From Parahoeflea alexandrii (GTDB lineage Bacteria > Pseudomonadota > Alphaproteobacteria > Rhizobiales > Rhizobiaceae), in assembly GCF_027214025.1 (NCBI RefSeq), contig NZ_JAPWHB010000001.1:310001-374000 (forward strand): a DNA stretch of 64,000 nucleotides, given 5' to 3'. Shown here piece by piece: positions 1 to 64,000 of the stretch (positions are counted from its first letter, which is position 1; every line of letters begins with the position of its first letter). The position numbers and the translations under genes were made by a program. The notes under the pieces are model-generated. The model was given only the letters and a program-made list of their open reading frames with translations, had not been told where the DNA came from and made no database searches.

Positions 1-1283
1 ATGTCGATGGCCGCTTTCGAGGCGCCATAGGCATGGCGCGGCGCAAACGGCAGGAAGCTGTTGATCGAACCCAGGTTGAGGATCATCCCCGCCCTGCCCT
101 GCATCAGCGCCAGCGCTGCCTTGGCGCACATAAAGGCGCCTGCGAGGTTGACGTCGAGCACGCGGCCGAGATCGCTCGAATCCTGCTCCATCGCCGGCTT
201 GAACACATCGGCGATGGCGGCATTGTTAATCATCACGTCGACATGGCCGAAACGGGCCGCAATTTGCGCGAAGGCATCGGCGACGGATTGCTCCGAGCTG
301 ATGTCGGCCTCGATTGCAAGATGCCCGTCGCCCAGCACCTCGATCACTTTGCCCAGCGCCTCGCCGTCTCGGTCGATCAGCGCGACATGGTCGCCATTGG
401 CGGCGAAACGCTCCGCGATCGCCCGTCCGATGCCGTTGGCCGCGCCGGTGACGACGATCACCCTGGGCGCATTGCCGGGTTCGGGCCTTGCGAGTTCGTC
501 CGCCGGGGTTCCGTCGACCGCCGGATGGGCGGTTCCGGGCTGGTTGAACGACATCCAGCCGCCATCGGCCACCACCACGGATCCGGTCACATAGCGCGCG
601 GCGTCGGAGGCGAGGAAGCCCGCGACGGAAGCGATTTCGTCGGAGCGGCCGAGCCGTCCGATGGGGATGCGCTGGCGCACCAGCGAGAGATTGGCCTTTC
701 CTTCCCGCTCGAGTGCTGCGACCATCGGGGTGCGGATGTAGCCCGGCGCGATCGCCGTCACCCGCACCTTGCGCGCCGCCCATTCGCAGGCCAGCGACTT
801 GGTCATCGAGATCAGCGCCGCTTTTGAGGCGGCATAGGCATTGCGGCCGGGATTGCCCAGAACGCCGGCGAGCGAGGCCGTGTTGACGATGGCGCCGCCG
901 GTCGCGGGCATGCGCCGGGCCGCCTCGCGCGCCATCACGAACGGGCCATAAAGATTGGTGCTGATCGCCTTGCGGAACCCGGCCATGTCGGTCTCCAGCG
1001 TCGGCTGCATGGTCGGCCCCACGGCGGCGTTGTTCAGGAGCACGTCGACATGGTCGACAACGCCGTCGATCTCTTTGAACAGGGCCATGATGTTGGCTTC
1101 GTCGGACAGATCGCATTCGAAGGCGTGATGCTGGTCGCCGAATTCCCTCACCGCCTCGGCGAGGCCGCTTTGCGCCACATCGACGCCGATCAGCAGATCG
1201 CCGCGCCCGGCGAACTCGGCCAGCATGGCGCGGCCGACGCCGCCTGCAGCTCCTGTGATGATGACGACGCGGGGATTGCTCAT
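1..1283 (-). CDS. Tandem double short-chain dehydrogenase (SDR), C-terminus off the left edge
   Basis: The reading frame is open from an ATG at 1283 to base 1 with no stop, so at least 427 residues are present. Two complete Rossmann SDR modules follow one another. The first has TGAAGGVG at residues 10-17, NNAAVG and a YAASK active-site motif. The second starts near residue 275 with TGAANGIG, then NNAAIA and YGASK close to the window edge. Both therefore keep the nucleotide-binding glycines and the catalytic Tyr-x-x-x-Lys. SDRs are normally about 250 residues; this is a fusion of two, and its cut C-terminus probably lacks only the end of the second module. It is the last visible gene of a leftward catabolic operon, 32 bases after the flavin reductase, and probably performs two NAD(P)-dependent oxidoreductions. 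The substrate is unknown. Confidence 0.88.
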   Translation of the reverse strand, partial: MSNPRVVIITGAAGGVGRAMLAEFAGRGDLLIGVDVAQSGLAEAVREFGDQHHAFECDLSDEANIMALFKEIDGVVDHVDVLLNNAAVGPTMQPTLETDMAGFRKAISTNLYGPFVMAREAARRMPATGGAIVNTASLAGVLGNPGRNAYAASKAALISMTKSLACEWAARKVRVTAIAPGYIRTPMVAALEREGKANLSLVRQRIPIGRLGRSDEIASVAGFLASDAARYVTGSVVVADGGWMSFNQPGTAHPAVDGTPADELARPEPGNAPRVIVVTGAANGIGRAIAERFAANGDHVALIDRDGEALGKVIEVLGDGHLAIEADISSEQSVADAFAQIAARFGHVDVMINNAAIADVFKPAMEQDSSDLGRVLDVNLAGAFMCAKAALALMQGRAGMILNLGSINSFLPFAPRHAYGASKAAID

Positions 1284-1315
1284 GTGCCTGTCCTCTACCT
1301 GTTCAGTCCTTGGGT

Positions 1316-1822
1316 TCAGTCCTTGGATGCCAAGCGGCGGAAATAGCCGTCGCCATAGAGAAGTCCCTCGCCCTCGTTGGAAATCATCGAGACCACGCGG
1401 CCGAGAAACAGGCTGTGGCCGCCGCAGGAAAAAACATCGACAAGGCGGCAATCAAAGGCGCTGACAGCGCCGTCGAGCAACGGCGCGCCGGTGACCGCGG
1501 CAAGCCATTTGCCTTCATCAAAGAGCATCTCGCCCGCGGCCCCGGCGTCCGAAAAGCGGCGCGCCATGCGCGCCTGTGTATCGGCGAGGAAACTGACCCC
1601 GAAGGCTTCACAGCGGGTGATGATCTGCGCCACCGCCGAATCCTGCTTGATGCTGACCAGCAGCGTCGGCGGCTCCATCGTCGCCGAACAGACGGTCACT
1701 GCGGTCACGCCGTCGCGCTCTCCGCCACACGCCGCCGTCACCAGCCCGACCGGCTGGACGATGGCCCGCATGCCGGCAAGGTAGGCCTCTGTCGAAACGG
1801 TTTCAGCTATGTTTGTCAGCAT
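1316..1822 (-). CDS. Flavin reductase domain protein
   Basis: 168 residues from ATG 1822; a TTG at 1855 would add 11 residues but has a poorer start. The protein has the single split-barrel FMN-binding fold of the HpaC/Fre-like flavin reductases: an N-terminal VGLVTAAC segment, the central GVSFLAD strand, and the C-terminal H-x-LFLGRV motif typical of the family. Such enzymes use NAD(P)H to reduce FMN or FAD for a partner monooxygenase. No flavin monooxygenase is visible next to it, so the partner may lie beyond the left edge or elsewhere. It is the sixth visible gene of the leftward operon, between the SnoaL-like gene and the double SDR. The family call is firm; the partner is unknown. Confidence 0.85.
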   Translation of the reverse strand: MLTNIAETVSTEAYLAGMRAIVQPVGLVTAACGGERDGVTAVTVCSATMEPPTLLVSIKQDSAVAQIITRCEAFGVSFLADTQARMARRFSDAGAAGEMLFDEGKWLAAVTGAPLLDGAVSAFDCRLVDVFSCGGHSLFLGRVVSMISNEGEGLLYGDGYFRRLASKD

Positions 1823-1926
1823 GTTATCCAAACCACGTCCCCGGAAATCTATCAATCAATTGTGCCATGTGGCCGTCACGCTCAATTGCGGTGGCCAAGT
1901 ATCGAAAAGCACCTGGCGAACGCCGG

Positions 1927-2469
1927 TCAGCCGGCCTTGCCTTTGCCCATGCGGTAGACCGGATCGTGCGGGTAGTTGCCGCCGATCGGCGTTCTCGGCC
2001 CGAAGCGCTCCGCCTCGCTGTCCGCCGGCACGGCCTGCGGCTCGACCCAGTCGAAGACCACCGTGCGCTCCAGCACGCGCCACTCGTCCTGCCGCTTCTC
2101 GAACACGTCGCAATAGCGGCCGGCGAGCGCGAACTGACACACCACGCCATCGCCGCCGGTGCCGCGCTGCAGGGCCGAGAAATAGCTTTCCACATGAGCC
2201 GTCGTCGCCGACTTGAACTCGATGAGGATGTTGGAGATGGCGTGAATGTTACGCGGGCCCTTCGACCAGACCGCCCTCGCCCACTCGACAAAGCCCTCGA
2301 CCGGGCCGTTGTAGCTGCCGTGATTGTCGATCGCGTCGGGCCAGTAGGCGGACCGGAGCGTCGCCTCGTCGGCGCGATCGATGCCGCGGCAGTAGAGATA
2401 AAGACAATCGCGGATGGCTTCACGATCCATCAGCTCGACAATTCTGGCTTCCATGTCAGTGGCGGTCAT
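1927..2469 (-). CDS. SnoaL-like / NTF2-fold polyketide-cyclase-type protein
   Basis: 180 residues. ATG 2469 is chosen because a strong GGGGGAGG ribosome-binding site lies 7 bases upstream; it overlaps the end of the acyl-CoA synthetase gene by 14 bases. The sequence is a typical SnoaL_4 protein: an [16 protein letters not shown] helix, a [10 protein letters not shown] pocket segment, then [12 protein letters not shown] and a curved sheet ending in [13 protein letters not shown]. The family includes dehydratases, isomerases, hydrolases and small subunits of aromatic-ring dioxygenases. The Asp of GIDRAD and the His of DNHG and NIHAISN are the usual candidate pocket residues. Its position inside the operon suggests it acts on a ring or side-chain intermediate; the reaction cannot be told from the sequence. 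Confidence 0.82.
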
Positions 2470-4570
2470 CGGTGGCCTCCCCCTTGAGAACAATCAGCGC
2501 ATCAAGCGGCACAACGCCCTTTCCGCGCGGCAGCACCCGGACCGGATTGAGATCGATGCTCTCGATCCGGTCGGCATGCGCCGCGGCGAAGCGGGACAGG
2601 TTCGAGAGCATCCGCGCAAGCGCCTCGATATCGGATGGCCGGGCGCCGCGAACTCCTTCGAGCATGGCATGCCCACGGATCTCGCGGATCATCCGCATCG
2701 CTTCGGCCTCGTCGAACGGTGCGGCGCGAAAGGTCACGTCCTTGAGCACCTCGACGAAAATGCCGCCGAGACCGAACATCACCACCGGGCCGAGCACCGG
2801 ATCCTGCATGACGCCGATGATCGTCTCGACGCCCTCGGGCGCCATCGGCGCCACCAGGATGCCGTCGAGCCGTGCCTCCGGCGCGTGTTCGGCGGCCCGG
2901 TGCAGGATCTCCGCCGCGGCTTTCCGCGCCGCATCGGCATCGCGCAGATTGACCGCGACACCGCCGACCTCGGTCTTGTGGGCCATGTCCGGCGAGCAGA
3001 TCTTCAGCACCACCGGAAAACCGATCCGGCTCGCCGCCTCGCCGACATCCTCACCCAGCGGCACGAGGCGCTCTTCCGGGAAGTCGAGCCCTGCGCGGGC
3101 CAGGATGGCCTTGGCGTCCGCCTCGCTCAGCGGGCCCTGCGGCAGGTCGAGCCGCGCGCCCGGCGCGACCCGGGCCGCATCCCGGTTGAGGTCGAAGCTC
3201 TCTTTGAGCCAGACCAGCGCGCCGAGCGCCCCGGCGAGCGCCGAGCCATCCTCGTAGACCAGGAAGCCGTCATTCTCGTATTCGCGCACGACAGCGTCCG
3301 GCGCCGACATTGTCAACCCGCGGATCTTGCCTTCCTGCCCGTCCATCGCGGCCATCAGGGCCTTGCGCAGCGGGTCGGCGAAGTTCTTCGACGACGGCCC
3401 GGTACCGAGGATGGCGGTGAAGATGTCGTAGCCGCCCTCGGTGATCATGGCGCGCACATAGCTTGTGAGCATGTCCATGTCGCTGACCACCTGGGCGGTC
3501 GCGTCCACCGGGTTGCGCGGAGACGAATAGGGCAGCATCTGCCTGAGCTTCTCCTGCGCCGCCTCGGGCATGGGGGCCACATCGAGACCGGCCGCTTCCG
3601 CGTCGTCCGCCAACTGGATGCCAAAGCCGCCCGACATGGTGAAGATGCCGGTGCGGTTGGAGGGAGGATAGATGCCTGACGCGCAGGCATACGCGACATC
3701 CAGTTGCTGGGCGGTGGTGCTGGCCCGGTAGACGCCATATTGGCGCAGCACCGCGTCGAAAACCGCATCCGAACCGGCAAGCGATGCAGTGTGCGATGCA
3801 GCAGCTTCCGCGCCGACGTCGGAGCGGCCGGTTTTCATGAAGACGATGGCTTTCTCCGCCTTGCGCGCCCGTTCGAGCGCACCGATGAAAGCGTCGCGGT
3901 CGCGCACGCCCTCGGCATAGGCCATGATCACATTTGTCTCTGGTTGCCGGACCATCCAGTCGAGCGTCTCGGCAACATCGATGTCGCATTCATTGCCAGT
4001 GGTCACCCACTGGCTGATGCCGAGCCCGCGCTTGCGGGCAAGGTGTGCAATGTGCGCGCCGTAAGCGCCGCTCTGCGAAACGATGCCGACCGGGCCGGGC
4101 GCAATCAACTGGTTGTCGAGCACCACGGAAAACGTGCCGAAATAGCCGACCGACGGGTTGAAGACGCCGAGGCAGTTCGGTCCGAGCAGGCGCATGCCGC
4201 TGCTCTTGGCGATTGCGACCATGTCGCCCTGCAGCCGGGCGCCGTCCTCGCCGGTTTCGGCAAAGCCCGCGGAAAAGACGATCGCCGATTTCACCCCGGC
4301 TTCCGCACACTCCTCGACCGCCTGCCGGGTCAGATGCGACGGCACGGCGAGGATCGCGGTGTCGGGAACCGCGGGAAGTGCGGCGATGCTTGCAAATGCC
4401 GGCAGTCCCTGCACCGTTTCGCGCTTTGGATTGACCGGCAGCACGGCGCCCTTGAAGCCGGACTCCCTGAGATAGCGCAGCGGCCGGCCGCCGATCCTGG
4501 TCGGGTCGTCGGACGCGCCGACAATGGCGACGCTGCGCGGTGCCAGCAGGCTTGAGAATACGTCGCTCAT
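2456..4570 (-). CDS. ADP-forming acyl-CoA synthetase (acetate--CoA ligase family)
   Basis: 704 residues, the normal length for the single-chain form with fused alpha and beta parts. The N-terminal CoA-binding Rossmann domain has [11 protein letters not shown] (13-23) and LLGPNCLGV (128-136). Next come two succinyl-CoA ligase-like domains with SQSGAYG and the phosphohistidine site in [17 protein letters not shown] (His260). The C-terminal ATP-grasp domain has [19 protein letters not shown]. The enzyme makes or uses an acyl-CoA with ATP to ADP and phosphate exchange through the phosphohistidine. Its stop overlaps the next gene, and its ATG overlaps the TGA of the SMP-30 gene (ATGA), so expression is translationally coupled. 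Relatives activate short-chain or aryl acids; the substrate here is not known. Confidence 0.93.
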
Positions 4571-5475
4571 TGGGCCAGGTCCTGCGGTTGTCCGAAACGC
4601 GGCTCCGGCAGGCCTTTGACGCCGAGCCCCTCCAGCGCGTAGAGCGCTCCGCCGTGCGGATGGCGGGAAATAGCGCGCCCCGATCCGGAATCCTTGATCG
4701 AGGTGAGGTAAAGCGTCGTCATGTCGGGTCCGCCGAAACTCATGCAGGTCGGCATGTCGGTCGGCGCCTCGATCAGGCAGTCGAGCTTGCCTTCGGGCGT
4801 GAAGCGGCCGATCTTGCCGGCCTGGACCAGCGCCACCCAGATGCAGCCTTCGCTGTCGACCGTGGCGCCATCGGGGCCGGACTCGAACTCGGCGGTGTCG
4901 ACATGTATGCGGGGACGGTCGAGCGCGCCCTCCTCCTTGTCATAGGCATAGGCCCGGACTTTGCGATCGAGGCTGTCGGAAAAATACATCGTCGCGCCGT
5001 CGGGGCTGAAACAGAGCGAATTGGCGATGCGGATGCCGTTGGCGAGAACGTCGGCCTTGCCGGTGCCATCGACACGGATGAGTTCGCCGCTGGCTTCGGC
5101 GTAGACGCCCATCGAGCCGCAGAGGAAGCGGCCCTGGCGGTCGACCTTGCCGTCGTTGAAGCGGATACGGTCGTTCGGCCGGGGCAGCTTGAAGAGCGGT
5201 GTGCACTCGCCGCTGGCGATATCGACCAGGTAGATACCGTCGGCCAGACCGGCCACCAGCTTGCCGTCAAGCGCGAGGCCGATGGAGCCGATCATCGAGG
5301 GGACCTCGATCTGCCGGAAGGTGCCGGCCAGCGTGTCATGCATCCGGATCAGGCGCGAGACGCCGTCCACCCAGTAGAGCGTCGCGTTCTGCGGGTCCCA
5401 GACCGGGCTTTCGCCGAGCATGTCCGGGGTCGGAGAGATGCGCCGAGCGGTTACGTTTCTGGCTACCTTGGTCAT
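4567..5475 (-). CDS. SMP-30/gluconolactonase-type lactonase
   Basis: 302 residues, the usual length of the six-bladed beta-propeller SMP-30/LRE family. The divalent-metal ligands are in place: Glu in LGESPVWD, Asn in RFNDGKVD, Asn in IANSLCFSPDG and Asp in GPDGATVDSEG. These enzymes hydrolyse sugar or other lactones. No signal peptide is visible, so it should act in the cytoplasm. It lies downstream of the periplasmic binding protein after a stable hairpin, and its stop overlaps the start of the acyl-CoA synthetase gene by four bases. In this operon it probably opens a lactone produced by one of the SDR enzymes. The substrate is unassigned. Confidence 0.9.
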   Translation of the reverse strand: MTKVARNVTARRISPTPDMLGESPVWDPQNATLYWVDGVSRLIRMHDTLAGTFRQIEVPSMIGSIGLALDGKLVAGLADGIYLVDIASGECTPLFKLPRPNDRIRFNDGKVDRQGRFLCGSMGVYAEASGELIRVDGTGKADVLANGIRIANSLCFSPDGATMYFSDSLDRKVRAYAYDKEEGALDRPRIHVDTAEFESGPDGATVDSEGCIWVALVQAGKIGRFTPEGKLDCLIEAPTDMPTCMSFGGPDMTTLYLTSIKDSGSGRAISRHPHGGALYALEGLGVKGLPEPRFGQPQDLAQ

Positions 5476-5504
5476 GTCGGGCCCTGCAATGCATAGGGTT
5501 AGAG

Positions 5505-5534
5505 GCGCGGCCGGAAAACCAGTCCCGGCCGCGC
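5505..5534 (-). other. GC-rich intergenic hairpin after the binding-protein gene
   Basis: Ten-base inverted repeat, GCGCGGCCGG and CCGGCCGCGC, separated by ten bases. It lies between the binding-protein stop and the SMP-30 start on the transcribed (minus) strand. No U-run follows. Hairpins here often protect the binding-protein mRNA from 3' decay or cause partial termination, giving more binding protein than downstream enzymes. Confidence 0.6.
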
Positions 5535-5548
5535 AGGATCAAGTCCGC

Positions 5549-6775
5549 CTACTTCTTGAGAAGCGCACAGCTGCTGTCGGCTTCGGACCGCCATGCGTCC
5601 TCTGCCGCGATTTCACCGATGATCTCGTAGTAGTCCCAGTCGCCCTTCGATTCCGATGGCGCCTTCACCTTGGATGCCAGCATCGGCTTCATGACAACGC
5701 CGTCGGCGCGGATCCTGGCATCCTTGACGATGCCGTCACTGACCGGCAGCTCGCGCATCGATGCCATTACCGAGACGCCATCATCGGCACCGGCTGCAGC
5801 CACGCTCTTGAGGTAATGGGTCACAGCGGAATAGGTGACCAGCTGCGCCTCGTTCGGCTTGCGTCCGTTGAAGGCGTCGCTGAAACGCTGCGCCAGGGCG
5901 CGGCTCTCGTCATCGCGATCCCAGTAGGCGGCGCTCGAAAACACCATGCCCTGGGTCGCGTCCAGGCCGATGGCGTGGATGTTGTTGATCAGCACGCCGA
6001 GCGGAGCGAGGTTCTGGCCGGCGGCAACGATGCCGAACTCGTTGGCCTGCTTGATCAGGTTGCCGAGATCGGCGCCCGCATTGGCGATGCCGATGGCCTT
6101 GGCGCCGCTGGCCTGGGCCTGCAGCAGCTGCGACGAGAAGTCGTTGGTGCCGAGCGGATGCAGCGTCGAGCCGACAACCTTGCCGCCGGCTGCTTCGATG
6201 AAGCGGGTGGCGTCTTCCTGCCAGGTCTTGCCGAAGGTGTAGTCGACGGTGATGAAGTACCAGCTGTCCATGCCCCGCGCCATCTGCGCGGCAACCGCAC
6301 CCTTGGCGAGGGTATAGGTGTCGAAGGCCCAGTTGGTGGTCATCGGCGAGCAGGATTCGTTGGTTACCGCAGTGGATGCGCTGCCCGAAACGATATAGGG
6401 CTTCTGCTTGTCACGCATGATGTCGTTGACGGCGTGGGCGATCGACGACGCGGAGCAGCCGACGATCGTGTCGACACCTTCCTCGTCCACCCATTTGAGA
6501 GCCTGGGCGACACCGATGTCGGGCTTGTTCTGGTCGTCGGCGACGACAACCTCGATCGGGGTTCCGTTGACGGAGCCGCCGAAATCCTCGACGGCCATCT
6601 TGACCATCAGGACCTGACCGGGGCCGCAGTTGTCGGCATAGGGGCCGGACTGGTCGGCCATCACGCCGATGCGGACGACATTGTCCGAGATGTCGGCGCT
6701 CGCCGGCGATGCAACAAGGGCCGTGGTCAGCATCAGCATGCCGGCAAGGCCAGTGGATTTCCTCAATGTAGTCAT
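5549..6775 (-). CDS. Periplasmic substrate-binding protein, branched-chain amino acid (LivK/PBP1) type
   Basis: 408 residues with a clear Sec signal peptide: MTTLRKS, a hydrophobic core, then cleavage after SPASA near residue 27. The start is supported by a GGGAGGAAACC ribosome-binding site. The mature part begins VVRIGVMADQSGPYAD and continues with type I periplasmic binding-protein features (IEVVVADDQNKPDIG, IVGCSASS, YIVSGSAS, YFITVDYTFGKTWQED). Family members bind amino acids, aromatic acids or other carboxylates. No permease or ATPase gene of a Liv system is next to it, so it is an orphan here and would have to use transport proteins encoded elsewhere. It is the second gene of the catabolic operon; its ligand is probably the operon's substrate. 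Confidence 0.92.
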   Translation of the reverse strand: MTTLRKSTGLAGMLMLTTALVASPASADISDNVVRIGVMADQSGPYADNCGPGQVLMVKMAVEDFGGSVNGTPIEVVVADDQNKPDIGVAQALKWVDEEGVDTIVGCSASSIAHAVNDIMRDKQKPYIVSGSASTAVTNESCSPMTTNWAFDTYTLAKGAVAAQMARGMDSWYFITVDYTFGKTWQEDATRFIEAAGGKVVGSTLHPLGTNDFSSQLLQAQASGAKAIGIANAGADLGNLIKQANEFGIVAAGQNLAPLGVLINNIHAIGLDATQGMVFSSAAYWDRDDESRALAQRFSDAFNGRKPNEAQLVTYSAVTHYLKSVAAAGADDGVSVMASMRELPVSDGIVKDARIRADGVVMKPMLASKVKAPSESKGDWDYYEIIGEIAAEDAWRSEADSSCALLKK

Positions 6776-6839
6776 GGTTTCCTCCCGTTGAATTTCTGTC
6801 CAGATTGCTCAAGCGACGCGTGCGCCGGCTCCCTGCCGG

Positions 6840-7598
6840 CTACGAGAACGCGTAGGTTATTCCGCCGTCGACAAACAACATGTCGCCCGTGACGTAGGAT
6901 GACTCTTCGGATGCCAGATAGACGGCGGCGCGCGCGATATCCTCAGGTTCACCCAAACGGCCCAGCGGCACGCGCTGGCGACGACGCTCCCAGGCCTCCT
7001 CCGTCACCACCCGCATGGCGCCGTCCGTGCGGGTGGAACCCGGGGCAATCGCGTTGACCCGGATATTGTCGGCGCCGTATTCGGCCGCCGCGCTGCGCGT
7101 GGCCGCGGCAACCGCCGCCTTGATGGCGCTGTACATGATGCCGTGCTTCATCGCGAGCACCGCAGAGGGGGACGCGATGTTGACGATCGCTCCGCCGCCC
7201 GCGCCGCGCATCTGCTCGAGCACCGCCTGGTAGCCCCAGATGACGCCCTTGAAGCCGACATCGATCATCCTGCCGATGGTCTCTTCGGACTGCTCCTCCA
7301 GAGGACCGTAACGGTTCCACATGGCATTGTTGACCAGCACCGTCACCGGCCCGAAAGCCTCCCCCGCAGCCTCGGCGGCGGCAAAGACCTCGTCGCGCTT
7401 GGCGGCATTGGCCTTGATCGCGATGGCCTGGCCACCGGCCGCCCTGAGCGCTTCGGCAACCTGCTCGGCCGTATCCTGGCGGATGTCAACGACCCCGACG
7501 GAAGCACCCTCGCTGGCATAGGCTTCGCAAATCGCACGGCCGATACCCTGACCGCCGCCGACGACGAGCGCCACGCGTCCCTCAAGCCTGCCGCTCAT
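6840..7598 (-). CDS. SDR family oxidoreductase
   Basis: 252 residues from ATG 7598 (MSGRLEGRVALVV); the frame stays open upstream, but that sequence is not SDR-like and would run into the divergent promoter. It has a glycine-rich VVGGGQGIGRAI cofactor loop, a VVDIR acidic end to beta-2 suggesting NAD, NNAMWN, a catalytic Ser in IVNIASPSA and YSAIK. The C-terminal GDMLFVDGG is standard. First gene of the leftward operon, 64 bases before the binding-protein gene and divergent from the IclR-type regulator. It probably carries out the first oxidation of the imported compound. Function is by family only. Confidence 0.92.
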   Translation of the reverse strand: MSGRLEGRVALVVGGGQGIGRAICEAYASEGASVGVVDIRQDTAEQVAEALRAAGGQAIAIKANAAKRDEVFAAAEAAGEAFGPVTVLVNNAMWNRYGPLEEQSEETIGRMIDVGFKGVIWGYQAVLEQMRGAGGGAIVNIASPSAVLAMKHGIMYSAIKAAVAAATRSAAAEYGADNIRVNAIAPGSTRTDGAMRVVTEEAWERRRQRVPLGRLGEPEDIARAAVYLASEESSYVTGDMLFVDGGITYAFS

Positions 7599-7801
7599 TG
7601 CGAGATGTTCCAATACAGCATCCGATTTCCTCCAGCCGAGCCGGTGTCCTGCGCGAAAGGCAACCTCGGTCGCCTCCTCCTGCCGCGCTTCATCCCGGCG
7701 TCTTGTCTGGAAAAGAAACTGGCATGTTTCCGCCAAATCCAGTAGAAATATTCTTATGTGGGGCAGAATTTCACAAATGTGAATTTGAGAGGAAAACTGG
7801 C
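7599..7801. promoter_or_regulatory. Divergent promoter region between SDR operon and iclR-type gene
   Basis: This 203-base region separates two divergent genes and should hold both promoters. The part near the regulator is A/T-richer than its surroundings. It contains the inverted repeat listed separately at 7770-7783. It also has two copies of AAACTGGCATG about 78 bases apart, the second overlapping the regulator start. No promoter hexamers can be assigned with confidence. Confidence 0.5.
7770..7783. promoter_or_regulatory. Candidate IclR-family operator (inverted repeat TTCACA-AA-TGTGAA)
   Basis: Perfect six-base inverted half-sites with a two-base spacer, lying 18 bases before the regulator ATG. 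IclR-family dimers commonly bind short palindromes of about 14 bases in their own divergent promoters. This position would suit autoregulation. It is an inference from symmetry and location only. Confidence 0.45.
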
Positions 7802-8581
7802 ATGGCAAATCCCCAGGTCAAATCAGCAACGCGCGCCATCGAGATCCTGGAATATTTCAAGCTGGCGCAGCAGCCGCGCTCAATGTCGCAGATGGCGAGC
7901 GATCTCGGTTACCCGCAATCGAGCACCACCGTGATGCTCAAGACACTGGTCAATCTCGGTTATCTGAATTTCGACCGGAGCACGCGCGACTATTTCCCGA
8001 CCCCGAAGCTGACGGCGCTCGGAGACTGGATCCCGCGCGTCATGTTCGGCTCCGGGCAGATGATCGATGCGCTGAACGATTTGCACGCGGCAACCGGCGA
8101 AGGCGTGTTCCTGGGCACCAAGAACGACATCTACCTGCAATACACCCGCACCAAGGAATCCATTCACGCGCTGCGCTTTCACATCGATGAAGGCTTCATG
8201 CGGCCGATCACGCTTTCGGCGGCGGGATGGGTCCTGCTCTCCACGCTGCCGGAAGACAAGATCGACAACATCGTCCGCCGCGCCAACATCGCCACGCAGA
8301 ACCCGAGCGAGCGCACCGACACCAAGACCATCCTGGCGCGGATCAAGGAGATCCGGGAAAACGGCTATGCCTATGCGGAGAACACGCCGCTCGAAGGCGG
8401 TGCCACGCTGGCGCTGCGGCTTCCGGCCGAGCTACAGGGGCAGCCGGTGGCGCTGGCGCTGGGCGGCGTCGCGGACCGGTTCAGGAAAAACTTCGCAGAG
8501 TACAAGCGGGCTCTGTTTGCGGCCGCCGAAGCGGTCAAACAGGACAATGATTTCGACCTGCCGGTCCGCATCAGCCTCTGA
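7802..8581 (+). CDS. IclR family transcriptional regulator
   Basis: 259 residues, the normal IclR length, from ATG 7802 with a GAGAGG ribosome-binding site; the frame is open upstream to 7598, but those residues are not IclR-like. The N-terminal winged helix-turn-helix spans about residues 5-70 (SATRAIEILEYFK, MSQMASDLGYPQSSTTVMLKTLVNLGYL). The C-terminal effector domain follows from about residue 85 (GTKNDIYLQY, PITLSAAGWVLLSTLP, NTPLEGGATLALRLP). It is divergent from the SDR/binding protein/CoA-ligase operon and is probably its regulator, responding to the substrate or an intermediate. Activator or repressor status cannot be read from the sequence. Confidence 0.93.
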   Translation: MANPQVKSATRAIEILEYFKLAQQPRSMSQMASDLGYPQSSTTVMLKTLVNLGYLNFDRSTRDYFPTPKLTALGDWIPRVMFGSGQMIDALNDLHAATGEGVFLGTKNDIYLQYTRTKESIHALRFHIDEGFMRPITLSAAGWVLLSTLPEDKIDNIVRRANIATQNPSERTDTKTILARIKEIRENGYAYAENTPLEGGATLALRLPAELQGQPVALALGGVADRFRKNFAEYKRALFAAAEAVKQDNDFDLPVRISL

Positions 8582-8600
8582 CCAGCGGGCTTTGCCAGGC

Positions 8601-8798
8601 TCAATGCGTGCCGATATCCTCCACGCCGACGCGATCGGCGAGCTCGACCAACCAACCGATGATTGCGCGCTCGTCCACCCCGAGCGCTTCGGCGTCCCGC
8701 AATGCCGCGGCCCGGCTTCTGAAATCCCGCCAATGCAGGATGAAATCCATGAGATCCCGGGTTTCGAAGATATTCCTGTCCATCAACACGACTGCCAC
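8601..8798 (-). CDS. Small hypothetical protein
   Basis: 65 residues from GTG 8798, or 60 from ATG 8783 (MDRNIFETRD). It is convergent with the IclR-type gene, whose stop lies 19 bases away. Composition is balanced and protein-like: an N-terminal DLMDFILHWRDFRSRAAAL helix and a second IIGWLVELADRVGVEDI helix. It resembles small uncharacterised proteins annotated in other rhizobial genomes, but I cannot name a family. It might be a cytoplasmic two-helix protein. The main doubt is whether it is expressed at all. Confidence 0.45.
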   Translation of the reverse strand: MAVVLMDRNIFETRDLMDFILHWRDFRSRAAALRDAEALGVDERAIIGWLVELADRVGVEDIGTH

Positions 8799-8918
8799 AC
8801 TGTTGTCATTGCGGAAAATCTAGCAACTTTCGGCGGCTGGGCACCGTGAATAAAACGTGAAGCCGCTGGTTTTCCAGCCCTGCCAGAGTTATCCTCGGTT
8901 GCAATCGGGGATGGGCTG
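8799..8918 (+). promoter_or_regulatory. Leader and probable promoter of the accessory operon
   Basis: Non-coding stretch upstream of the SARP-like regulator gene. It contains a small GCTGG-TTTT-CCAGC hairpin (8865-8878) and a GGGGAT ribosome-binding element before ATG 8919. The segment around 8850 is A-rich. No clear promoter hexamers or operator could be identified. Confidence 0.35.
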
Positions 8919-10574
8919 ATGGCTGCTAAACTGTTGGAGATCAACCTCTTTGGAGCCTGTGTCGTTCGCGGCGCGGGCGATGCGGACTTCGAGATAACCG
9001 GGGCGAAACACAAGGCGCTGTTCGTGCTGCTGGCGACAGCGCCCTTCGGCCGGCGGACCCGCTCCTACCTGCAGGACACGCTCTGGGCGACCTCGTGCTA
9101 CGACAACGGGCGCCAGAGCCTGCGCCGCGCCCTGTCGGATCTCCGCCACATCATGGGCGACATGTTCGACCTGCTTCTGACCGTCACCAATTCCGAGCTC
9201 ACGCTCGACCTCTCCAGGGTGCACTTCATCGGGCGGCCAGGCGGCGGGCAATATCTTGAAGGCCTCGACATTCGCGAGGACGGCTTCAATCGATGGCTTG
9301 GCACCATGCGGGCCAATCCCGAACAGCTCTACGGCCTGTTCAGCATGAGATCGCAGCCGCCGGCGCCGGCGCCGGTGCCGTGCGTCTCGATCTTGCCGTT
9401 CCAGCTTGTTGCCGGCGATGCGCACCATGTGGTGCTCGGCGACTGGCTGGCCGAAGAGATCTCGCGGACGCTGTCGCGCTCAAGCCTTCTCGCCGTCGTC
9501 TCGCATCTGTCGGCGCGGGAGCTCGCGTCGCGGCGGATCGAGCTGTCGAAGGTGCGCGACCTGCTGGGCGTGGACTATTTCATGGCCGGCAGCCTGCGGG
9601 TCGAGGGACAGCGCGCCATCCTGGATGCCGACTTTCTCGACGCCGTGTCGGGACGCATTCTGTGGACGCGGCGTTTTTCCGCCCTGATCAGCGAGTTCAT
9701 GTCCGAATACAGCGAGGCCGTGGACGGGATAACCCGCACCATCGGCCGGGCGGTCGCCTCCGACGTGATCTGCCACATCCGCGGCCGCGCGGCCCGCGAG
9801 CTTGCCGACCACCAGCTGCTCGTGGCCGGTGTCGGGCTGATGCATGAGCTGAACCTGCCCAGCTTCGCCCGGTCACGTGAAATGCTGGAGGAAGCCGCTC
9901 GCCGGATGCCGCGGGCAGCTGAAGTGCATGCCTGGCTGAGCGAATGGTATGTCATGTGCGTTTTCAACGGCTGGAGCACCGATGTGCCCGGCGACACCGC
10001 CCGCGCCGCCGACGCATCCGCCCGGGCGCTGGACATAGACCCGGAAAGCGCCTTCTGCCTCACCATCGACGGGGTGGTTCACAACACGCTCCTGACGCAG
10101 ATCGATGCGGCGGAAGAGCGCTTCGAAGCGGCGCTGGCGCGCAATCCGAACGAGGCACTGTCATGGTTGCTCAGCAGCGTCGTCTACACATTTCGCGACG
10201 AGGGAAGCGAAGCTGTGTCACGGGTCGAGAAGGCGCTGCGGCTGTCTCCGCTGGATCCGATGCTGTATTTCTTTGAATCGCTGGCGGGATCGGCATACCT
10301 GGCAGCAGGCGACTACGACAAGGCGCTCGATTTCTCGACCCGGTCGCTCGAGCGCAACGATCGGCACGTTTCCACCCTGCGCGCCCGGATCTGCGCGCTC
10401 CACAAGCTCGGCAGGTGCGAGGAAGCCCGGGAAATGGCGGGCGTGCTGATGGCGCGGCTGCCGAACTTCACCGTATCTTCCTACTTGAAGTCCCATCCCT
10501 CTGCCGACTTCCAGTTCGGCCAGAGCATTGCCGGAGCGCTGACCGCATCCGGCGTTCCATACGGAGGAAAGTGA
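8919..10574 (+). CDS. SARP-like winged-helix regulator with TolB-like and TPR regions
   Basis: 551 residues. Residues 4-105 look like the OmpR/SARP winged helix of BTAD-type activators (INLFGACVVRGAG, ITGAKHKALFVLLA, SLRRALSDLRHIMG). There is no standard BTAD domain after it. Instead residues about 152-290 match the FlgO/TolB-like N-domain found between the DNA-binding and TPR parts of CadC- and cyclase-like regulators (CVSILPFQLVAGD, LAEEISRTLSR, DYFMAGSLRVEGQRAILDA). Residues about 300-540 form helical TPR-like repeats (ARALDIDPESAF, FEAALARNPNEALSWL, DYDKALDFSTRSLERN). No membrane segment is seen, so it is a soluble regulator, probably sensing a ligand or protein through the TPR part. It is the first gene of the accessory operon; its last codons contain the ribosome-binding site of the next gene, implying co-expression. 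It probably controls this operon. Confidence 0.82.
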   Translation: MAAKLLEINLFGACVVRGAGDADFEITGAKHKALFVLLATAPFGRRTRSYLQDTLWATSCYDNGRQSLRRALSDLRHIMGDMFDLLLTVTNSELTLDLSRVHFIGRPGGGQYLEGLDIREDGFNRWLGTMRANPEQLYGLFSMRSQPPAPAPVPCVSILPFQLVAGDAHHVVLGDWLAEEISRTLSRSSLLAVVSHLSARELASRRIELSKVRDLLGVDYFMAGSLRVEGQRAILDADFLDAVSGRILWTRRFSALISEFMSEYSEAVDGITRTIGRAVASDVICHIRGRAARELADHQLLVAGVGLMHELNLPSFARSREMLEEAARRMPRAAEVHAWLSEWYVMCVFNGWSTDVPGDTARAADASARALDIDPESAFCLTIDGVVHNTLLTQIDAAEERFEAALARNPNEALSWLLSSVVYTFRDEGSEAVSRVEKALRLSPLDPMLYFFESLAGSAYLAAGDYDKALDFSTRSLERNDRHVSTLRARICALHKLGRCEEAREMAGVLMARLPNFTVSSYLKSHPSADFQFGQSIAGALTASGVPYGGK

Positions 10575-11675
10575 ATGCCTGTACTCGGTCTCCAGCATGC
10601 TGCCCACGCGGCGCATGCAGCCCACGCGGCGCATGCAGCGCACGCCGCCCACGCTGCCCATGCGGCACATGCGGCGCATGCGGCCCATGCTGCCGGGATT
10701 ACAGCGTCGGCGCTCACTCATTCGGAGGCGTTGCAGACCGCCAGCCAGGCAATTGTCCATCTCGCCAACGGCATCAAGGCAAAGCCCCCCCGCGACCTCG
10801 ATGCCAACTCCCCGGCCAACATGGACCGCTGGTCGGGCGATGTCCGGGCAAGGCTCTACATGGCCGAGTTCCTGCAGCCCTTCGCGGCGGACTGGATCGA
10901 GGCGGAGACAGCAGTCGCGCTCAGCTGGCAAGGATCGACTTTCCTGACCCTGCCCCGTCCGCCGATCGAGAGCTTTGCCAGGCAAACCCAGCTGGTAGTC
11001 AACTACATGGATCAGCGCGCGGAGCGCGGCGGCGAAATCATGGCCCAGCTCGATGACTTCAGCAGCTTCTTTGCCCTGCACCTCGCCCTGACGGCGGCAC
11101 GCAATCCCTACACGATCGAATTGATCGGAACGGTCCAGGCGCTCGCCGGGCAGGCGACGATGATGCCAAAGCACATGCTCGCCTGCCGGCGCCCTGACGA
11201 GCTGGATGCGCGCATCAACCCGCTGATCCCGACACCCGGTCACGGGAGCTACCCGAGCGCCCATGCCACCCAGGCGTTTGCCATTGCGACGGTGCTCGAG
11301 GCCTTGTTGCGCGGTACCGGCGACTTCTACCCGGATCTCGACGCCCGGATCCGGCTCGTGAAGGCGCAGGCACACCGTATCGCCGCCAACCGGACCGTGG
11401 CCGGAGTGCACTACCCGATCGATAGCTGGGCAGGCTTCATGATCGGCAGCCAGATCGGCCGGATCATCATCGGCATGGCTGCCGGCGCAACGACGCTCAA
11501 ACCCTGGCGTTTCCAGGCCGACGACACGAAGGATTTCCAGTTCGCCGATGTCGAGCAGTTCGAGGAAGACAGTGTCAGCCTGCCTGGCCCCGAAGCCGTG
11601 AACGTGACCGAAAAACCCGCTTTCGAGTGGCTCTGGAAAAAGGCAAGGGCCGAGTTTCCCAACTTGAACGCCTGA
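10575..11675 (+). CDS. Soluble PAP2 / vanadium-haloperoxidase-fold enzyme with N-terminal (His-Ala-Ala)11
   Basis: 366 residues; the ATG follows the previous stop directly, with GGAGGAAAG as ribosome-binding site. Residues 8-40 are eleven perfect His-Ala-Ala repeats. The rest carries the complete PAP2/vanadium-haloperoxidase signature: K199-x6-R206-P207, PSAH (227-230) and R273-x5-H279-x3-D283, with normal spacings of 19 and 42 residues. The fold binds phosphate or vanadate, so the enzyme may be an acid phosphatase or a halide peroxidase. There is no signal peptide and no row of membrane helices, unlike lipid phosphatases, so it resembles the soluble bacterial haloperoxidase-like group. The His repeat could bind metal. 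It is followed 12 bases later by the subtilase gene in the same operon. The fold assignment is firm; phosphatase versus haloperoxidase is open. Confidence 0.85.
   Translation: MPVLGLQHAAHAAHAAHAAHAAHAAHAAHAAHAAHAAHAAGITASALTHSEALQTASQAIVHLANGIKAKPPRDLDANSPANMDRWSGDVRARLYMAEFLQPFAADWIEAETAVALSWQGSTFLTLPRPPIESFARQTQLVVNYMDQRAERGGEIMAQLDDFSSFFALHLALTAARNPYTIELIGTVQALAGQATMMPKHMLACRRPDELDARINPLIPTPGHGSYPSAHATQAFAIATVLEALLRGTGDFYPDLDARIRLVKAQAHRIAANRTVAGVHYPIDSWAGFMIGSQIGRIIIGMAAGATTLKPWRFQADDTKDFQFADVEQFEEDSVSLPGPEAVNVTEKPAFEWLWKKARAEFPNLNA
10596..10694 (+). repeat. Coding minisatellite: eleven 9-base units encoding His-Ala-Ala
   Basis: Eleven consecutive nine-base units of pattern CAY-GCN-GCN. 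Codon third positions vary between units, so the array is not a fresh perfect expansion, although runs of identical units (CACGCGGCG, CATGCAGCC) show past duplication. Gain or loss of units would keep the reading frame and change only repeat length. Confidence 0.95.
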
Positions 11676-11687
11676 CGGGAGTTGACG

Positions 11688-14000
11688 ATGAACGGCAAGC
11701 CGGGACGCCCCGAAGACGCGGACAACTTCGTCGGACCGTATGAAAGCTGGATGCTCCGGCATGGCAAGGATTTCGACCTGCCGGCCCTGCTGCTCGACAA
11801 GGAGCCGGCCATTTCGGCCGTCGCCGAGTGGCCGGGCGGCTTCGACGCGGAAGCGCATGGCATGGTCGCAAGGGTCGGCGCCATCGACTATCCGACCGCC
11901 ATGCCGCTGCTGTGGTCCGGCGGCGGTTCCGGGGAAAACTTCAAGCCGGGCTTCGTGCCGTTTCTTTTCCTTCCGACCGATGAAAAGAGAACCCCGCAAA
12001 CGCTGCGGAAACAGACCATGGGAAGCCGGCCGACATCACTCGAAACACTCGAGCGCTCGCTGACGGGGAGACGGAAACCCGATGACGGCGGGCCTTATTT
12101 CCGTGTCACGTTTCCGCTGTTCCGCGACACGGTCGATGCCACTCTTCAGCCCGGGCGGAGACCGCCGAGAGCTGGCCGCAAGAAAACGTCCAAGGCCCCG
12201 CCATCGGTCATCATGGCGGTCATCGACGACGGGATTCCCTTCGCGCACGCCAATTTCCGCGCAGCCGACGGATCCGGGACCCGCGTCGACTACTGCTGGT
12301 CCCAGGCCGCGCCTTCCCGCAATGACGGCACGATCCTTTTCGGGCGGGAGTTCACCAAGAAGGCCATAGACAAACTGGTCAAGGACCACGCCGGTGACGA
12401 GGATGCGGTCTATCGCGAGACGGGCGTCCTGTCGCAGCCCGGCCGACCGCCGATGAGCCTGTCGCGCATGCATGCGCATGGCGGCCATGTTCTCGACACG
12501 GCAGCCGGCCGATGGGACTCCGACACAGATACGAAAGTCCGCATCATCGCGGTGGAACTGCCCTCCTCGGCGGTCTGGGACACATCCGGCTTCGGAACCG
12601 ACATGTTCGTGCTGAGCGCGATGCATTACATCTTCGACAGGGCGGACCGGATCGCGGCGGAACACGGCGTCGACTCGCTCCCCCTCGTGATCAACTTGAG
12701 CTTCGGTGTGACCGGCGGCCCGCATGACGGCAACTTGGCCATCGAAGCGGCGATCCAGGAACTGATCGCCGCGCGCCGCAAGACCGACGCCCCGACGGCA
12801 CTCGTCATGCCATCCGGCAACGTCTTTCTCGACGGCACCCATGCGGTGCTGACGGAGCGGCATTTCGCAAGCGACAATTCAGCGACACTGACCTGGCTGC
12901 TTCCCCCTGCCGACAGGACATCCAGCTTCATGGAGATGTGGCTGCCCGCGGGTGTTGATCCTTCGGGACTTTCCGTCTCGATCTGCGATCCGGACGGCAG
13001 GACGATCCTCGTCCGGAATGTGCTGCTGTCCAATGCAGCCAATCGCAACGCACGTCCCGGATACGCAGAAACCGAACCCTTGTCGGAGAACTGCAGGGAT
13101 TTTGGCCAGTTCAGCATCGACAAATACCGCAATGACCGCTGGCGGATCATGATCGCGCTGGCACCGACCGAATACAACGGCGACCGGACAGCCCGCCAGC
13201 CGGCCAAGGCGGGCGAATGGACCGTCCGACTTGCCAAGCGACCCGGCTCCCGGCTGCCGTCCTTTACCGACGCGCATGAGGGCGACGGAAAGGTTGCGGG
13301 CGGAATCCAGTGCTTCATTCAACGCGACATCCAGTATGGCAGCGGCAATACGGGCGCCCTGCAGAGCCATTTCGTCGATCCACTCAACATTCCCTACAAC
13401 AAATGGGGCGCTCCGATGGTCACCGATTCCGTTTCGGACGGTGGAATGGCGGTTGTCCGCCGCTTCGGAAGCCTGAACGGAATGGCGACCGGCAACGCCA
13501 CGCTGGTTGTGGGCGGCTTCGATGAGCTGACGGGCATGGCTTCGCTCTACAGCTGCGCCGGCGCCCTGCGCTACGACACGGATGGTCGCCCGATACAGGT
13601 CGGCAAGCAGGTTACCGTGTCCGCCGTGACCGATCGCTCGCCTGCCCTGCCGGGCGTTGTCGCAGCCGGCACCCGGAGCGGCATCATGTTCCCGATGAAC
13701 GGAACCTCGGTCGCGGCACCGCTGGTTTCCCGGCAATTGTGCAGGGCATTTGTGAACGGCGCCCACAAGGATGCGTCATTCGAAACCGTGCTGGCTGACC
13801 CCGACGATACCTATGCTTCGCTGTTGCTGACGATCAAGGCAGGCGTGAAGAAGACCAAGGAGTGGGGGTTTGCGGGCCCCGATTCCGACGAGAGACTGGG
13901 CAAGCTTCTCGTCCGCCTGCCCCGCCGGAACGACCGCGACGACCAGGAGACCATCCTTCAGGCCTACGATCGCAGCGAAGGTCTGATGGCGGTAATCTAG
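11688..14000 (+). CDS. Subtilisin-like serine protease (S8 family), no signal peptide
   Basis: 770 residues from ATG 11688 with a CGGGAG ribosome-binding site (a TTG two codons earlier is less likely). The catalytic triad is visible: Asp180 in MAVIDDGIPFAHANF, His264 in HAHGGHVLDTAAG and Ser674 in NGTSVAAPLVS. The oxyanion region reads LVMPSGN, and INLSFG is the substrate-binding strand. The His-to-Ser distance of about 410 residues is far longer than in subtilisin; residues about 390-560 look beta-rich and are probably an inserted domain. Residues 1-170 have no secretion signal and do not resemble the usual I9 propeptide. It may therefore act in the cytoplasm or be exported with a partner. 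Lying before the two giant protein genes, it is a good candidate for processing them. The peptidase family is secure; the target is inferred. Confidence 0.9.
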   Translation: MNGKPGRPEDADNFVGPYESWMLRHGKDFDLPALLLDKEPAISAVAEWPGGFDAEAHGMVARVGAIDYPTAMPLLWSGGGSGENFKPGFVPFLFLPTDEKRTPQTLRKQTMGSRPTSLETLERSLTGRRKPDDGGPYFRVTFPLFRDTVDATLQPGRRPPRAGRKKTSKAPPSVIMAVIDDGIPFAHANFRAADGSGTRVDYCWSQAAPSRNDGTILFGREFTKKAIDKLVKDHAGDEDAVYRETGVLSQPGRPPMSLSRMHAHGGHVLDTAAGRWDSDTDTKVRIIAVELPSSAVWDTSGFGTDMFVLSAMHYIFDRADRIAAEHGVDSLPLVINLSFGVTGGPHDGNLAIEAAIQELIAARRKTDAPTALVMPSGNVFLDGTHAVLTERHFASDNSATLTWLLPPADRTSSFMEMWLPAGVDPSGLSVSICDPDGRTILVRNVLLSNAANRNARPGYAETEPLSENCRDFGQFSIDKYRNDRWRIMIALAPTEYNGDRTARQPAKAGEWTVRLAKRPGSRLPSFTDAHEGDGKVAGGIQCFIQRDIQYGSGNTGALQSHFVDPLNIPYNKWGAPMVTDSVSDGGMAVVRRFGSLNGMATGNATLVVGGFDELTGMASLYSCAGALRYDTDGRPIQVGKQVTVSAVTDRSPALPGVVAAGTRSGIMFPMNGTSVAAPLVSRQLCRAFVNGAHKDASFETVLADPDDTYASLLLTIKAGVKKTKEWGFAGPDSDERLGKLLVRLPRRNDRDDQETILQAYDRSEGLMAVI

Positions 14001-14219
14001 ACGGGCGGGACTGCTGCCTCCGAGCGAAGTCGATGGCTTCACAACCGGCACGGAGCCTCGGTTGCCGGCGCTCATCGGCGATTTTGCCTGAACCTTTTGT
14101 AAAAACGCAGCAATCCGAGATATCCGCGCGATTTCTCTTTCACGCTTTTTTCACTCACGCGGCAAGGTCGATCGGCAGCACACTCACCTCAAGATGAATT
14201 GCATCGCCAGGAGGTGATC
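14001..14219 (+). promoter_or_regulatory. Largest gap inside the accessory operon; possible internal promoter
   Basis: 219 bases between the subtilase stop and the membrane protein start, in an operon whose other gaps are 0-40 bases. The middle (about 14090-14155) is richer in A and T than its surroundings, with T-runs at 14130-14150, and could hold a second promoter. No terminator hairpin with a U-run was seen. The segment ends with a strong AGGAGGTGATC ribosome-binding site. Confidence 0.4.
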
Positions 14220-15389
14220 ATGCAGGGCAGACTTGGGTGGATACCGGCAATCATCGTATCGGTGAGCATCCTGTGCTTCTCCTACGGCCTCTATACGGTC
14301 TACATGGCCGGATCGATCCTCGGCGAAACCAGTCGTTCCTTCAGTTCCAACGTCGGCGGGTCTCCGGACTTCCAGGCACGTATCGCGAAAAGCTGTGCAG
14401 CCGATCCCCGCGGCGCCGTGTGCCCGCATCTGGAGAACCCGGGGAAGCTGGCGTCGTGCTGGGCGAAGGACGCCGCTGACGCGCCCGGCGAAGCGGCCTG
14501 CGCACAGGCCTGGAGCCTGTCGCTGAGCGCCACGGTCGAGGAACGCACCAGGCAGATGCAAGGCCTGCCGGGATGGATCGACGCCCGGGCCGTCAGGTTT
14601 GCGAGCGCCTCGGCGCAGGCCCTTCAGGCACCCTATCTGCTGCTGCTTGCCAGCCTCGCCGCTCTCTTCGCGGCCATCGGCTACGGGGTGACCGGCAGCA
14701 TCTGGGGCATCGCCGTCAACCAGAACCGCCGGCTGTCGCTTTCGCAATCGCAAGCGGTTCTCTGGAGCACGCTGATCATTTCCGGGTACGCGGTCATGGC
14801 GCTCTTCAATGTCGGCGCCATGGCATGGAGCAGCTCCGCGCTGGATTCCGGCAAGGAGATCTTTCCCGACATCGACTGGTCGGTCTTCGCGCTGATGGGT
14901 CTTGCAGCAGCGGTGCCGATGACCACCTCGGTGATAACCGATGCCCGCCCGCTGGATGCGACCTATGCTCCGAAAGGCATGATCGGCGGGGCGCAAGTCG
15001 GCCTGGCCGCACCGGAGCGCAACGAGGCGGCGCAGAAGGCATCGCTCTTCGACCTGTTCCTGGGCGAAGACATCAAGACCAAGGACCGGATCGATCTGAC
15101 CCGGGTACAGAACCTCCTGTTCTCGGTGCTGCTGTTGATGGCCTATTCCAGCGCGCTTGTCTCGTCGCTTCATCTGCTCGGGCCGGGGGTGCTGCTCGAC
15201 AGCGCTTCGGGCGGCTTGCGGGTGTTCGAGGCGATGCCTTCACCGGGCGCAAACTTCCTGACGCTCGCGGGCCTTGCCAATGCGGCCTACCTGATCGGCA
15301 AGTTCACACCCGGAAAGGCCAACCCGGCCCAGCCGGCCGGTGCGGACGACGCCGCTGGCGCCGACCAGAACATCGGAGCAGGCATATGA
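14220..15389 (+). CDS. Polytopic membrane protein with four-cysteine ectodomain, unknown function
   Basis: 389 residues. ATG 14220 is chosen because of a near-perfect AGGAGGTGATC immediately upstream; seven extra N-terminal codons from 14199 are less likely. Hydrophobic segments lie at about 7-29, 138-158, 177-202, 217-240, 297-322 and 343-361. The loop of about 105 residues after the first helix holds four cysteines (59, 68, 80, 94), suggesting two disulfides and a periplasmic location. A cytoplasmic-looking segment NQNRRLSLSQSQAVLWS precedes helix three. The C-terminal 25 residues are Ala/Pro/Asp-rich. Its TGA overlaps the ATG of the 2436-residue protein gene, so the two are translationally coupled and may form a complex. 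I do not recognise the family; a membrane anchor or channel for the giant proteins is an inference. Confidence 0.8.
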   Translation: MQGRLGWIPAIIVSVSILCFSYGLYTVYMAGSILGETSRSFSSNVGGSPDFQARIAKSCAADPRGAVCPHLENPGKLASCWAKDAADAPGEAACAQAWSLSLSATVEERTRQMQGLPGWIDARAVRFASASAQALQAPYLLLLASLAALFAAIGYGVTGSIWGIAVNQNRRLSLSQSQAVLWSTLIISGYAVMALFNVGAMAWSSSALDSGKEIFPDIDWSVFALMGLAAAVPMTTSVITDARPLDATYAPKGMIGGAQVGLAAPERNEAAQKASLFDLFLGEDIKTKDRIDLTRVQNLLFSVLLLMAYSSALVSSLHLLGPGVLLDSASGGLRVFEAMPSPGANFLTLAGLANAAYLIGKFTPGKANPAQPAGADDAAGADQNIGAGI

Positions 15390-18300
15390 GCACCACCCTT
15401 CTCTCGTTTCGCATGTTCGGCCGGTTTCACTGGCCGCCGCTCAATCGCGCCATCGGTGAGCCGGCCGGCGACCTGCGCGATGGCTGCGTTGAAATCCACT
15501 ATCACCAGGCGGCGGAGGGCGAGCCATATTACGCGCTGATGCGATGGCTCGCCGCTCCGGAAAACCACGCTCAACGAACCGACTGGATCAAGCAGACCAG
15601 ACCGGTCGGTGATCTCGAGGCGATCCGGTCGCTGCCCTACACCGATGACGAGGACCTTGCCGAGATCGTCGAGGGTGGTGATTTCAGCCTGTGGCTGAAC
15701 AAGCCCCCGGCAGCGCCAGCTCCGAATCCTCATACCAGACCGAGGCTGTCCTTCTTCGGCGGCACGGTCTTCGATCAGTTCGACGACCTGCCCGACTACA
15801 CCGCAGGCCCCTACCCCAAGCCCACGCTGCGCTGGCCACTGGTGCCGGAAGTCGCCTTCGGCGGCCGCCATTCGGGGATCATTTTCGGGCAGAGACAGAG
15901 CGAGACCAGCTTCAACCACAATTTCCGGATTTCGCTCAACCTGCCAAGTCCGTTGGCGCCGGACGGCACGCTGAACGAGGCGGGGGCCGTCCGCTTCTCC
16001 GGGGTTTTCAAGCCCGAGGCCGGCGCACGAAACGATTGCGGCGCACTTTCCATCCTCGCCGTGGACGGCGACGACAGTACGCACTCGCTTCCCTCCCAAT
16101 ACAACAGGTTCGGCCGCTTCAACCTTTCGGATGGCGCTTCCGACATGGCCAAGGGCTATGTCAGCACCGGCGCGACGCGCTTCTGGGGTAAAGCCAGGCC
16201 GGATCTGGCGACCCTTCTGGAAGCCTGCGGCGCGGTCGTCACAGAGAAGAAATCGACCAGGGAGATCACCGGCGGAGACGAGACTACAAGAAGTCTTCGC
16301 TTCGGCGATGACAATGGCGACCTGATCACGATCCGCCGCATTGCCTTCAAGGCCAACGGTTTGCGCCTCAACCTGCCGCGCGAAGGCGTGAGCGACTTTA
16401 CCTTCCCGGCAGACACGACCCTGAAGGCCGATATCGAACTGGCGTCTGCGGTCTCGGACGAGGCTATCGCCGGGGACATACGAGCGCCAGGCGCGTTTTC
16501 CCTGAGAGTACACTGGCTCTGGAAGGAAACCATCTCCGATGCCGCGGGCGCGGGCATGCCACGCACATTCAAGGAAGCATCCTCCGACGACACCTGGTTC
16601 GAAAGAGCCCTGCACAATGCGATCGTCTCCATGCACCAGACGCGGCTGGCACTGCAGACGGTCCGTGACGAACAGCCGGCGAGCTTTCTTCCCGAACTGT
16701 CGGTCGAAAAAGGCGGCAAGGTTCTTCTGACCCTGGTGCGCAGCGCCAAGGTGCAGAGAAATCCCGAAAGCGGCACAGTGCTGTGGGGCGAAGGCAATGC
16801 GTCCACCCGCAACCCGGCCGATGGCACGCAACGGCTTCGTCTTTCGCTGGCGCCGCCGCTGCTGCCCGGAGACAACGCTTCCAGGCCGGTGTTCCGGGCC
16901 TATTTCCCGGGGTTTCAGGCACCCTGGCTGCCGGACCCGAAAAACCCCTACGACCACCATCATCTTGAGTTCGGCTTCGACGAGCAGGTTTATGCCGAAC
17001 CGACAGGCCGCTCCTTTGCCTTCTTCAGGATCTCCGAGCGGGAGGACGCGAGCAAGCACCGGCCAAGATTCTCCGGACGGCTGGGCAGCCTGACCTTGGA
17101 CCGGGCCGCCGACAGGCCGCTGCTGCGCGAAAACATCGTCAAGCGGAGCGAACCGGAAAATCAGAAGACGGCAACGCTGGCGCCGAACAACTGGCTTCGG
17201 CTGCATCCCCGGCAAGCGCTGACAGACAGCAGTGTCCTGACGTCGAACGGGTCGAAGGCGAGCCGGTATGAACTCGATGGACCGATGGCGGTCGCGCTCA
17301 AGCTTCAGATCGCCATTGACGCCGTGCGTCCGGTCGCGACGACCGTGCGCTATGGCGACCGGAGCGACCGCATGCCGCCGCTGCTGATCCCGCTTGCCGC
17401 GCCGGACAGTTCAAGCGACGGCGACTTCATCCTCGACGTGCAGGAGACGGTGAGCGACGATGCCGATCGGCGGCTCGCTGCGGAGCTCCTCTTCGCGACG
17501 GAAACCGGCGGTTCGCAGGATTTCGTGCTGCTCGGGCGGGAGCCGTGGACGGTCAAGCAGTTTTCGATGCGGCGGCTGGGTTCGGAAGCCAATGCCGGCA
17601 GCGGCACCATTGCCGACTATGACAGCGACACCCAGCAATGGGCATTCAAGGCGCCGGAGGAACCCTATTCCTACGTACTTCCGCCGATGGTGACCGGCGA
17701 CAGCGCCGACAAGCCGCGGCGGCTGGAGATCCATGACCGTGGGCCCGATGACCGGCATCCCGGGCCATTTGCTGCTGATGGCAACGGATTGAAACGCTTC
17801 GCCGTCGAATCCCGGTTCGGACCGTCGACACGGCTCTGGGTCGACCCGGACGACCTCGACAACAAGCTCATTCCGGCGCCGTGGGCGGACCACGACCTGT
17901 TCCGGTCACGGCAGGTCGGCGGCGCCGGAGTGGCCCTCAAGGGGTTTCGCGGGGAGTTTCTCTACGGCATGCCGGTCGGTATTGACGCCACCGGAAATGT
18001 CAGCCGGGTGCGCGTGTCGGAGATCGATGCGGTCGTCGGGGAAATGCCCTACCCCGACCTGGATGACACGGTCTTCCAGGGGCCGCTCGACAGGCGCTGG
18101 GCCGGACTGTCCGAAGCCTATCGGCAAAGGCCTGAAAGGCTGGAGTTCTGGCAGGCCGACAGCGAGAACCTGCTGGCGTTTGCCTATGCCCGTTTCACCA
18201 ACGGCGTGGACTTCGCGTTGCGTCACACCGCCCTGCACAGGCATCCGACCAGCGACGAGATCGAACCCACGCAGAATGCCGCTGCGCCGCGGCTTCGCTA

Positions 18301-21300
18301 TCATCCCAGAGGCTTGAGCGGCGGCGCGCTCTGGCCCATCGAATCCGCCAACCTGGCGCGCTACATCGGCGACAATCCGGAATCGGATGGCGGCGCCATC
18401 GAGCGGATCGCCCTGTCGCCGATGGGCGGAGATGCCGACCAGGCGGCGAAGTTCCTCAAACGGCAGGTCTCGATCATCTCGGAAACCCGCGCCGGCTTCG
18501 TCCAGCGCCAGAAGGTCGAGGTGATTGGCCGCATCGGGGTGTTCTGGCACCGCGCCAAGCACGTGGTCGTCTATGAACGCACGGTCAGCCCGTCCGAACA
18601 GTTTCCCGCCGAGGGTGCAACGCGGTCGCGCCGGCCGATCCTGCGCAAGGTCAGCGAATATGTCGAGATTCTGGAGCCGGAACGGGTCTATCCGGACTTT
18701 CCCGATGTCGCCGCGCGCAGCGTCGGGCCACTGCAGGCGGTGCGGTTCAATTCACGCATCATCCATGTCGACAGCGCCTGGAGCGAGGACCTGGGCAATT
18801 ATGGCTGGCGCATCCCGTTGTGGAACCATCACAGCGCGCGACAGAACCCGCGCATCTACCCTCAACCGGATGTCTCTTTCGTCACGCGGGCGGAGGGCAC
18901 CGCCGAAACCGCCACGACCGCGCAGGAATGCCGCAACCCGGACAACATCTTCTTTGTCGCCGATTTCGAGACCGGGGGCGACCGGACGGACCTGTGGCCG
19001 CCGCGCCCGGGCGTCGATTTCTCGCTGCTGCCCGATCCCGGCCTGAAAATCTTCGAGCAGCGCAGCAAAGCGGGAGACGACGAGAAACGCGTCCGCAACG
19101 TGACCCGCATCCCGACCGGGTTTGGCCGGTTCACCTGGCGGCTCGCGACCTCGGGCCAGCGCACGCAGATCAACGCCAACCGGGCCAGCAAGCCGATCTT
19201 CGTCGACCTGGAAAGCATCACCTTCATGCGGTCGGTGCCAGCCACCAACACCCACGCCAAGCATGCCGCGAAACTGGATAAGGCCTCCCAAGCCTTGGGG
19301 GCGCTCGGACACGGAGAAACAGAGCGCCCCCGCCTTCCCTACTGGCACAAGAATGCCGACGCACCCGCAGGTTTCGAAGTCGTGGGTGTAGAACTGACGA
19401 AATTGAACGAGGCGGTTGAGAACAAAGAGAGGCTTGAGGAAGCCGACAAGCCGTTGGAAGAGCTCGTAGCGGCGGACAAGGTCATTGTCGAAGCGAAAAA
19501 GGCTCTCGAAAAAGCGCTCTCCGATTTTCAAAATTCACCTCCCGCCGACGTCGCAAGCGTTGCCAGAAGGATCAATGCCCTCATCGGGTCCGAGGCCTCC
19601 CTGCTTCCCGATCTCGCCGGGCTTCCAAGCGGGAAGTTTTGCAAGAAACTGGAGACCGACATTTCGGGTACCTTGCGGCGCAAGAAGCTGATGTTGCTCG
19701 ACGGAATCAGGGGCATTCAGGCCGAGACCGAAGCGTGGATCATCGCGACACCGGGACTGACAAGAGAAACTGTCGGAAAGGACGTCGAGACGGCCGTCAT
19801 CAAGGCGCTCGAACCGTTGCTGTCGGAAGCGAGCGCCGACATCGGCAGGCTCGGCAGCGGGGTGCAGTCCGCGCGTCTCATCGTCGCCGACCTGCACGGC
19901 GACATCCAGACAAGCCTTGAAAGGACCTTGCGCAGGATCGACGAACTCAACAAGAGCTATGACAGGGCAAAGCCCTGGTCGGCCAATCGCCTCGACGGCT
20001 TCGCACGCAAGCTCGACGACCTCACGAGCGGTATCGGCGACGACATCAACGCCGCCCTCACCGAGGCGCGCCAGAGGCTAGCCGGCGAACTGGAAGGCCT
20101 TTCCGCCAAGCTCGCTGCCGCCCTCTCTTGCGAGCTGGGCCGGCTGGTGACAACCCGAGACCTGCTCGATGACGCCATCTGGAACGGCGCGGGACGGGTC
20201 CGGGAGATCGCCGGCGAACTCGCGCTCAAGACCGATGCTTTGACGTCCGCCGACGGCCCCCTCGCCAAGGCGCAGGCCAAGATCGACGACCTCATGCAGA
20301 AAGGCCCGAATGCAACCCAGAAGGCGATCCTGGAAAAGCTCTCGGCAACGCTGAAGACCATCAGCGGGCTTGCGCAAACCGCCTCGATCAGCCTCGAGAG
20401 CCTGGCAGCCAAGGTTGATGGAACTGCGGCCTCGCTTTCCGAAGTGCTGGTCGAAGCGGCGAGTATCATCGCCACGACACTGATCGGCGCAACGAACTAC
20501 GGCCAGGCACTTATCGACGAACTTGCCAATCTCAATGACGAGTTCTTCGATGATCTTGACGATCTCGCCGCAGAGGTTTCAAGCACACTCGGTTCGGCTC
20601 AGGAATGGATGACCGGCGAGATTGCGCGTCTTGCCCGCATGGGCGAACAGGCGGACCGGCTGGTGGCGCGGGTTCGCGGAACGGCACAGCGGGTCATCGC
20701 CGATGTCGGCGCGATGGAGACTGAAGCGGCGGCTTTCATCGACCGGGCCGCCGGCGACCTGATTGCAGCGGCGAAGGACGTGCAGGACATGCTGGCGCCG
20801 TCCGCGATTGTCTCAACGATCCTCCGGCCTATGGTGATCCATCCGACGCTCGATGCGGTATTCTCCCGGTTTCCGGTCGAGATCATGGACGAAACGACTC
20901 GGAATACGGCGCTTGCGGCCGTCCGCAGCCTTGCGCAGGAAGCGGAGAACCGCCTCGACGGTCTTGAGGGGGCTACCCTTCCGGGGACAGAGGCGATTGC
21001 AGACCGCTGCGCAGCGCTCGGAAGCTCGCTCGATGACATCTATGGACAATTGGAGGATGTGCAGGAGGCCCTAAAGAAAAAGGCGAAGGCTCTCGTCACC
21101 GACCTTTCCGGTCTCAACGACGCCGAGGCCATCATCGCCGCGATAAACAAGACCGACCGCGCGGTTCGGGCGCTGGCCAATGATTTCGGGCAGTCGGTCG
21201 ATGCGGCGGAGGCCTATTCGCACCGGGTCGTAGATGCGCTCGGGAGTGTTTCAGACGGCGGCGCTTCGGCCTTTCCGAACAATGTCCTCAGGCTTTACTC

Positions 21301-22696
21301 GGCGGCGACCAGCGCGCCGGAACTCGGGCAATTGCGCGCCAATATCGACCGCATGCGGATGAACTTCGATGCGCTGTCGGACATCATCGCCAACACGCCG
21401 GCCAAGGCCTATCTCGACCGCCTGGGCGACGAGCTCAAGGCGATGGGCCTGTCCATCCCGTTCGACCGCATCGGCGAAACGCTGCTGCCGAGCGATCTCA
21501 GCAACTTCGATCTCAACCGGCTGATCCCCGACTTCGGCGGCATCAACCTGTCGAAACTGTTTCCGGGGCTCAAGGCGCCCGGCGCGCTTCGCGATGCGAT
21601 CCGGATTTCCCATGACTTCGATGCAAAGACCAAGCGGGCCTGGGTGCAGATCGACGTCAACGTCAACCTGCCGCAGCGCGCGAAGCTGTTCTCGGCCGGC
21701 CCGTTCCGGATGGACTTCGTCGACAGCCGGCTCAACGGGTTCGTGCGGCTGGAAGCCGCCGCCGACACAGAACAGGTCAGCCAGAGCGACCATGCAACGC
21801 TGAGCACGAACCTGGAAGCCCTCGTCTCCGGCCAGAAGATGGCGGGCTTTGAAAAACTCGCCATCCACTACACCAAGCAAGACGGCACCGATGTCGATTT
21901 CGATCCCGCCAACATCAAGCTCAACGACGTGCTGCAGTTCGTGCAGGACACGCTCGGGACCATCTTTCCCGACAGGGTCGGCATGCTCAACATCATCAAG
22001 GATCGCGGCATTCCGATCGGCTTCGAGAACGAGTTCTCGATGCCGGCGATCAGCCTGAATTATGCAACATCCGGCATCAGCAACATCCAGATCTCGAACC
22101 GCTTCCGGCTGGTCGCCTATCCGGACTTCCTGATCGCAAACCGCTTCAACCTGTCCAAACAGGAACTGCCGTTCATCTTCTCGTTCTTCATCCTGGGCGG
22201 CACCGGATACGTGCAGGTGGACACCGAATACCGCCCGTTCGATGGGCAGCTTATGGTTCTGGTCTCGGCGGGCGCCGGCGCCTCGGCGGCTATCGGATTT
22301 GCCTTCGGTCCCGTATCAGGGTCGGTCTTCATCACGCTCAGCGTCGTGCTTTCTTACCGGAAACTCATCGGCAACGACAACAGCAGCAGCCTCTCCGTCG
22401 GCCTGTCGCTGGTCGTCGCCGGCAATGTCGACGTCTGCGGGATCGTCAGCGTCTATATCGGCCTGATGCTCGACCTGACCTATCGCGACAACGGCCAGAT
22501 CGACGCCAACGGCCGGCTGGTGCTGACAATCCGCATCTCGCGTTTCTTCAAGATCAGGGTCCGCACGGAGGTTCAGTACAAGCTTCGCGGCGGTCGATCG
22601 GAAACCGTGACCCGGACAACGACGGGCCTGACCGCCTCGGATGATGTCCAGAAGAAGCTCGACAAACTCAAAAAAGCGACCGCAGCACTGCAGTGA
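15386..22696 (+). CDS. Giant protein A, 2436 residues, unknown family
   Basis: The start is ATG 15386, overlapping the membrane protein stop as ATGA; the frame happens to stay open for 271 more codons upstream but is only out-of-frame membrane-protein sequence. The protein is roughly 260 kDa, with no signal peptide, no RTX repeats and no enzyme motif that I recognise. Residues 1 to about 1330 are mixed, aromatic- and proline-containing beta-rich sequence, including YERTVSPSEQF and LPPMVTGDS. Residues about 1335-2040 are Ala/Leu/Glu-rich and strongly helical or coiled-coil (ERLEEADKPLEELVAADKV, LAKAQAKIDDLMQK). Residues about 2070-2400 are alternating polar/apolar beta strands with glycine-rich stretches (VSAGAGASAAIGFAFGPVSG, RISRFFKIRVRTEVQYKLRG). 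The head/long coil/beta-tail layout suggests a structural or surface-associated fibre, or an effector, rather than an enzyme. It is followed by giant protein B nine bases later. The gene is certain; its role is not. Confidence 0.85.
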   Translation: MSTTLLSFRMFGRFHWPPLNRAIGEPAGDLRDGCVEIHYHQAAEGEPYYALMRWLAAPENHAQRTDWIKQTRPVGDLEAIRSLPYTDDEDLAEIVEGGDFSLWLNKPPAAPAPNPHTRPRLSFFGGTVFDQFDDLPDYTAGPYPKPTLRWPLVPEVAFGGRHSGIIFGQRQSETSFNHNFRISLNLPSPLAPDGTLNEAGAVRFSGVFKPEAGARNDCGALSILAVDGDDSTHSLPSQYNRFGRFNLSDGASDMAKGYVSTGATRFWGKARPDLATLLEACGAVVTEKKSTREITGGDETTRSLRFGDDNGDLITIRRIAFKANGLRLNLPREGVSDFTFPADTTLKADIELASAVSDEAIAGDIRAPGAFSLRVHWLWKETISDAAGAGMPRTFKEASSDDTWFERALHNAIVSMHQTRLALQTVRDEQPASFLPELSVEKGGKVLLTLVRSAKVQRNPESGTVLWGEGNASTRNPADGTQRLRLSLAPPLLPGDNASRPVFRAYFPGFQAPWLPDPKNPYDHHHLEFGFDEQVYAEPTGRSFAFFRISEREDASKHRPRFSGRLGSLTLDRAADRPLLRENIVKRSEPENQKTATLAPNNWLRLHPRQALTDSSVLTSNGSKASRYELDGPMAVALKLQIAIDAVRPVATTVRYGDRSDRMPPLLIPLAAPDSSSDGDFILDVQETVSDDADRRLAAELLFATETGGSQDFVLLGREPWTVKQFSMRRLGSEANAGSGTIADYDSDTQQWAFKAPEEPYSYVLPPMVTGDSADKPRRLEIHDRGPDDRHPGPFAADGNGLKRFAVESRFGPSTRLWVDPDDLDNKLIPAPWADHDLFRSRQVGGAGVALKGFRGEFLYGMPVGIDATGNVSRVRVSEIDAVVGEMPYPDLDDTVFQGPLDRRWAGLSEAYRQRPERLEFWQADSENLLAFAYARFTNGVDFALRHTALHRHPTSDEIEPTQNAAAPRLRYHPRGLSGGALWPIESANLARYIGDNPESDGGAIERIALSPMGGDADQAAKFLKRQVSIISETRAGFVQRQKVEVIGRIGVFWHRAKHVVVYERTVSPSEQFPAEGATRSRRPILRKVSEYVEILEPERVYPDFPDVAARSVGPLQAVRFNSRIIHVDSAWSEDLGNYGWRIPLWNHHSARQNPRIYPQPDVSFVTRAEGTAETATTAQECRNPDNIFFVADFETGGDRTDLWPPRPGVDFSLLPDPGLKIFEQRSKAGDDEKRVRNVTRIPTGFGRFTWRLATSGQRTQINANRASKPIFVDLESITFMRSVPATNTHAKHAAKLDKASQALGALGHGETERPRLPYWHKNADAPAGFEVVGVELTKLNEAVENKERLEEADKPLEELVAADKVIVEAKKALEKALSDFQNSPPADVASVARRINALIGSEASLLPDLAGLPSGKFCKKLETDISGTLRRKKLMLLDGIRGIQAETEAWIIATPGLTRETVGKDVETAVIKALEPLLSEASADIGRLGSGVQSARLIVADLHGDIQTSLERTLRRIDELNKSYDRAKPWSANRLDGFARKLDDLTSGIGDDINAALTEARQRLAGELEGLSAKLAAALSCELGRLVTTRDLLDDAIWNGAGRVREIAGELALKTDALTSADGPLAKAQAKIDDLMQKGPNATQKAILEKLSATLKTISGLAQTASISLESLAAKVDGTAASLSEVLVEAASIIATTLIGATNYGQALIDELANLNDEFFDDLDDLAAEVSSTLGSAQEWMTGEIARLARMGEQADRLVARVRGTAQRVIADVGAMETEAAAFIDRAAGDLIAAAKDVQDMLAPSAIVSTILRPMVIHPTLDAVFSRFPVEIMDETTRNTALAAVRSLAQEAENRLDGLEGATLPGTEAIADRCAALGSSLDDIYGQLEDVQEALKKKAKALVTDLSGLNDAEAIIAAINKTDRAVRALANDFGQSVDAAEAYSHRVVDALGSVSDGGASAFPNNVLRLYSAATSAPELGQLRANIDRMRMNFDALSDIIANTPAKAYLDRLGDELKAMGLSIPFDRIGETLLPSDLSNFDLNRLIPDFGGINLSKLFPGLKAPGALRDAIRISHDFDAKTKRAWVQIDVNVNLPQRAKLFSAGPFRMDFVDSRLNGFVRLEAAADTEQVSQSDHATLSTNLEALVSGQKMAGFEKLAIHYTKQDGTDVDFDPANIKLNDVLQFVQDTLGTIFPDRVGMLNIIKDRGIPIGFENEFSMPAISLNYATSGISNIQISNRFRLVAYPDFLIANRFNLSKQELPFIFSFFILGGTGYVQVDTEYRPFDGQLMVLVSAGAGASAAIGFAFGPVSGSVFITLSVVLSYRKLIGNDNSSSLSVGLSLVVAGNVDVCGIVSVYIGLMLDLTYRDNGQIDANGRLVLTIRISRFFKIRVRTEVQYKLRGGRSETVTRTTTGLTASDDVQKKLDKLKKATAALQ

Positions 22697-22705
22697 GGTT
22701 TCGCC

Positions 22706-25700
22706 ATGGAAAACGACCAGCAATTCCTTTGCACCGTCAGCCGCCAACCCGCGGGGTTTGACGCGCAGCAAAACGGCACCTTCTCTGTCTTCACGAGCTT
22801 CGAGTGGCAAGGCGCCGAGGAAGGCGGACGCGATGCCTATGAGCGTTTTCTTGCCCGTCAGCGCGGTTTCCAATTCAGGTTCTTCGAAGTGGATCTGGGC
22901 GAGGACGTGATTGAGGCGCTCAAGGCCGGAGACCCCCGCACACTTGAGGCGCGTCCTGTCGAGACGACCGAAATCACGGTCGAGGGACAAGGGACCGCCG
23001 ATCCCGCCTTGGTCATGGGGTGGCTCGACAAGCGCAACGATGGCCAAGGCAACGGTTTCTGGCGGACACCGGGGATGAGTGTTGTCGGCGCCGTCAACGC
23101 GACGGACCTCAAGGCAAGTCACGCACTTTCGGGGTTGCGGCAGTCGATGGCGCCCGTCGCCGAGATGGTCGGGCTGCGCCGTCGGGTCCATCCCGAGGCC
23201 GTGGCGGCCGACAGTGTCGCAGCCCCGCGCGTCTGGCTGTTGCTTGCCTTTGACGAGGCACCGCCAACCGATGTCATCGAGGTCACCGCATATGCCTATC
23301 GGGTAGAGGGCGGTGAAAGGCTCCTGAGCCTCACCTATCCGAACGGGGCGGAAGAGGTTCATTACACCGTCAACCTGTGGACCGGAGCCCCGCCGGCAGC
23401 CTTGCCGAGGTCGATCGTCGGGGCCGATGGATTTGTCGCCCTGAAGCAAAGCGGACCGGAAGCGCAGGCGTTGCTGCAGCATTTCGAGGAACGTTGCCAC
23501 GGGCTGTTCTGGACCCTGCCTAAACTGCAGCAGCCGGAGGTATTCAAAAGGATCGGCAGGTTCGAAACCGAGCCGGCAGCGCCGCCGCACCCCAACCGAG
23601 CGGCGTTCGACATCATCGATATCGCGGTCGCCGGCTGCATTTCGGCCCTCGATCCCATCGTGCTGGCACTGCGAATGCCGGGCCTCTCCGATAGCGAGGA
23701 ACCGCCGGAAGGAAACCTGCTCGAACACCTTGTCGATGCAGTGCTGGTCGCCTGCGCGAAAGCCGCGGAAGGCCTGGAGGACGGCAATCCGCTGCAAGCG
23801 CGGCTCGAAGCGCTTGATGGCACCGGGGTTTTGCGGATCCTGCGGGACACCATCGCCAACAATCCGCTGTGTAAGGAAGGAACGCCGAGCGAGATTGTTG
23901 CCGAGTTGCGCCGCGTTCTCGATCTGGCAAGCGCACCGGACGTTCTCTCCCGGCTTGTCGGCCTCCACGACAAATCAGATGATGAGAAACTTGCTGCGAT
24001 TGCCAAACTTTATGAGGCGTTTCCGGCCACCGGCGCCCACCACTCGGGCATCGCTGCGGCGCTTGAGGGGGCGCTGCAGGACCTGGCCCTCTCGCTGAGC
24101 ACGGAATCCGGCGCCGAAAAGGCAGCGATCCGGCTGATTGCCGGCTCGGGAACCGGTGGCGTCGTGAACGCATTGTTGCCTGAAGGACTGGCGGACGACC
24201 AGCGCAAGATCGTCGAGACCGCATTGAACAGGGCCTGGGGCGATTTCACCGCCTTCCTCAACGGGCCTTTCAACGGTTTCGAAGCGATCCGGCGCAGCAA
24301 CAACCACCTGTTCGCCTGGGCGGCGTCGCTGGGGCCGAACGGAGAGGGTATCGGCGAACAGCAGGCCCTTGCCGATGTCATCCGGGCCAATGGCTTCTTG
24401 GCGACACGCTGGGGTCCGCCCGCCGCCGTGCCGGTTCCCGCGGCACGCCCGACGTCTTCCAGCGAAGCCTTCGCGCATCTGGCGGGGTCGCTATGGCACA
24501 TGCCGAACGGATTGCGATCGTACCTGCGGAAAGCGCTGATCGAAGGCTCGGGAAGAGAGATCGACGAAATCCTGTCGGAAACCGGCTTCCGCCCAGACCT
24601 GCAGCCGCGTCCCTTGCCGATCCAGATCGCCAGGACGGCCAACCCGGACGACGCGGCCGCTTTCAACCACAGCTACAGCGGCGTGTGCGCATTGTTGCGC
24701 GCGCGGGGCGAACCATGGCGGACCCCGAATGTCTGCGGTCTGGACATCTACGATCCAGGTACGGATTCCTACCGGGATTACACTTCCCTGCCCTATCTCG
24801 GCCCGGTGACGCCAACCGCCAACAACGGCATCTCCAAAGCCTTCATCGGCTATGAAGGCAGGCCTTTCACATCCCGCGTTTTCGACGAGACCAAACCGCA
24901 AGGCGCCGAAACGGCGGTGGCGGACGCCTTTGCGCCGGTCTACAGGCTCGACAGCTTCGACTTCGATCCGGAGACAGCGCCGGCCTGGGCCGGCTCGCCG
25001 CCGTTGGCCTACGGGGTCTCCTACCAGCTGATCGAATTCGCCGTCGCGTCCGACGGGACGCTACCTCTCGCCTTGCAGACATCCGCGAACGAACCATGGC
25101 GGATGCAGATAGGTGAGGATTTCCCCGACGGCGTCGTCCCGGGGCTCATGCCGATCGACATCTCCTGCAGCCGGCGAACCGCCATCGGCCGGACGGAATT
25201 CCAGGCAGACGAGGAAACCGGCACGGCTGCACGGATCGGCGCCACGTTCGAAAATGTCATGCCGCTGGCAGCGGACTATCCGCGGCTTGCGCTTTCGCAG
25301 CACGAGGTGCGGGACCTGTTCCGGCAATCATCAGGCGAAGGCGCATTGCGTCTGGCGCACGTGCAGGATGCGGCGGCGGCAACGAAAACGAACACCAAGG
25401 ACGGCGAAGGCGGCAATCATGGCGAGCCGATCGGGATATCGATTGCCAATGTAAAGGCTTACGCCGCCAAGACCCTGAAAATCGGCGTCCTTTCCGACCC
25501 CAGGACCGGCCCAGAAAGCCCGGCTGGCGGGGCGGGCATTCCGTATGTGGAGGTATCGATCCCGAAAGGCTATCGCTCGCTGCAGATCGAATTCTCCAAG
25601 CGCACGGCCGACTCGGCTGAACTGACGGTGAGGTGGGACGGCAACACCGCGGCCAGGATTGAAATACCGGTCGACGAAGCGCGCCTGTACTGGCTCAGAT

Positions 25701-28700
25701 TGGAAATCGACGCGGGAAGCCTGTCCTTCGAGGCACCGGTGCTTTCATCCGGCCAGGCGGCGGAACCACCCAACTTCCCGCAGCCACCACTGCTGCTGCT
25801 GGCGCAAGAAGGGCACGGCTTCAGGGACCGTTTCGGCGAGGCCGCAACGATTCAGGTCAGTCATCCCAGGATGGGAATCGAGGATGTGGAACGCTGGCTT
25901 GCCAATCCCGACCTGGTCGCCGCCGCCGGGTTAACCAAGACAGGCAGTCTCGATCGCTTCATGGATGCGCTGCGGGCCGCGCGCATTGTCGCCGTCTGCG
26001 ACGAGAAGATCGCCACGTTGCTCGACCGCCTGCCCGATCTGGCGGTCAGCGGCCTGCTGTTCGAACTGCTGCCGCTCGACAGTCTTGAGCATGACTTCGA
26101 TGGTTCGAAATCCGTGTTCGTTCCCTCCCCTGACCTACGCGACTTCGACCCGGTGCCACGGGGCGATGATGCTGTCGGCAGCTCGTTGAAAACGCTAAGA
26201 AACCTGTCCGAAGCGTACATCACGGCCGTCACCGTTTCGGGAACCGGGTCGGATTTCGGTTTGCAGCGGTCGGGACGCAATGTCCTTGTCTCTGTGCCGG
26301 AGGGTGCGGTTGCGCTGCTCCGGGTGCGGCCCGCCATCAACCCGGGACTGATGACCGAGGGGCGGTTTGGCGCAAGCCCCCTGCATGCGGGCCTCGGCCA
26401 GCTCGCCGTGGGCAGATGCGAGCACGGCGGAACCGAGCTCCTGCTGTTTGAAGGCAACAGCCTGACGCTTGAAACCATGAGCCCGGCCTTCGAAGCAAAC
26501 AAGACTGGTCTCATTGCCGAAGCCGAGACGCGCCTGCGTATCATCCCGGGCGTCGCCGAGGCCAATTCAGGCGCCAGCGACAGCCATGCGCGATCCTATG
26601 GTCTTTACGCAGACGCCCCGGCGAGCCAGGCTTCGGACAATCTGTGGCGCCTTGTCGGGCGGATCGATGTGGGAACGCAACGCTGGGTCACGACCGGCAA
26701 GCCGATCTATTCATGGGTCGATCCGCTCAAGATCGTTCATGCGATCGACCCGGCAAGCGGCGCGGGAACCCGCACGCCGATTGCCGATCTGAGCCTGCGG
26801 CCATCCGCCGATCCCGGATTGGCCGCTCACTACGATGACCTGCTTGCCTTCGAGAAAGAGGCGTTCCACCAGCGCGGCGACATTGACGAGCGTGCGCCCC
26901 CGGTCCGGCTGGAGCCTCTTCCGGCGCGAACCTTGCTCAAGTCCGTCCAGTGGGACGACCCGACGGCCACCTGGTTCCGCCACCGGTTCACGCTGCGCTC
27001 GCGCTACGAGGGAGCCTATGCGGAATCCAGCAAGGCGACGATCAAGGCCTGGCAAGAGGGCGCCGATCCCTGGCTCAAGCGTGCAGTCGTGCTGGCCGAC
27101 GCGAGCCGGATCGAGCCAACGCGGCCGCAGCAGCGCGCCTTGCTGCCCCTGACCAAAGCGCCCGCCGACAATGCCGACCCGGCGCTTGCGGCACCGCCGA
27201 TCCTGACCATCCTGCAGGAGCCGCCGCATGCGGTTGGCGGACTTGCCGACAGGATCGTCTGCGGGCTGCAGACCAGCCTTGGCTTCGAGACGTTCAAGCA
27301 GCAGGCAAAAGACGGCGGCGACTCCGGCAAGGACAGCGTACGGATCCGCGACGCACGCAAGGAAATCGGCCCGGATCCGCGTCTGAAGCAGTCGCTCTAC
27401 AAGACAGGTCCGGACAATTCCGATCCGGCCGCGGGCGTGGCCCTGCAGGTGGAAGGGCCGATCGGGCTGACATTCGAGCCGAAATCGGCGGATCCGCGGT
27501 ATGCGAACACCGCCTTCATGCTGCTTGCAGCGGATTATGGCGATAATCCGCTGGCGCCGCTCGACTTCGAGGAGAGCTTCCTTGGTGTGAAGAGCCTGCG
27601 TTACCTTCATCCGGGCTGGACCTTTCATGCCGATGCAAGCGAGCGACCCGACCTTGGCAAACAGACTGCATGGATCGAATTCGAGGGAGCGGGCGAAATA
27701 CGGATCGGCACGCAGACCGCCATCGCCGTCCGGCACGAGGGCCGGTGCCGGAAAGTGGAAATCGCGCGCAAGCTCCTGCGCAGGCAAGAGGCCATGGACG
27801 CCGAACCCATCCTTCTGGCGAGGGTCGATGCATTCGAGACCCTGGCGCTGCTGCATGCGCCGATTGCCCCGGACAGCTATCTGCTCGCAGCCTTCGGCAT
27901 TCCCGGTGGCGCAAGCGTCAAGGGAAGCGGCAACCAGCCCATCCTGCTCGCAACCATCGAATGGAGCTCCGCCGGGCTGACCGCTAGCGACGCGGCAACC
28001 GCGGCCGGCGCAGACCTTCGATTTGGCATCGAGGGCAAACACCGGATTTTTCCCTGCGTCGCATCGCGGCCGACATTCGCCGAATGGACCCGCACGGCGC
28101 GGAACTTCGATGTGGCGTCGATCCTTCGCTCGCCCGACGACGGTTCGCCGCCCGACCGGCACAGCGCCACCTTCGCCGACATCATCGCGACCGGCTCTGC
28201 GAGCGGCGGCGAGACAGCTCTGCGGTTCCTCGGCGATGACGGCCTGCCGGTCTGGCTCCGCCCTTCCGTCCAGGCCTCACCCTTCGCCCAGCACGTTCAC
28301 AGGCACATGGCGGCAATCATCACAGAACGCGACCATGCGCTTGGCCGGCCGGCACGCATCTTCCACTCAATCATCAGGGCCGACGGCGCGGAACCGGTGC
28401 TGCCATTCGATGCGACCGATCTGCTGGAGCCGCAGATCCATCTGCTGGAATTCGAATCGCCCGCACGTCCGCTTGCATATGGCTTGCCCGCTCCGCTCGA
28501 CAAGCAATTCGGTTTCTATGATCTCGATCTCAGATCGGTCCTTACCGGGCCGGATGCAACCGGCGAATTTGCCTGGACTGGCATCCTGCTGTCCGGGCGA
28601 TTTCCCGTCACGACGAGAGGCATTTCGAATATCCGCTTCCGCCTGACCGGCAGCAACGCCGACAACGACGCCTGCGAGTTCGACCTGCCCTTGGCGGAGG

Positions 28701-29116
28701 GCCCGTACTGCCAGTTCGAAATACTTCTGTCGCGCGAAGCCGTGCCGGCGGCCGGAAGCAGGCTCGTCGTCAGCAAGAGCCTGATCACCGGCCGGGGAAC
28801 GCGCGAGGATGCGGGAACCGACGAGCGACCGGTTCCGGCGGGCGCATTCCTGTCGCTGCGGATCGCCGGTCTTCAGGCGGATACGCCCGTGACCGAATTC
28901 TGGTGCGATCTCTCCCACAAGGCTTGGACCGGCAGTGGCGGGATGGGCGAACCCAATCCCCTGACCTGGCTTTTCAGCGACAGCGACATGATCGCCGACA
29001 GGAGAAATGCCCGTGAAGCCACGAGGGCGGCACAGCTGGCCGGCCTGACGGAAGCGCAGGCCAGGATCGTGTCCATCTCCCCCGCCCTACCTTTGAGGCT
29101 CGACCGGGAGAATTGA
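22706..29116 (+). CDS. Giant protein B, 2136 residues, unknown family
   Basis: ATG 22706 lies nine bases after the stop of giant protein A with GAGG at good distance. The protein is about 230 kDa with no signal peptide, no membrane helix and no recognised catalytic motif. Residues about 1-290 are mixed alpha/beta (FTSFEWQGAEEGG, RVWLLLAFDEAPPTDVIEV). Residues about 290-640 are predominantly helical. The remaining 1500 residues are mixed and beta-rich, with segments such as TWFRHRFTLRSRYEGAYAES and PQIHLLEFESPARPLAYGLP. It lacks the long coiled-coil section of protein A and I saw no extended similarity between the two. Tight coupling suggests equimolar expression and a shared complex. It could be a scaffold or a second subunit of a large assembly. 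No function can be assigned. Confidence 0.83.
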   Translation: MENDQQFLCTVSRQPAGFDAQQNGTFSVFTSFEWQGAEEGGRDAYERFLARQRGFQFRFFEVDLGEDVIEALKAGDPRTLEARPVETTEITVEGQGTADPALVMGWLDKRNDGQGNGFWRTPGMSVVGAVNATDLKASHALSGLRQSMAPVAEMVGLRRRVHPEAVAADSVAAPRVWLLLAFDEAPPTDVIEVTAYAYRVEGGERLLSLTYPNGAEEVHYTVNLWTGAPPAALPRSIVGADGFVALKQSGPEAQALLQHFEERCHGLFWTLPKLQQPEVFKRIGRFETEPAAPPHPNRAAFDIIDIAVAGCISALDPIVLALRMPGLSDSEEPPEGNLLEHLVDAVLVACAKAAEGLEDGNPLQARLEALDGTGVLRILRDTIANNPLCKEGTPSEIVAELRRVLDLASAPDVLSRLVGLHDKSDDEKLAAIAKLYEAFPATGAHHSGIAAALEGALQDLALSLSTESGAEKAAIRLIAGSGTGGVVNALLPEGLADDQRKIVETALNRAWGDFTAFLNGPFNGFEAIRRSNNHLFAWAASLGPNGEGIGEQQALADVIRANGFLATRWGPPAAVPVPAARPTSSSEAFAHLAGSLWHMPNGLRSYLRKALIEGSGREIDEILSETGFRPDLQPRPLPIQIARTANPDDAAAFNHSYSGVCALLRARGEPWRTPNVCGLDIYDPGTDSYRDYTSLPYLGPVTPTANNGISKAFIGYEGRPFTSRVFDETKPQGAETAVADAFAPVYRLDSFDFDPETAPAWAGSPPLAYGVSYQLIEFAVASDGTLPLALQTSANEPWRMQIGEDFPDGVVPGLMPIDISCSRRTAIGRTEFQADEETGTAARIGATFENVMPLAADYPRLALSQHEVRDLFRQSSGEGALRLAHVQDAAAATKTNTKDGEGGNHGEPIGISIANVKAYAAKTLKIGVLSDPRTGPESPAGGAGIPYVEVSIPKGYRSLQIEFSKRTADSAELTVRWDGNTAARIEIPVDEARLYWLRLEIDAGSLSFEAPVLSSGQAAEPPNFPQPPLLLLAQEGHGFRDRFGEAATIQVSHPRMGIEDVERWLANPDLVAAAGLTKTGSLDRFMDALRAARIVAVCDEKIATLLDRLPDLAVSGLLFELLPLDSLEHDFDGSKSVFVPSPDLRDFDPVPRGDDAVGSSLKTLRNLSEAYITAVTVSGTGSDFGLQRSGRNVLVSVPEGAVALLRVRPAINPGLMTEGRFGASPLHAGLGQLAVGRCEHGGTELLLFEGNSLTLETMSPAFEANKTGLIAEAETRLRIIPGVAEANSGASDSHARSYGLYADAPASQASDNLWRLVGRIDVGTQRWVTTGKPIYSWVDPLKIVHAIDPASGAGTRTPIADLSLRPSADPGLAAHYDDLLAFEKEAFHQRGDIDERAPPVRLEPLPARTLLKSVQWDDPTATWFRHRFTLRSRYEGAYAESSKATIKAWQEGADPWLKRAVVLADASRIEPTRPQQRALLPLTKAPADNADPALAAPPILTILQEPPHAVGGLADRIVCGLQTSLGFETFKQQAKDGGDSGKDSVRIRDARKEIGPDPRLKQSLYKTGPDNSDPAAGVALQVEGPIGLTFEPKSADPRYANTAFMLLAADYGDNPLAPLDFEESFLGVKSLRYLHPGWTFHADASERPDLGKQTAWIEFEGAGEIRIGTQTAIAVRHEGRCRKVEIARKLLRRQEAMDAEPILLARVDAFETLALLHAPIAPDSYLLAAFGIPGGASVKGSGNQPILLATIEWSSAGLTASDAATAAGADLRFGIEGKHRIFPCVASRPTFAEWTRTARNFDVASILRSPDDGSPPDRHSATFADIIATGSASGGETALRFLGDDGLPVWLRPSVQASPFAQHVHRHMAAIITERDHALGRPARIFHSIIRADGAEPVLPFDATDLLEPQIHLLEFESPARPLAYGLPAPLDKQFGFYDLDLRSVLTGPDATGEFAWTGILLSGRFPVTTRGISNIRFRLTGSNADNDACEFDLPLAEGPYCQFEILLSREAVPAAGSRLVVSKSLITGRGTREDAGTDERPVPAGAFLSLRIAGLQADTPVTEFWCDLSHKAWTGSGGMGEPNPLTWLFSDSDMIADRRNAREATRAAQLAGLTEAQARIVSISPALPLRLDREN

Positions 29117-29156
29117 TCCGCGGGTTTTCCAGCATTGCCCGAACCAGGAGACAGCA

Positions 29157-29732
29157 ATGGCCAGACTTGAAACCGAGTACCTGAAACAGATGGGGATCGA
29201 TCCGAGAGACTACAAACAGCCCATGACGGTGATCGTGCCACTCTCGGGGAGGAAGGTGAAGTTCGACAACTGGAAGGCAATTACCTACGCCAAGGACTAT
29301 TGCAACCGGAAGACTAACGCCTGCGGGGCCTATTATGACAAGCCCGGCAAGACCGATTGCGCGCATTTCATCGCGCATTGTCTGAGTGCCGGAGGCATCG
29401 ACATCAAGCCGGGTGACGGCAGCACGACCGACTGCCCGACAGGATTGGCAATGCGCAATACCGATCTCGTCGCCGGTTTGAGGGCGCTCACAACGGCTTA
29501 CAACAACGTTCAAGAACTGGGCATCGCGGATGCAATAATTGGCGACATCGGATTCCTCAACAACCTTATCCGACCATCGCACAGCTTCATGATTTGCGAA
29601 CCGGTCGATCTCCGCGATCCCCTGAAGCCGGCAAAGGTTTGGTCCCACACCGCCGCCCGTTGTTGCGACGACATGGGAGCGGAAATCCGGCAGTGGTTCG
29701 CCACGATGTTCCGCATCACCGACGCTGTTTGA
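29157..29732 (+). CDS. Small amidase-like / papain-fold cysteine hydrolase
   Basis: 191 residues, with GGAGACAGCA before the ATG. The pattern resembles the putative amidase domain (Amidase_6 type) of the NlpC/P60-papain superfamily: a YAKDYCNRK helix, the nucleophile motif TDCAHFIAHCLSAGG with Cys68, a GDIGF strand (Gly129-Asp130), His142 in RPSHSFMICEP, and a closing SHTAARCCDD with His164. In that family the Cys/His pair cleaves amide bonds in peptidoglycan or peptides. There is no signal peptide, so it would need another route to reach the wall or acts on cytoplasmic targets. It is the last gene of the accessory operon, 40 bases after giant protein B. It may be the enzymatic effector of the system or an assembly or processing factor. 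The family match is by motif only. Confidence 0.68.
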   Translation: MARLETEYLKQMGIDPRDYKQPMTVIVPLSGRKVKFDNWKAITYAKDYCNRKTNACGAYYDKPGKTDCAHFIAHCLSAGGIDIKPGDGSTTDCPTGLAMRNTDLVAGLRALTTAYNNVQELGIADAIIGDIGFLNNLIRPSHSFMICEPVDLRDPLKPAKVWSHTAARCCDDMGAEIRQWFATMFRITDAV

Positions 29733-29892
29733 TTGGAGCACCGTTTGCAACGAGTATTCGCTGGCCTCGACCTGCAGCAGCCGTGTGACCGACGGCAGAG
29801 ACATTTACCGCCATTTGCGAATCACCGGCATTGAGGTCACGGCGGCGGCAATAGCCAAGGCTGCGCGGAAGCTGGATCAGCGGGCGACCTGA
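29731..29892 (+). pseudogene. Possible gene remnant or very short ORF
   Basis: One frame overlapping the amidase stop by two bases reads as protein-like sequence for 53 codons and ends at TGA 29890-29892. The translation includes GRDIYRHLRITGIEVTAAAI followed by AKAARKLDQRAT, an amphipathic pattern unlike random high-GC translation. No ATG opens it; an in-frame GTG near 29785 would give only about 35 residues. It could be a decayed 3' end of a gene at the border of the accessory block, or chance. Confidence 0.28.
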
Positions 29893-30053
29893 AGGCTTCT
29901 CGTTCCCCACGAGGCCGCCGGAACGGTTTCCCGCAACGTCCGGAACATAACCCTCTGAATTTCAGACCTAAACTCCCGCCCATTGGCATTGTATACGCAA
30001 CATTTGCAGCCATGCCGGGCGTTCCGTTCCCGTTTCTGGTTCGCGCCTCCAAT

Positions 30054-30068
30054 GTTCTTTCATTGTTT
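30054..30068. promoter_or_regulatory. Secondary imperfect SOS box (GTTC-N7-GTTT)
   Basis: GTTC, seven bases, then GTTT: one mismatch from the alphaproteobacterial direct-repeat LexA box GTTC-N7-GTTC. It sits 14 bases upstream of the perfect box and in the opposite orientation, so it may be a weak second site. Confidence 0.4.
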
Positions 30069-30082
30069 CTTTACCTCTTGCG

Positions 30083-30097
30083 GAACACATATGGAAC
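30083..30097. promoter_or_regulatory. lexA: SOS box, LexA operator (GAAC-N7-GAAC)
   Basis: Perfect direct repeat GAAC-ACATATG-GAAC, the form bound by alphaproteobacterial LexA. It lies 65 bases before the lexA ATG and predicts LexA autorepression. Confidence 0.85.
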
Positions 30098-30162
30098 ATG
30101 ATACCTGAGTTCTGGTTTTGTTTCATTCCGGCCATCGAGCCGGCTGCCGGGGTCCTTCGCCA

Positions 30163-30879
30163 ATGTTGACGCGCAAACAGCACGAACTTCTCCTCTTCAT
30201 CAATGAACGGATGAAGGAAAGCGGCATCCCGCCGTCCTTCGACGAGATGAAAGACGCGCTCGACCTGGCGTCCAAATCCGGTATTCACCGACTGATCATG
30301 GCGCTCGAGGAGCGCGGCTTCATTCGCCGGCTGCCGAACCGGGCGCGGGCACTCGAGGTGATCAAGCTGCCCGACAGTTACCAGGCCGGCCTGCAGCCGC
30401 GGCGAGGGTTTTCGCCGAGCGTGATCGAAGGTAGCCTGGGCAAGCAGCCCGAACCGGTACGGCGCGCGGAGCCCGCGCCCGTCGAACCGTCGCAGGTGGC
30501 CGAAGTGCCGATGATGGGCCGCATTGCCGCGGGCGTGCCGATCTCGGCGATCCAGAACATCACCCACAACATCACCGTGCCTGCGGAAATGATCGGGCCC
30601 GGTGACCATTACGCGCTCGAGGTCAAGGGCGACTCGATGATCGACGCCGGCATCTTCGATGGCGACACGGTTGTGATCCGCAACATGTCGACGGCCAACC
30701 CCGGCGACATCATTGTTGCGCTGGTCGACGACGAGGAAGCGACGCTGAAGCGGTTTCGCCGCAAGGGCGCCTCGATCGCGCTCGAAGCCGCCAACCCGGC
30801 CTACGAAACCCGCATCTTCGGGCCCGACCGCGTCAAGGTGCAGGGCAAGCTCGTCGGGCTGATCCGCCGCTACCACTGA
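30163..30879 (+). CDS. lexA: SOS response repressor LexA
   Basis: 238 residues from ATG 30163 ([14 protein letters not shown], the standard rhizobial start); 15 upstream in-frame codons are not part of the family. The N-terminal winged helix covers 1-70. The self-cleavage bond is Ala123-Gly124 in GRIAAGVP, with catalytic Ser158 in GDSM and Lys196 in EATLKRF. Cleavage is stimulated by RecA filaments after DNA damage and derepresses repair genes. The linker between the domains is longer than in Escherichia coli LexA, as usual in rhizobia. It is controlled by its own SOS box upstream. It converges with comEC, a common arrangement in the order. Confidence 0.98.
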
Positions 30880-30883
30880 AGCC

Positions 30884-30903
30884 GTGCGTCCTGCTTGACG
30901 CAC
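30884..30903. terminator. Hairpin between convergent lexA and comEC
   Basis: GTGCGTC and GACGCAC separated by six bases, just after the lexA stop. There is no clear U-run, so termination strength is uncertain. It is the only strong inverted repeat found in this 117-base convergent gap. Confidence 0.4.
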
Positions 30904-30996
30904 AAGGCGCGCACTCTATCAATCCGGTATGTATTTCTGCGTCTGGCAACTTCACCTGGGCAAAGGATATGCGGGTGGCATGGGAACCGGCCCGGC

Positions 30997-33348
30997 TCAG
31001 CCAGGCAGGTCGAAGCTGCCGGTGCGCCATTCATAATAACGCTGGATCGTCCAGGGGCGGATGACGTCCTGCAAGGTGGCTTCGATCCGGAATACGGGTC
31101 TTGCCGCATGGCTGGCCCGACCGTATCGCGGGGTCGCGGCTGATCGGTCCTGTCCGCCGACGGTGATGGCCAGGGCCCCCGAGCGGCGCAGGCTTCTCGA
31201 CGTGACGAGTGTGGCGCCGGAGCGGCAGGCGTGGAGATAGACCGGAATCGCGACAATCACCAGATCGGCCCGGTCGCAAGCTGCGCCGATCAGCGCCGCG
31301 TCATTGATGGCGACAATGGCTGCCCCGGCGTGGATGGCGGCACAGACGCCGCGGCCGGCGCAGTGAAAGCGCGAGGGCAGACCCGCAGCAGAGGCAAGCA
31401 ACTGATCGAGTATGCCGGCGTCCGGTTCTATCCCCGTGGCCGTAACCTTCTGCAGTTCCGGCGCGGCAACGGGCGGAAGATGCGGGGCGGCGCGCAGGGC
31501 CGTCCGCCATTGGCTGAACACGAAATCGTTCGGCCGCGCCGCGTTGCTAGCCAATCCTTCGGGTCCGGCCAGGCCCACCAGATCGCCGCTTTCGCTGACG
31601 AGGATATCGGGTGCGGGCGACGCAACCGGCGGCAACGCGCATACGGCGCCGAGCCCGATCAGTGCAAGACCGGCAAGGCGCAACCGGCTTCTCAGGAAGA
31701 CCAGGATGACGAAGCCCGCCCCGGCAAGCACGGTGGTCATCAAGGGGATTTGCCCGACATTGAGATCGCCGCCAAGAGAGTGAACGTAGTTGGCCGTGGC
31801 GATGACGCCCTCCAGCCCCTGCCCCATTACGTAAAGCGGCCAGGCATCCAGCCCGAACGGCATCAGCAACATCGCCAGCAGTCCGGCGGGCATGACGACG
31901 AATGTCACCAGCGGCATTGCCATGAGATTGGCAAGCAGCCCGTTGCCGGCAACCCGGTGGAAATGATGGGCGGAGAACAGCCCGGTAGCGAGCCCGGCCA
32001 CGAGAGAGGTAATCGCCAGGCCAAGCACGGCCTTGGCCGCAACCGCAAGCCAGCGGCGCGGCGCCGATCCGGACAGCCGGACGTCCGGTCCCGCGGATCC
32101 GTGGCGGGCGCGCCGGGCGATCGCGGCATAGGCCGAGATCAGCGCGGCGGTGGCGGCAAAGGACATCTGGAAACCGGGGCCGACAACCGCCGATGGCGAG
32201 ATCAGGATGATGGCAATCGCCGCCAGCGCCACATTGCGCATGGTGAGCGCCGGCCGGTCGGCCAGCACCGCAACCAGCATGATGGCAAGCATCACCCAAG
32301 CGCGCTGGGTGGCGACGCTGCCGCCGGAGATCAGCAAATAAGCGGTGGCGGTCATCAGCGCGCCGATCGCCGCGAATTTCTTCACCGGCAAGGCCTCGAC
32401 CAGGACCGGAAAGGCCGCCAGGCTCTTGCGGATGCCGATGTAGAGGATGCCCGCCGCGAGCGCCATGTGCAGCCCCGAGATCGCAAGGATATGCGCGAGC
32501 CCGGTTGCGCGCAGCGCGTCGACCACCGGCTCGCTGATGCCGCGCCGGTCGGACACCGCGAGAGCCGCGGCGATGCCGCCCGGATCTCCCGGCAACACCT
32601 CCCGGATCCGGGCCGAGATGCGTTCCCTCGTGCTCCGAAGCCCCAGGCGGGCCGAGCGGACCCAACCGTTCGCGGTCTCCGGCCCGCCGGCCTGGACAGG
32701 AGCCCGGTAGAAGAAGCCCTGCGCCCCTATGCCGTCGACAAAGGCGCGGAAGGCAAAATCGTACCCGCCCGGCATGACCGGACCGGAGGGCGAAGACAAT
32801 CGCGCCCGCCCCGAAATCACCGCCCCGACAGGCACCGGCTTGTGGCGGCTTCGGGCCGCCAGACGAACCCGCGATGGCGGGCGCCGGATTTCCGGCTCAG
32901 TGGTGCTGGCCAGCCTGACAAGGTAGCGGACCCTGCCGCCAGGGTCGAATTCCCGCGCCTCGACGGTTCCGGTGATTGTGGTGGTTACGTCTGAATCAAG
33001 CAGAATGGTGCCATTGTGCACCTCGAAACCAGAGGCAAGCGCACCTGCGAGCAGCGCAGCCGCGTAGCTGGCGCTACGTCCGGCGGCGATATGGTGCTCA
33101 CGGGCCAAAACGGCGACAAGCAGCAACACGACCAGTCCAACGGCGAGGACCGCAAGAGGCGGATCGGACGGTGCCATGTAGAAAAGACCGGCGCCGGAGC
33201 CCATGGCCACAGGAAGAAACAGGAATGCGAGCCCCTGCTCCATTTCCGCCGCAGCAGCCGTCGAAAACGCCTGCCGCAGTCGGATCAGGCCTGTGCTCCC
33301 ATCCCGGACCTGCGGCAGCGCGCTCAGGCGCCTTGCGTGCCGCAACAC
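30997..33348 (-). CDS. comEC: ComEC/Rec2-type membrane protein
   Basis: 783 residues in the longest form; ATG at residue 36 (MEQGLAFLFL) is an alternative start. It has N-terminal hydrophobic helices, a DUF4131-type OB-like region (about 115-230), and the competence core with the signature GLAHILAISGLHMALAAG followed by eight or more helices (ISGGSVATQRAWVML). ComEC forms the inner-membrane channel for single-stranded DNA uptake in transformable bacteria. The soluble C-terminus (about 580-783) has no HxHxDH metallo-beta-lactamase motif, so any nuclease activity of that domain is probably lost, as often seen in this order. Convergent with lexA and divergent from gltA. Confidence 0.93.
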   Translation of the reverse strand: MLRHARRLSALPQVRDGSTGLIRLRQAFSTAAAAEMEQGLAFLFLPVAMGSGAGLFYMAPSDPPLAVLAVGLVVLLLVAVLAREHHIAAGRSASYAAALLAGALASGFEVHNGTILLDSDVTTTITGTVEAREFDPGGRVRYLVRLASTTEPEIRRPPSRVRLAARSRHKPVPVGAVISGRARLSSPSGPVMPGGYDFAFRAFVDGIGAQGFFYRAPVQAGGPETANGWVRSARLGLRSTRERISARIREVLPGDPGGIAAALAVSDRRGISEPVVDALRATGLAHILAISGLHMALAAGILYIGIRKSLAAFPVLVEALPVKKFAAIGALMTATAYLLISGGSVATQRAWVMLAIMLVAVLADRPALTMRNVALAAIAIILISPSAVVGPGFQMSFAATAALISAYAAIARRARHGSAGPDVRLSGSAPRRWLAVAAKAVLGLAITSLVAGLATGLFSAHHFHRVAGNGLLANLMAMPLVTFVVMPAGLLAMLLMPFGLDAWPLYVMGQGLEGVIATANYVHSLGGDLNVGQIPLMTTVLAGAGFVILVFLRSRLRLAGLALIGLGAVCALPPVASPAPDILVSESGDLVGLAGPEGLASNAARPNDFVFSQWRTALRAAPHLPPVAAPELQKVTATGIEPDAGILDQLLASAAGLPSRFHCAGRGVCAAIHAGAAIVAINDAALIGAACDRADLVIVAIPVYLHACRSGATLVTSRSLRRSGALAITVGGQDRSAATPRYGRASHAARPVFRIEATLQDVIRPWTIQRYYEWRTGSFDLPG

Positions 33349-33766
33349 GAGCGCACGTCATGGCTGACATGCGTCCGGGCGAGCGGCTTTTCGGCCTCGA
33401 GCGCAACGATTGAATCGGGTTCGAACTGTTTGCGTTTTGCCTGCATCATGCACGCCTCGCCTGCAGTCTGTGAAACTACCACCCAAACGCCCAGTAATGC
33501 CACCATAAATTGCAACAACGCCCTCCCGGCCGCAACCAACCATGAGTCGTTGGCGTGGGGCTGCACCGTGGTGTTTGTCACACAATTCCAAAGCGTTAAC
33601 ATTTGCTAAAAGGCGCAAATGCGGGCCTTTGCACATCCACTCCCCGGCGAACAATTAGCCATCCGCATAGCTTGGCACGGTGCTACAAATCAGATAGCTA
33701 AACCCCTGACGGTCATCCAAGACGTCGGCCGAGCGCCGAACGCCTGCATTTGTGGAAGGACATGCC
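33349..33766. promoter_or_regulatory. Divergent intergenic region between comEC and gltA
   Basis: 418 bases without a convincing gene. It should hold the promoters of both neighbours. An ATTTGC-N8-GCAAAT inverted repeat lies at 33601-33620. GGAAGGA just before 33767 is the gltA ribosome-binding site. A minus-strand open frame here has poor protein character and was not accepted. Confidence 0.5.
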
Positions 33767-35056
33767 ATGGCAGACAAGAACGCAAAAATCATTATGGACG
33801 GCAAAGAGATCGACCTGCCGGTCAAAACCGGCACCATCGGTCCCGACGTCGTCGACATCGGCACGCTTTACAAGAACACCGGAGCCTTTACCTACGATCC
33901 GGGCTTTACCTCCACGGCGTCTTGCGAATCCAAGATCACCTTCATCGATGGCGACGAAGGCATCTTGCTGCATCGCGGCTACCCGATCGACCAGCTGGCC
34001 GAGCACGGCGACTTCCTCGAAGTCTGCTACCTGCTGCTCTACGGCGAACTGCCGACCGCCACGCAGAAGGCTGATTTTGATTACCGCGTCACCCGCCACA
34101 CCATGGTGCACGAGCAGATGAGCCGGTTCTTCACCGGTTTCCGCCGTGACGCGCACCCGATGGCCGTGATGTGCGGCTGCGTCGGCGCGCTGTCGGCGTT
34201 CTATCACGATTCAACCGACATCACCGATCCGCATCAGCGGATGGTCGCCTCGATGCGGATGATCGCCAAGATGCCGACGCTTGCGGCGATGGCCTACAAG
34301 TACCATATCGGCCAGCCCTTCGTGTATCCGACCAACAACCTCGACTATGCCTCGAACTTCCTGCGCATGTGCTTTGCCGTGCCGTGCGAGGAGTATGAGG
34401 TCAATCCGGTGCTGGCGCGGGCCATGGACCGCATCTTCATCCTGCACGCCGATCACGAGCAGAACGCCTCGACATCGACCGTTCGTCTCGCCGGTTCGTC
34501 GGGAGCCAATCCGTTTGCCTGCATCGCGGCCGGCATCGCCTGCCTCTGGGGCCCGGCGCATGGCGGCGCCAACGAAGCCGCGCTCAACATGCTGGCCGAG
34601 ATCGGCACCGTCGACAAGATCCCGGAATATGTGAACCGCGCCAAGGACAAGAACGATCCGTTCCGTCTGATGGGCTTTGGTCACCGGGTCTACAAGAACT
34701 ACGACCCGCGCGCCAAGATCATGCAGAAGACCACGCACGAAGTGCTGGGCGAACTCGGCATCAAGGACGACCCGATGCTCGAAGTGGCGATGGAACTCGA
34801 GCGGATCGCGCTCACCGACAGCTACTTCATCGAGAAGAAGCTGTACCCGAATATCGACTTCTATTCGGGCATCACGCTCAAGGCGCTCGGTTTCCCGACC
34901 ACCATGTTCACCGTGCTGTTTGCACTGGCGCGCACCGTCGGCTGGATTGCCCAGTGGAGCGAAATGATCGAGGATCCGGGCCAGCGCATCGGCCGCCCCC
35001 GCCAGCTCTATGTCGGCGAAGCCGCACGGGACTACGTGCCGGTGTCGAAGCGCTGA
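33767..35056 (+). CDS. gltA: Citrate synthase
   Basis: 429 residues from ATG 33767 ([12 protein letters not shown]), with GGAAGGA six bases upstream; a GTG five codons earlier lacks a site. It is a type II, Gram-negative-like citrate synthase that condenses oxaloacetate and acetyl-CoA in the TCA cycle. Family motifs are intact: [20 protein letters not shown], the active-site His in [10 protein letters not shown], the second His in [15 protein letters not shown], and the Asp region in [10 protein letters not shown]. The N-terminal extension with the small beta domain ([15 protein letters not shown]) is the hallmark of the NADH-sensitive hexameric form. It has its own promoter region and a strong terminator downstream. 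Confidence 0.98.
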
Positions 35057-35083
35057 GCGCAACGCCGCTCAGGCCTGACAATA

Positions 35084-35109
35084 AAAAAAGCGCCTTCGGG
35101 CGCTTTTTT
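35084..35109. terminator. Bidirectional Rho-independent terminator between gltA and lpxB
   Basis: Perfect 11-base stem AAAAAAGCGCC / GGCGCTTTTTT with a TTCG loop. T-runs exist on both strands, so it can end gltA and the leftward lpx operon. Confidence 0.95.
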
Positions 35110-35210
35110 GATTCCGGGGACACAAAGATGCTTCCGATGCCGCAACAGCGAGTTGCTTCCGTTCGGGCCGGCGGGCAGATCGAGTTTCGTACAGGCCGGC
35201 GCGGCAGCTC

Positions 35211-36371
35211 TCAGCAACCGATGACCGACAACAGTGTCATGGCGGCTTTTTCCGAGGCGGGAACGCCGATCTCCATCCGCGACCGGATCAGGTCGAAATC
35301 CGCGAGCATGGCAGCGCGATGCAGCGTATCGGCTGCGAGCTGATCCGCCTGGCGCGCCAGACGTTCCGGGCGCAGCTGGCGATCGTAATATTCCGAAATG
35401 ACGACATGGCCGGCAATCATGTTCGGCAGCGCTGCCGTCCACGAGACGATCAGGCCCGACAGCAGGCGGGAAATCGGGTCAAGCTTATAACACGAAATAT
35501 GCGGCACCCCGGCCAGTGCAAGCTCGAGCAGGACGGTCCCGGAGGCGGCAATGGCGACATCGGCCTCGCCGATGGCCTGCCATTTCGCAGTTTCGCCGGT
35601 GACGATCCGGCAGTCGACCTCCCAGTCCAGGACCTGATCCCTTATCTGCCGTTCCACATGGGCGCCGGCCGGAAGAACGAAGGTCATCTCCGGATTGAGC
35701 GAGGCCAGCAAACCTGCCGCCGCTCCCAGGACCGGTCCGAGGCGCGTGACCTCGCTGCGACGCGACCCCGGCAGGAGCAGACACACGGGCTGCCGTCCGG
35801 ATGGATTGCCGTTCCTGCGGGCCATCTGGGTCTCGTGCGCGGCGATCAAACCGGGATCATCCATCAGCCGGTGGCCTACATAGGTCAGCGGCGGGCCGCC
35901 GAGGCGCCTGACAATCTCCGGTTCGAATGGGAAGACCGAGAGCACGTGATCGACATAGGCAGTCATCGCCGATGCCCGTTCAGGCTTCCAGGCCCATACG
36001 GTGGGGCAGACGTAATTGACAATCTTGAGATCGGGCAGCGCCTTGCGAACCTTGCGGGCGACCCGGTGGCTGAAATCCGGACTGTCGATGATCAGCAGGC
36101 AATCGGGTCTTGCGGCTATGATCGCATCGGCGGTCTGGCTGATGCGCATGATCAGTTTGGGCAGCCTGGCGATCACCGCAGAAAAGCCGATGAGGGACAA
36201 TTCGGTATAGTCGAACAGGGACTTCAGTCCCTCGGCAATCAGCCGCTCGCCGCCAACACCGATCAACTCGGGCTGCTGGCCGGTCTGACGCGCTATCTCG
36301 TGGACAAGCCCCGCGCCGAGGATGTCGCCCGAAGGTTCGCCGGCGACGACGGCCAGCTTCAACGCTGCCAT
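35211..36371 (-). CDS. lpxB: Lipid-A-disaccharide synthase
   Basis: 386 residues, usual length, starting MAALKLAVVAGEPSGDILGA. LpxB is a GT19 glycosyltransferase that joins UDP-2,3-diacylglucosamine and lipid X to give lipid A disaccharide at the cytoplasmic face of the inner membrane. Typical segments include YVCPTVWAWKPERA, LSVFPFEPEI, LLPGSRRSEV and the C-terminal ASGTVLLELALAGVPHI. It is the last gene of the leftward lpx cluster and its start overlaps the lpxI stop by 13 bases. Confidence 0.97.
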   Translation of the reverse strand: MAALKLAVVAGEPSGDILGAGLVHEIARQTGQQPELIGVGGERLIAEGLKSLFDYTELSLIGFSAVIARLPKLIMRISQTADAIIAARPDCLLIIDSPDFSHRVARKVRKALPDLKIVNYVCPTVWAWKPERASAMTAYVDHVLSVFPFEPEIVRRLGGPPLTYVGHRLMDDPGLIAAHETQMARRNGNPSGRQPVCLLLPGSRRSEVTRLGPVLGAAAGLLASLNPEMTFVLPAGAHVERQIRDQVLDWEVDCRIVTGETAKWQAIGEADVAIAASGTVLLELALAGVPHISCYKLDPISRLLSGLIVSWTAALPNMIAGHVVISEYYDRQLRPERLARQADQLAADTLHRAAMLADFDLIRSRMEIGVPASEKAAMTLLSVIGC

Positions 36372-37252
36372 TGGTCCACCTCGTCTTCCCGCGGCTCGAT
36401 GCCGGTTACGAACAGGCCCAGCCGGTCTGCCTCTGAAACGACGCGGTCGCGCTCAAGCACCAGAGCACGGCCGGCCTCGATGGCAATGCCCGACAAGCCC
36501 GCTGCATGGGCGTTGATCACGGTAGCGGGCCCGATCGACGGAAGATCGGCGCGCTCTTCCTGCCCCGGCTTGCACAGCTTGACCAGCACACCGCCGCCGG
36601 CCGCCGACAGCCGGTTGCCGGCGCGCAGATCCGCCACCCGCTCAAGCATTGCATCGGTCCCTTCCAGCCCTTCGATCGCGATGACGCGGCCACGGACGGA
36701 AACCGCGCCCTGCCCGATATCGAGCTTGCCAAGCGCCAATGCCGCCTCTGACGCGGCCGCGATATCCTTGAGATCGGCCTTGCCCGGACGCAAGCGCCCG
36801 ACCGGGCCGGGACGCCCGAGAAGATCGGGCGCCACCTGCTGAGCGGCCAGCACCCGCACGCCCTCGTTCTCCAGCACATTGATGGCGAAGCGCAGAAGCT
36901 TGTCGTCGCCCGCAGTGGCGAAGACCCGAAAAGAGGAGGCAAAGCCAATCAGCGACCGCCAGGTGGGGCGGATATCGGAAAGCTCCGGACGCCGGCCGAT
37001 GCCGCCGGCAAGCACGACCGAACGGATGCCCTCACGGCGCACGGTCGCGGCAAACCCCGACAAGTCGGCGATGCTGATCTCGCAATTGTCGAAGCCGGAC
37101 CAGTCCTGGTCGGCTTCATTCCTGATCCGGAAGATATAGGGGTCTTGGCCCAGTCTGCGCGCTGCCTCGGCTACCAGCACCGGAAACCGTCCCTTGCCAG
37201 CCAGAATCGAGAGACGTCCCTCGATGTCCGGTGCGCCGGGTGCAGCACTCAC
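36359..37252 (-). CDS. lpxI: UDP-2,3-diacylglucosamine diphosphatase LpxI
   Basis: 297 residues. It is the DUF1009/LpxI family, which in alphaproteobacteria replaces LpxH for hydrolysis of UDP-2,3-diacylglucosamine to lipid X. The N-terminal domain begins RLSILAGKGRFPVLVAEAA. The C-terminal catalytic domain includes QVAPDLL, EGTDAMLERV, GVLVKLCKPGQEERADLPSIG and the closing GLSGIAIEAG. It sits between lpxA and lpxB, exactly where the pathway order predicts, with five bases to lpxA and an overlap with lpxB. Confidence 0.95.
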   Translation of the reverse strand: MSAAPGAPDIEGRLSILAGKGRFPVLVAEAARRLGQDPYIFRIRNEADQDWSGFDNCEISIADLSGFAATVRREGIRSVVLAGGIGRRPELSDIRPTWRSLIGFASSFRVFATAGDDKLLRFAINVLENEGVRVLAAQQVAPDLLGRPGPVGRLRPGKADLKDIAAASEAALALGKLDIGQGAVSVRGRVIAIEGLEGTDAMLERVADLRAGNRLSAAGGGVLVKLCKPGQEERADLPSIGPATVINAHAAGLSGIAIEAGRALVLERDRVVSEADRLGLFVTGIEPREDEVDQWQR

Positions 37253-37257
37253 CGGCT

Positions 37258-38088
37258 TCAGCCCCGCTGACCCCGGGCCGGCGAGGACAGCGCGCGTTCG
37301 CTTTCGGCGTCAATGAAGGCGATGATATCGGCGACGGCCGCATTGTTGTCGGGTTGCTCGCGGACGCGGGCGATGTTCTCGCGGATCGGGGTCGCCGGGT
37401 TGAAGATCGCCTTGAAGGCGCGACGGACCGCGTGGATGGCGGCCTTGTCGAAACCCGAGCGCTGCATGCCGATGATGTTGAGCCCCATCAGAATGCCGGG
37501 ATTGCCATTGAGCATGCCATAGGGAATGACGTCGTTGTTGACCGCCGCCAGTCCGCCGATGAAGGCGTGATGGCCGATGCGGACGAACTGATGCACCGCG
37601 GCACCGCCACCCATGATCACCCGGTCGCCGATAGTGACATGGCCGGCCAGCATGACATTGTTGGACAGGATGACATTGTTGCCGACGTGACAATCATGGG
37701 CAACGTGCGAATAGGCCAGGAACATGGAATTGTCGCCGACCGTGGTCTTGCCGCCGAAGTCGGGCATGCCCGGATGCATGGTCACGCCTTCGCGGATCGT
37801 GCAGGAATGGCCGATGATCAGCTCGGTGTCTTCCCCCTTGTAATGGATGTTCTGCGGAGCACAGCCAAGAACCGCGTTGGGGAAAATCACGGTGCCGTCG
37901 CCGATGGTGGTGCAGCCCTGAATGACGACATGGCTCATCAGCTGCACGTTGTCGCCAAGCCTGACCTTGGGGCCGACATGACAGAACGGTCCGATTTCGA
38001 CATTCATGCCGAACCGGGCGCCGTCCTCGACGATCGCGGAGGGGTGAATGCGGGCCGGGTGGAGGGCGGCAGGCGCAGGCGTTGTCAT
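37258..38088 (-). CDS. lpxA: UDP-N-acetylglucosamine acyltransferase
   Basis: 276 residues, left-handed beta-helix acyltransferase of lipid A synthesis. Hexapeptide repeats fill residues about 10-190 ([28 protein letters not shown]). The catalytic His is in the segment around [14 protein letters not shown]. The C-terminal helical part ([15 protein letters not shown]) is typical. LpxA transfers a 3-hydroxyacyl chain from ACP to UDP-GlcNAc, the first pathway step. Its start overlaps the fabZ stop (TGATG). Confidence 0.97.
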
Positions 38089-38558
38089 CAGGACTCGCTT
38101 TCTCCGGGAGCCAGCATGGCTCCGATATCCGCCTCGGCGGCTTTGGCGCCGTCAACCAGGGCTTCACAATGGAAGCGCCAGATGTTGCCGCGCTGTTTGA
38201 TCTTGGTGACATGATACTCCAACCGGTCGCCGGGAACGACCGGCTTGCGGAACTTGGCGTTATCAATGGTCATGAAATAGACGATATTCTTGCCGCCACC
38301 GGTTGCCTTGGCGCAGATCGCACCGGCGGTCTGGGCCATGCCCTCGATGATCAGCACGCCGGGCATGATCGGATTGCCGGGAAAATGGCCGGTGAAATGC
38401 GGCTCGCTAGCCGTGACATTCTTGATGCCGATGGCCGAGTTGTCACCGTCAATGGATTCGATCCTGTCGACGAGCAGAAACGGATAGCGATGCGGCAACA
38501 ACTTCATGATTTCACGGATGTCTGCCGATTCCAGTGTTTTCGTCGCGGTTTCGGTCAT
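38088..38558 (-). CDS. fabZ: (3R)-hydroxyacyl-ACP dehydratase
   Basis: 156 residues with the hot-dog-fold FabZ signature: [14 protein letters not shown] near the N-terminus, the catalytic His in [18 protein letters not shown] and the Glu-containing helix [12 protein letters not shown]. It dehydrates 3-hydroxyacyl-ACP in fatty-acid elongation and competes with LpxA and LpxD for the same substrate, which fits its place between them. It overlaps lpxD by ATGA and lpxA by one base. Confidence 0.97.
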
Positions 38559-39619
38559 GTCTCTTCTCCGCTCTTTTTCCTGTCTTGCTTGCCAAAAGCG
38601 CGTTCATTGGCCGCCGCCGCATCACGCAGAAACCCGCGCATCGGACGCGCTGGCTGGCCACCCCAGAGCGCACCGGCAGGAACGTCCCCGGCGACGCCGC
38701 TGAGCGCCGCCAACTGCGCCCCGTCGCCGATCGTCACATGACCGTTGATGCCGGACGCCCCGCCGATCATGACCCGATCTCCAATGGTGGCACTGCCCGC
38801 GATTCCGACCTGGGAGACGATGACACAATGTCTGCCAATGCGGACATTGTGGGCAATCTGCACCAGATTGTCGATCTTGGTGCCCTCGCCGATGACCGTG
38901 TCGTCGAGCGCCCCTCGGTCGATTGCGGAGTTCGCGCCGATTTCAACGTGATCCTGGACGATGACCCTGCCGATCTGCGGGATCTTTTCCAGACCCCGCG
39001 GGCCCGGAGCATAGCCGAAACCATCCTGGCCGATGCGCACACCGGGATGGATGATGACATTGTTGCCGATCAACGCGTGCTGGACGGTGGCTCCATGGCC
39101 GATGTGACAATCCCGGCCTATCCGGGTTCCCGCGCCAATGGCGGCGCCCGCGGCAATGACAGATCCCGCACCGATCTCGGCGCCGGCGCCGATGACAGCG
39201 AAGGCTTCGACCACAACATCGTCTTCCAGCACGGCGGACGGATCAACGACGGCCGTTTCCGCAACACCGCTTGCCGCGGTCAGCCGCAGCGGCTTGACGG
39301 CCAACGGCACCAGAACAGCCGCGGCACGTGCAAACGACGTCTGCGGCGCGCGCGCGACCAGCGCCGCCACACCGGCAGGGACATTCTCGGCGAGTTTTTC
39401 GGTGACGAATACAGCCGCAGCCCGGGACTTGATCAGCTCCGGCAAGGCGCGCCGAGAATTCGCGAAGGTTACTTCGCCTTCGCCGGCACGCGCCAATGGC
39501 GCAATTCCGTTCACCATGCGGCCGGCGAACGACGGGTCGGCAAGTTCCGCTCCGCAAAGACCGGAAAGGTCCGAAAGCGACATGCCTTCATGCGGAGGGA
39601 AAAAGCGATGATTGTCCAT
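38555..39619 (-). CDS. lpxD: UDP-3-O-acylglucosamine N-acyltransferase
   Basis: 354 residues. The N-terminal uridine-binding domain (about 1-110, [20 protein letters not shown]) is followed by the hexapeptide-repeat beta-helix ([37 protein letters not shown]) and a C-terminal helix. The active-site His region is [20 protein letters not shown]. It adds the second hydroxyacyl chain in lipid A assembly. It follows bamA by 50 bases in the same leftward transcription unit. Confidence 0.97.
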
Positions 39620-39669
39620 AAAAAGACCGGATGGAATGAGCGGGTGGCGCAGCCGCCACCCGTGACAAG

Positions 39670-42021
39670 TCAGAAGCGCGTCGAGGCGCCGAAGCCGAAT
39701 TTCTTGACGTCGTCGTAGGCCTTCTTGACGACCGGTTCAGCGTAGTAGACGCGAAGCGGGCCGAAAGGCGAAGCCCACATGATGCCGGCGCCGATCGAAG
39801 CACGCCATTCCATGCCTGACCCGACCAGGGTCTGGGTGCCCATGTCAGCTGCGCTGATGTCGTTGCCGTAAAGCGTTGCGGCATCGGCGAAGACATTGAA
39901 ACGAAGACCGAAATCACGTGACACCGCCGGCAGCGGCGCCGAAACTTCAACCGAACCGTTAAAGTAGGTCGTACCGCCCGCGGCACCGACATTGCTCGCG
40001 CCGTTGAAGACCCGCGGACCGATGCCCCTGGTGTCGAAACCACGGATGGTTTCCTCGCCGAGGAACAGATGGTCAAACACGCGCAGATTGCTGTTGGTCG
40101 AGATCACGTTGCCACCGCCGACGGAGACCTGACCGATCATGTCGGCCCCTTCGGACAGCATGTGGAAATAGCTGGCCTTGGCAGTGGTCTTGACGTAGTT
40201 CGAATCGAACCCGAGACCGGCATACTCCTGCATGAATTTCGCCGAAATACCCTCGCGTGGCAGGATGTTGTCATCCAGCGTGTTGTAGGTCAGCGTATAG
40301 GACAGCGACCCGACATCGTGGCTGCCGTTGGCGATCGTCCGGTTGATCGCGGCCAGTTCCGGAGCCGAGATGACGTTCGAGAGACCGGTGTACTTGGTCT
40401 GGGTGAACTTGAACGCAGTCAACAGGTACAGGTTTTCGGTAATCGGCGCGCCGAGACGCAGATTGATGCCCTGGGCCTGCTCAGTGAAATTGATGTAGGT
40501 CGCATCCCGTTTCTTGAAGACGTCAAAACCGGCGGCCAGACGGTAACCGAGGAAATAGGGCTCGGTGAACGACAGCGAATATTCGCGCGTTTTGGTGCCG
40601 CCGCCCACGGATGCGCGGATGAACTGACCGCGGCCGAGGAAGTTGCGCTCGGTGATATCGACCGATGCGATGAAGCCATCGGTGTTGGAATAACCGCCGC
40701 CAATGCCGAATTCACCGGTCGACTGATCCTTCACATCGACAATCAGAACCACACGGTCTGGCTGCGAACCCTGCTGCGTCGAAATATCAACGGAGGAGAA
40801 GAATTTCAGATCCTCGAGGCGCTTCTTGGCGCGACGGACCAGAACCTGATTGAAGGCATCGCCTTCCGACAGGTCGAATTCGCGGCGGATCACGTAATCG
40901 CGGGTCCGGGTGTTGCCGCGGATCTCGATACGCTCGACATAGGCACGGGTGCCCTCGTCGACCAGGTAGACCACGGAAATGGTGCGGTTGTTGTAGTCAC
41001 GATCGCCACGCGGGGTGATCTGCGCAAACGGGTAGCCCTGGGTGGCGACACGGTCGGAGATCGACATGATCGTGTCTTCGACATCCTTGGCGCTGTAGAC
41101 AGAACCGCTGCGGGTCTGGATCAGCCCCTTGAGTGAGTCGGAATCGATGCCAGGCACGGTGCTTTCGATGCTGACATCGCCGAACACGTAACGCTCGCCC
41201 TCTTCCACCGTGATGGTGACAACATACTCGTTGCTGGTTTCATCGAGTTCGGCAAATGACGAAATCACCCGGAAGTCGGCGTAACCGCGGTTGTAGTAGA
41301 ACCGCCGCAGCAGTTCCTCGTCGGCGCGCAGCTTATCCTCGTCATAGACGTCCTTGCGGCTCAGGAACGACAGCAGGCCGGATTTCTTGGTGGTGATGAC
41401 GTCGGCCAGACGACCGTCGCCAAAAGCCTGGTTGCCGACAAAGTTGATCGAGGAAATCTTGGTCCGGTCGCCTTCATTGACCTCGAAAGCGATATTGACG
41501 CGACCGCCGTCGACCGGAACGATGCGGGTGGTCACGGTCGCATCGCTGCGCCCAATCGCCGAATAGGCGTCGCGGATCGCCTGTACGTCTGCCTGAAGGA
41601 TAAGATCATTGTAGGCGCCGAGCTGACGGCTCTGCACCACGTTCTTCAGAGCGGCGTCCTTGATCTTCTTGTTACCGTTGAACACAACCTGGTTGATGAT
41701 CTGGTTCTCAGCGACGGTGACGATCAGGGTCGAGCCGGAGACACTGATCTGGACGTCCGAAAACAGGCCCGTCGCAAACAACCGCTTCACCGAGTCGTCG
41801 ATGTCGCTGTTGCTGAAGCTGGCGCCGGGCGAGATTGTCAGATTGCCGCGCACGGTTGACGCGTCAACGCGGGAATTGCCCCGAACATCGATACGACTGA
41901 CAACCGCAGCCTCCGCTATCGTAACGCCCGCAAGCGTCACAGCGCCCGCCCCTGTCACAACGATCCCTGCCGTCAGCGCAACTGCTGAGACAGCGTTCAA
42001 AAGGTTTGAACCGGCCTTCAT
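39670..42021 (-). CDS. bamA: Outer membrane protein assembly factor BamA
   Basis: 783 residues from ATG 42021 ([16 protein letters not shown]); 33 upstream in-frame codons lack signal-peptide character. A Sec signal peptide ends around residue 36 (TIAEA). Five POTRA domains (about 37-440) begin [18 protein letters not shown]. The 16-strand Omp85 barrel follows and ends FGFGASTRF with the terminal Phe required for insertion. The loop-6 region has the conserved VRGF-type element as [12 protein letters not shown]. BamA is the central subunit of the beta-barrel insertion machine. It lies between rseP and lpxD, the standard proteobacterial order. Confidence 0.97.
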
Positions 42022-42225
42022 TGATCTTATTACCTTTTTACTACTCGGATGCCCCAAACGGCGACACACATCGTGAGTCATGACTGGTGCCCGTTTTACC
42101 CGCTTTTGCCATACAAGCAAGGGACGGAGTTAATTTCTATTTACTTCCTTTGCAGACGTGGCGATTTGGCCACGTCTACCCATCATCAAGGTAAACAAAC
42201 CGTTAGCACAGCCTGCACCCCGATA

Positions 42226-43359
42226 TCAACCGATCAGCATGGATACGTCGTTCCAGGTGGCAAACAGCATGAGCGCCAAAACAACCGTCAGACCAAAGCG
42301 GTAGGCCCATTCCTGGGCAACCTCGCCAGGGGGGCGGCCGCGGATAGCCTCGATGGCGTAGAACACCAGATGGCCGCCGTCGAGCATCGGAACCGGCATG
42401 AGATTGAGCAGGCCGATGGAGACCGAGAGCACCGCTGCAAGCTGGATCAGCGCTCCGATGCCGAGCGTCGACATGTCCTTGGAATACTTCGCCACCCGGA
42501 TCGGGCCGCCAAGCTGATCGGCCTTCTCGCGTCCGGTGAGGATATTGCCGATATAATCGACCGTCCGGGTGACGATATACCAGCTTTGGGCAACGCCCTC
42601 ACCGACCGCTTCCAGCGGTCCGTATTCACGGACCCGGAAATTGCCGGCATCATTGTTGGTGACGACGCCGATACGGCCGACCTCCATCTTGTTGCCGAAG
42701 GAATCGGAGATTTCGGTGCGCGCAGGCGTCAGGGTGACATCGACCATGCTGCCCTGGCGGTCGAGGGTGACGGTGATCGGCACTTCCGGGCGCACGCTGA
42801 CATAGCGCTGCACGTCATCGAAGATCTCGACCTCGACACCGTCGATGGCGACGAACCGGTCGCCCGCCAGGATGCCGGCGGCTTCGGCGGCGCTTCCGGG
42901 CTGGACCTGGGCCACCACGGGATCTGCGATGACGCGGCCGTTAACACTGAACATCACCGCGAAAATGGCGATCGCAAGAATGAAGTTGGCCACAGGTCCA
43001 GCCGCAACCGTGGCGGCGCGGCGCCACAGGGCGGCTCCGGGGAAGGATCCGATGCGCTCTTCATCGCTGAGCGCCGCCGCGCCGCTGCCGGTGGGCAGGC
43101 TGGTGGCGTTCTCGTCGCCTCGGAACTTGACGTAGCCGCCGAGCGGAATCAGCGAGAGCTTCCACCTGGTGCCGTTGCTGTCGGTCCGGCCGATCAGTTC
43201 CGGGCCGAAGCCGACGGAGAAGACGTCAGCCTTGATGCCGCACCAGCGACCGACCAGATAGTGTCCCAGTTCATGGAAAAAGACCACGATGGTGAGCACC
43301 AGCAGAAACGGCGGCAGGGCGCTGAGGATGTTTCCAGCCGAAGAGGTCAGAAATTCCAT
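42226..43359 (-). CDS. rseP: Site-2 intramembrane zinc metalloprotease RseP
   Basis: 377 residues from ATG 43359 (MEFLTSSAGN); an ATG 11 codons upstream (43392) is possible. The zinc motif HELGH in VVFFHELGHYLVG lies in the first membrane segment, one PDZ domain follows (VVAQVQPGSAAEAAGILAGD), and the third metal ligand is in NLMPVPMLDGGHL near the C-terminus. RseP cleaves membrane-anchored anti-sigma factors or signal peptides within the bilayer. Placed between cdsA and bamA as in most proteobacteria. A 204-base gap to bamA probably holds a bamA promoter. Confidence 0.96.
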   Translation of the reverse strand: MEFLTSSAGNILSALPPFLLVLTIVVFFHELGHYLVGRWCGIKADVFSVGFGPELIGRTDSNGTRWKLSLIPLGGYVKFRGDENATSLPTGSGAAALSDEERIGSFPGAALWRRAATVAAGPVANFILAIAIFAVMFSVNGRVIADPVVAQVQPGSAAEAAGILAGDRFVAIDGVEVEIFDDVQRYVSVRPEVPITVTLDRQGSMVDVTLTPARTEISDSFGNKMEVGRIGVVTNNDAGNFRVREYGPLEAVGEGVAQSWYIVTRTVDYIGNILTGREKADQLGGPIRVAKYSKDMSTLGIGALIQLAAVLSVSIGLLNLMPVPMLDGGHLVFYAIEAIRGRPPGEVAQEWAYRFGLTVVLALMLFATWNDVSMLIG

Positions 43360-43452
43360 GGGATCGGATCCTTTCACGAGGCCGACAGGCATGACACAGA
43401 CATGCCGGCGTCCATTTGGTTCAGAGCGTCCGAAGCCGCCCGTGCGGACGAC

Positions 43453-44289
43453 TTATAGACCGAGCAACCTTGCCGCAAGCTCGTCGGCAACGCCGGCGTG
43501 ATCGGCAAGCGGCAGAAGGTTTCCCAGCAGGAATGCCGCAAATGCGGCAAAGACAAGACCGTCGACACGATCCATCACACCGCCATGACCGGGAATGAGC
43601 CTGCTTGAGTCCTTGGCGCCGAAGCGCCGCTTGACCCAGGATTCAAACAGATCGCCGATTTCGGACGCGACGGAGAGCAGCAGGGCGATCAACGGGATCA
43701 TGAGCCCGCCGCCCTGGCGGATGATCAGCGCCACACCGACTCCGGCGCCGACACCGGCGGCTGCACCGAAAAGCGCACCGGACCAGGTCTTGCCGGGCGA
43801 TATCCGCGGCGCCAGCTTGGGTCCGCCGAGCGCCCGCCCGCAAAAATAGGCCAGAATGTCGGTCGCCCAGACAATGGCGAAAATGAACAGCATGGCAAAC
43901 AGGCCGAAATGCCCCTCGCCGCGGATTTCGGCAAGCGCCAGCCCGGAAAAACCGGCATAGAAGACCGCTGTCGCCGACCAGAGGCCGCCGCCGCGGGTCA
44001 CCCCCGCAAGGACCGCGCCGCAGCCACCGATGAAGATCGCCGCCAGGGCCATCGACGGCAGCGATGTCAGGATGAAGACGGCCGTGGCTAGGACGGCCAT
44101 CCAGCCAATCGCGTTGGCGAGCGGCGCCCTGACCGGCGCGTTGGTGATCGTCGAGAACTCGTAATGCATCAGCACCATGATCAGGACGGCCAGGCTTCTG
44201 AACCAGACACCGCCGACGAACGTGGCGGCCAGAACCAGAACGCCGAGGATCACCCCGGAGATGATGCGCAGCCTGAGCTCGCGCGACAT
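43453..44289 (-). CDS. cdsA: Phosphatidate cytidylyltransferase
   Basis: 278 residues from ATG 44289 ([14 protein letters not shown]), overlapping the uppS stop as TGATG; the frame is open further upstream but only inside uppS. It has about seven membrane helices and the CDS signature SWVKRRFGAKDSSRLIPGHGG followed by MDRVDG. The enzyme makes CDP-diacylglycerol for all membrane phospholipids. Co-located with uppS, rseP and bamA as usual. Confidence 0.96.
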   Translation of the reverse strand: MSRELRLRIISGVILGVLVLAATFVGGVWFRSLAVLIMVLMHYEFSTITNAPVRAPLANAIGWMAVLATAVFILTSLPSMALAAIFIGGCGAVLAGVTRGGGLWSATAVFYAGFSGLALAEIRGEGHFGLFAMLFIFAIVWATDILAYFCGRALGGPKLAPRISPGKTWSGALFGAAAGVGAGVGVALIIRQGGGLMIPLIALLLSVASEIGDLFESWVKRRFGAKDSSRLIPGHGGVMDRVDGLVFAAFAAFLLGNLLPLADHAGVADELAARLLGL

Positions 44290-45044
44290 CAGGAGCCGAC
44301 CGCGAGATCGGGTGCGGAGACGGCGCCATAGCGGCGGTCGCGGCGGCCATATTCGGCGAGCGCGTCGAGGAAGGCGGCGCGATCGAAATCCGGCCACAGG
44401 CACGGCATGAAGACGAATTCGGTATAGGCGGCCTGCCACAAAAGGAAGTTGGAAAGCCGCTGCTCGCCGCTGGTGCGGATCACCAGGTCGGGATCAGGGA
44501 TGCCGGCGGTATCGATGCGGGCGGCGATGGCCGCCTCGTCGATGGCGGCCACGTCCATGTCGCCGGCGCGCACCGCCTCGGCAATCCCGCGGACCGCGCG
44601 CACCAGTTCGTCGCGGGCGCCGTAGTTGAAGGCGATGACCAGGGTTATGCCGGTGTTGTCGCGGGTCCGGTCCTCGGCCTCATTGAGCAGCGCGCGGATG
44701 TCGGGCTGGATGGTCTGGCGGCAACCGATCACCCTGATGCGGACGTTCTCGCGGTGCAGTTCGGCCAGGTCCCTGCGGATGAAGAACCGCAGGAGCCCCA
44801 TCAGGTCCGAGACTTCCTGCTGCGGCCTGCTCCAGTTCTCGGACGAGAAGGCAAACAGCGTCAGATATCCGATCCCGGCCTCGACGGCGGTGCGCACAGC
44901 CTCGCGAACCCGCTCGACACCGGCCCGGTGACCGGCTGTCCGCGGCAGGCCCCGTGCATTGGCCCAGCGGCCATTGCCATCCATGATGATGGCAACGTGC
45001 CGAGGACTGGTGATGGGTGTTTCGGATCGCATTGGTGTGGCCAT
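44289..45044 (-). CDS. uppS: Undecaprenyl diphosphate synthase
   Basis: 251 residues, cis-prenyltransferase. Conserved regions are [20 protein letters not shown] (catalytic Asp and diphosphate-binding loop), [25 protein letters not shown] and the C-terminal [20 protein letters not shown]. It makes the C55 lipid carrier for peptidoglycan and polysaccharide synthesis. Located between frr and cdsA, 26 bases after frr. Confidence 0.97.
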
Positions 45045-45070
45045 TTCCCGACTTGTAACGCGAGTCGCGC

Positions 45071-45631
45071 CTAAACCTGCATGATTTCCTTTTCCTTTTC
45101 GACCAGCAAGTGATCGATCTCGGCAATCTTTTCGTCGGTCATCTTCTGGACCTGATCAGCTTCGCGGCGGCTGTCGTCCTGGCTGATGTCGCCGTCCTTC
45201 TCCGCCTTCTTGAGCGTATCCATGCCGTCGCGGCGCACGTTGCGGATGGCGATACGGGCGTTCTCGGCATAGGTGTGCGACACCTTGACGAGCTGCTTGC
45301 GGCGTTCCTCGTTGAGTTCGGGCAGCGGAATCCTGAGGTTCTGGCCGTCGACGATCGGATTGAGTCCGAGATTGGCCTCGCGGATGCCGCGGTCGACGGC
45401 GCCGACCATCTGCTTGTCCCAGACCGAGACGCCGAGCATGCGTGGCTCGGGCACGGTGACGTTGGCGACCTGATTGAGCGGCACGCGGGAGCCGTAGGCC
45501 TCGACCATCACCGGGTCGAGCACGTTGGCTGACGCACGGCCGGTTCGCAACGATGCAATATCGCTCTTGAAGGCAGCGATCGCGCCTTCCATGCGACGTT
45601 TGAGTTCTTTCAAGTCAGCGCCTTCACTCAT
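45071..45631 (-). CDS. frr: Ribosome recycling factor
   Basis: 186 residues, exactly the family length. Two-domain tRNA-mimic: the three-helix bundle begins [20 protein letters not shown] and contains [19 protein letters not shown]. The small beta domain is in the middle, and the last helix is rich in Asp, Glu and Lys. It splits post-termination ribosomes with EF-G. It follows pyrH by 65 bases, the conserved rpsB-tsf-pyrH-frr order. Confidence 0.98.
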
Positions 45632-45696
45632 CGCCAGTCCTTCCTGCAGATAATCAAGTTTTCATCGCGGGGCGCGCTCCTCGCACCCATCCGCGA

Positions 45697-46419
45697 TTAA
45701 TGATCGCGAACGATGGTTGCCCGGCCTTCGCCGACCATGATCTTGGCAAATGCGCCCTTTTCATGGATCGAAAAGACAACAATCGGAATGGAATTCTCGC
45801 GCGCCAGCGCAACGGCCGCGACGTCCATGACGGCAAGCCCCTTGTTGAGCACTTCGGCATGGGTGATGTTGTCAAACCGGGTGGCGTCGGGGTACTTCTT
45901 CGGGTCGGCCGAATAGATGCCGTCGACCTGGGTGCCCTTGAGAATGGCTTCGGCGCCCATTTCGGCGGCGCGCAGGGCGGCGGCTGAATCTGTGGTGAAG
46001 AACGGGTTGCCGGTGCCGCCGGCGAAGATCACCACCCTGCCCTTTTCCAGATGATGAAGCGCCGCGCGCTGGGAAAAGCTCTGGCAGATTTCCGGCATGG
46101 AGATGGCCGAAAGCACCTCGGTATCGATGCCGAGCTTGCGCAGCGAGGTCGCCAGCGCCAGCGCATTGATGACGGTCGCCAGCATGCCCATGTGGTCGCC
46201 GGTGACGCGGTCGCCGCCCTTGGAGGCCACCGCGACGCCGCGGAAGATGTTGCCGCCGCCGACAACCACCCCGACCTCGACGCCCATGCCGCGAACCTCG
46301 GCGATATCGGCGGCGATCCGGTCGCACACCGCGACATCGATGCCAAATCCCTGCTCGCCCATCAGGGCTTCACCGGAGGCTTTGAGGAGGACGCGTTTGA
46401 ACAGGGGTGCTGTGGACAT
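45697..46419 (-). CDS. pyrH: Uridylate kinase
   Basis: 240 residues of the bacterial UMP kinase (amino-acid-kinase fold): FKRVLLKASGEALMG at the N-terminus, VGVVVGGGNIFRG for phosphate binding, and IFAGGTGNPFFTTDSAAALR for UMP and nucleotide binding. It phosphorylates UMP to UDP and is allosterically controlled by GTP and UTP in the family. A long hairpin separates it from tsf, so part of its transcription may be uncoupled. Confidence 0.98.
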   Translation of the reverse strand: MSTAPLFKRVLLKASGEALMGEQGFGIDVAVCDRIAADIAEVRGMGVEVGVVVGGGNIFRGVAVASKGGDRVTGDHMGMLATVINALALATSLRKLGIDTEVLSAISMPEICQSFSQRAALHHLEKGRVVIFAGGTGNPFFTTDSAAALRAAEMGAEAILKGTQVDGIYSADPKKYPDATRFDNITHAEVLNKGLAVMDVAAVALARENSIPIVVFSIHEKGAFAKIMVGEGRATIVRDH

Positions 46420-46456
46420 GAACTATTCCGGATCTGATGTGTCAGGCCCGGATACA

Positions 46457-46490
46457 CGAAGGGCACCGCGTTGTCACGCGATGCCCTTCG
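46457..46490. terminator. Hairpin between tsf and pyrH
   Basis: CGAAGGGCA and TGCCCTTCG pair over nine bases, with an inner CGCG/CGCG pair and six-base loop. The T-run follows on the + side (GGTTTTT), not on the leftward transcribed side, so it is probably an attenuating or processing structure rather than a full terminator for tsf. Confidence 0.5.
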
Positions 46491-46525
46491 GGTTTTTCCA
46501 CAATGCGCCGCGAAGGCGGTCGGTG

Positions 46526-47449
46526 TCAGCCCTTGACGGCGGCAGCCACTTCAGCGGCGAAGTCGCTCTCTTCCTTCTCGATGCCTTCACCGAGCTGGAA
46601 GCGTACGAAGCCGGTAACTTCGACGGGAGCGCCTGCGTCAGCCGCAGCAGCCTTGACGGCGTCGCCAACGGTCTGGTCGGGGTTCATGACGAAAGCCTGC
46701 GAGAGAAGGGCCACTTCCTCGTAGAACTTGCGCATGCGGCCTTCGACCATCTTTTCGATGATGGCGTCCGGCTTGCCCGATTCGCGCGCCTGCTCGATGA
46801 ACACGTTGCGCTCGCGGTCGGCGACAGCCGGATCGACGTCGCCGGAGGTCAGCGCCAGCGGGTTGGTGGCGGCGATGTGCATGGCGACCTGGCGGCCGAT
46901 CGCGGCCAGCGCGTCCTTGTTGCCGGTCGACTTGACGGCGACGATCACGCCGAGCTTGCCAAGACCGTCGGCGACGGCGTTGTGCACGTAGGTGGCGACG
47001 ATGCCGTCATCGACGGACAGCTTGGCCGAACGGCGGAAGTTCATGTTCTCGCCGATGTGGGCGATCGCATCCTTTACGGTGTCGGTGACCGACTTGCCGG
47101 TCGACGGCACGGTGGCGGCGCTGACGGCGTCGGCCGAACCATCGGTGGAAATGGCGACCGAAGCGATCGAACGGGCCAGGTCCTGGAATGCATCGTTGCG
47201 GGCAACGAAGTCGGTTTCCGAGTTGACTTCAACCACAACCGCCGAGTTGCCTTCAGAGGCAACCGCGATCAGGCCTTCGGCAGCGGTACGGCCGGACTTC
47301 TTGTCGGCCTTGGCGATACCCTTGGCGCGCAGCCAGTCGATTGCCGCTTCCATGTTGCCATCGGTCTCGCCGAGTGCCTTCTTGCAGTCCATCATGCCGG
47401 CGCCGGTCTTGTCGCGCAGCTCTTTCACCATTGCAGCGGTAATGCTCAT
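46526..47449 (-). CDS. tsf: Elongation factor Ts
   Basis: 307 residues from ATG 47449 ([20 protein letters not shown]); 27 codons upstream in frame are not family-like. The N-terminal UBA-like domain has the signature [14 protein letters not shown], the core has [10 protein letters not shown], and C-terminal segments such as [17 protein letters not shown] are typical. It exchanges GDP for GTP on EF-Tu. Follows rpsB by about 150 bases containing a hairpin. Confidence 0.98.
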
Positions 47450-47548
47450 AACAGCCTCTTTATTGTGGGGCGTCCGGTCCGGCCTCAAACGCGGCATCGA
47501 ATCCCAAATCGCCTGACGGCATATCAACATGCCATTGAAATGTGACAG

Positions 47549-47576
47549 CCCGGCAAAGCGCTGTGGCTTGGCCGGG
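47549..47576. other. Hairpin in the rpsB-tsf intergenic region
   Basis: CCCGGC-A-AAGC pairs with GCTT-G-GCCGGG around a six-base loop, with one A/G mismatch. No U-run follows on the leftward strand. It may attenuate or stabilise the rpsB part of the transcript. Confidence 0.5.
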
Positions 47577-47599
47577 CCGGTTTTGTCCGAAACCCGGAA

Positions 47600-48382
47600 T
47601 TATGCTTCCGCGGCAGCTTCCGCAGGTGCAGCTTCTTCGAGCGCAGGCTCGACAGGAGCATCCATGGCGCCCAGATCAACGCCCGATGCACCCTGCTGAC
47701 GGGCGATGCCGTCGATGCAGGCGCGGCTGATCAGGTCGCAGTAGAGCGAAATGGCGCGGCTGGCGTCATCGTTGCCCGGGATCGGGTAATCGACAACGTC
47801 GGGATCGCAGTTGGAATCGATGATCGCAACAACCGGAATGCCAAGACGCTTGGCTTCCTGGATGGCGATGCCTTCCTTGTTGGTGTCGATGACGAACATC
47901 AGGTCGGGGGTGCCGCCCATGTCGCGGATACCGCCGAGAGCGCGGTTGAGCTTTTCACGTTCGCGCTCGAGGTTGAGGCGTTCCTTCTTGGTGAAGCCCG
48001 AGGCTTCGGCCGAGAGGATCTCGTCGAGCTTGCGCAGACGCTGGATCGAGTGCGAAATGGTCTTCCAGTTGGTCAGCATGCCGCCGAGCCAACGGGCGTT
48101 GACGTAATACTGGGCCGAACGCGAGGCAGCATCGGCAACGATTTCGGCAGCCTGACGCTTGGTGCCGACGAACAGCACGCGACCGCCCTTGGACACGGTG
48201 TCGGAAACCAGCTTCAATGCCTGATTGAGCATCGGAACGGTCTGACCGAGGTCGAGAATGTGAAGATTGTTGCGAGCGCCGAAGATGTACGGCTTCATTT
48301 TCGGGTTCCAGCGGTGAGTCTGGTGTCCGAAGTGCACGCCTGCTTCAAGCAGCTGGCGCATGGAAAATTCCGGCAATGCCAT
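47600..48382 (-). CDS. rpsB: 30S ribosomal protein S2
   Basis: 260 residues. The start [20 protein letters not shown] and the conserved [31 protein letters not shown] and [19 protein letters not shown] are all present. The last 20 residues are Ala/Glu-rich, as in many alphaproteobacterial S2 proteins. It begins the rpsB-tsf-pyrH-frr translation cluster, with its promoter in the 274 bases upstream. Confidence 0.98.
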
Positions 48383-48656
48383 GCCTTTTACTCCTGTTTC
48401 CGGTTGAACCTCCGCAGGGCGTGAGCGCTATGCGCCACCGGCGGACCGCTCCGGATTTCTCCCGGACCGACCCATGCCCCACGTGTGGAATGAGGCCCGC
48501 TTACAGGCAAAGGCTGGGTTTTGCAAGTGCGAAGGGCGCGGAAAGCTGCCGACGATGCCTGACTTCCGGCGGGGTCGGGCTGAATTCCTGCTGCTGCAGG
48601 CCGCGGACGGGCATCCGCTAGTCCCGCCTTCAAGGGATTACGCGGCCCCGATGTCG
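48383..48656 (-). promoter_or_regulatory. rpsB upstream region
   Basis: 274 bases between the feo operon end and rpsB on the same strand, GC-rich with several short inverted repeats and no credible gene. It should contain the rpsB promoter and leader. I could not identify a terminator with a U-run for the feo operon or a specific S2-binding element. Confidence 0.4.
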
Positions 48657-48875
48657 TCAATCTCTGGATGCGATCTTGCCGGGTGAAGCGGCAAGCGCGC
48701 ATCCGGAACAGCCCGCGCCGCAGAGCGCGGTTTCGGGTTGGGGGGCACACGGGGCTTTCCTGCCCGAGAGCGCGCTTGCGATCAGGGTCTTCTGCCGCAC
48801 CGGCAGGAACAGCTTCCAGAGGACGAAAGCCGCGGCGCACATGACGATCAGATAGGTGACGATTTCATCGAGCAT
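48657..48875 (-). CDS. FeoB-associated Cys-rich membrane protein
   Basis: 72 residues. One N-terminal membrane helix (IVTYLIVMCAAAFVLWKLF) is followed by a short basic linker and a tail with four cysteines (APCAPQ, TALCGAGCSGCALAA). This layout matches the small FeoB-associated Cys-rich membrane proteins that lie just after feoB in many bacteria. It follows feoB by three bases. The cysteines could bind iron or sense redox state; its exact job in ferrous-iron uptake is not established. Confidence 0.8.
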   Translation of the reverse strand: MLDEIVTYLIVMCAAAFVLWKLFLPVRQKTLIASALSGRKAPCAPQPETALCGAGCSGCALAASPGKIASRD

Positions 48876-48878
48876 GGG

Positions 48879-50749
<1,871 letters not shown>

Positions 50750-50750
<1 letters not shown>

Positions 50751-51112
50751 TATCGTGACCGATCGGGGAGCAATCTCGGATTTGGGCTCTCGCTGGCAAG
50801 CACGACGGCATCGGCTTCCCGCCGTCCAAGGGCGACACTCATGTTATCGACGCGAACGGCGATCGGATCCTTGCCAATGAAACCCTCATGCAGGATCTCG
50901 ACATGGGCGCCTTCGACAAAGCCGATTTCCAGCAGGCGTTTTTCCAGCTCAAGATCGAAGTCGCGGCCGGCTTCGCCTGTTACAAGCTTTGAATTGCCCA
51001 CCGACATGACGATACCCCTGAGGCCGGGGCGGCCGCGCCCGAGCCTGACCAGCGGTCGCGCCTCCTCGCGGCCCGGCAGCGGCTCGGTCTGTTGTGGCGA
51101 TTGATAGGTCAA
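50750..51112 (-). CDS. feoA: Ferrous iron transport protein FeoA (TTG start)
   Basis: 120 residues from TTG 51112, preceded by GGAAGAG at the correct distance. An ATG at 51007 would cut off the first strand of the SH3-like FeoA fold (GRPGLRGIVMSV), so the longer form is preferred. The core is LEKRLLEIGFVEGAHVEILH and DPIAVRVDNMSVALGRREAD, typical of alphaproteobacterial FeoA. FeoA is a cytoplasmic partner of FeoB required for Fe2+ uptake. First gene of the feo operon. Confidence 0.9.
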
Positions 51113-51288
51113 GGTTCAACTCTTCCAGCATGTGGGCACCTGACCGTACAATACGCATGCGCCTCACAGTGGAATTGATCTATCGCAAACCAAAAGTGGA
51201 TTCAAATAGTTTAGTTTATAATGGCTCTAAACTGGCCCCGCCGATCGTTGCAGGATGATCCTGCCGGTCGGCGTCTGAGCTCGGCATT
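51113..51288 (-). promoter_or_regulatory. feo operon promoter region
   Basis: Gap of 176 bases between feoA and the Hsp70 gene stop. The half near 51200 is strongly A/T-rich compared with the window and contains the Irr-box candidate. Promoter hexamers could not be placed with certainty. Confidence 0.55.
51215..51231. promoter_or_regulatory. Candidate iron control element (Irr/ICE box) upstream of feoA
   Basis: TTTATAATGGCTCTAAA agrees with the ICE consensus TTTAGAA-N3-TTCTAAA at 12 of 14 defined positions. It lies about 100 bases upstream of the feoA start. In rhizobia Irr binds such boxes when haem or iron is scarce, so iron control of feo is predicted. Confidence 0.65.
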
Positions 51289-52593
51289 TCAGCCGGAGAC
51301 CGGCACGGTCCACTGTTCGATATCGTCGCGCTCGCCGATCAACGCCAGGCCGTGGGCGATTGAGATCAGTTCGCCGCCGGTCTCGATGCGGTCTGACGCA
51401 AAGCGCTCGGAGAAGATGCGGCGTACGGCGGGGACGAACGAGGTGCCGCCGGTCAGGAACACCTTGTCGACCGCTTCCGGCGCAGTCCCGGTCTTGTCCA
51501 GAACCTCATCCAGCGCCGCCTCAATGCGATCGAGATCGGCTGAAATCCAGCTCTCGAAATTCCGGCGCAGAACCTGTTTCTCGCCTGCCCGTCCCAGCGG
51601 CTCGAAGCGGAAAACGGCTTCCTCTGCGGAAGACAGCGCCATCTTGGTGGCGGACACCGCCTGGTTGAGCCGGTAGCCCTCGTCATGTTCGATCAGGTCG
51701 ACGAACAGTTCAAGCTTTTCCGGTTCGACCGCCTGGCGCACCAGCCCCTTCAGATCGGCGTACTCCTTCGTCGTCTTGAAGATCGACAGCTGGTTCCAGC
51801 GCGAGAAATTCGCATAGTAGCTGCCAGGCACGTCGAGCCGCTTGCCGAAGCTTGTGAACTGGCTGCCCTTGCCGATTTCGGGCGCGACCAGATGATCGAT
51901 GATGCGCGCATCGAACTGGTCGCCGGCGACGCCGACACCCGAATGTCCGACCGGAGTGGCACGGATGCGGCCCGCCTGGGTTTCAAAACGGATGAGCGAG
52001 AAGTCGCTGGTGCCGCCACCGAAATCGGCCACCAGAACGGTGGCGTCATGCTTGAGGTTCTGCGCGAAATAAAAGGCGGCGGCGACAGGCTCGTAGACAT
52101 AGTGCAATTCGGGAAAGCCCATGCGGGTGAGCGCCTCGTTGTAGCGCCTCAGGGCGAGGTCCGGATCCGGACGGGCGCCGGCAAAGTGCACCGGACGTCC
52201 GGTGACAACGCGCCCGACCGGCGACGGCCAGTTGTCGCCGGCATAGGCCTCGAGCCGCTTGAGGAACACTTCCATGAGGTCTTCGAACTGGAAGCGGCGG
52301 CCATGGATCATGGTGCCCTGGAACAGCGGCGAGGCGGCAAAGGTCTTGATCGATTGCAGAAACCGGCACTCGCCGGGATTGTCGATGAAGGCGCGGATGG
52401 CCGCCTGCCCCGCCTCGACCTGCAGAGCGGCGGCGCCAAGCTGCGGATCCTTGATGAAGGACAAAGCCGTGCGCATGGTGTCGCTTTCCCCGGCGGCGGA
52501 GACGAAGCTTATCGATGCCGTGTCCGACCCCTGGGTTGCCTGGGCGAGAACCGTGTTGGTCGTGCCGAAATCGAGCCCGAGCGCATTCGCCAT
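51289..52593 (-). CDS. Hsp70-family chaperone, YegD type
   Basis: 434 residues from ATG 52593, which has AGGATGG at good spacing; an ATG four codons earlier lacks space for a site. The ATPase domain only is present: LGLDFGTTNT (phosphate 1), YEPVAAAFYFA, VLVADFGGGTSDFSLI (phosphate 2) and FLTGGTSFVPAVRRIFSERF (adenosine). The C-terminal peptide-binding domain of DnaK is missing, as in YegD proteins of about 450 residues. No J-protein or GrpE gene is near. Family members are ATPases of uncertain client; it is probably monocistronic. Confidence 0.9.
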   Translation of the reverse strand: MANALGLDFGTTNTVLAQATQGSDTASISFVSAAGESDTMRTALSFIKDPQLGAAALQVEAGQAAIRAFIDNPGECRFLQSIKTFAASPLFQGTMIHGRRFQFEDLMEVFLKRLEAYAGDNWPSPVGRVVTGRPVHFAGARPDPDLALRRYNEALTRMGFPELHYVYEPVAAAFYFAQNLKHDATVLVADFGGGTSDFSLIRFETQAGRIRATPVGHSGVGVAGDQFDARIIDHLVAPEIGKGSQFTSFGKRLDVPGSYYANFSRWNQLSIFKTTKEYADLKGLVRQAVEPEKLELFVDLIEHDEGYRLNQAVSATKMALSSAEEAVFRFEPLGRAGEKQVLRRNFESWISADLDRIEAALDEVLDKTGTAPEAVDKVFLTGGTSFVPAVRRIFSERFASDRIETGGELISIAHGLALIGERDDIEQWTVPVSG

Positions 52594-52714
52594 GGCGATA
52601 TCCATCCTGTCTTGCGGTTATGTCAGGGCGAATTGCGGAACGCGAGGCCGCCAGCGGAAAGCGCCCTCATGCCACGCGGGTGTGTCACAGTCCACCCGGA
52701 ACGAGCAAAGCGAG

Positions 52715-54418
52715 CTACCGGGTCGCGTATCTCGGATGTTCCAGGGCGTCGAAACAATCGGTCAGCGCTATGCGGTTGAAGCCCTCATAAGCGGCGCGAT
52801 ATTTTTGGTGAAGTTTCTTGCGGGCGGCAGTCACCGGGCATGTGGGCAGCAGCACCAGATCGGTCTGCGAGAGAAGATCCGCCTCCTCACCGGTCAACGG
52901 CAACACAGCTCTGTAGGGATCTCCCCCTATCGAAATGCCCCGCGCAGGCGTCCGCCCCATCGCGGCGGTCACCGGATTGGCGAAATCGCGCAGGTCGATC
53001 ACCTCGTAATGATGGCCGAAGTCCGCTTCGCGCTTGCGGATCGCGCCGATCACCTCGTCCATCGTCTTGAGCACGTTGACCTGAAACCGGTGATCGAAAT
53101 AGAGCCAGTAGGCCGGCAGGATGTTGGCGTCGGCGTATTTCTCGTAGGTCGCGCGTCCGCCCGACAGGATCGGCTGGGCCGCGGCCGCCGCCTCGACCGT
53201 CAGGGCCTTGGCGCTGAAGCGCATGTTGGCAGGCAGATGCTCGGTCTCGACTGCCACGTTGTTGATCGTTGTCGCAGCGGCCCGCGCGGCCGAATGCAGC
53301 ACCTTGGTGGCAGTGGGAAAGGCGATCAGCCCGACAAGAACGAGCAGCGGCGAGAGGCGCATGCGCCGTTCGGGGGGCGTCGCCAGTACCAGGACCACCA
53401 GAAGCGGCCATGTCGAGACAAAGGCGGCGCCGCCGAAGTTCTGGGATTCAAACAGCGTGTTGGCGAAGATCAGCACCGCGAGCCACAGCCAGTCCTGATC
53501 CAGCCGGCCGGGTTCGGGGTTTCGCGGATGGCCCCGATCGAAGCTTAAAAGAAGGTTTTCGCCGCCGCGCAGGCGTGAGAAAAGCAGATATGCTGCCAGG
53601 ATCGCGGCCACAAGGATGACATCGAAGCGGGCGCTGACCGTGGTCACCAGATTGGTCAGCAGCACCCCATCATTGGCGTCCAGAAGCCGCAAGGCGGAGT
53701 GCAGATAGGCAGAGACGCTGCCGGTCGAGATCTCCAGCACGGCAGCAATGGACAGGCACAGCGCCGCGACGGCAATCGAGACGCCGATCCCGATCCGGCG
53801 CGTGAGAAGAGCGAAGGCCAAGACCAGGCCGGCTATCGCAAAACCACTGATCTTGACGAAGGCAAGGCTGAGCAGAAGCACCGACACCAGGCCGACAAGC
53901 GCAATGTGCGAGCGAACGAAGAACAGCGCGGCGACCAGCAGATAAAGCAGAACGGAGCTGTGACGGTTGTAATAGGCAAATCCGTCGACGCCGGGAAACA
54001 CGTTCCAGGAGGTGACATTGAACGGCAGCAGCGAGAACATCAGGTAGGGCAGCAGCAGGCCGAAAACGGCAAACGGGCCGCGCTCGCGCGCCTGCAGGCA
54101 GATGACGGCGATCACCGGCAAGGTGACCAGCATCATGCACCATTGAATGACCAGCGCCACATTGCCATGCGGGAAGAGCGACCCCAGCAGATCAAACAGG
54201 ATGTAGTTGAGCGGCCCGACGGGCGCATGAAATTCGCGATAGATTTCCTGGCCGATCGACAGCCGATGGGCGCCATCGATGTAGATGTAGGTGTCCCAGA
54301 AACTCTCGCCGATCGGCAACTCGACAGGCAGGTTGAGTGCTGCGGCCAGGATCAGAGCCGTCCCGGAAAGGATAGCAAATATCCAATATTTTGAATCGCT
54401 TAAATACAAATATCTCAT
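52715..54418 (-). CDS. Polytopic membrane protein, GT-C-like, unknown function
   Basis: 567 residues with about ten membrane helices in the first 380 residues. An N-terminal helix is followed by WDTYIYIDGAHRLSIGQEIY and REFHAPVGPLNYILFD, the acidic/aromatic first-loop pattern of GT-C glycosyltransferases that use polyprenyl-phosphate sugars. A soluble C-terminal part (about 385-567, LPANMRFSAKALTVEAAAAA, YEVIDLRDFANPVTAAMGRT) may be periplasmic. No sugar-biosynthesis genes lie nearby, so the acceptor is unknown. Located between the Hsp70 gene and a 278-base gap. The glycosyltransferase role is inferred from the loop pattern and topology only. Confidence 0.7.
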   Translation of the reverse strand: MRYLYLSDSKYWIFAILSGTALILAAALNLPVELPIGESFWDTYIYIDGAHRLSIGQEIYREFHAPVGPLNYILFDLLGSLFPHGNVALVIQWCMMLVTLPVIAVICLQARERGPFAVFGLLLPYLMFSLLPFNVTSWNVFPGVDGFAYYNRHSSVLLYLLVAALFFVRSHIALVGLVSVLLLSLAFVKISGFAIAGLVLAFALLTRRIGIGVSIAVAALCLSIAAVLEISTGSVSAYLHSALRLLDANDGVLLTNLVTTVSARFDVILVAAILAAYLLFSRLRGGENLLLSFDRGHPRNPEPGRLDQDWLWLAVLIFANTLFESQNFGGAAFVSTWPLLVVLVLATPPERRMRLSPLLVLVGLIAFPTATKVLHSAARAAATTINNVAVETEHLPANMRFSAKALTVEAAAAAQPILSGGRATYEKYADANILPAYWLYFDHRFQVNVLKTMDEVIGAIRKREADFGHHYEVIDLRDFANPVTAAMGRTPARGISIGGDPYRAVLPLTGEEADLLSQTDLVLLPTCPVTAARKKLHQKYRAAYEGFNRIALTDCFDALEHPRYATR

Positions 54419-54624
54419 GTTATGGTAGAGCTTTCAAATACACTCGTTCCGAAGTTACGGCCTGGCCAATCCTCAATTGGCAATCGCTCCGGCCAGGCGC
54501 GGTCCGCTCCGGCATCACGGTGCTCGATCCGGTCGATCAGACGGAGCAACCCCTGGATGCCACAACGGTCCGCGCACCCCAGAAGTGTGGAAAAAATTGG
54601 TTTCGTTTGAATTAACCGGGCTTC

Positions 54625-54642
54625 GCCAGGCAGCTGCCTGGC
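54625..54642. terminator. 18-base perfect palindrome downstream of the eipB gene
   Basis: GCCAGGCAGCTGCCTGGC is fully self-complementary. It lies 55 bases past the eipB stop inside the 278-base gap before the GT-C-like gene. There is no adjacent U-run, so it may be a terminator stem or a binding site. The rest of the gap shows only an A/T-rich patch near the start of the membrane protein gene, suitable for its promoter. Confidence 0.4.
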
Positions 54643-54696
54643 AACGACAGGCCGCACGGCCGGGGCCACCCATCATCCGCGCGACCGCGAGAGATG

Positions 54697-55518
54697 TTAC
54701 TGCTCGACGCAGGGCTCCGGCTCGTACATGTCGAGCTGGGCGAGCTCGCCCTGGAGCACAAAGTCGCCGTAGTCCATGGTGAGATCGCGAGTGACGCCGT
54801 TCTCATAGAGCTTGAAGGCAATGGAATAGACCGGCAGGCCGTCGCCTTCCGCGGCTTCCTCGAAATAGGACATCGAGACCGGCCAATAGGCGTCATCGGC
54901 AAGCTCGCCTGCCCGCTTGGCCTCCGTGTCGGTTTTCTCGACCGGCTGCTTCTCCCCCAGGATCGTGGTGGTGATCATCGCCTTGTCGCCCTCGTCGGAG
55001 CCGTCATAGATGCGCGATTCGTAAAACCGCTCGCCTTCGCGGGCCTTGCCGATCAGCTCGATCATGTGTTCGGTGGGAAACCGTGCGGGCGCGATGTCGA
55101 GCGACAGCTTGTCAGGCTGCTCGAGAGCGAGCGCCAGGCCATTTTCCTTCGCTTCCGCCGAGCCGCGGACTTCATGATCGAGCTTCTGGTCGACGAAGGA
55201 CCGGGTGACGAAGCGGAACGTGCCCTTGCGGATGTCCTCGAAGGTGGTGGTCTGCTGGTCGGTCAGCCGCGAATCCTCGCCGGTGGAGATTTCGGTGACG
55301 AAGCGGAAACTGACCGTGTAGCCCTCACAGGCGGAACCGGCAAACTCGTAGACCATGCGGCCGACCATGCCCGAAATGCCGGAGCGCTCGGAGGCATCCT
55401 TCAGCGAAAGATCGTAGACCGCGCGGTGGGCCGCGAGCCCGCCCGCGCCTGCAGCCGGTGCGGCTTGCGCCGAAGTGGCGGCGATGACGGCAAGTGATGC
55501 AATTGCGAGCATGCGCAT
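54697..55518 (-). CDS. eipB: Cell envelope integrity protein EipB (DUF1849)
   Basis: 273 residues from ATG 55518, supported by ACAGGAG eight bases upstream; the longer open frame starts inside the divergent gene. A signal peptide (MRMLAIASLAVIAATSAQA) is present. The mature protein is the periplasmic spiral-beta-barrel EipB family of Hyphomicrobiales: LAAHRAVYDLSL, MVYEFAGSACEGYTVSFRFV and the terminal DMYEPEPCVEQ, giving the conserved cysteine pair expected to form a disulfide. In Brucella EipB supports envelope integrity and stress survival. Divergent from the RidA gene. Confidence 0.92.
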   Translation of the reverse strand: MRMLAIASLAVIAATSAQAAPAAGAGGLAAHRAVYDLSLKDASERSGISGMVGRMVYEFAGSACEGYTVSFRFVTEISTGEDSRLTDQQTTTFEDIRKGTFRFVTRSFVDQKLDHEVRGSAEAKENGLALALEQPDKLSLDIAPARFPTEHMIELIGKAREGERFYESRIYDGSDEGDKAMITTTILGEKQPVEKTDTEAKRAGELADDAYWPVSMSYFEEAAEGDGLPVYSIAFKLYENGVTRDLTMDYGDFVLQGELAQLDMYEPEPCVEQ

Positions 55519-55643
55519 CAGGTTTTCTCCTGTCGAATCCTCGGACGATGATATATGACCAGAGGTGGCAAAAGCGAGGCGGAACTTCAATGAGCCGCCA
55601 AATCGTTCATGCACCCCTGACAGAGCCGAATTTGGAGCCTTTG
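55519..55643. promoter_or_regulatory. Divergent eipB / ridA promoter region
   Basis: 125 bases between divergent genes. An A/T-rich patch with GATGATATATGACC near 55545-55560 may hold promoter elements for either side. No operator was recognised. Confidence 0.35.
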
Positions 55644-56111
55644 ATGACTGACACGATCGAATCCCGCCTGAGCGCCCGCAGCATTGTGCTTCCGGAGGCG
55701 GCAGCACCGGCCGCCAATTATCTGCCCTATGTCATCACCGGCTCGCTATTGTTCATTTCCGGCCAGTTGCCGATGGAAAACGGCGCCATCGCGGTCAAGG
55801 GGCTGCTCGGTCGCGATGTCGAACTGGCCTCCGGACAGAGAGCGGCGGAACTGTGCGCCATCAACATCCTGGCGCAGGCCAAGGCGGCGCTTGGCGGCGA
55901 TCTTTCGCGCATTGCCCGCGTGGTCAAGCTGAGCGGGTTCGTGGCCTCCGATCCCGCCTTCACCGACCAGCACCTGGTCATCAACGGCGCGTCGAACCTG
56001 ATCGCGGAAGTGTTGGGAGAAGCCGGCAAGCATGCCCGCGCCGCCGTCGGCATGGCCTGCCTGCCACTCAACGCGGCTGTCGAGATCGACGCCGTGATCG
56101 AGATCAGGTGA
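55644..56111 (+). CDS. RidA family (YjgF/TdcF) protein
   Basis: 155 residues from ATG 55644, with GGAG seven bases upstream; another ATG at 55590 is possible. Family features are LPYVITGSLLFISGQLPMEN, DLSRIARVVKLSGFVAS and GKHARAAVGMACLPLNAAVE, forming the trimeric chorismate-mutase-like fold. The usual catalytic Arg is in the HARAAVG segment. RidA-type proteins hydrolyse reactive enamine/imine intermediates; this longer subgroup is less well characterised. Followed seven bases later by a phosphodiesterase gene, so they form an operon. Confidence 0.88.
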   Translation: MTDTIESRLSARSIVLPEAAAPAANYLPYVITGSLLFISGQLPMENGAIAVKGLLGRDVELASGQRAAELCAINILAQAKAALGGDLSRIARVVKLSGFVASDPAFTDQHLVINGASNLIAEVLGEAGKHARAAVGMACLPLNAAVEIDAVIEIR

Positions 56112-56118
56112 CACCGGC

Positions 56119-56856
56119 ATGACTGAGACAAAACCGGATCTCGGCTGGCTGGTCGCCCGCCCCATCGCCCATCGCGGCTATCACGACATGAACCAGAGCA
56201 TCTGGGAGAACACACAAAGCGCCTTCCAGCGCGCCATCGACGCGGGCTACGCCATCGAGTGCGATGTCCAGATCGCCACCGACGGCGTACCGGTGGTGTT
56301 CCACGACGATGATCTCGAGCGGCTGTGCGGACTGCGCGGCGACGTCCGCGAGCGGACGTCGCGGGAACTGGCGCAACTGCGGGTTGGCGGCACCTCCGAC
56401 GGCGTGCCCTCGCTTCCGGCGCTGCTGAAACAGGTATCCGGCAAGGTACCGCTGGTCATCGAGCTGAAGGGCCGGCCCGGCGACGACGAGGGTTTTGCCG
56501 ACGCCGTCGTCGAGTGCCTGGAAGGCTATGACGGCCCGGTGGCACTGATGAGTTTCGATCACTGGCTGCTGCGCGACCTCAGGGCAACCGGCACCAGCTG
56601 CCCGATCGGCCTGACCGCCGAGGGCGTCAAGCCCGAGAGCTTCTTCGTCCACGAAGAGGCAATGCAGCTTGGCCTGAACTTCATCTCCTACTGCGTGCAT
56701 CACCTGCCGAATGCCTTCATCGAGGCGCAACGGGCACAGGGCGTTCCGATCATCACCTGGACGGTGCGCGATGCGCCGGCGCGGGCAAAGACGGCAGCCC
56801 ACGCCGACCAGATGACATTCGAAGGCTTCGATCCGGACGCGACCGACGACGCCTGA
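56119..56856 (+). CDS. Glycerophosphodiester phosphodiesterase family protein
   Basis: 245 residues of the GDPD TIM barrel. The catalytic N-terminal motif is PIAHRGYHD with ENTQSAFQRAIDAG, and metal ligands lie in IECDVQIATDGVPVVFHDDD, the two core GDPD motifs. Later elements include LVIELKGRP and IITWTVRD. It cleaves glycerophosphodiesters to glycerol-3-phosphate and alcohol. It has no signal peptide, so it acts in the cytoplasm. It lies between RidA and a FemAB-like acyltransferase gene on the same strand. Confidence 0.92.
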   Translation: MTETKPDLGWLVARPIAHRGYHDMNQSIWENTQSAFQRAIDAGYAIECDVQIATDGVPVVFHDDDLERLCGLRGDVRERTSRELAQLRVGGTSDGVPSLPALLKQVSGKVPLVIELKGRPGDDEGFADAVVECLEGYDGPVALMSFDHWLLRDLRATGTSCPIGLTAEGVKPESFFVHEEAMQLGLNFISYCVHHLPNAFIEAQRAQGVPIITWTVRDAPARAKTAAHADQMTFEGFDPDATDDA

Positions 56857-56934
56857 CCTTGTTAAACGGGGCAGCGTTCATAAGTTGAAGGGCATGATTG
56901 CATCGGGCGGAAGCCCCGCGCCGGACGGAGTAGC

Positions 56935-58197
<1,263 letters not shown>

Positions 58198-58269
58198 GCG
58201 GACCACGCGCTTGACCCGCGTTCCGGGCCGGGTACAAACGAGATCACCTGATCAAACGGAGACCTGCCG

Positions 58270-58698
58270 ATGACCGCGCCCCATTATGACGACAGCAACG
58301 TGTTTGCGAAAATCCTGCGCGGCGAACTGCCGGCCGAGCGTCTTTACGAGGACGAGTACACGCTGGCGATCATGGACATCATGCCGCGTGGGCCCGGACA
58401 CTGCCTGGTCATTCCGAAGGCCCCTGCCCGCAACATTTTCGACGTCGAAGCCGATAGCCTGTCCCAGGTGATGGCGACGACGCAGAAGATGGCGCGCGCG
58501 GTGGTCAGGGCGTTTGGCGCAGATGGGGTGACGATCCAGCAGTTCAACGAAAGTGCGGGCGGCCAGGTGGTGTTTCACCTGCACGTGCATGTGATCCCGC
58601 GCTTCGAAGGCTTGGCGCTGAAGCCACATACCGGCACGATGGAAGACGCGGGCGTGCTCAAGGCCAATGCGGAGAAGATCCGCGCGGCGCTGGACTGA
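58270..58698 (+). CDS. HIT family nucleotide hydrolase
   Basis: 142 residues, histidine-triad protein. It starts with NVFAKILRGELPAERLYED and carries the triad HLHVHVIPRF preceded by QVVF, as in Hint-type purine nucleoside phosphoramidases. The central His of the triad is the nucleophile. It hydrolyses AMP-linked substrates such as adenosine phosphoramidates. Follows the FemAB-like gene by 72 bases. The assignment to family is secure; the physiological substrate is not. Confidence 0.93.
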   Translation: MTAPHYDDSNVFAKILRGELPAERLYEDEYTLAIMDIMPRGPGHCLVIPKAPARNIFDVEADSLSQVMATTQKMARAVVRAFGADGVTIQQFNESAGGQVVFHLHVHVIPRFEGLALKPHTGTMEDAGVLKANAEKIRAALD

Positions 58699-58819
58699 AG
58701 AGACACCCGTCGCCTTCAGCGAACGTACCTCTTTGGGCTCGATCCTTTGAATAGCGACGCCATGTTTTCGCGGCATTTGCGGGGCAAGCCCGTTTCATAT
58801 TTGAATTGAAGAGGTTTTC

Positions 58820-59311
58820 ATGCAGGCAGCTCTTATCATCATGACGATCCTCGGCTGTGACGACACGGCCACCCAGTGCCACTTCGTCGAGATGATCGAC
58901 GAACGCTGGGCCACGGTCCAGGCCTGTGATGCGGGATCCGAAGACCGGCTGAAGAACTATTCCAACCTCGATTACCCGGTGGTGGTGGCGGTCTGCCAGA
59001 CCCCGGGAGACGCCGGCCTGGGCGAGCTGGCCGGCGAGCCGGCGGCTCCTGCCGCCGTCGCCACGGCCGCTCCGGAGATTGCCCAGCCGGCATCGGATAC
59101 GCCGGTGCCGAAGGTCGACATCCCAGCTGCGTCAGCGACCGACGTTACGGAGAGCGCGCAAACGGCGACTGACCCCGGCTTCGCGGCGTGGGTGTTGCAG
59201 CGGTTCGCAGACGCGCTTCCCGAGGCCAAGGACCTCAGGGCGCTGGTCAGCGAGCCGGTTCACGTGGTCACCGACAGCTATTCCTGGGTGGCAAAACGTT
59301 TCGAGAAGTAG
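58820..59311 (+). CDS. Conserved hypothetical protein
   Basis: 163 residues, with GAAGAGG before the ATG. The first 70 residues (ALIIMTILGCDDTATQCHFV, WATVQACDAGSEDRLKN, YPVVVAVCQTP) contain four cysteines in a compact module. The middle (about 73-115) is an Ala/Pro-rich linker. The C-terminal helix (GFAAWVLQRFADALPEAKDL) ends near KRFEK. No classical signal peptide is clear. I recognise it only as a type of uncharacterised protein found in rhizobial genomes. Convergent with azlD. Confidence 0.72.
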   Translation: MQAALIIMTILGCDDTATQCHFVEMIDERWATVQACDAGSEDRLKNYSNLDYPVVVAVCQTPGDAGLGELAGEPAAPAAVATAAPEIAQPASDTPVPKVDIPAASATDVTESAQTATDPGFAAWVLQRFADALPEAKDLRALVSEPVHVVTDSYSWVAKRFEK

Positions 59312-59346
59312 CTGCGAAGTCTGCCGGCCGATCCGGCCGGGACCGC

Positions 59347-59700
59347 TCAGCCGAGAAGCAGTTGCCCGCCGATCAGCAGGGCGAGCGCTACCAGGATTCC
59401 GATCCAGATCCGTTTACCGAAGATCAGGAAAGCGGCAAAGCCTGCCGATGCCGCGATCAGGCGCAGCGCCACCGGGACATTTTTCAACTCTCCGGTCGGA
59501 TAGAGAATGAGCTTGGCGATGACGGCGGCGAGCAGCGCGGTGGCGACGGCGCGGACCCATGTCAGCGCCGCCGAATCCTGTTTCAGCCGATTGCCGACCA
59601 GCACCCCCAGCCAGCGCCAGATGTCGGTCGCCAGCCAGCCGGCGACGGCGATGAACACGTAAGGCCACCACCAGGCGTCAAGGGCCGCGTAGCTCATCAT
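59347..59700 (-). CDS. azlD: AzlD-type amino-acid exporter small subunit
   Basis: 117 residues from ATG 59700, overlapping the azlC stop as ATGA. Four membrane helices (WWPYVFIAVAGWLATDIWRW, AALTWVRAVATALLAAVIAK, LRLIAASAGFAAFLIFGK, ILVALALLIGGQLLLG) match the AzlD family. AzlCD pairs export branched-chain amino acids or similar compounds in studied cases. The longer frame upstream of the ATG is only azlC sequence out of frame. Confidence 0.88.
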   Translation of the reverse strand: MMSYAALDAWWWPYVFIAVAGWLATDIWRWLGVLVGNRLKQDSAALTWVRAVATALLAAVIAKLILYPTGELKNVPVALRLIAASAGFAAFLIFGKRIWIGILVALALLIGGQLLLG

Positions 59701-60425
59701 TTGCCTGGCCTCCGCTTCCAGACACGGTCGACGAGAAAGGCCAGCGTGCCGCCCACGACACCCGCATAGAGAATGTCGAATTCCGGCGCGACCTGGTGAA
59801 ACACAGGCCCGAGCGCAAGGCCGACGATCATGGCGATGTGTCCTGCCCGGTCGCGGGTCGAGGCCCAGATCGAGGTCAGGAAATAGACCGGGGTGAGGAA
59901 GAACAGCGCGCCGGCGACCATGGCCGGCAAATTGGCGACGGTCGAATAGATCACCGCGACCAGAACGATGTTGGCGGTGGTGACGGTTGTGCCGAAACCG
60001 GCAAAGAACGCAACACGGTGCTCGCGCGGCACATCGCGGATCCGCTCCATGGTGAAGACGTAGGCCGTGATCGCGATAAAATGCGACAACAGCAGCAGCA
60101 ACCACGTGGGCGTCTTCTCGGTGCGGATCTCGGGAATCAGCGCGGCAACCATCGGCATCAGCCGGATCGACGACAGCGCCACGGTGATGAAGGCGGCGGG
60201 CAGCGAGACGCCGGCAAGAATGGAGCCCACCAGCAGCACCTTGGCCGGCAGCGCCCAGATCATGCCGGTCATGAACACGGTTTCGCCCAGCGGAATGCCC
60301 GCCTCGACGGCAAAGCCGCAGAAGCCGACAAAGGCGCTCATCAGGATGATGGCCGGCAATGAGGTAATGCCGCGCGCGCCCTTGAAAAACCAATGGATGC
60401 CGCGCTCGGCGGGCGGAGTGTTCAT
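59697..60425 (-). CDS. azlC: AzlC-type amino-acid exporter large subunit
   Basis: 242 residues from ATG 60425 (MNTPPAERGIHWFFKGARG); more than 100 codons are open upstream but run through the clpA terminator and are arginine-rich shadow sequence. About seven helices of the AzlC/LIV-E family: LMSAFVGFCGFAVEAGIPLG, MTGMIWALPAKVLLVGS, LSSIRLMPMVAALIPEIRTE and FFAGFGTTVTTANIVLVAVI. It forms the exporter with AzlD, possibly for branched-chain amino acids. No Lrp-type regulator is next to the pair. Confidence 0.9.
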   Translation of the reverse strand: MNTPPAERGIHWFFKGARGITSLPAIILMSAFVGFCGFAVEAGIPLGETVFMTGMIWALPAKVLLVGSILAGVSLPAAFITVALSSIRLMPMVAALIPEIRTEKTPTWLLLLLSHFIAITAYVFTMERIRDVPREHRVAFFAGFGTTVTTANIVLVAVIYSTVANLPAMVAGALFFLTPVYFLTSIWASTRDRAGHIAMIVGLALGPVFHQVAPEFDILYAGVVGGTLAFLVDRVWKRRPGK

Positions 60426-60512
60426 GAGGGTTTTGTGAGAGACTTTATGCAGCACTGCAACCGTTTTTCGCGCATGAGCATGATGCAATTTCTGCACGGC
60501 TGTGTGTCTCAA

Positions 60513-60547
60513 CGCAAAACACCCCGGCATGACCGGGGTGTTTTGCG
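60513..60547. terminator. Strong terminator between clpA and azlC
   Basis: A 15-base perfect stem, CGCAAAACACCCCGG / CCGGGGTGTTTTGCG, with a five-base loop, lies 18 bases past the clpA stop. Short T-runs on the arms support termination of clpA transcription. Confidence 0.88.
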
Positions 60548-60564
60548 TGGGCGCATGGCGGCGC

Positions 60565-63108
60565 CTATTTCTTGCGCGGCACCTTGGGGACGGCGCTTGA
60601 CGGCTTTTTCGGGGTGGGCTTTTCCGCCACCGCCGCCTTTGCCTCGGCCTTGGCCGGCGCTTCAGGTTCCGGCTTTTTGGCTTTCGACGGTCCCTTGCCG
60701 GCAGGCGGATTTCGCGTCGTTGTCTTTGCCGTCGCCGCGCCACCCTTCGCCTTGGCCGGCGCGCGCTTCTTGGCGGGCACCTTTTCCTTCTTCGGCTTGA
60801 CCGGCGCTTCCGCCGGGATTGCCTCGAGGATCAGACCCTTGGCTCCGTTCTTGTCGCCCACGGTCACTTTCACCGTGCCGCCATGCTTGAGCTTGCCGAA
60901 GAGAAGCTCGTTGGCGAGCTCCTTCTTGATGTGCTCCTGGATCACCCGGCCCAGAGGCCGCGCGCCCATGCGCTCGTCATAGCCCTTGTCGGCGAGCCAG
61001 GCGACGGCGTCTTCTCCGAGATCGAAGGTGACGTTGCGCTCAGCCAGCTGGGCTTCAAGCTGCATGACGAATTTCTGCACCACCATGTGGATGACCTGCG
61101 TGGGCAGGCTTCCGAACGGGATGATGGCGTCGAGACGGTTGCGGAACTCCGGCGTGAACAGCCGGTTGATCGCCTCCATGTCGTCGCCTTCGCGCTTGGT
61201 GGAGCCAAAACCGATGGCGGCCTTGGCCATGTCGGAGGCACCCGCATTGGTGGTCATGATCAGGATGACATTGCGGAAGTCGATCTTCTTGCCGTTGTGA
61301 TCGGTGAGCGAGCCATGGTCCATGACCTGCAACAGGATGTTGAACAGGTCCGGATGGGCCTTTTCGATCTCGTCAAGCAGCAGAACGCAGTAAGGATGCT
61401 GGTCGACGCCATCGGTGAGCAACCCGCCCTGGTCGAAGCCGACATAGCCCGGAGGCGCACCGATCAGGCGCGAAACCGTGTGCCGCTCCATGTATTCGGA
61501 CATGTCGAAGCGCAGCAGCTCGACGCCGAGCGAAGACGCCAGTTGCTTGGCGACCTCGGTCTTGCCGACGCCGGTGGGACCGGAGAACAGGTAGGAGCCG
61601 ATCGGCTTGTCGGGTTCGCGCAAGCCTGCACGCGCCAGACGGATCGCCGCGGTCAACGCATCGATGGCCGTATCCTGACCATAGACGACCGAGCGCAGCT
61701 CCTTGTCGAGATTGGCGAGAACGGTCTCGTCGTCCTTCGACACCGTCTTGGCCGGAATCCGGGCCATGGTGGCGATGGTGTTCTCGATCTCGACGTCGGT
61801 CAGCACCTTCTTGCGGCTCTTTTCCGGCAGCAGCATCTGGGCAGCACCCGATTCATCGATCACGTCGATCGCCTTGTCGGGCAGCTTGCGGTCGGTGATG
61901 TAGCGCGCCGACAATTCGACGGCGGCCTTGATGGCGTCATCGGTGTAGCCGACCTTGTGGTACTCCTCGAAATAGGGCTTTAGGCCCTTGAGGATCTCGA
62001 TCGCATCGGGAATTGTCGGTTCGGCCACGTCGATCTTCTGGAACCGACGCACCAGCGCCCGGTCCTTCTCGAAGAACTGGCGGTATTCCTTGTAGGTGGT
62101 CGAACCGATGCAGCGGATCGCGCCTGACGACAGCGCCGGCTTGAGCAGGTTCGATGCATCCATGGCGCCGCCGGAAGTAGCGCCGGCGCCGATGACGGTG
62201 TGGATCTCGTCGATGAACAGCACCGCGCCCGGCAGGTCCTCGAGTTCCTTGACCACCTGCTTGAGGCGTTCCTCGAAATCACCGCGATAGCGGGTGCCGG
62301 CCAGCAGTGAGCCCATGTCGAGCGAATAGATCACCGCGTCAGCCAGCACGTCGGGCACGTCGCCCTCGACGATGCGCTTGGCCAGCCCCTCTGCGATGGC
62401 CGTCTTGCCGACGCCGGGATCGCCGACATAGAGCGGGTTGTTCTTGGACCTGCGGCAAAGGATCTGGATGGTGCGGTTGACCTCTTCCATGCGGCCGATC
62501 AGCGGATCGATCCGGCCGGTCTTGGCCTTTTCATTGAGATTGACGCAATAGGCGGTGAGCGCGTCCTGGCCCTTCTTCTTCGCACCCTCTTCGCCGGCCT
62601 GGTCGGATTTCGCCGCATCGGGTTCCGGCTCCTCGACGCCGCGGACCGGACGGCCTTCTTCGGCGCCCGGGCGCTTGGCGATGCCGTGCGAGATGAAGTT
62701 GACCGCGTCATAGCGGGTCATTTCCTGTTCCTGCAGGAAGTAGGCGGCATGGCTTTCGCGTTCGGCGAAGATCGCCACCAGCACATTGGCGCCGGTGACT
62801 TCTTCCCGGCCAGACGACTGCACATGGATCACCGCGCGCTGGATGACGCGCTGGAAACCCGACGTCGGCTTGGAATCCTCGTCATAGCCTGTGACCAGGT
62901 TGCCGAGTTCCTTGTCGACATAATCGCTCACCGTGCGGCGCAACTCGTCGATATCGACATTGCACGCGCCCATGACCGCCGCAGCATCCGGATCCTCGAT
63001 CAACGCCAGCAACAAATGCTCGAGCGTGGCATATTCGTGATGCCGCTCGTTGGCATAGGTCAGCGCCTGATGGATCGCCTTTTCGAGACTGTTTGAAAAG
63101 CTAGGCAA
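60565..63108 (-). CDS. clpA: ATP-dependent Clp protease ATPase subunit ClpA with basic C-terminal tail
   Basis: 847 residues, about 90 longer than Escherichia coli ClpA. The N-domain (1-145) begins MPSFSNSLEKAIHQALTYAN and binds ClpS. AAA module 1 has GDPGVGKTAIAEG and LFIDEIHTVIGAG; module 2 has GPTGVGKTEVAKQL and LLLDEIEKAHPDLFNILLQV. The ClpP-docking loop sits in module 2 (segment AAIGFGSTKREGDD). After about residue 765 the chain becomes a Lys/Ala/Pro-rich tail with KAKGGAATAKTTTR and KKPEPEAPAKAEAK, like histone H1 tails. ClpA unfolds substrates for ClpP. Gene order clpS-clpA is standard, with ten bases between them. Confidence 0.97.
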   Translation of the reverse strand: MPSFSNSLEKAIHQALTYANERHHEYATLEHLLLALIEDPDAAAVMGACNVDIDELRRTVSDYVDKELGNLVTGYDEDSKPTSGFQRVIQRAVIHVQSSGREEVTGANVLVAIFAERESHAAYFLQEQEMTRYDAVNFISHGIAKRPGAEEGRPVRGVEEPEPDAAKSDQAGEEGAKKKGQDALTAYCVNLNEKAKTGRIDPLIGRMEEVNRTIQILCRRSKNNPLYVGDPGVGKTAIAEGLAKRIVEGDVPDVLADAVIYSLDMGSLLAGTRYRGDFEERLKQVVKELEDLPGAVLFIDEIHTVIGAGATSGGAMDASNLLKPALSSGAIRCIGSTTYKEYRQFFEKDRALVRRFQKIDVAEPTIPDAIEILKGLKPYFEEYHKVGYTDDAIKAAVELSARYITDRKLPDKAIDVIDESGAAQMLLPEKSRKKVLTDVEIENTIATMARIPAKTVSKDDETVLANLDKELRSVVYGQDTAIDALTAAIRLARAGLREPDKPIGSYLFSGPTGVGKTEVAKQLASSLGVELLRFDMSEYMERHTVSRLIGAPPGYVGFDQGGLLTDGVDQHPYCVLLLDEIEKAHPDLFNILLQVMDHGSLTDHNGKKIDFRNVILIMTTNAGASDMAKAAIGFGSTKREGDDMEAINRLFTPEFRNRLDAIIPFGSLPTQVIHMVVQKFVMQLEAQLAERNVTFDLGEDAVAWLADKGYDERMGARPLGRVIQEHIKKELANELLFGKLKHGGTVKVTVGDKNGAKGLILEAIPAEAPVKPKKEKVPAKKRAPAKAKGGAATAKTTTRNPPAGKGPSKAKKPEPEAPAKAEAKAAVAEKPTPKKPSSAVPKVPRKK

Positions 63109-63118
63109 TTTCAGGTCC

Positions 63119-63466
63119 TCATTTCTTTTCCATCACGCATTGCAGCGGATGATGATTTTCGCGTGCAAAATCCATGACCTGGGTTACTTTGGTTTCAGCC
63201 ACTTCGTAGGTGAACACACCGCATTCGCCGACGCCGTGATTGTGGACGTGCAGCATGATCCGGGTGGCCTGCTCGCGGTCCTTCTGAAAAAAGCGCTCAA
63301 GCACATGAATCACAAACTCCATCGGGGTGTAGTCGTCATTCAGAAGCAGCACGCGGTACAGGCTGGGCTTCTTGACCTGCGGCTTGGTGCGGGTGATGAC
63401 CGATGTGCCTCTTTCGGACTCACCGTTGCCGGTTTTCTTGTCGGCCTGCAGGCGTATCGAATTCAT
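63119..63466 (-). CDS. clpS: ATP-dependent Clp protease adaptor ClpS
   Basis: 115 residues from ATG 63466 ([16 protein letters not shown]); GTG 63478 is an alternative. The unstructured N-terminal part is followed by the core [20 protein letters not shown] and [20 protein letters not shown], where the NDDYTPM loop and Met recognise N-degron residues. It delivers N-end-rule substrates to ClpA. Next to clpA as usual. Confidence 0.97.
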
Positions 63467-63618
63467 GCTGTCATTCACTCTGGCCAGTTCCTGTCTATTG
63501 CGACCGGCGCGCACAAAACCGAAGCACCGGCATTGGCTCTAACTTAATCTTTCCTGCGGGGATTTTAAGCCCCCTTGAGCAACGAAGAAAGAGATTTCCG
63601 CGCCAGACCAATTCACGA

Positions 63619-63651
63619 AAAAACCCGGCCGCACTGTAATGCGACCGGGTT
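63619..63651 (-). terminator. Rho-independent terminator of the phasin gene
   Basis: On the leftward strand AACCCGG-T-CGCA pairs with TGCG-G-CCGGGTT around a short loop and is followed by TTTTTT. It lies 48 bases past the phasin stop and ends its transcript before clpS. The rest of the 232-base gap between the phasin and clpS holds nothing else I can identify. Confidence 0.9.
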
Positions 63652-63698
63652 GGCAAGAATTCGCCCTTCCACCGAAGCCGGCGGACGGCAAACTGATA

Positions 63699-64000
63699 TC
63701 AGGCGGCGACCTTGGCTGCGGCCTTTTCGAAAGGCTTGTAGGCTTCCTTGGCCATGTCAGCGTAGAGTTCGCTCATCTTGGTGGCCTGGGCAACAAACGT
63801 TTCGTAGGCGTTCTTGGCGTAGTCGGTCTGAATTTCGATGGCCTTGTCGAGGCTCTTGGCCGAAACCAGCTTCTCGACGACAGCTGCGCTGTCTTCATAG
63901 GACTTCTTGGAATATTCGGTCGCTTCAGCAGCGATCTGCTGGAAACCCTTGGTCATCGACGAAACCGTGGTCAGCATGCTGTCCATGGCTTCCTTGCTCA
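63699..64000 (-). CDS. Phasin family protein, N-terminus at or beyond the right edge
   Basis: At least 100 residues. The frame is open through the visible MDSMLTTVSSMTKGF and upstream codons SKEA to base 64000; the last partial codon ends in TG, so the true start may be an ATG exactly across the edge (MSKEAMDSML). The protein is helical with heptads (AAEATEYSKKSYEDSAAVVE, AIEIQTDYAKNAYETFVAQA) and ends FEKAAAKVAA, as in phasins that coat polyhydroxyalkanoate granules in rhizobia. Length is slightly short for the family. A strong terminator follows. Confidence 0.88.
   Translation of the reverse strand, partial: SKEAMDSMLTTVSSMTKGFQQIAAEATEYSKKSYEDSAAVVEKLVSAKSLDKAIEIQTDYAKNAYETFVAQATKMSELYADMAKEAYKPFEKAAAKVAA

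What the first reader, a model, noticed from the sequence alone, without database searches (positions are those of the whole stretch)
22706..29116. 2136-residue partner protein with no recognisable domain
It directly follows giant protein A and is of similar size but lacks its coiled coil. Two co-translated proteins of this size without any identifiable domain are rare and probably build one complex.
Basis: seen in the sequence. Interest (0 to 1): 0.65.

Follow-up and report, generated by a model that had tools for sequence, protein, structure and literature searches.

The report
Giant partner of two-protein envelope module
The protein is one half of an undescribed, rare but widely scattered pair of giant bacterial proteins that travels between bacteria, often beside swappable cell-wall enzymes (sometimes bacterial Hedgehog), and probably acts on cell envelopes.

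Summary
Confirmed: an uninterrupted 2136-codon gene (B, 22706-29116) with no match in Pfam, NCBIfam, PHROGs or PADLOC. B is not an orphan. A genome scan gave 55 A loci, by record titles all from diderm phyla. Of 61 loci compiled, 55 carry a recognisable B after A; 5 end with the contig and 1 has an unrecognised large ORF. A and B trees agree (r = 0.93). B's core models well (pLDDT 82, pTM 0.80) and holds a galectin/ConA-like jelly roll. A's C-terminus models, less surely, as a porin-like beta-meander. No signal peptide is seen. A congener lacks the whole 21.4-kb block: a seven-gene island (TPR protein, PAP2, subtilase, membrane protein, A, B, amidase-like enzyme). Neighbouring wall enzymes differ between loci and include bacterial Hedgehog peptidase in two phyla. 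Most likely mechanism (inferred, about 0.4): B binds surface glycans and A inserts into or spans an envelope, with the wall enzyme opening peptidoglycan. Whether the envelope is a target's or the producer's own is open.

The parts
8586..30020 (.). Island (about 21.4 kb) carrying the whole module; absent from a congener
   Evidence: Congener G013 aligns to window 1-8585 (89%) and 30021-30882 (86%) with 206 bp between. No shared repeat longer than 9 bp between the two edge regions compared, no tRNA in the window
8919..10574 (+). 551-aa TPR protein, probably the regulator (SARP-like N-terminus by eye, from no call)
   Evidence: Pfam TPR_19 2e-8; homologue at 58% heads the same block before A-B in Bradyrhizobium L070
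10575..11675 (+). 366-aa PAP2-superfamily enzyme
   Evidence: PAP2 7e-10; homologue at 40% in L070
11682..14000 (+). 772-aa subtilase (S8); D, H, S motifs read by eye
   Evidence: Peptidase_S8 25.7 bits, cut-off 21.8; sequence; homologue at 37% in L070
14220..15389 (+). Membrane protein (hydrophobic segments by eye; ORF from TTG 14199, ATG 14220); overlaps the start of A by 4 bp
   Evidence: Coding frame and homology to the gene directly upstream of A in G195, 29% over 386 aa, E 1e-34; that relative has 6 hydrophobic segments
15386..22696 (+). Giant protein A, 2436 aa (corrected start)
   Evidence: Codon-position GC and 4-bp overlap; homology to the S. sojae protein begins at residue 7
17303..19285 (+). 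A conserved core (res 640-1300), 28 invariant columns in 52 sequences
   Evidence: Alignment A4
19283..21265 (+). A helical/coiled-coil region (approximate)
   Evidence: Apolipoprotein and tape-measure type weak hits; low conservation
21977..22657 (+). A C-terminal porin-like beta-meander (res 2198-2424)
   Evidence: AF2 pLDDT 79, pTM 0.45; CymA Z 14.8, 211 aligned, rmsd 4.5; OmpG Z 13.9, 191 aligned, rmsd 4.3; Foldseek porin E 2e-4 but TM only 0.21
22706..29116 (+). Giant protein B, 2136 aa (the finding)
24428..27685 (+). B conserved core (res 575-1660), confident multi-domain beta-rich model
   Evidence: AF2 pLDDT 82.3, pTM 0.80, 49 sequences
25274..25759 (+). Galectin/ConA-like jelly roll in B (res 857-1018); variable accessory domain
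   Evidence: VIA Z 9.1 to 8aa2_E, 111 aligned, rmsd 2.7; Foldseek best E 4e-3; columns 881-1000 filled in only 32-49% of 54 sequences
29157..29732 (+). 191-aa amidase-like (Amidase_6) enzyme 40 bp after B
   Evidence: Amidase_6 26.2 bits, cut-off 23.2; relative (28% over 155 aa) directly upstream of A in L026

Best explanation
B is the ligand-binding/scaffold subunit of a two-giant-protein module (A-B), carried on a horizontally moving island. Shown: the gene pair, its joint inheritance, the island, wall-enzyme neighbours in a part of the loci, and (as models only) the lectin-like and porin-like folds. Inferred: A and B are made in the cytosol and assemble into one large complex. B recognises envelope glycans through its jelly roll or other clade-specific domains. 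A bridges with its long helices and inserts or threads its beta-meander into an outer membrane. The partner wall enzyme (amidase, M23, M15/Hedgehog, L,D-transpeptidase type, deacetylase) opens or remodels peptidoglycan so that the complex can be released or can cross. My first choice is an envelope-attacking complex used against other diderm bacteria or predators.
For: Joint inheritance. Only diderm phyla among the 55 loci (41 Pseudomonadota, 7 Bacteroidota, 4 Planctomycetota, 1 each Acidobacteriota, Gemmatimonadota, Hydrogenedentota; phyla assigned by me from the titles, several being MAGs). A C-terminus: long strands with strong in/out alternation (mean 2.95 against 1.44 for B's strands) and porin matches. 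B jelly roll; among 49 B members one carries an LDL-receptor-type propeller and one an Ig-like domain (not shown whether the same one). Wall enzymes over the Pfam cut-off near A-B: window Amidase_6, L031 NodB deacetylase, L044 Tlde1, L047 Amidase_3, L059 Hedgehog, G195 M23, L028 Hedgehog, L047 M23; by clustering also L029, L048, L062, L064: 11 of 61 loci. Island with an empty site in a congener. No N-terminal hydrophobic segment in 60 of 61 A and 54 of 56 B by a hydropathy scan.
Against: The A C-terminal model has pTM 0.45, and its two faces could equally form a lipid groove (lipovitellin and MTP appear with low probability). No immunity gene or target was identified. The 20 neighbours scanned singly were picked by eye, and for most loci no wall enzyme is known; near and far tallies print only 25 of 116 and 25 of 131 families, patatin is equal in both, and near genes include integrases, regulators and housekeeping enzymes. 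The jelly-roll Z (9.1) is only moderately above the background of 7-8 that the tool states. The secretion route is unknown; a hydropathy scan is no signal-peptide predictor.
Confidence: 0.4

Rival explanations
1. A-B builds a structure of the producer's own envelope: a periplasm-spanning surface, adhesion or transport complex (lipid or polysaccharide), for which a membrane protein anchors and the wall enzyme clears space.
For: Membrane protein directly upstream of A in window and G195; the Hedgehog and M23 enzymes of L028, L029 and L047 have hydrophobic segments and would act on the producer's own wall; the beta-meander also resembles LptD and PelB barrels; a lectin-like fold suits adhesion.
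Against: No signal peptide seen on A or B and no C-terminal aromatic of barrel proteins on A (by eye); very patchy: 5 of 156 family genomes, in the genus only the window's own genome of 18.
Confidence: 0.25
2. B is a giant carbohydrate-active enzyme or glycan-degrading accessory protein; the jelly roll is the catalytic or binding part.
For: Structural matches include beta-glucanase, alginate lyase and levanase jelly rolls and a phage capsule depolymerase (E 2e-4); one neighbour is a polysaccharide deacetylase over the cut-off (L031).
Against: The jelly-roll columns are empty in half or more of the relatives, while the conserved residues lie elsewhere; among 49 members scanned, no family was hit by more than one.
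Confidence: 0.1
3. A-B is an intracellular anti-phage or abortive-infection system activated by the co-encoded protease.
For: Island location, patchy spread, subtilase in window, L070, L010, L052; defence-like neighbours in L008 and L010.
Against: No PADLOC match among 7 island proteins except a coil-type LmuB hit, E 0.002, in A; wall enzymes and porin-like part do not suit it; patatins as common at a distance.
Confidence: 0.12
4. A-B is a phage-tail or prophage-derived particle (A as tape measure).
For: Weak tape-measure PHROG hit on the coil, E 0.007; three IMG/VR contigs carry A (one is the Novosphingobium locus L017 again); tail-like genes by eye near L051.
Against: B has no match in 50,697 phage records; no tail family in the seven island proteins; the coil explains the hit.
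Confidence: 0.06

Closest known systems
Bacterial Hedgehog / M15 DD-peptidase clusters (PMC6027127, PMC8052667)
   Same: The same rare bacHh peptidase, membrane-anchored, among wall-cutting enzymes; its function is called unknown in PMC6027127
   Different: The passages I saw name proteases and wall hydrolases, not a giant protein pair; in L028, L029 and L059 the bacHh gene directly precedes A-B
Tc (ABC) toxin complexes (recalled)
   Same: Giant soluble proteins, long helical part, ligand-binding beta domains, no signal peptide
   Different: No Tc domain hit in A or B; C-terminus a beta-meander in the model
Outer-membrane porins CymA / OmpG
   Same: Beta-meander of long amphipathic strands, Z 14.8
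   Different: About 8% identity; part of a 2436-aa protein without visible signal peptide; ends in a helix
Galectin / ConA-like lectins
   Same: Jelly-roll arrangement, Z 8-9
   Different: About 10% identity; one accessory domain in a 2136-aa protein
Type 10 (holin/endolysin) secretion (recalled)
   Same: Giant cytosolic cargo beside wall hydrolases of exchangeable families
   Different: No holin recognised; deacetylases and L,D-transpeptidase types are not classical endolysins

Membership tests
A-B two-giant-protein module (defined here) | B homologue directly downstream of A | tested here: met
   Window gap 9 bp; 55 of 61 loci have it (one interrupted by 2 kb), 5 end at the contig, 1 with an unrecognised ORF
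A-B two-giant-protein module (defined here) | Co-inheritance of A and B | tested here: met
   r 0.93, 27 of 44 splits shared, 0 of 2000 shuffles reach it, 47 loci
A-B two-giant-protein module (defined here) | A and B bind each other | not testable with these tools
   Both AF2 jobs spent; the complex exceeds the length limit
Tc toxin complex | TcA/TcB/TcC sequence domains in A or B | tested here: not met
   No such hit at E<=1 in Pfam or E<=5 in NCBIfam; sequence only
Outer-membrane beta-barrel protein | Barrel-like meander of amphipathic strands | tested here: inconclusive
   Strand pattern and porin matches, but pTM 0.45 and Foldseek TM about 0.2: closure of a barrel is not shown
Outer-membrane beta-barrel protein | N-terminal signal peptide for the Sec/BAM route | tested here: not met
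   Hydropathy scan of the first 80 residues: none in window A, 1 of 61 A proteins positive; no dedicated predictor run
Galectin/ConA-like lectin | Jelly-roll fold | tested here: met
   The 50 rows listed lie on model 281-449, Z 7.7-9.1, moderate
Galectin/ConA-like lectin | Glycan binding | not testable with these tools
   No glycan assay; binding residues not examined
Anti-phage defence system | Match to a known defence protein | tested here: inconclusive
   7 island proteins against PADLOC: only a coil-type LmuB hit in A, E 0.002
Phage tail particle | Tail proteins in A, B or island | tested here: not met
   PHROGs on A, B and the membrane-protein ORF: only a coil hit in A; Pfam scans of the seven island proteins show no tail family

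The most novel reading that the evidence does not exclude
A-B is a new class of giant two-protein envelope-piercing machine of diderm bacteria: a soluble protein A delivers a porin-like beta structure, B aims it at surface glycans, and a swappable wall-cutting enzyme opens the peptidoglycan. Bacterial Hedgehog, a close relative of the animal Hedgehog signalling domain, is one of these enzymes, which would give bacHh a function and place the bacterial source of Hedgehog in an inter-bacterial conflict system.
Probability: 0.25. Interest if true: 0.9.

Novelty: categorically new. Interest (0 to 1): 0.65.

Why it matters
Two conserved proteins, mostly of about 1500-2500 residues each, found by record titles in six diderm phyla (three of them by a single MAG contig) and matched by no family model that I searched, are a real gap in protein annotation. 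If they act on envelopes with exchangeable wall enzymes, they would be a new kind of bacterial weapon or surface machine. The link to bacterial Hedgehog would make the open question of what bacHh does, and where animal Hedgehog came from, directly testable in laboratory bacteria.

Tried and rejected
Rejected: (1) A and B as paralogues: profile comparison probability 0. (3) bacHh as an obligate part of A-B: around the bacHh of Pararhizobium gei no gene of A or B size lies in 36 kb, and of 11 of its 35 annotated proteins compared only bacHh matched genes of our loci; of 61 A-B loci only L028, L029 and L059 show bacHh among the neighbours that I looked at. bacHh was found in 0 of 385 class genomes and 0 of 156 family genomes, but these searches rang in no control genome either, so they do not prove rarity. 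(4) Patatin as an enriched neighbour: 2 members near, 2 far. (5) A shared membrane-protein motif: only window, L022, L025, L037 and L064 plus one chance hit (L018), of 61 loci. (6) The IMG/VR hit L074 to Hedgehog is an M15-like stretch in a tape-measure-like protein (by eye). (7) Flanking direct repeats: nothing over 9 bp between 8501-8920 and 29734-30118. (8) Papers: seven searches listed no paper that describes the pair, as far as titles and abstract starts show; of three papers I saw passages and of one two sections; supplements and subscription papers were not searched.

PDB sequence profiles gave nothing for the B core, one hit at E 2.3 for the A core and almost only coil hits for the A C-terminus.

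Limits of counts: I set the B start for 8 loci (L069 was not recognised as B by a profile built without these 8) and moved it in 4 more, so their gaps are partly by construction. One of the 4 hits (G253) is weak and broken by stops. In some searches neighbours were thinned to one per cluster and to 90-1100 aa, without G195; 107 near, and 107 drawn from 197 far. The 61 loci include near-identical ones (for example L009, L043, L045), and L041 is the same contig as the earlier G050 hit. L010, L032, L035 and L038 carry broken or split copies, which were left as they are; L017 has a B cut by the contig end.
Full report
Observation. The ORF at 22706-29116 is real, 2136 aa, without internal stop, coding by codon-position GC and preserved in distant relatives. 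No family model matches B: Pfam, NCBIfam, PHROGs, PADLOC; nothing significant among PDB sequences or phage records. The partner A begins at 15386, not 14573: the stretch before it is the coding frame of a membrane protein (hydrophobic segments by eye) whose stop overlaps A's start by 4 bp and which has a homologue directly upstream of A in genome G195 (29% over 386 aa, E 1e-34).

Relatives. A first search found one plasmid relative of B (Sinorhizobium sojae) and few genomes: 4 of 397 in the order, its own included and one of them weak and broken. An alignment of six A proteins then found 55 loci in a collection of one genome per species. With the window, four plasmid loci and G195 this makes 61. 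By record titles the 55 are all from diderm phyla (41 Pseudomonadota, 7 Bacteroidota, 4 Planctomycetota, 1 each Acidobacteriota, Gemmatimonadota, Hydrogenedentota; phyla assigned by me, several records being MAGs). The search patterns came from proteobacterial sequences, which biases this count.

A and B are a pair. 56 of 61 loci extend past A and each of the 56 has a large ORF next; 55 of these are recognisable B. 48 were found by clustering and 8 taken by hand, of which 7 match a profile built without them at 293-1202 bits and L069 does not. The gap lies within -50..+50 bp in 55 of 56, L069 included (nine of -4 bp; 12 of the 56 starts set by me); L035 is interrupted by 2 kb. Distances on the two trees correlate at 0.93 for 47 loci, and at 0.94 for 21 loci of the window's clade; no shuffle of 2000 reaches either value; 27 of 44 splits are shared. 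In 398 genomes of the phylum, profiles of A and of B each rang in the same two genomes, the window's own and G359, where their positions on one contig and strand fit neighbours. This shows joint inheritance, not binding. A and B are not homologous to each other.

An island. The congener G013 aligns with window 1-8585 and, after 206 bp, with 30021-30882: 21.4 kb are present here and absent there. In the genus the A core was found only in the window's own genome (1 of 18), in the family in 5 of 156 genomes, its own included. The contig of congener G008, a 75%-complete genome, ends inside the right edge of the island at 90% identity, so that species may carry it. The island holds seven genes: TPR protein, PAP2, subtilase, membrane protein, A, B and an amidase-like enzyme. 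The first three also precede A-B in Bradyrhizobium L070 at 58, 40 and 37% identity, although B itself is there only distantly related (24% over 389 aa), so they probably belong to the module in these two; I did not find them as a block in the other loci.

Structure. B 575-1660, predicted with 49 sequences, has pLDDT 82 and pTM 0.80. Foldseek against PDB gives only weak matches (best E 4e-3), most of the 50 listed being ConA-like/galectin jelly rolls, and VIA-align places them at B 857-1018 (best Z 9.1, 111 residues, 2.7 A). Among viral models 7 have E below 0.001, led by a capsule depolymerase, and LamG/ConA-type proteins follow. These columns are filled in only 32-49% of 54 aligned B proteins; among 49 members one carries an LDL-receptor-type propeller and one an Ig-like domain, perhaps the same one. 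I read B as a scaffold with exchangeable ligand-binding domains. The rest of B was hardly tested. A's C-terminus (557 aa, 48 sequences) has pLDDT 79 but pTM 0.45. Its residues 2198-2424 match monomeric porins (CymA Z 14.8, 211 aligned, 4.5 A; OmpG 13.9; Foldseek E 2e-4 with TM about 0.2). Its strands are long (median 14) and alternate strongly between hydrophobic and polar (2.95 against 1.44 for B's strands). Lipid-binding sheets (lipovitellin, MTP) also appear among the weaker matches. A hydropathy scan of the first 80 residues is positive in 1 of 61 A and 2 of 56 B proteins; no signal-peptide predictor was run.

Neighbours. Genes beside A-B include wall enzymes of several unrelated families. 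Over the Pfam cut-off: Amidase_6 in the window, NodB deacetylase L031, Tlde1 L044, Amidase_3 L047 and Hedgehog L059, M23 in G195 and L047 and Hedgehog L028. Clustering adds L029, L048, L062 and L064, which makes 11 of 61 loci. DUF3238 (L017, L049) and DUF5675 (L066) are families of unknown function. Below cut-off or by motif only: L020, L024, L054, L008, L023. The 20 proteins were picked by eye, so this is no unbiased count. A tally of 107 near and 107 distant neighbours shows, among families with two or more members, M23, NodB, PG_binding_1 and DUF3238 near and no wall family far, but also GntR, FCD, S8, integrase and patatin near and patatin far; at least one PG-binding candidate (L016 8216-9553) looks like a chromosomal flank. 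I therefore call the association likely, not proven. Hedgehog is the strongest case: L028 and L029 (sister loci of Alphaproteobacteria) and L059 (Planctomycetota), all MAG contigs, have it 53-151 bp before A, with the H-x6-D and H-x-H zinc motifs intact, whereas 0 of 385 and 0 of 156 genomes have it at all (no positive control rang). PMC6027127 (passages and two sections read) states that the function of bacHh is unknown and that its N-terminal membrane part is shared with other zinc peptidases. PMC8052667 (passages read) reports bacHh among wall hydrolases and proteases in Mesorhizobium and Bradyrhizobium. The passages that I saw do not mention a giant pair.

Mechanism. The anatomy (soluble giants, lectin-like and porin-like parts, wall enzymes, diderm hosts) points to the cell envelope. 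Whether it is the envelope of a competitor or the producer's own is not decided. I prefer the first because of the patchy, island-borne spread and the missing signal peptides, at about 0.4. The pair fits no known system that I could test, so I rate it as a new kind, with an unproven function.

Noticed in passing
   Followed up: yes
L028 7700-8671, L029 7710-8687, L059 4521-4967: Bacterial Hedgehog (PF01085) genes sit directly before A-B in two phyla (L029 by clustering with L028).
   Followed up: partly
window 10575-11675; L070 4647-5747: The PAP2 protein starts with a run of AAH triplets; its relative in Bradyrhizobium has a run of GGF triplets at the same end.
   Followed up: no
L010, L032, L035, L038: Split or interrupted copies of A or B, suggesting that the module is dispensable and decays.
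   Followed up: no
L009, L043, L045, L050; L016, L035, L038: A-B sits at the same chromosomal or plasmid site in groups of rhizobia (before a pantoate-ligase gene; beside a glyA-like gene by eye), possible insertion hot spots.
   Followed up: no
L051 3704-6127; L072, L073: A-B near tail tape-measure-like genes (by eye) in Hyphomicrobium and on two further IMG/VR contigs; may be prophage flanks or misassigned viral contigs.
   Followed up: no
L075 2892-18438: The bacHh of a Pararhizobium gei conjugative plasmid lies in another cluster with a metallopeptidase, a caspase-like protein (by eye), a 1374-aa phospholipase-D-like protein and a muramidase.
   Followed up: partly
L096 (G008): A congener's contig ends inside the right edge of the island at 90% identity, so at least one other congener may carry it.
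   Followed up: no
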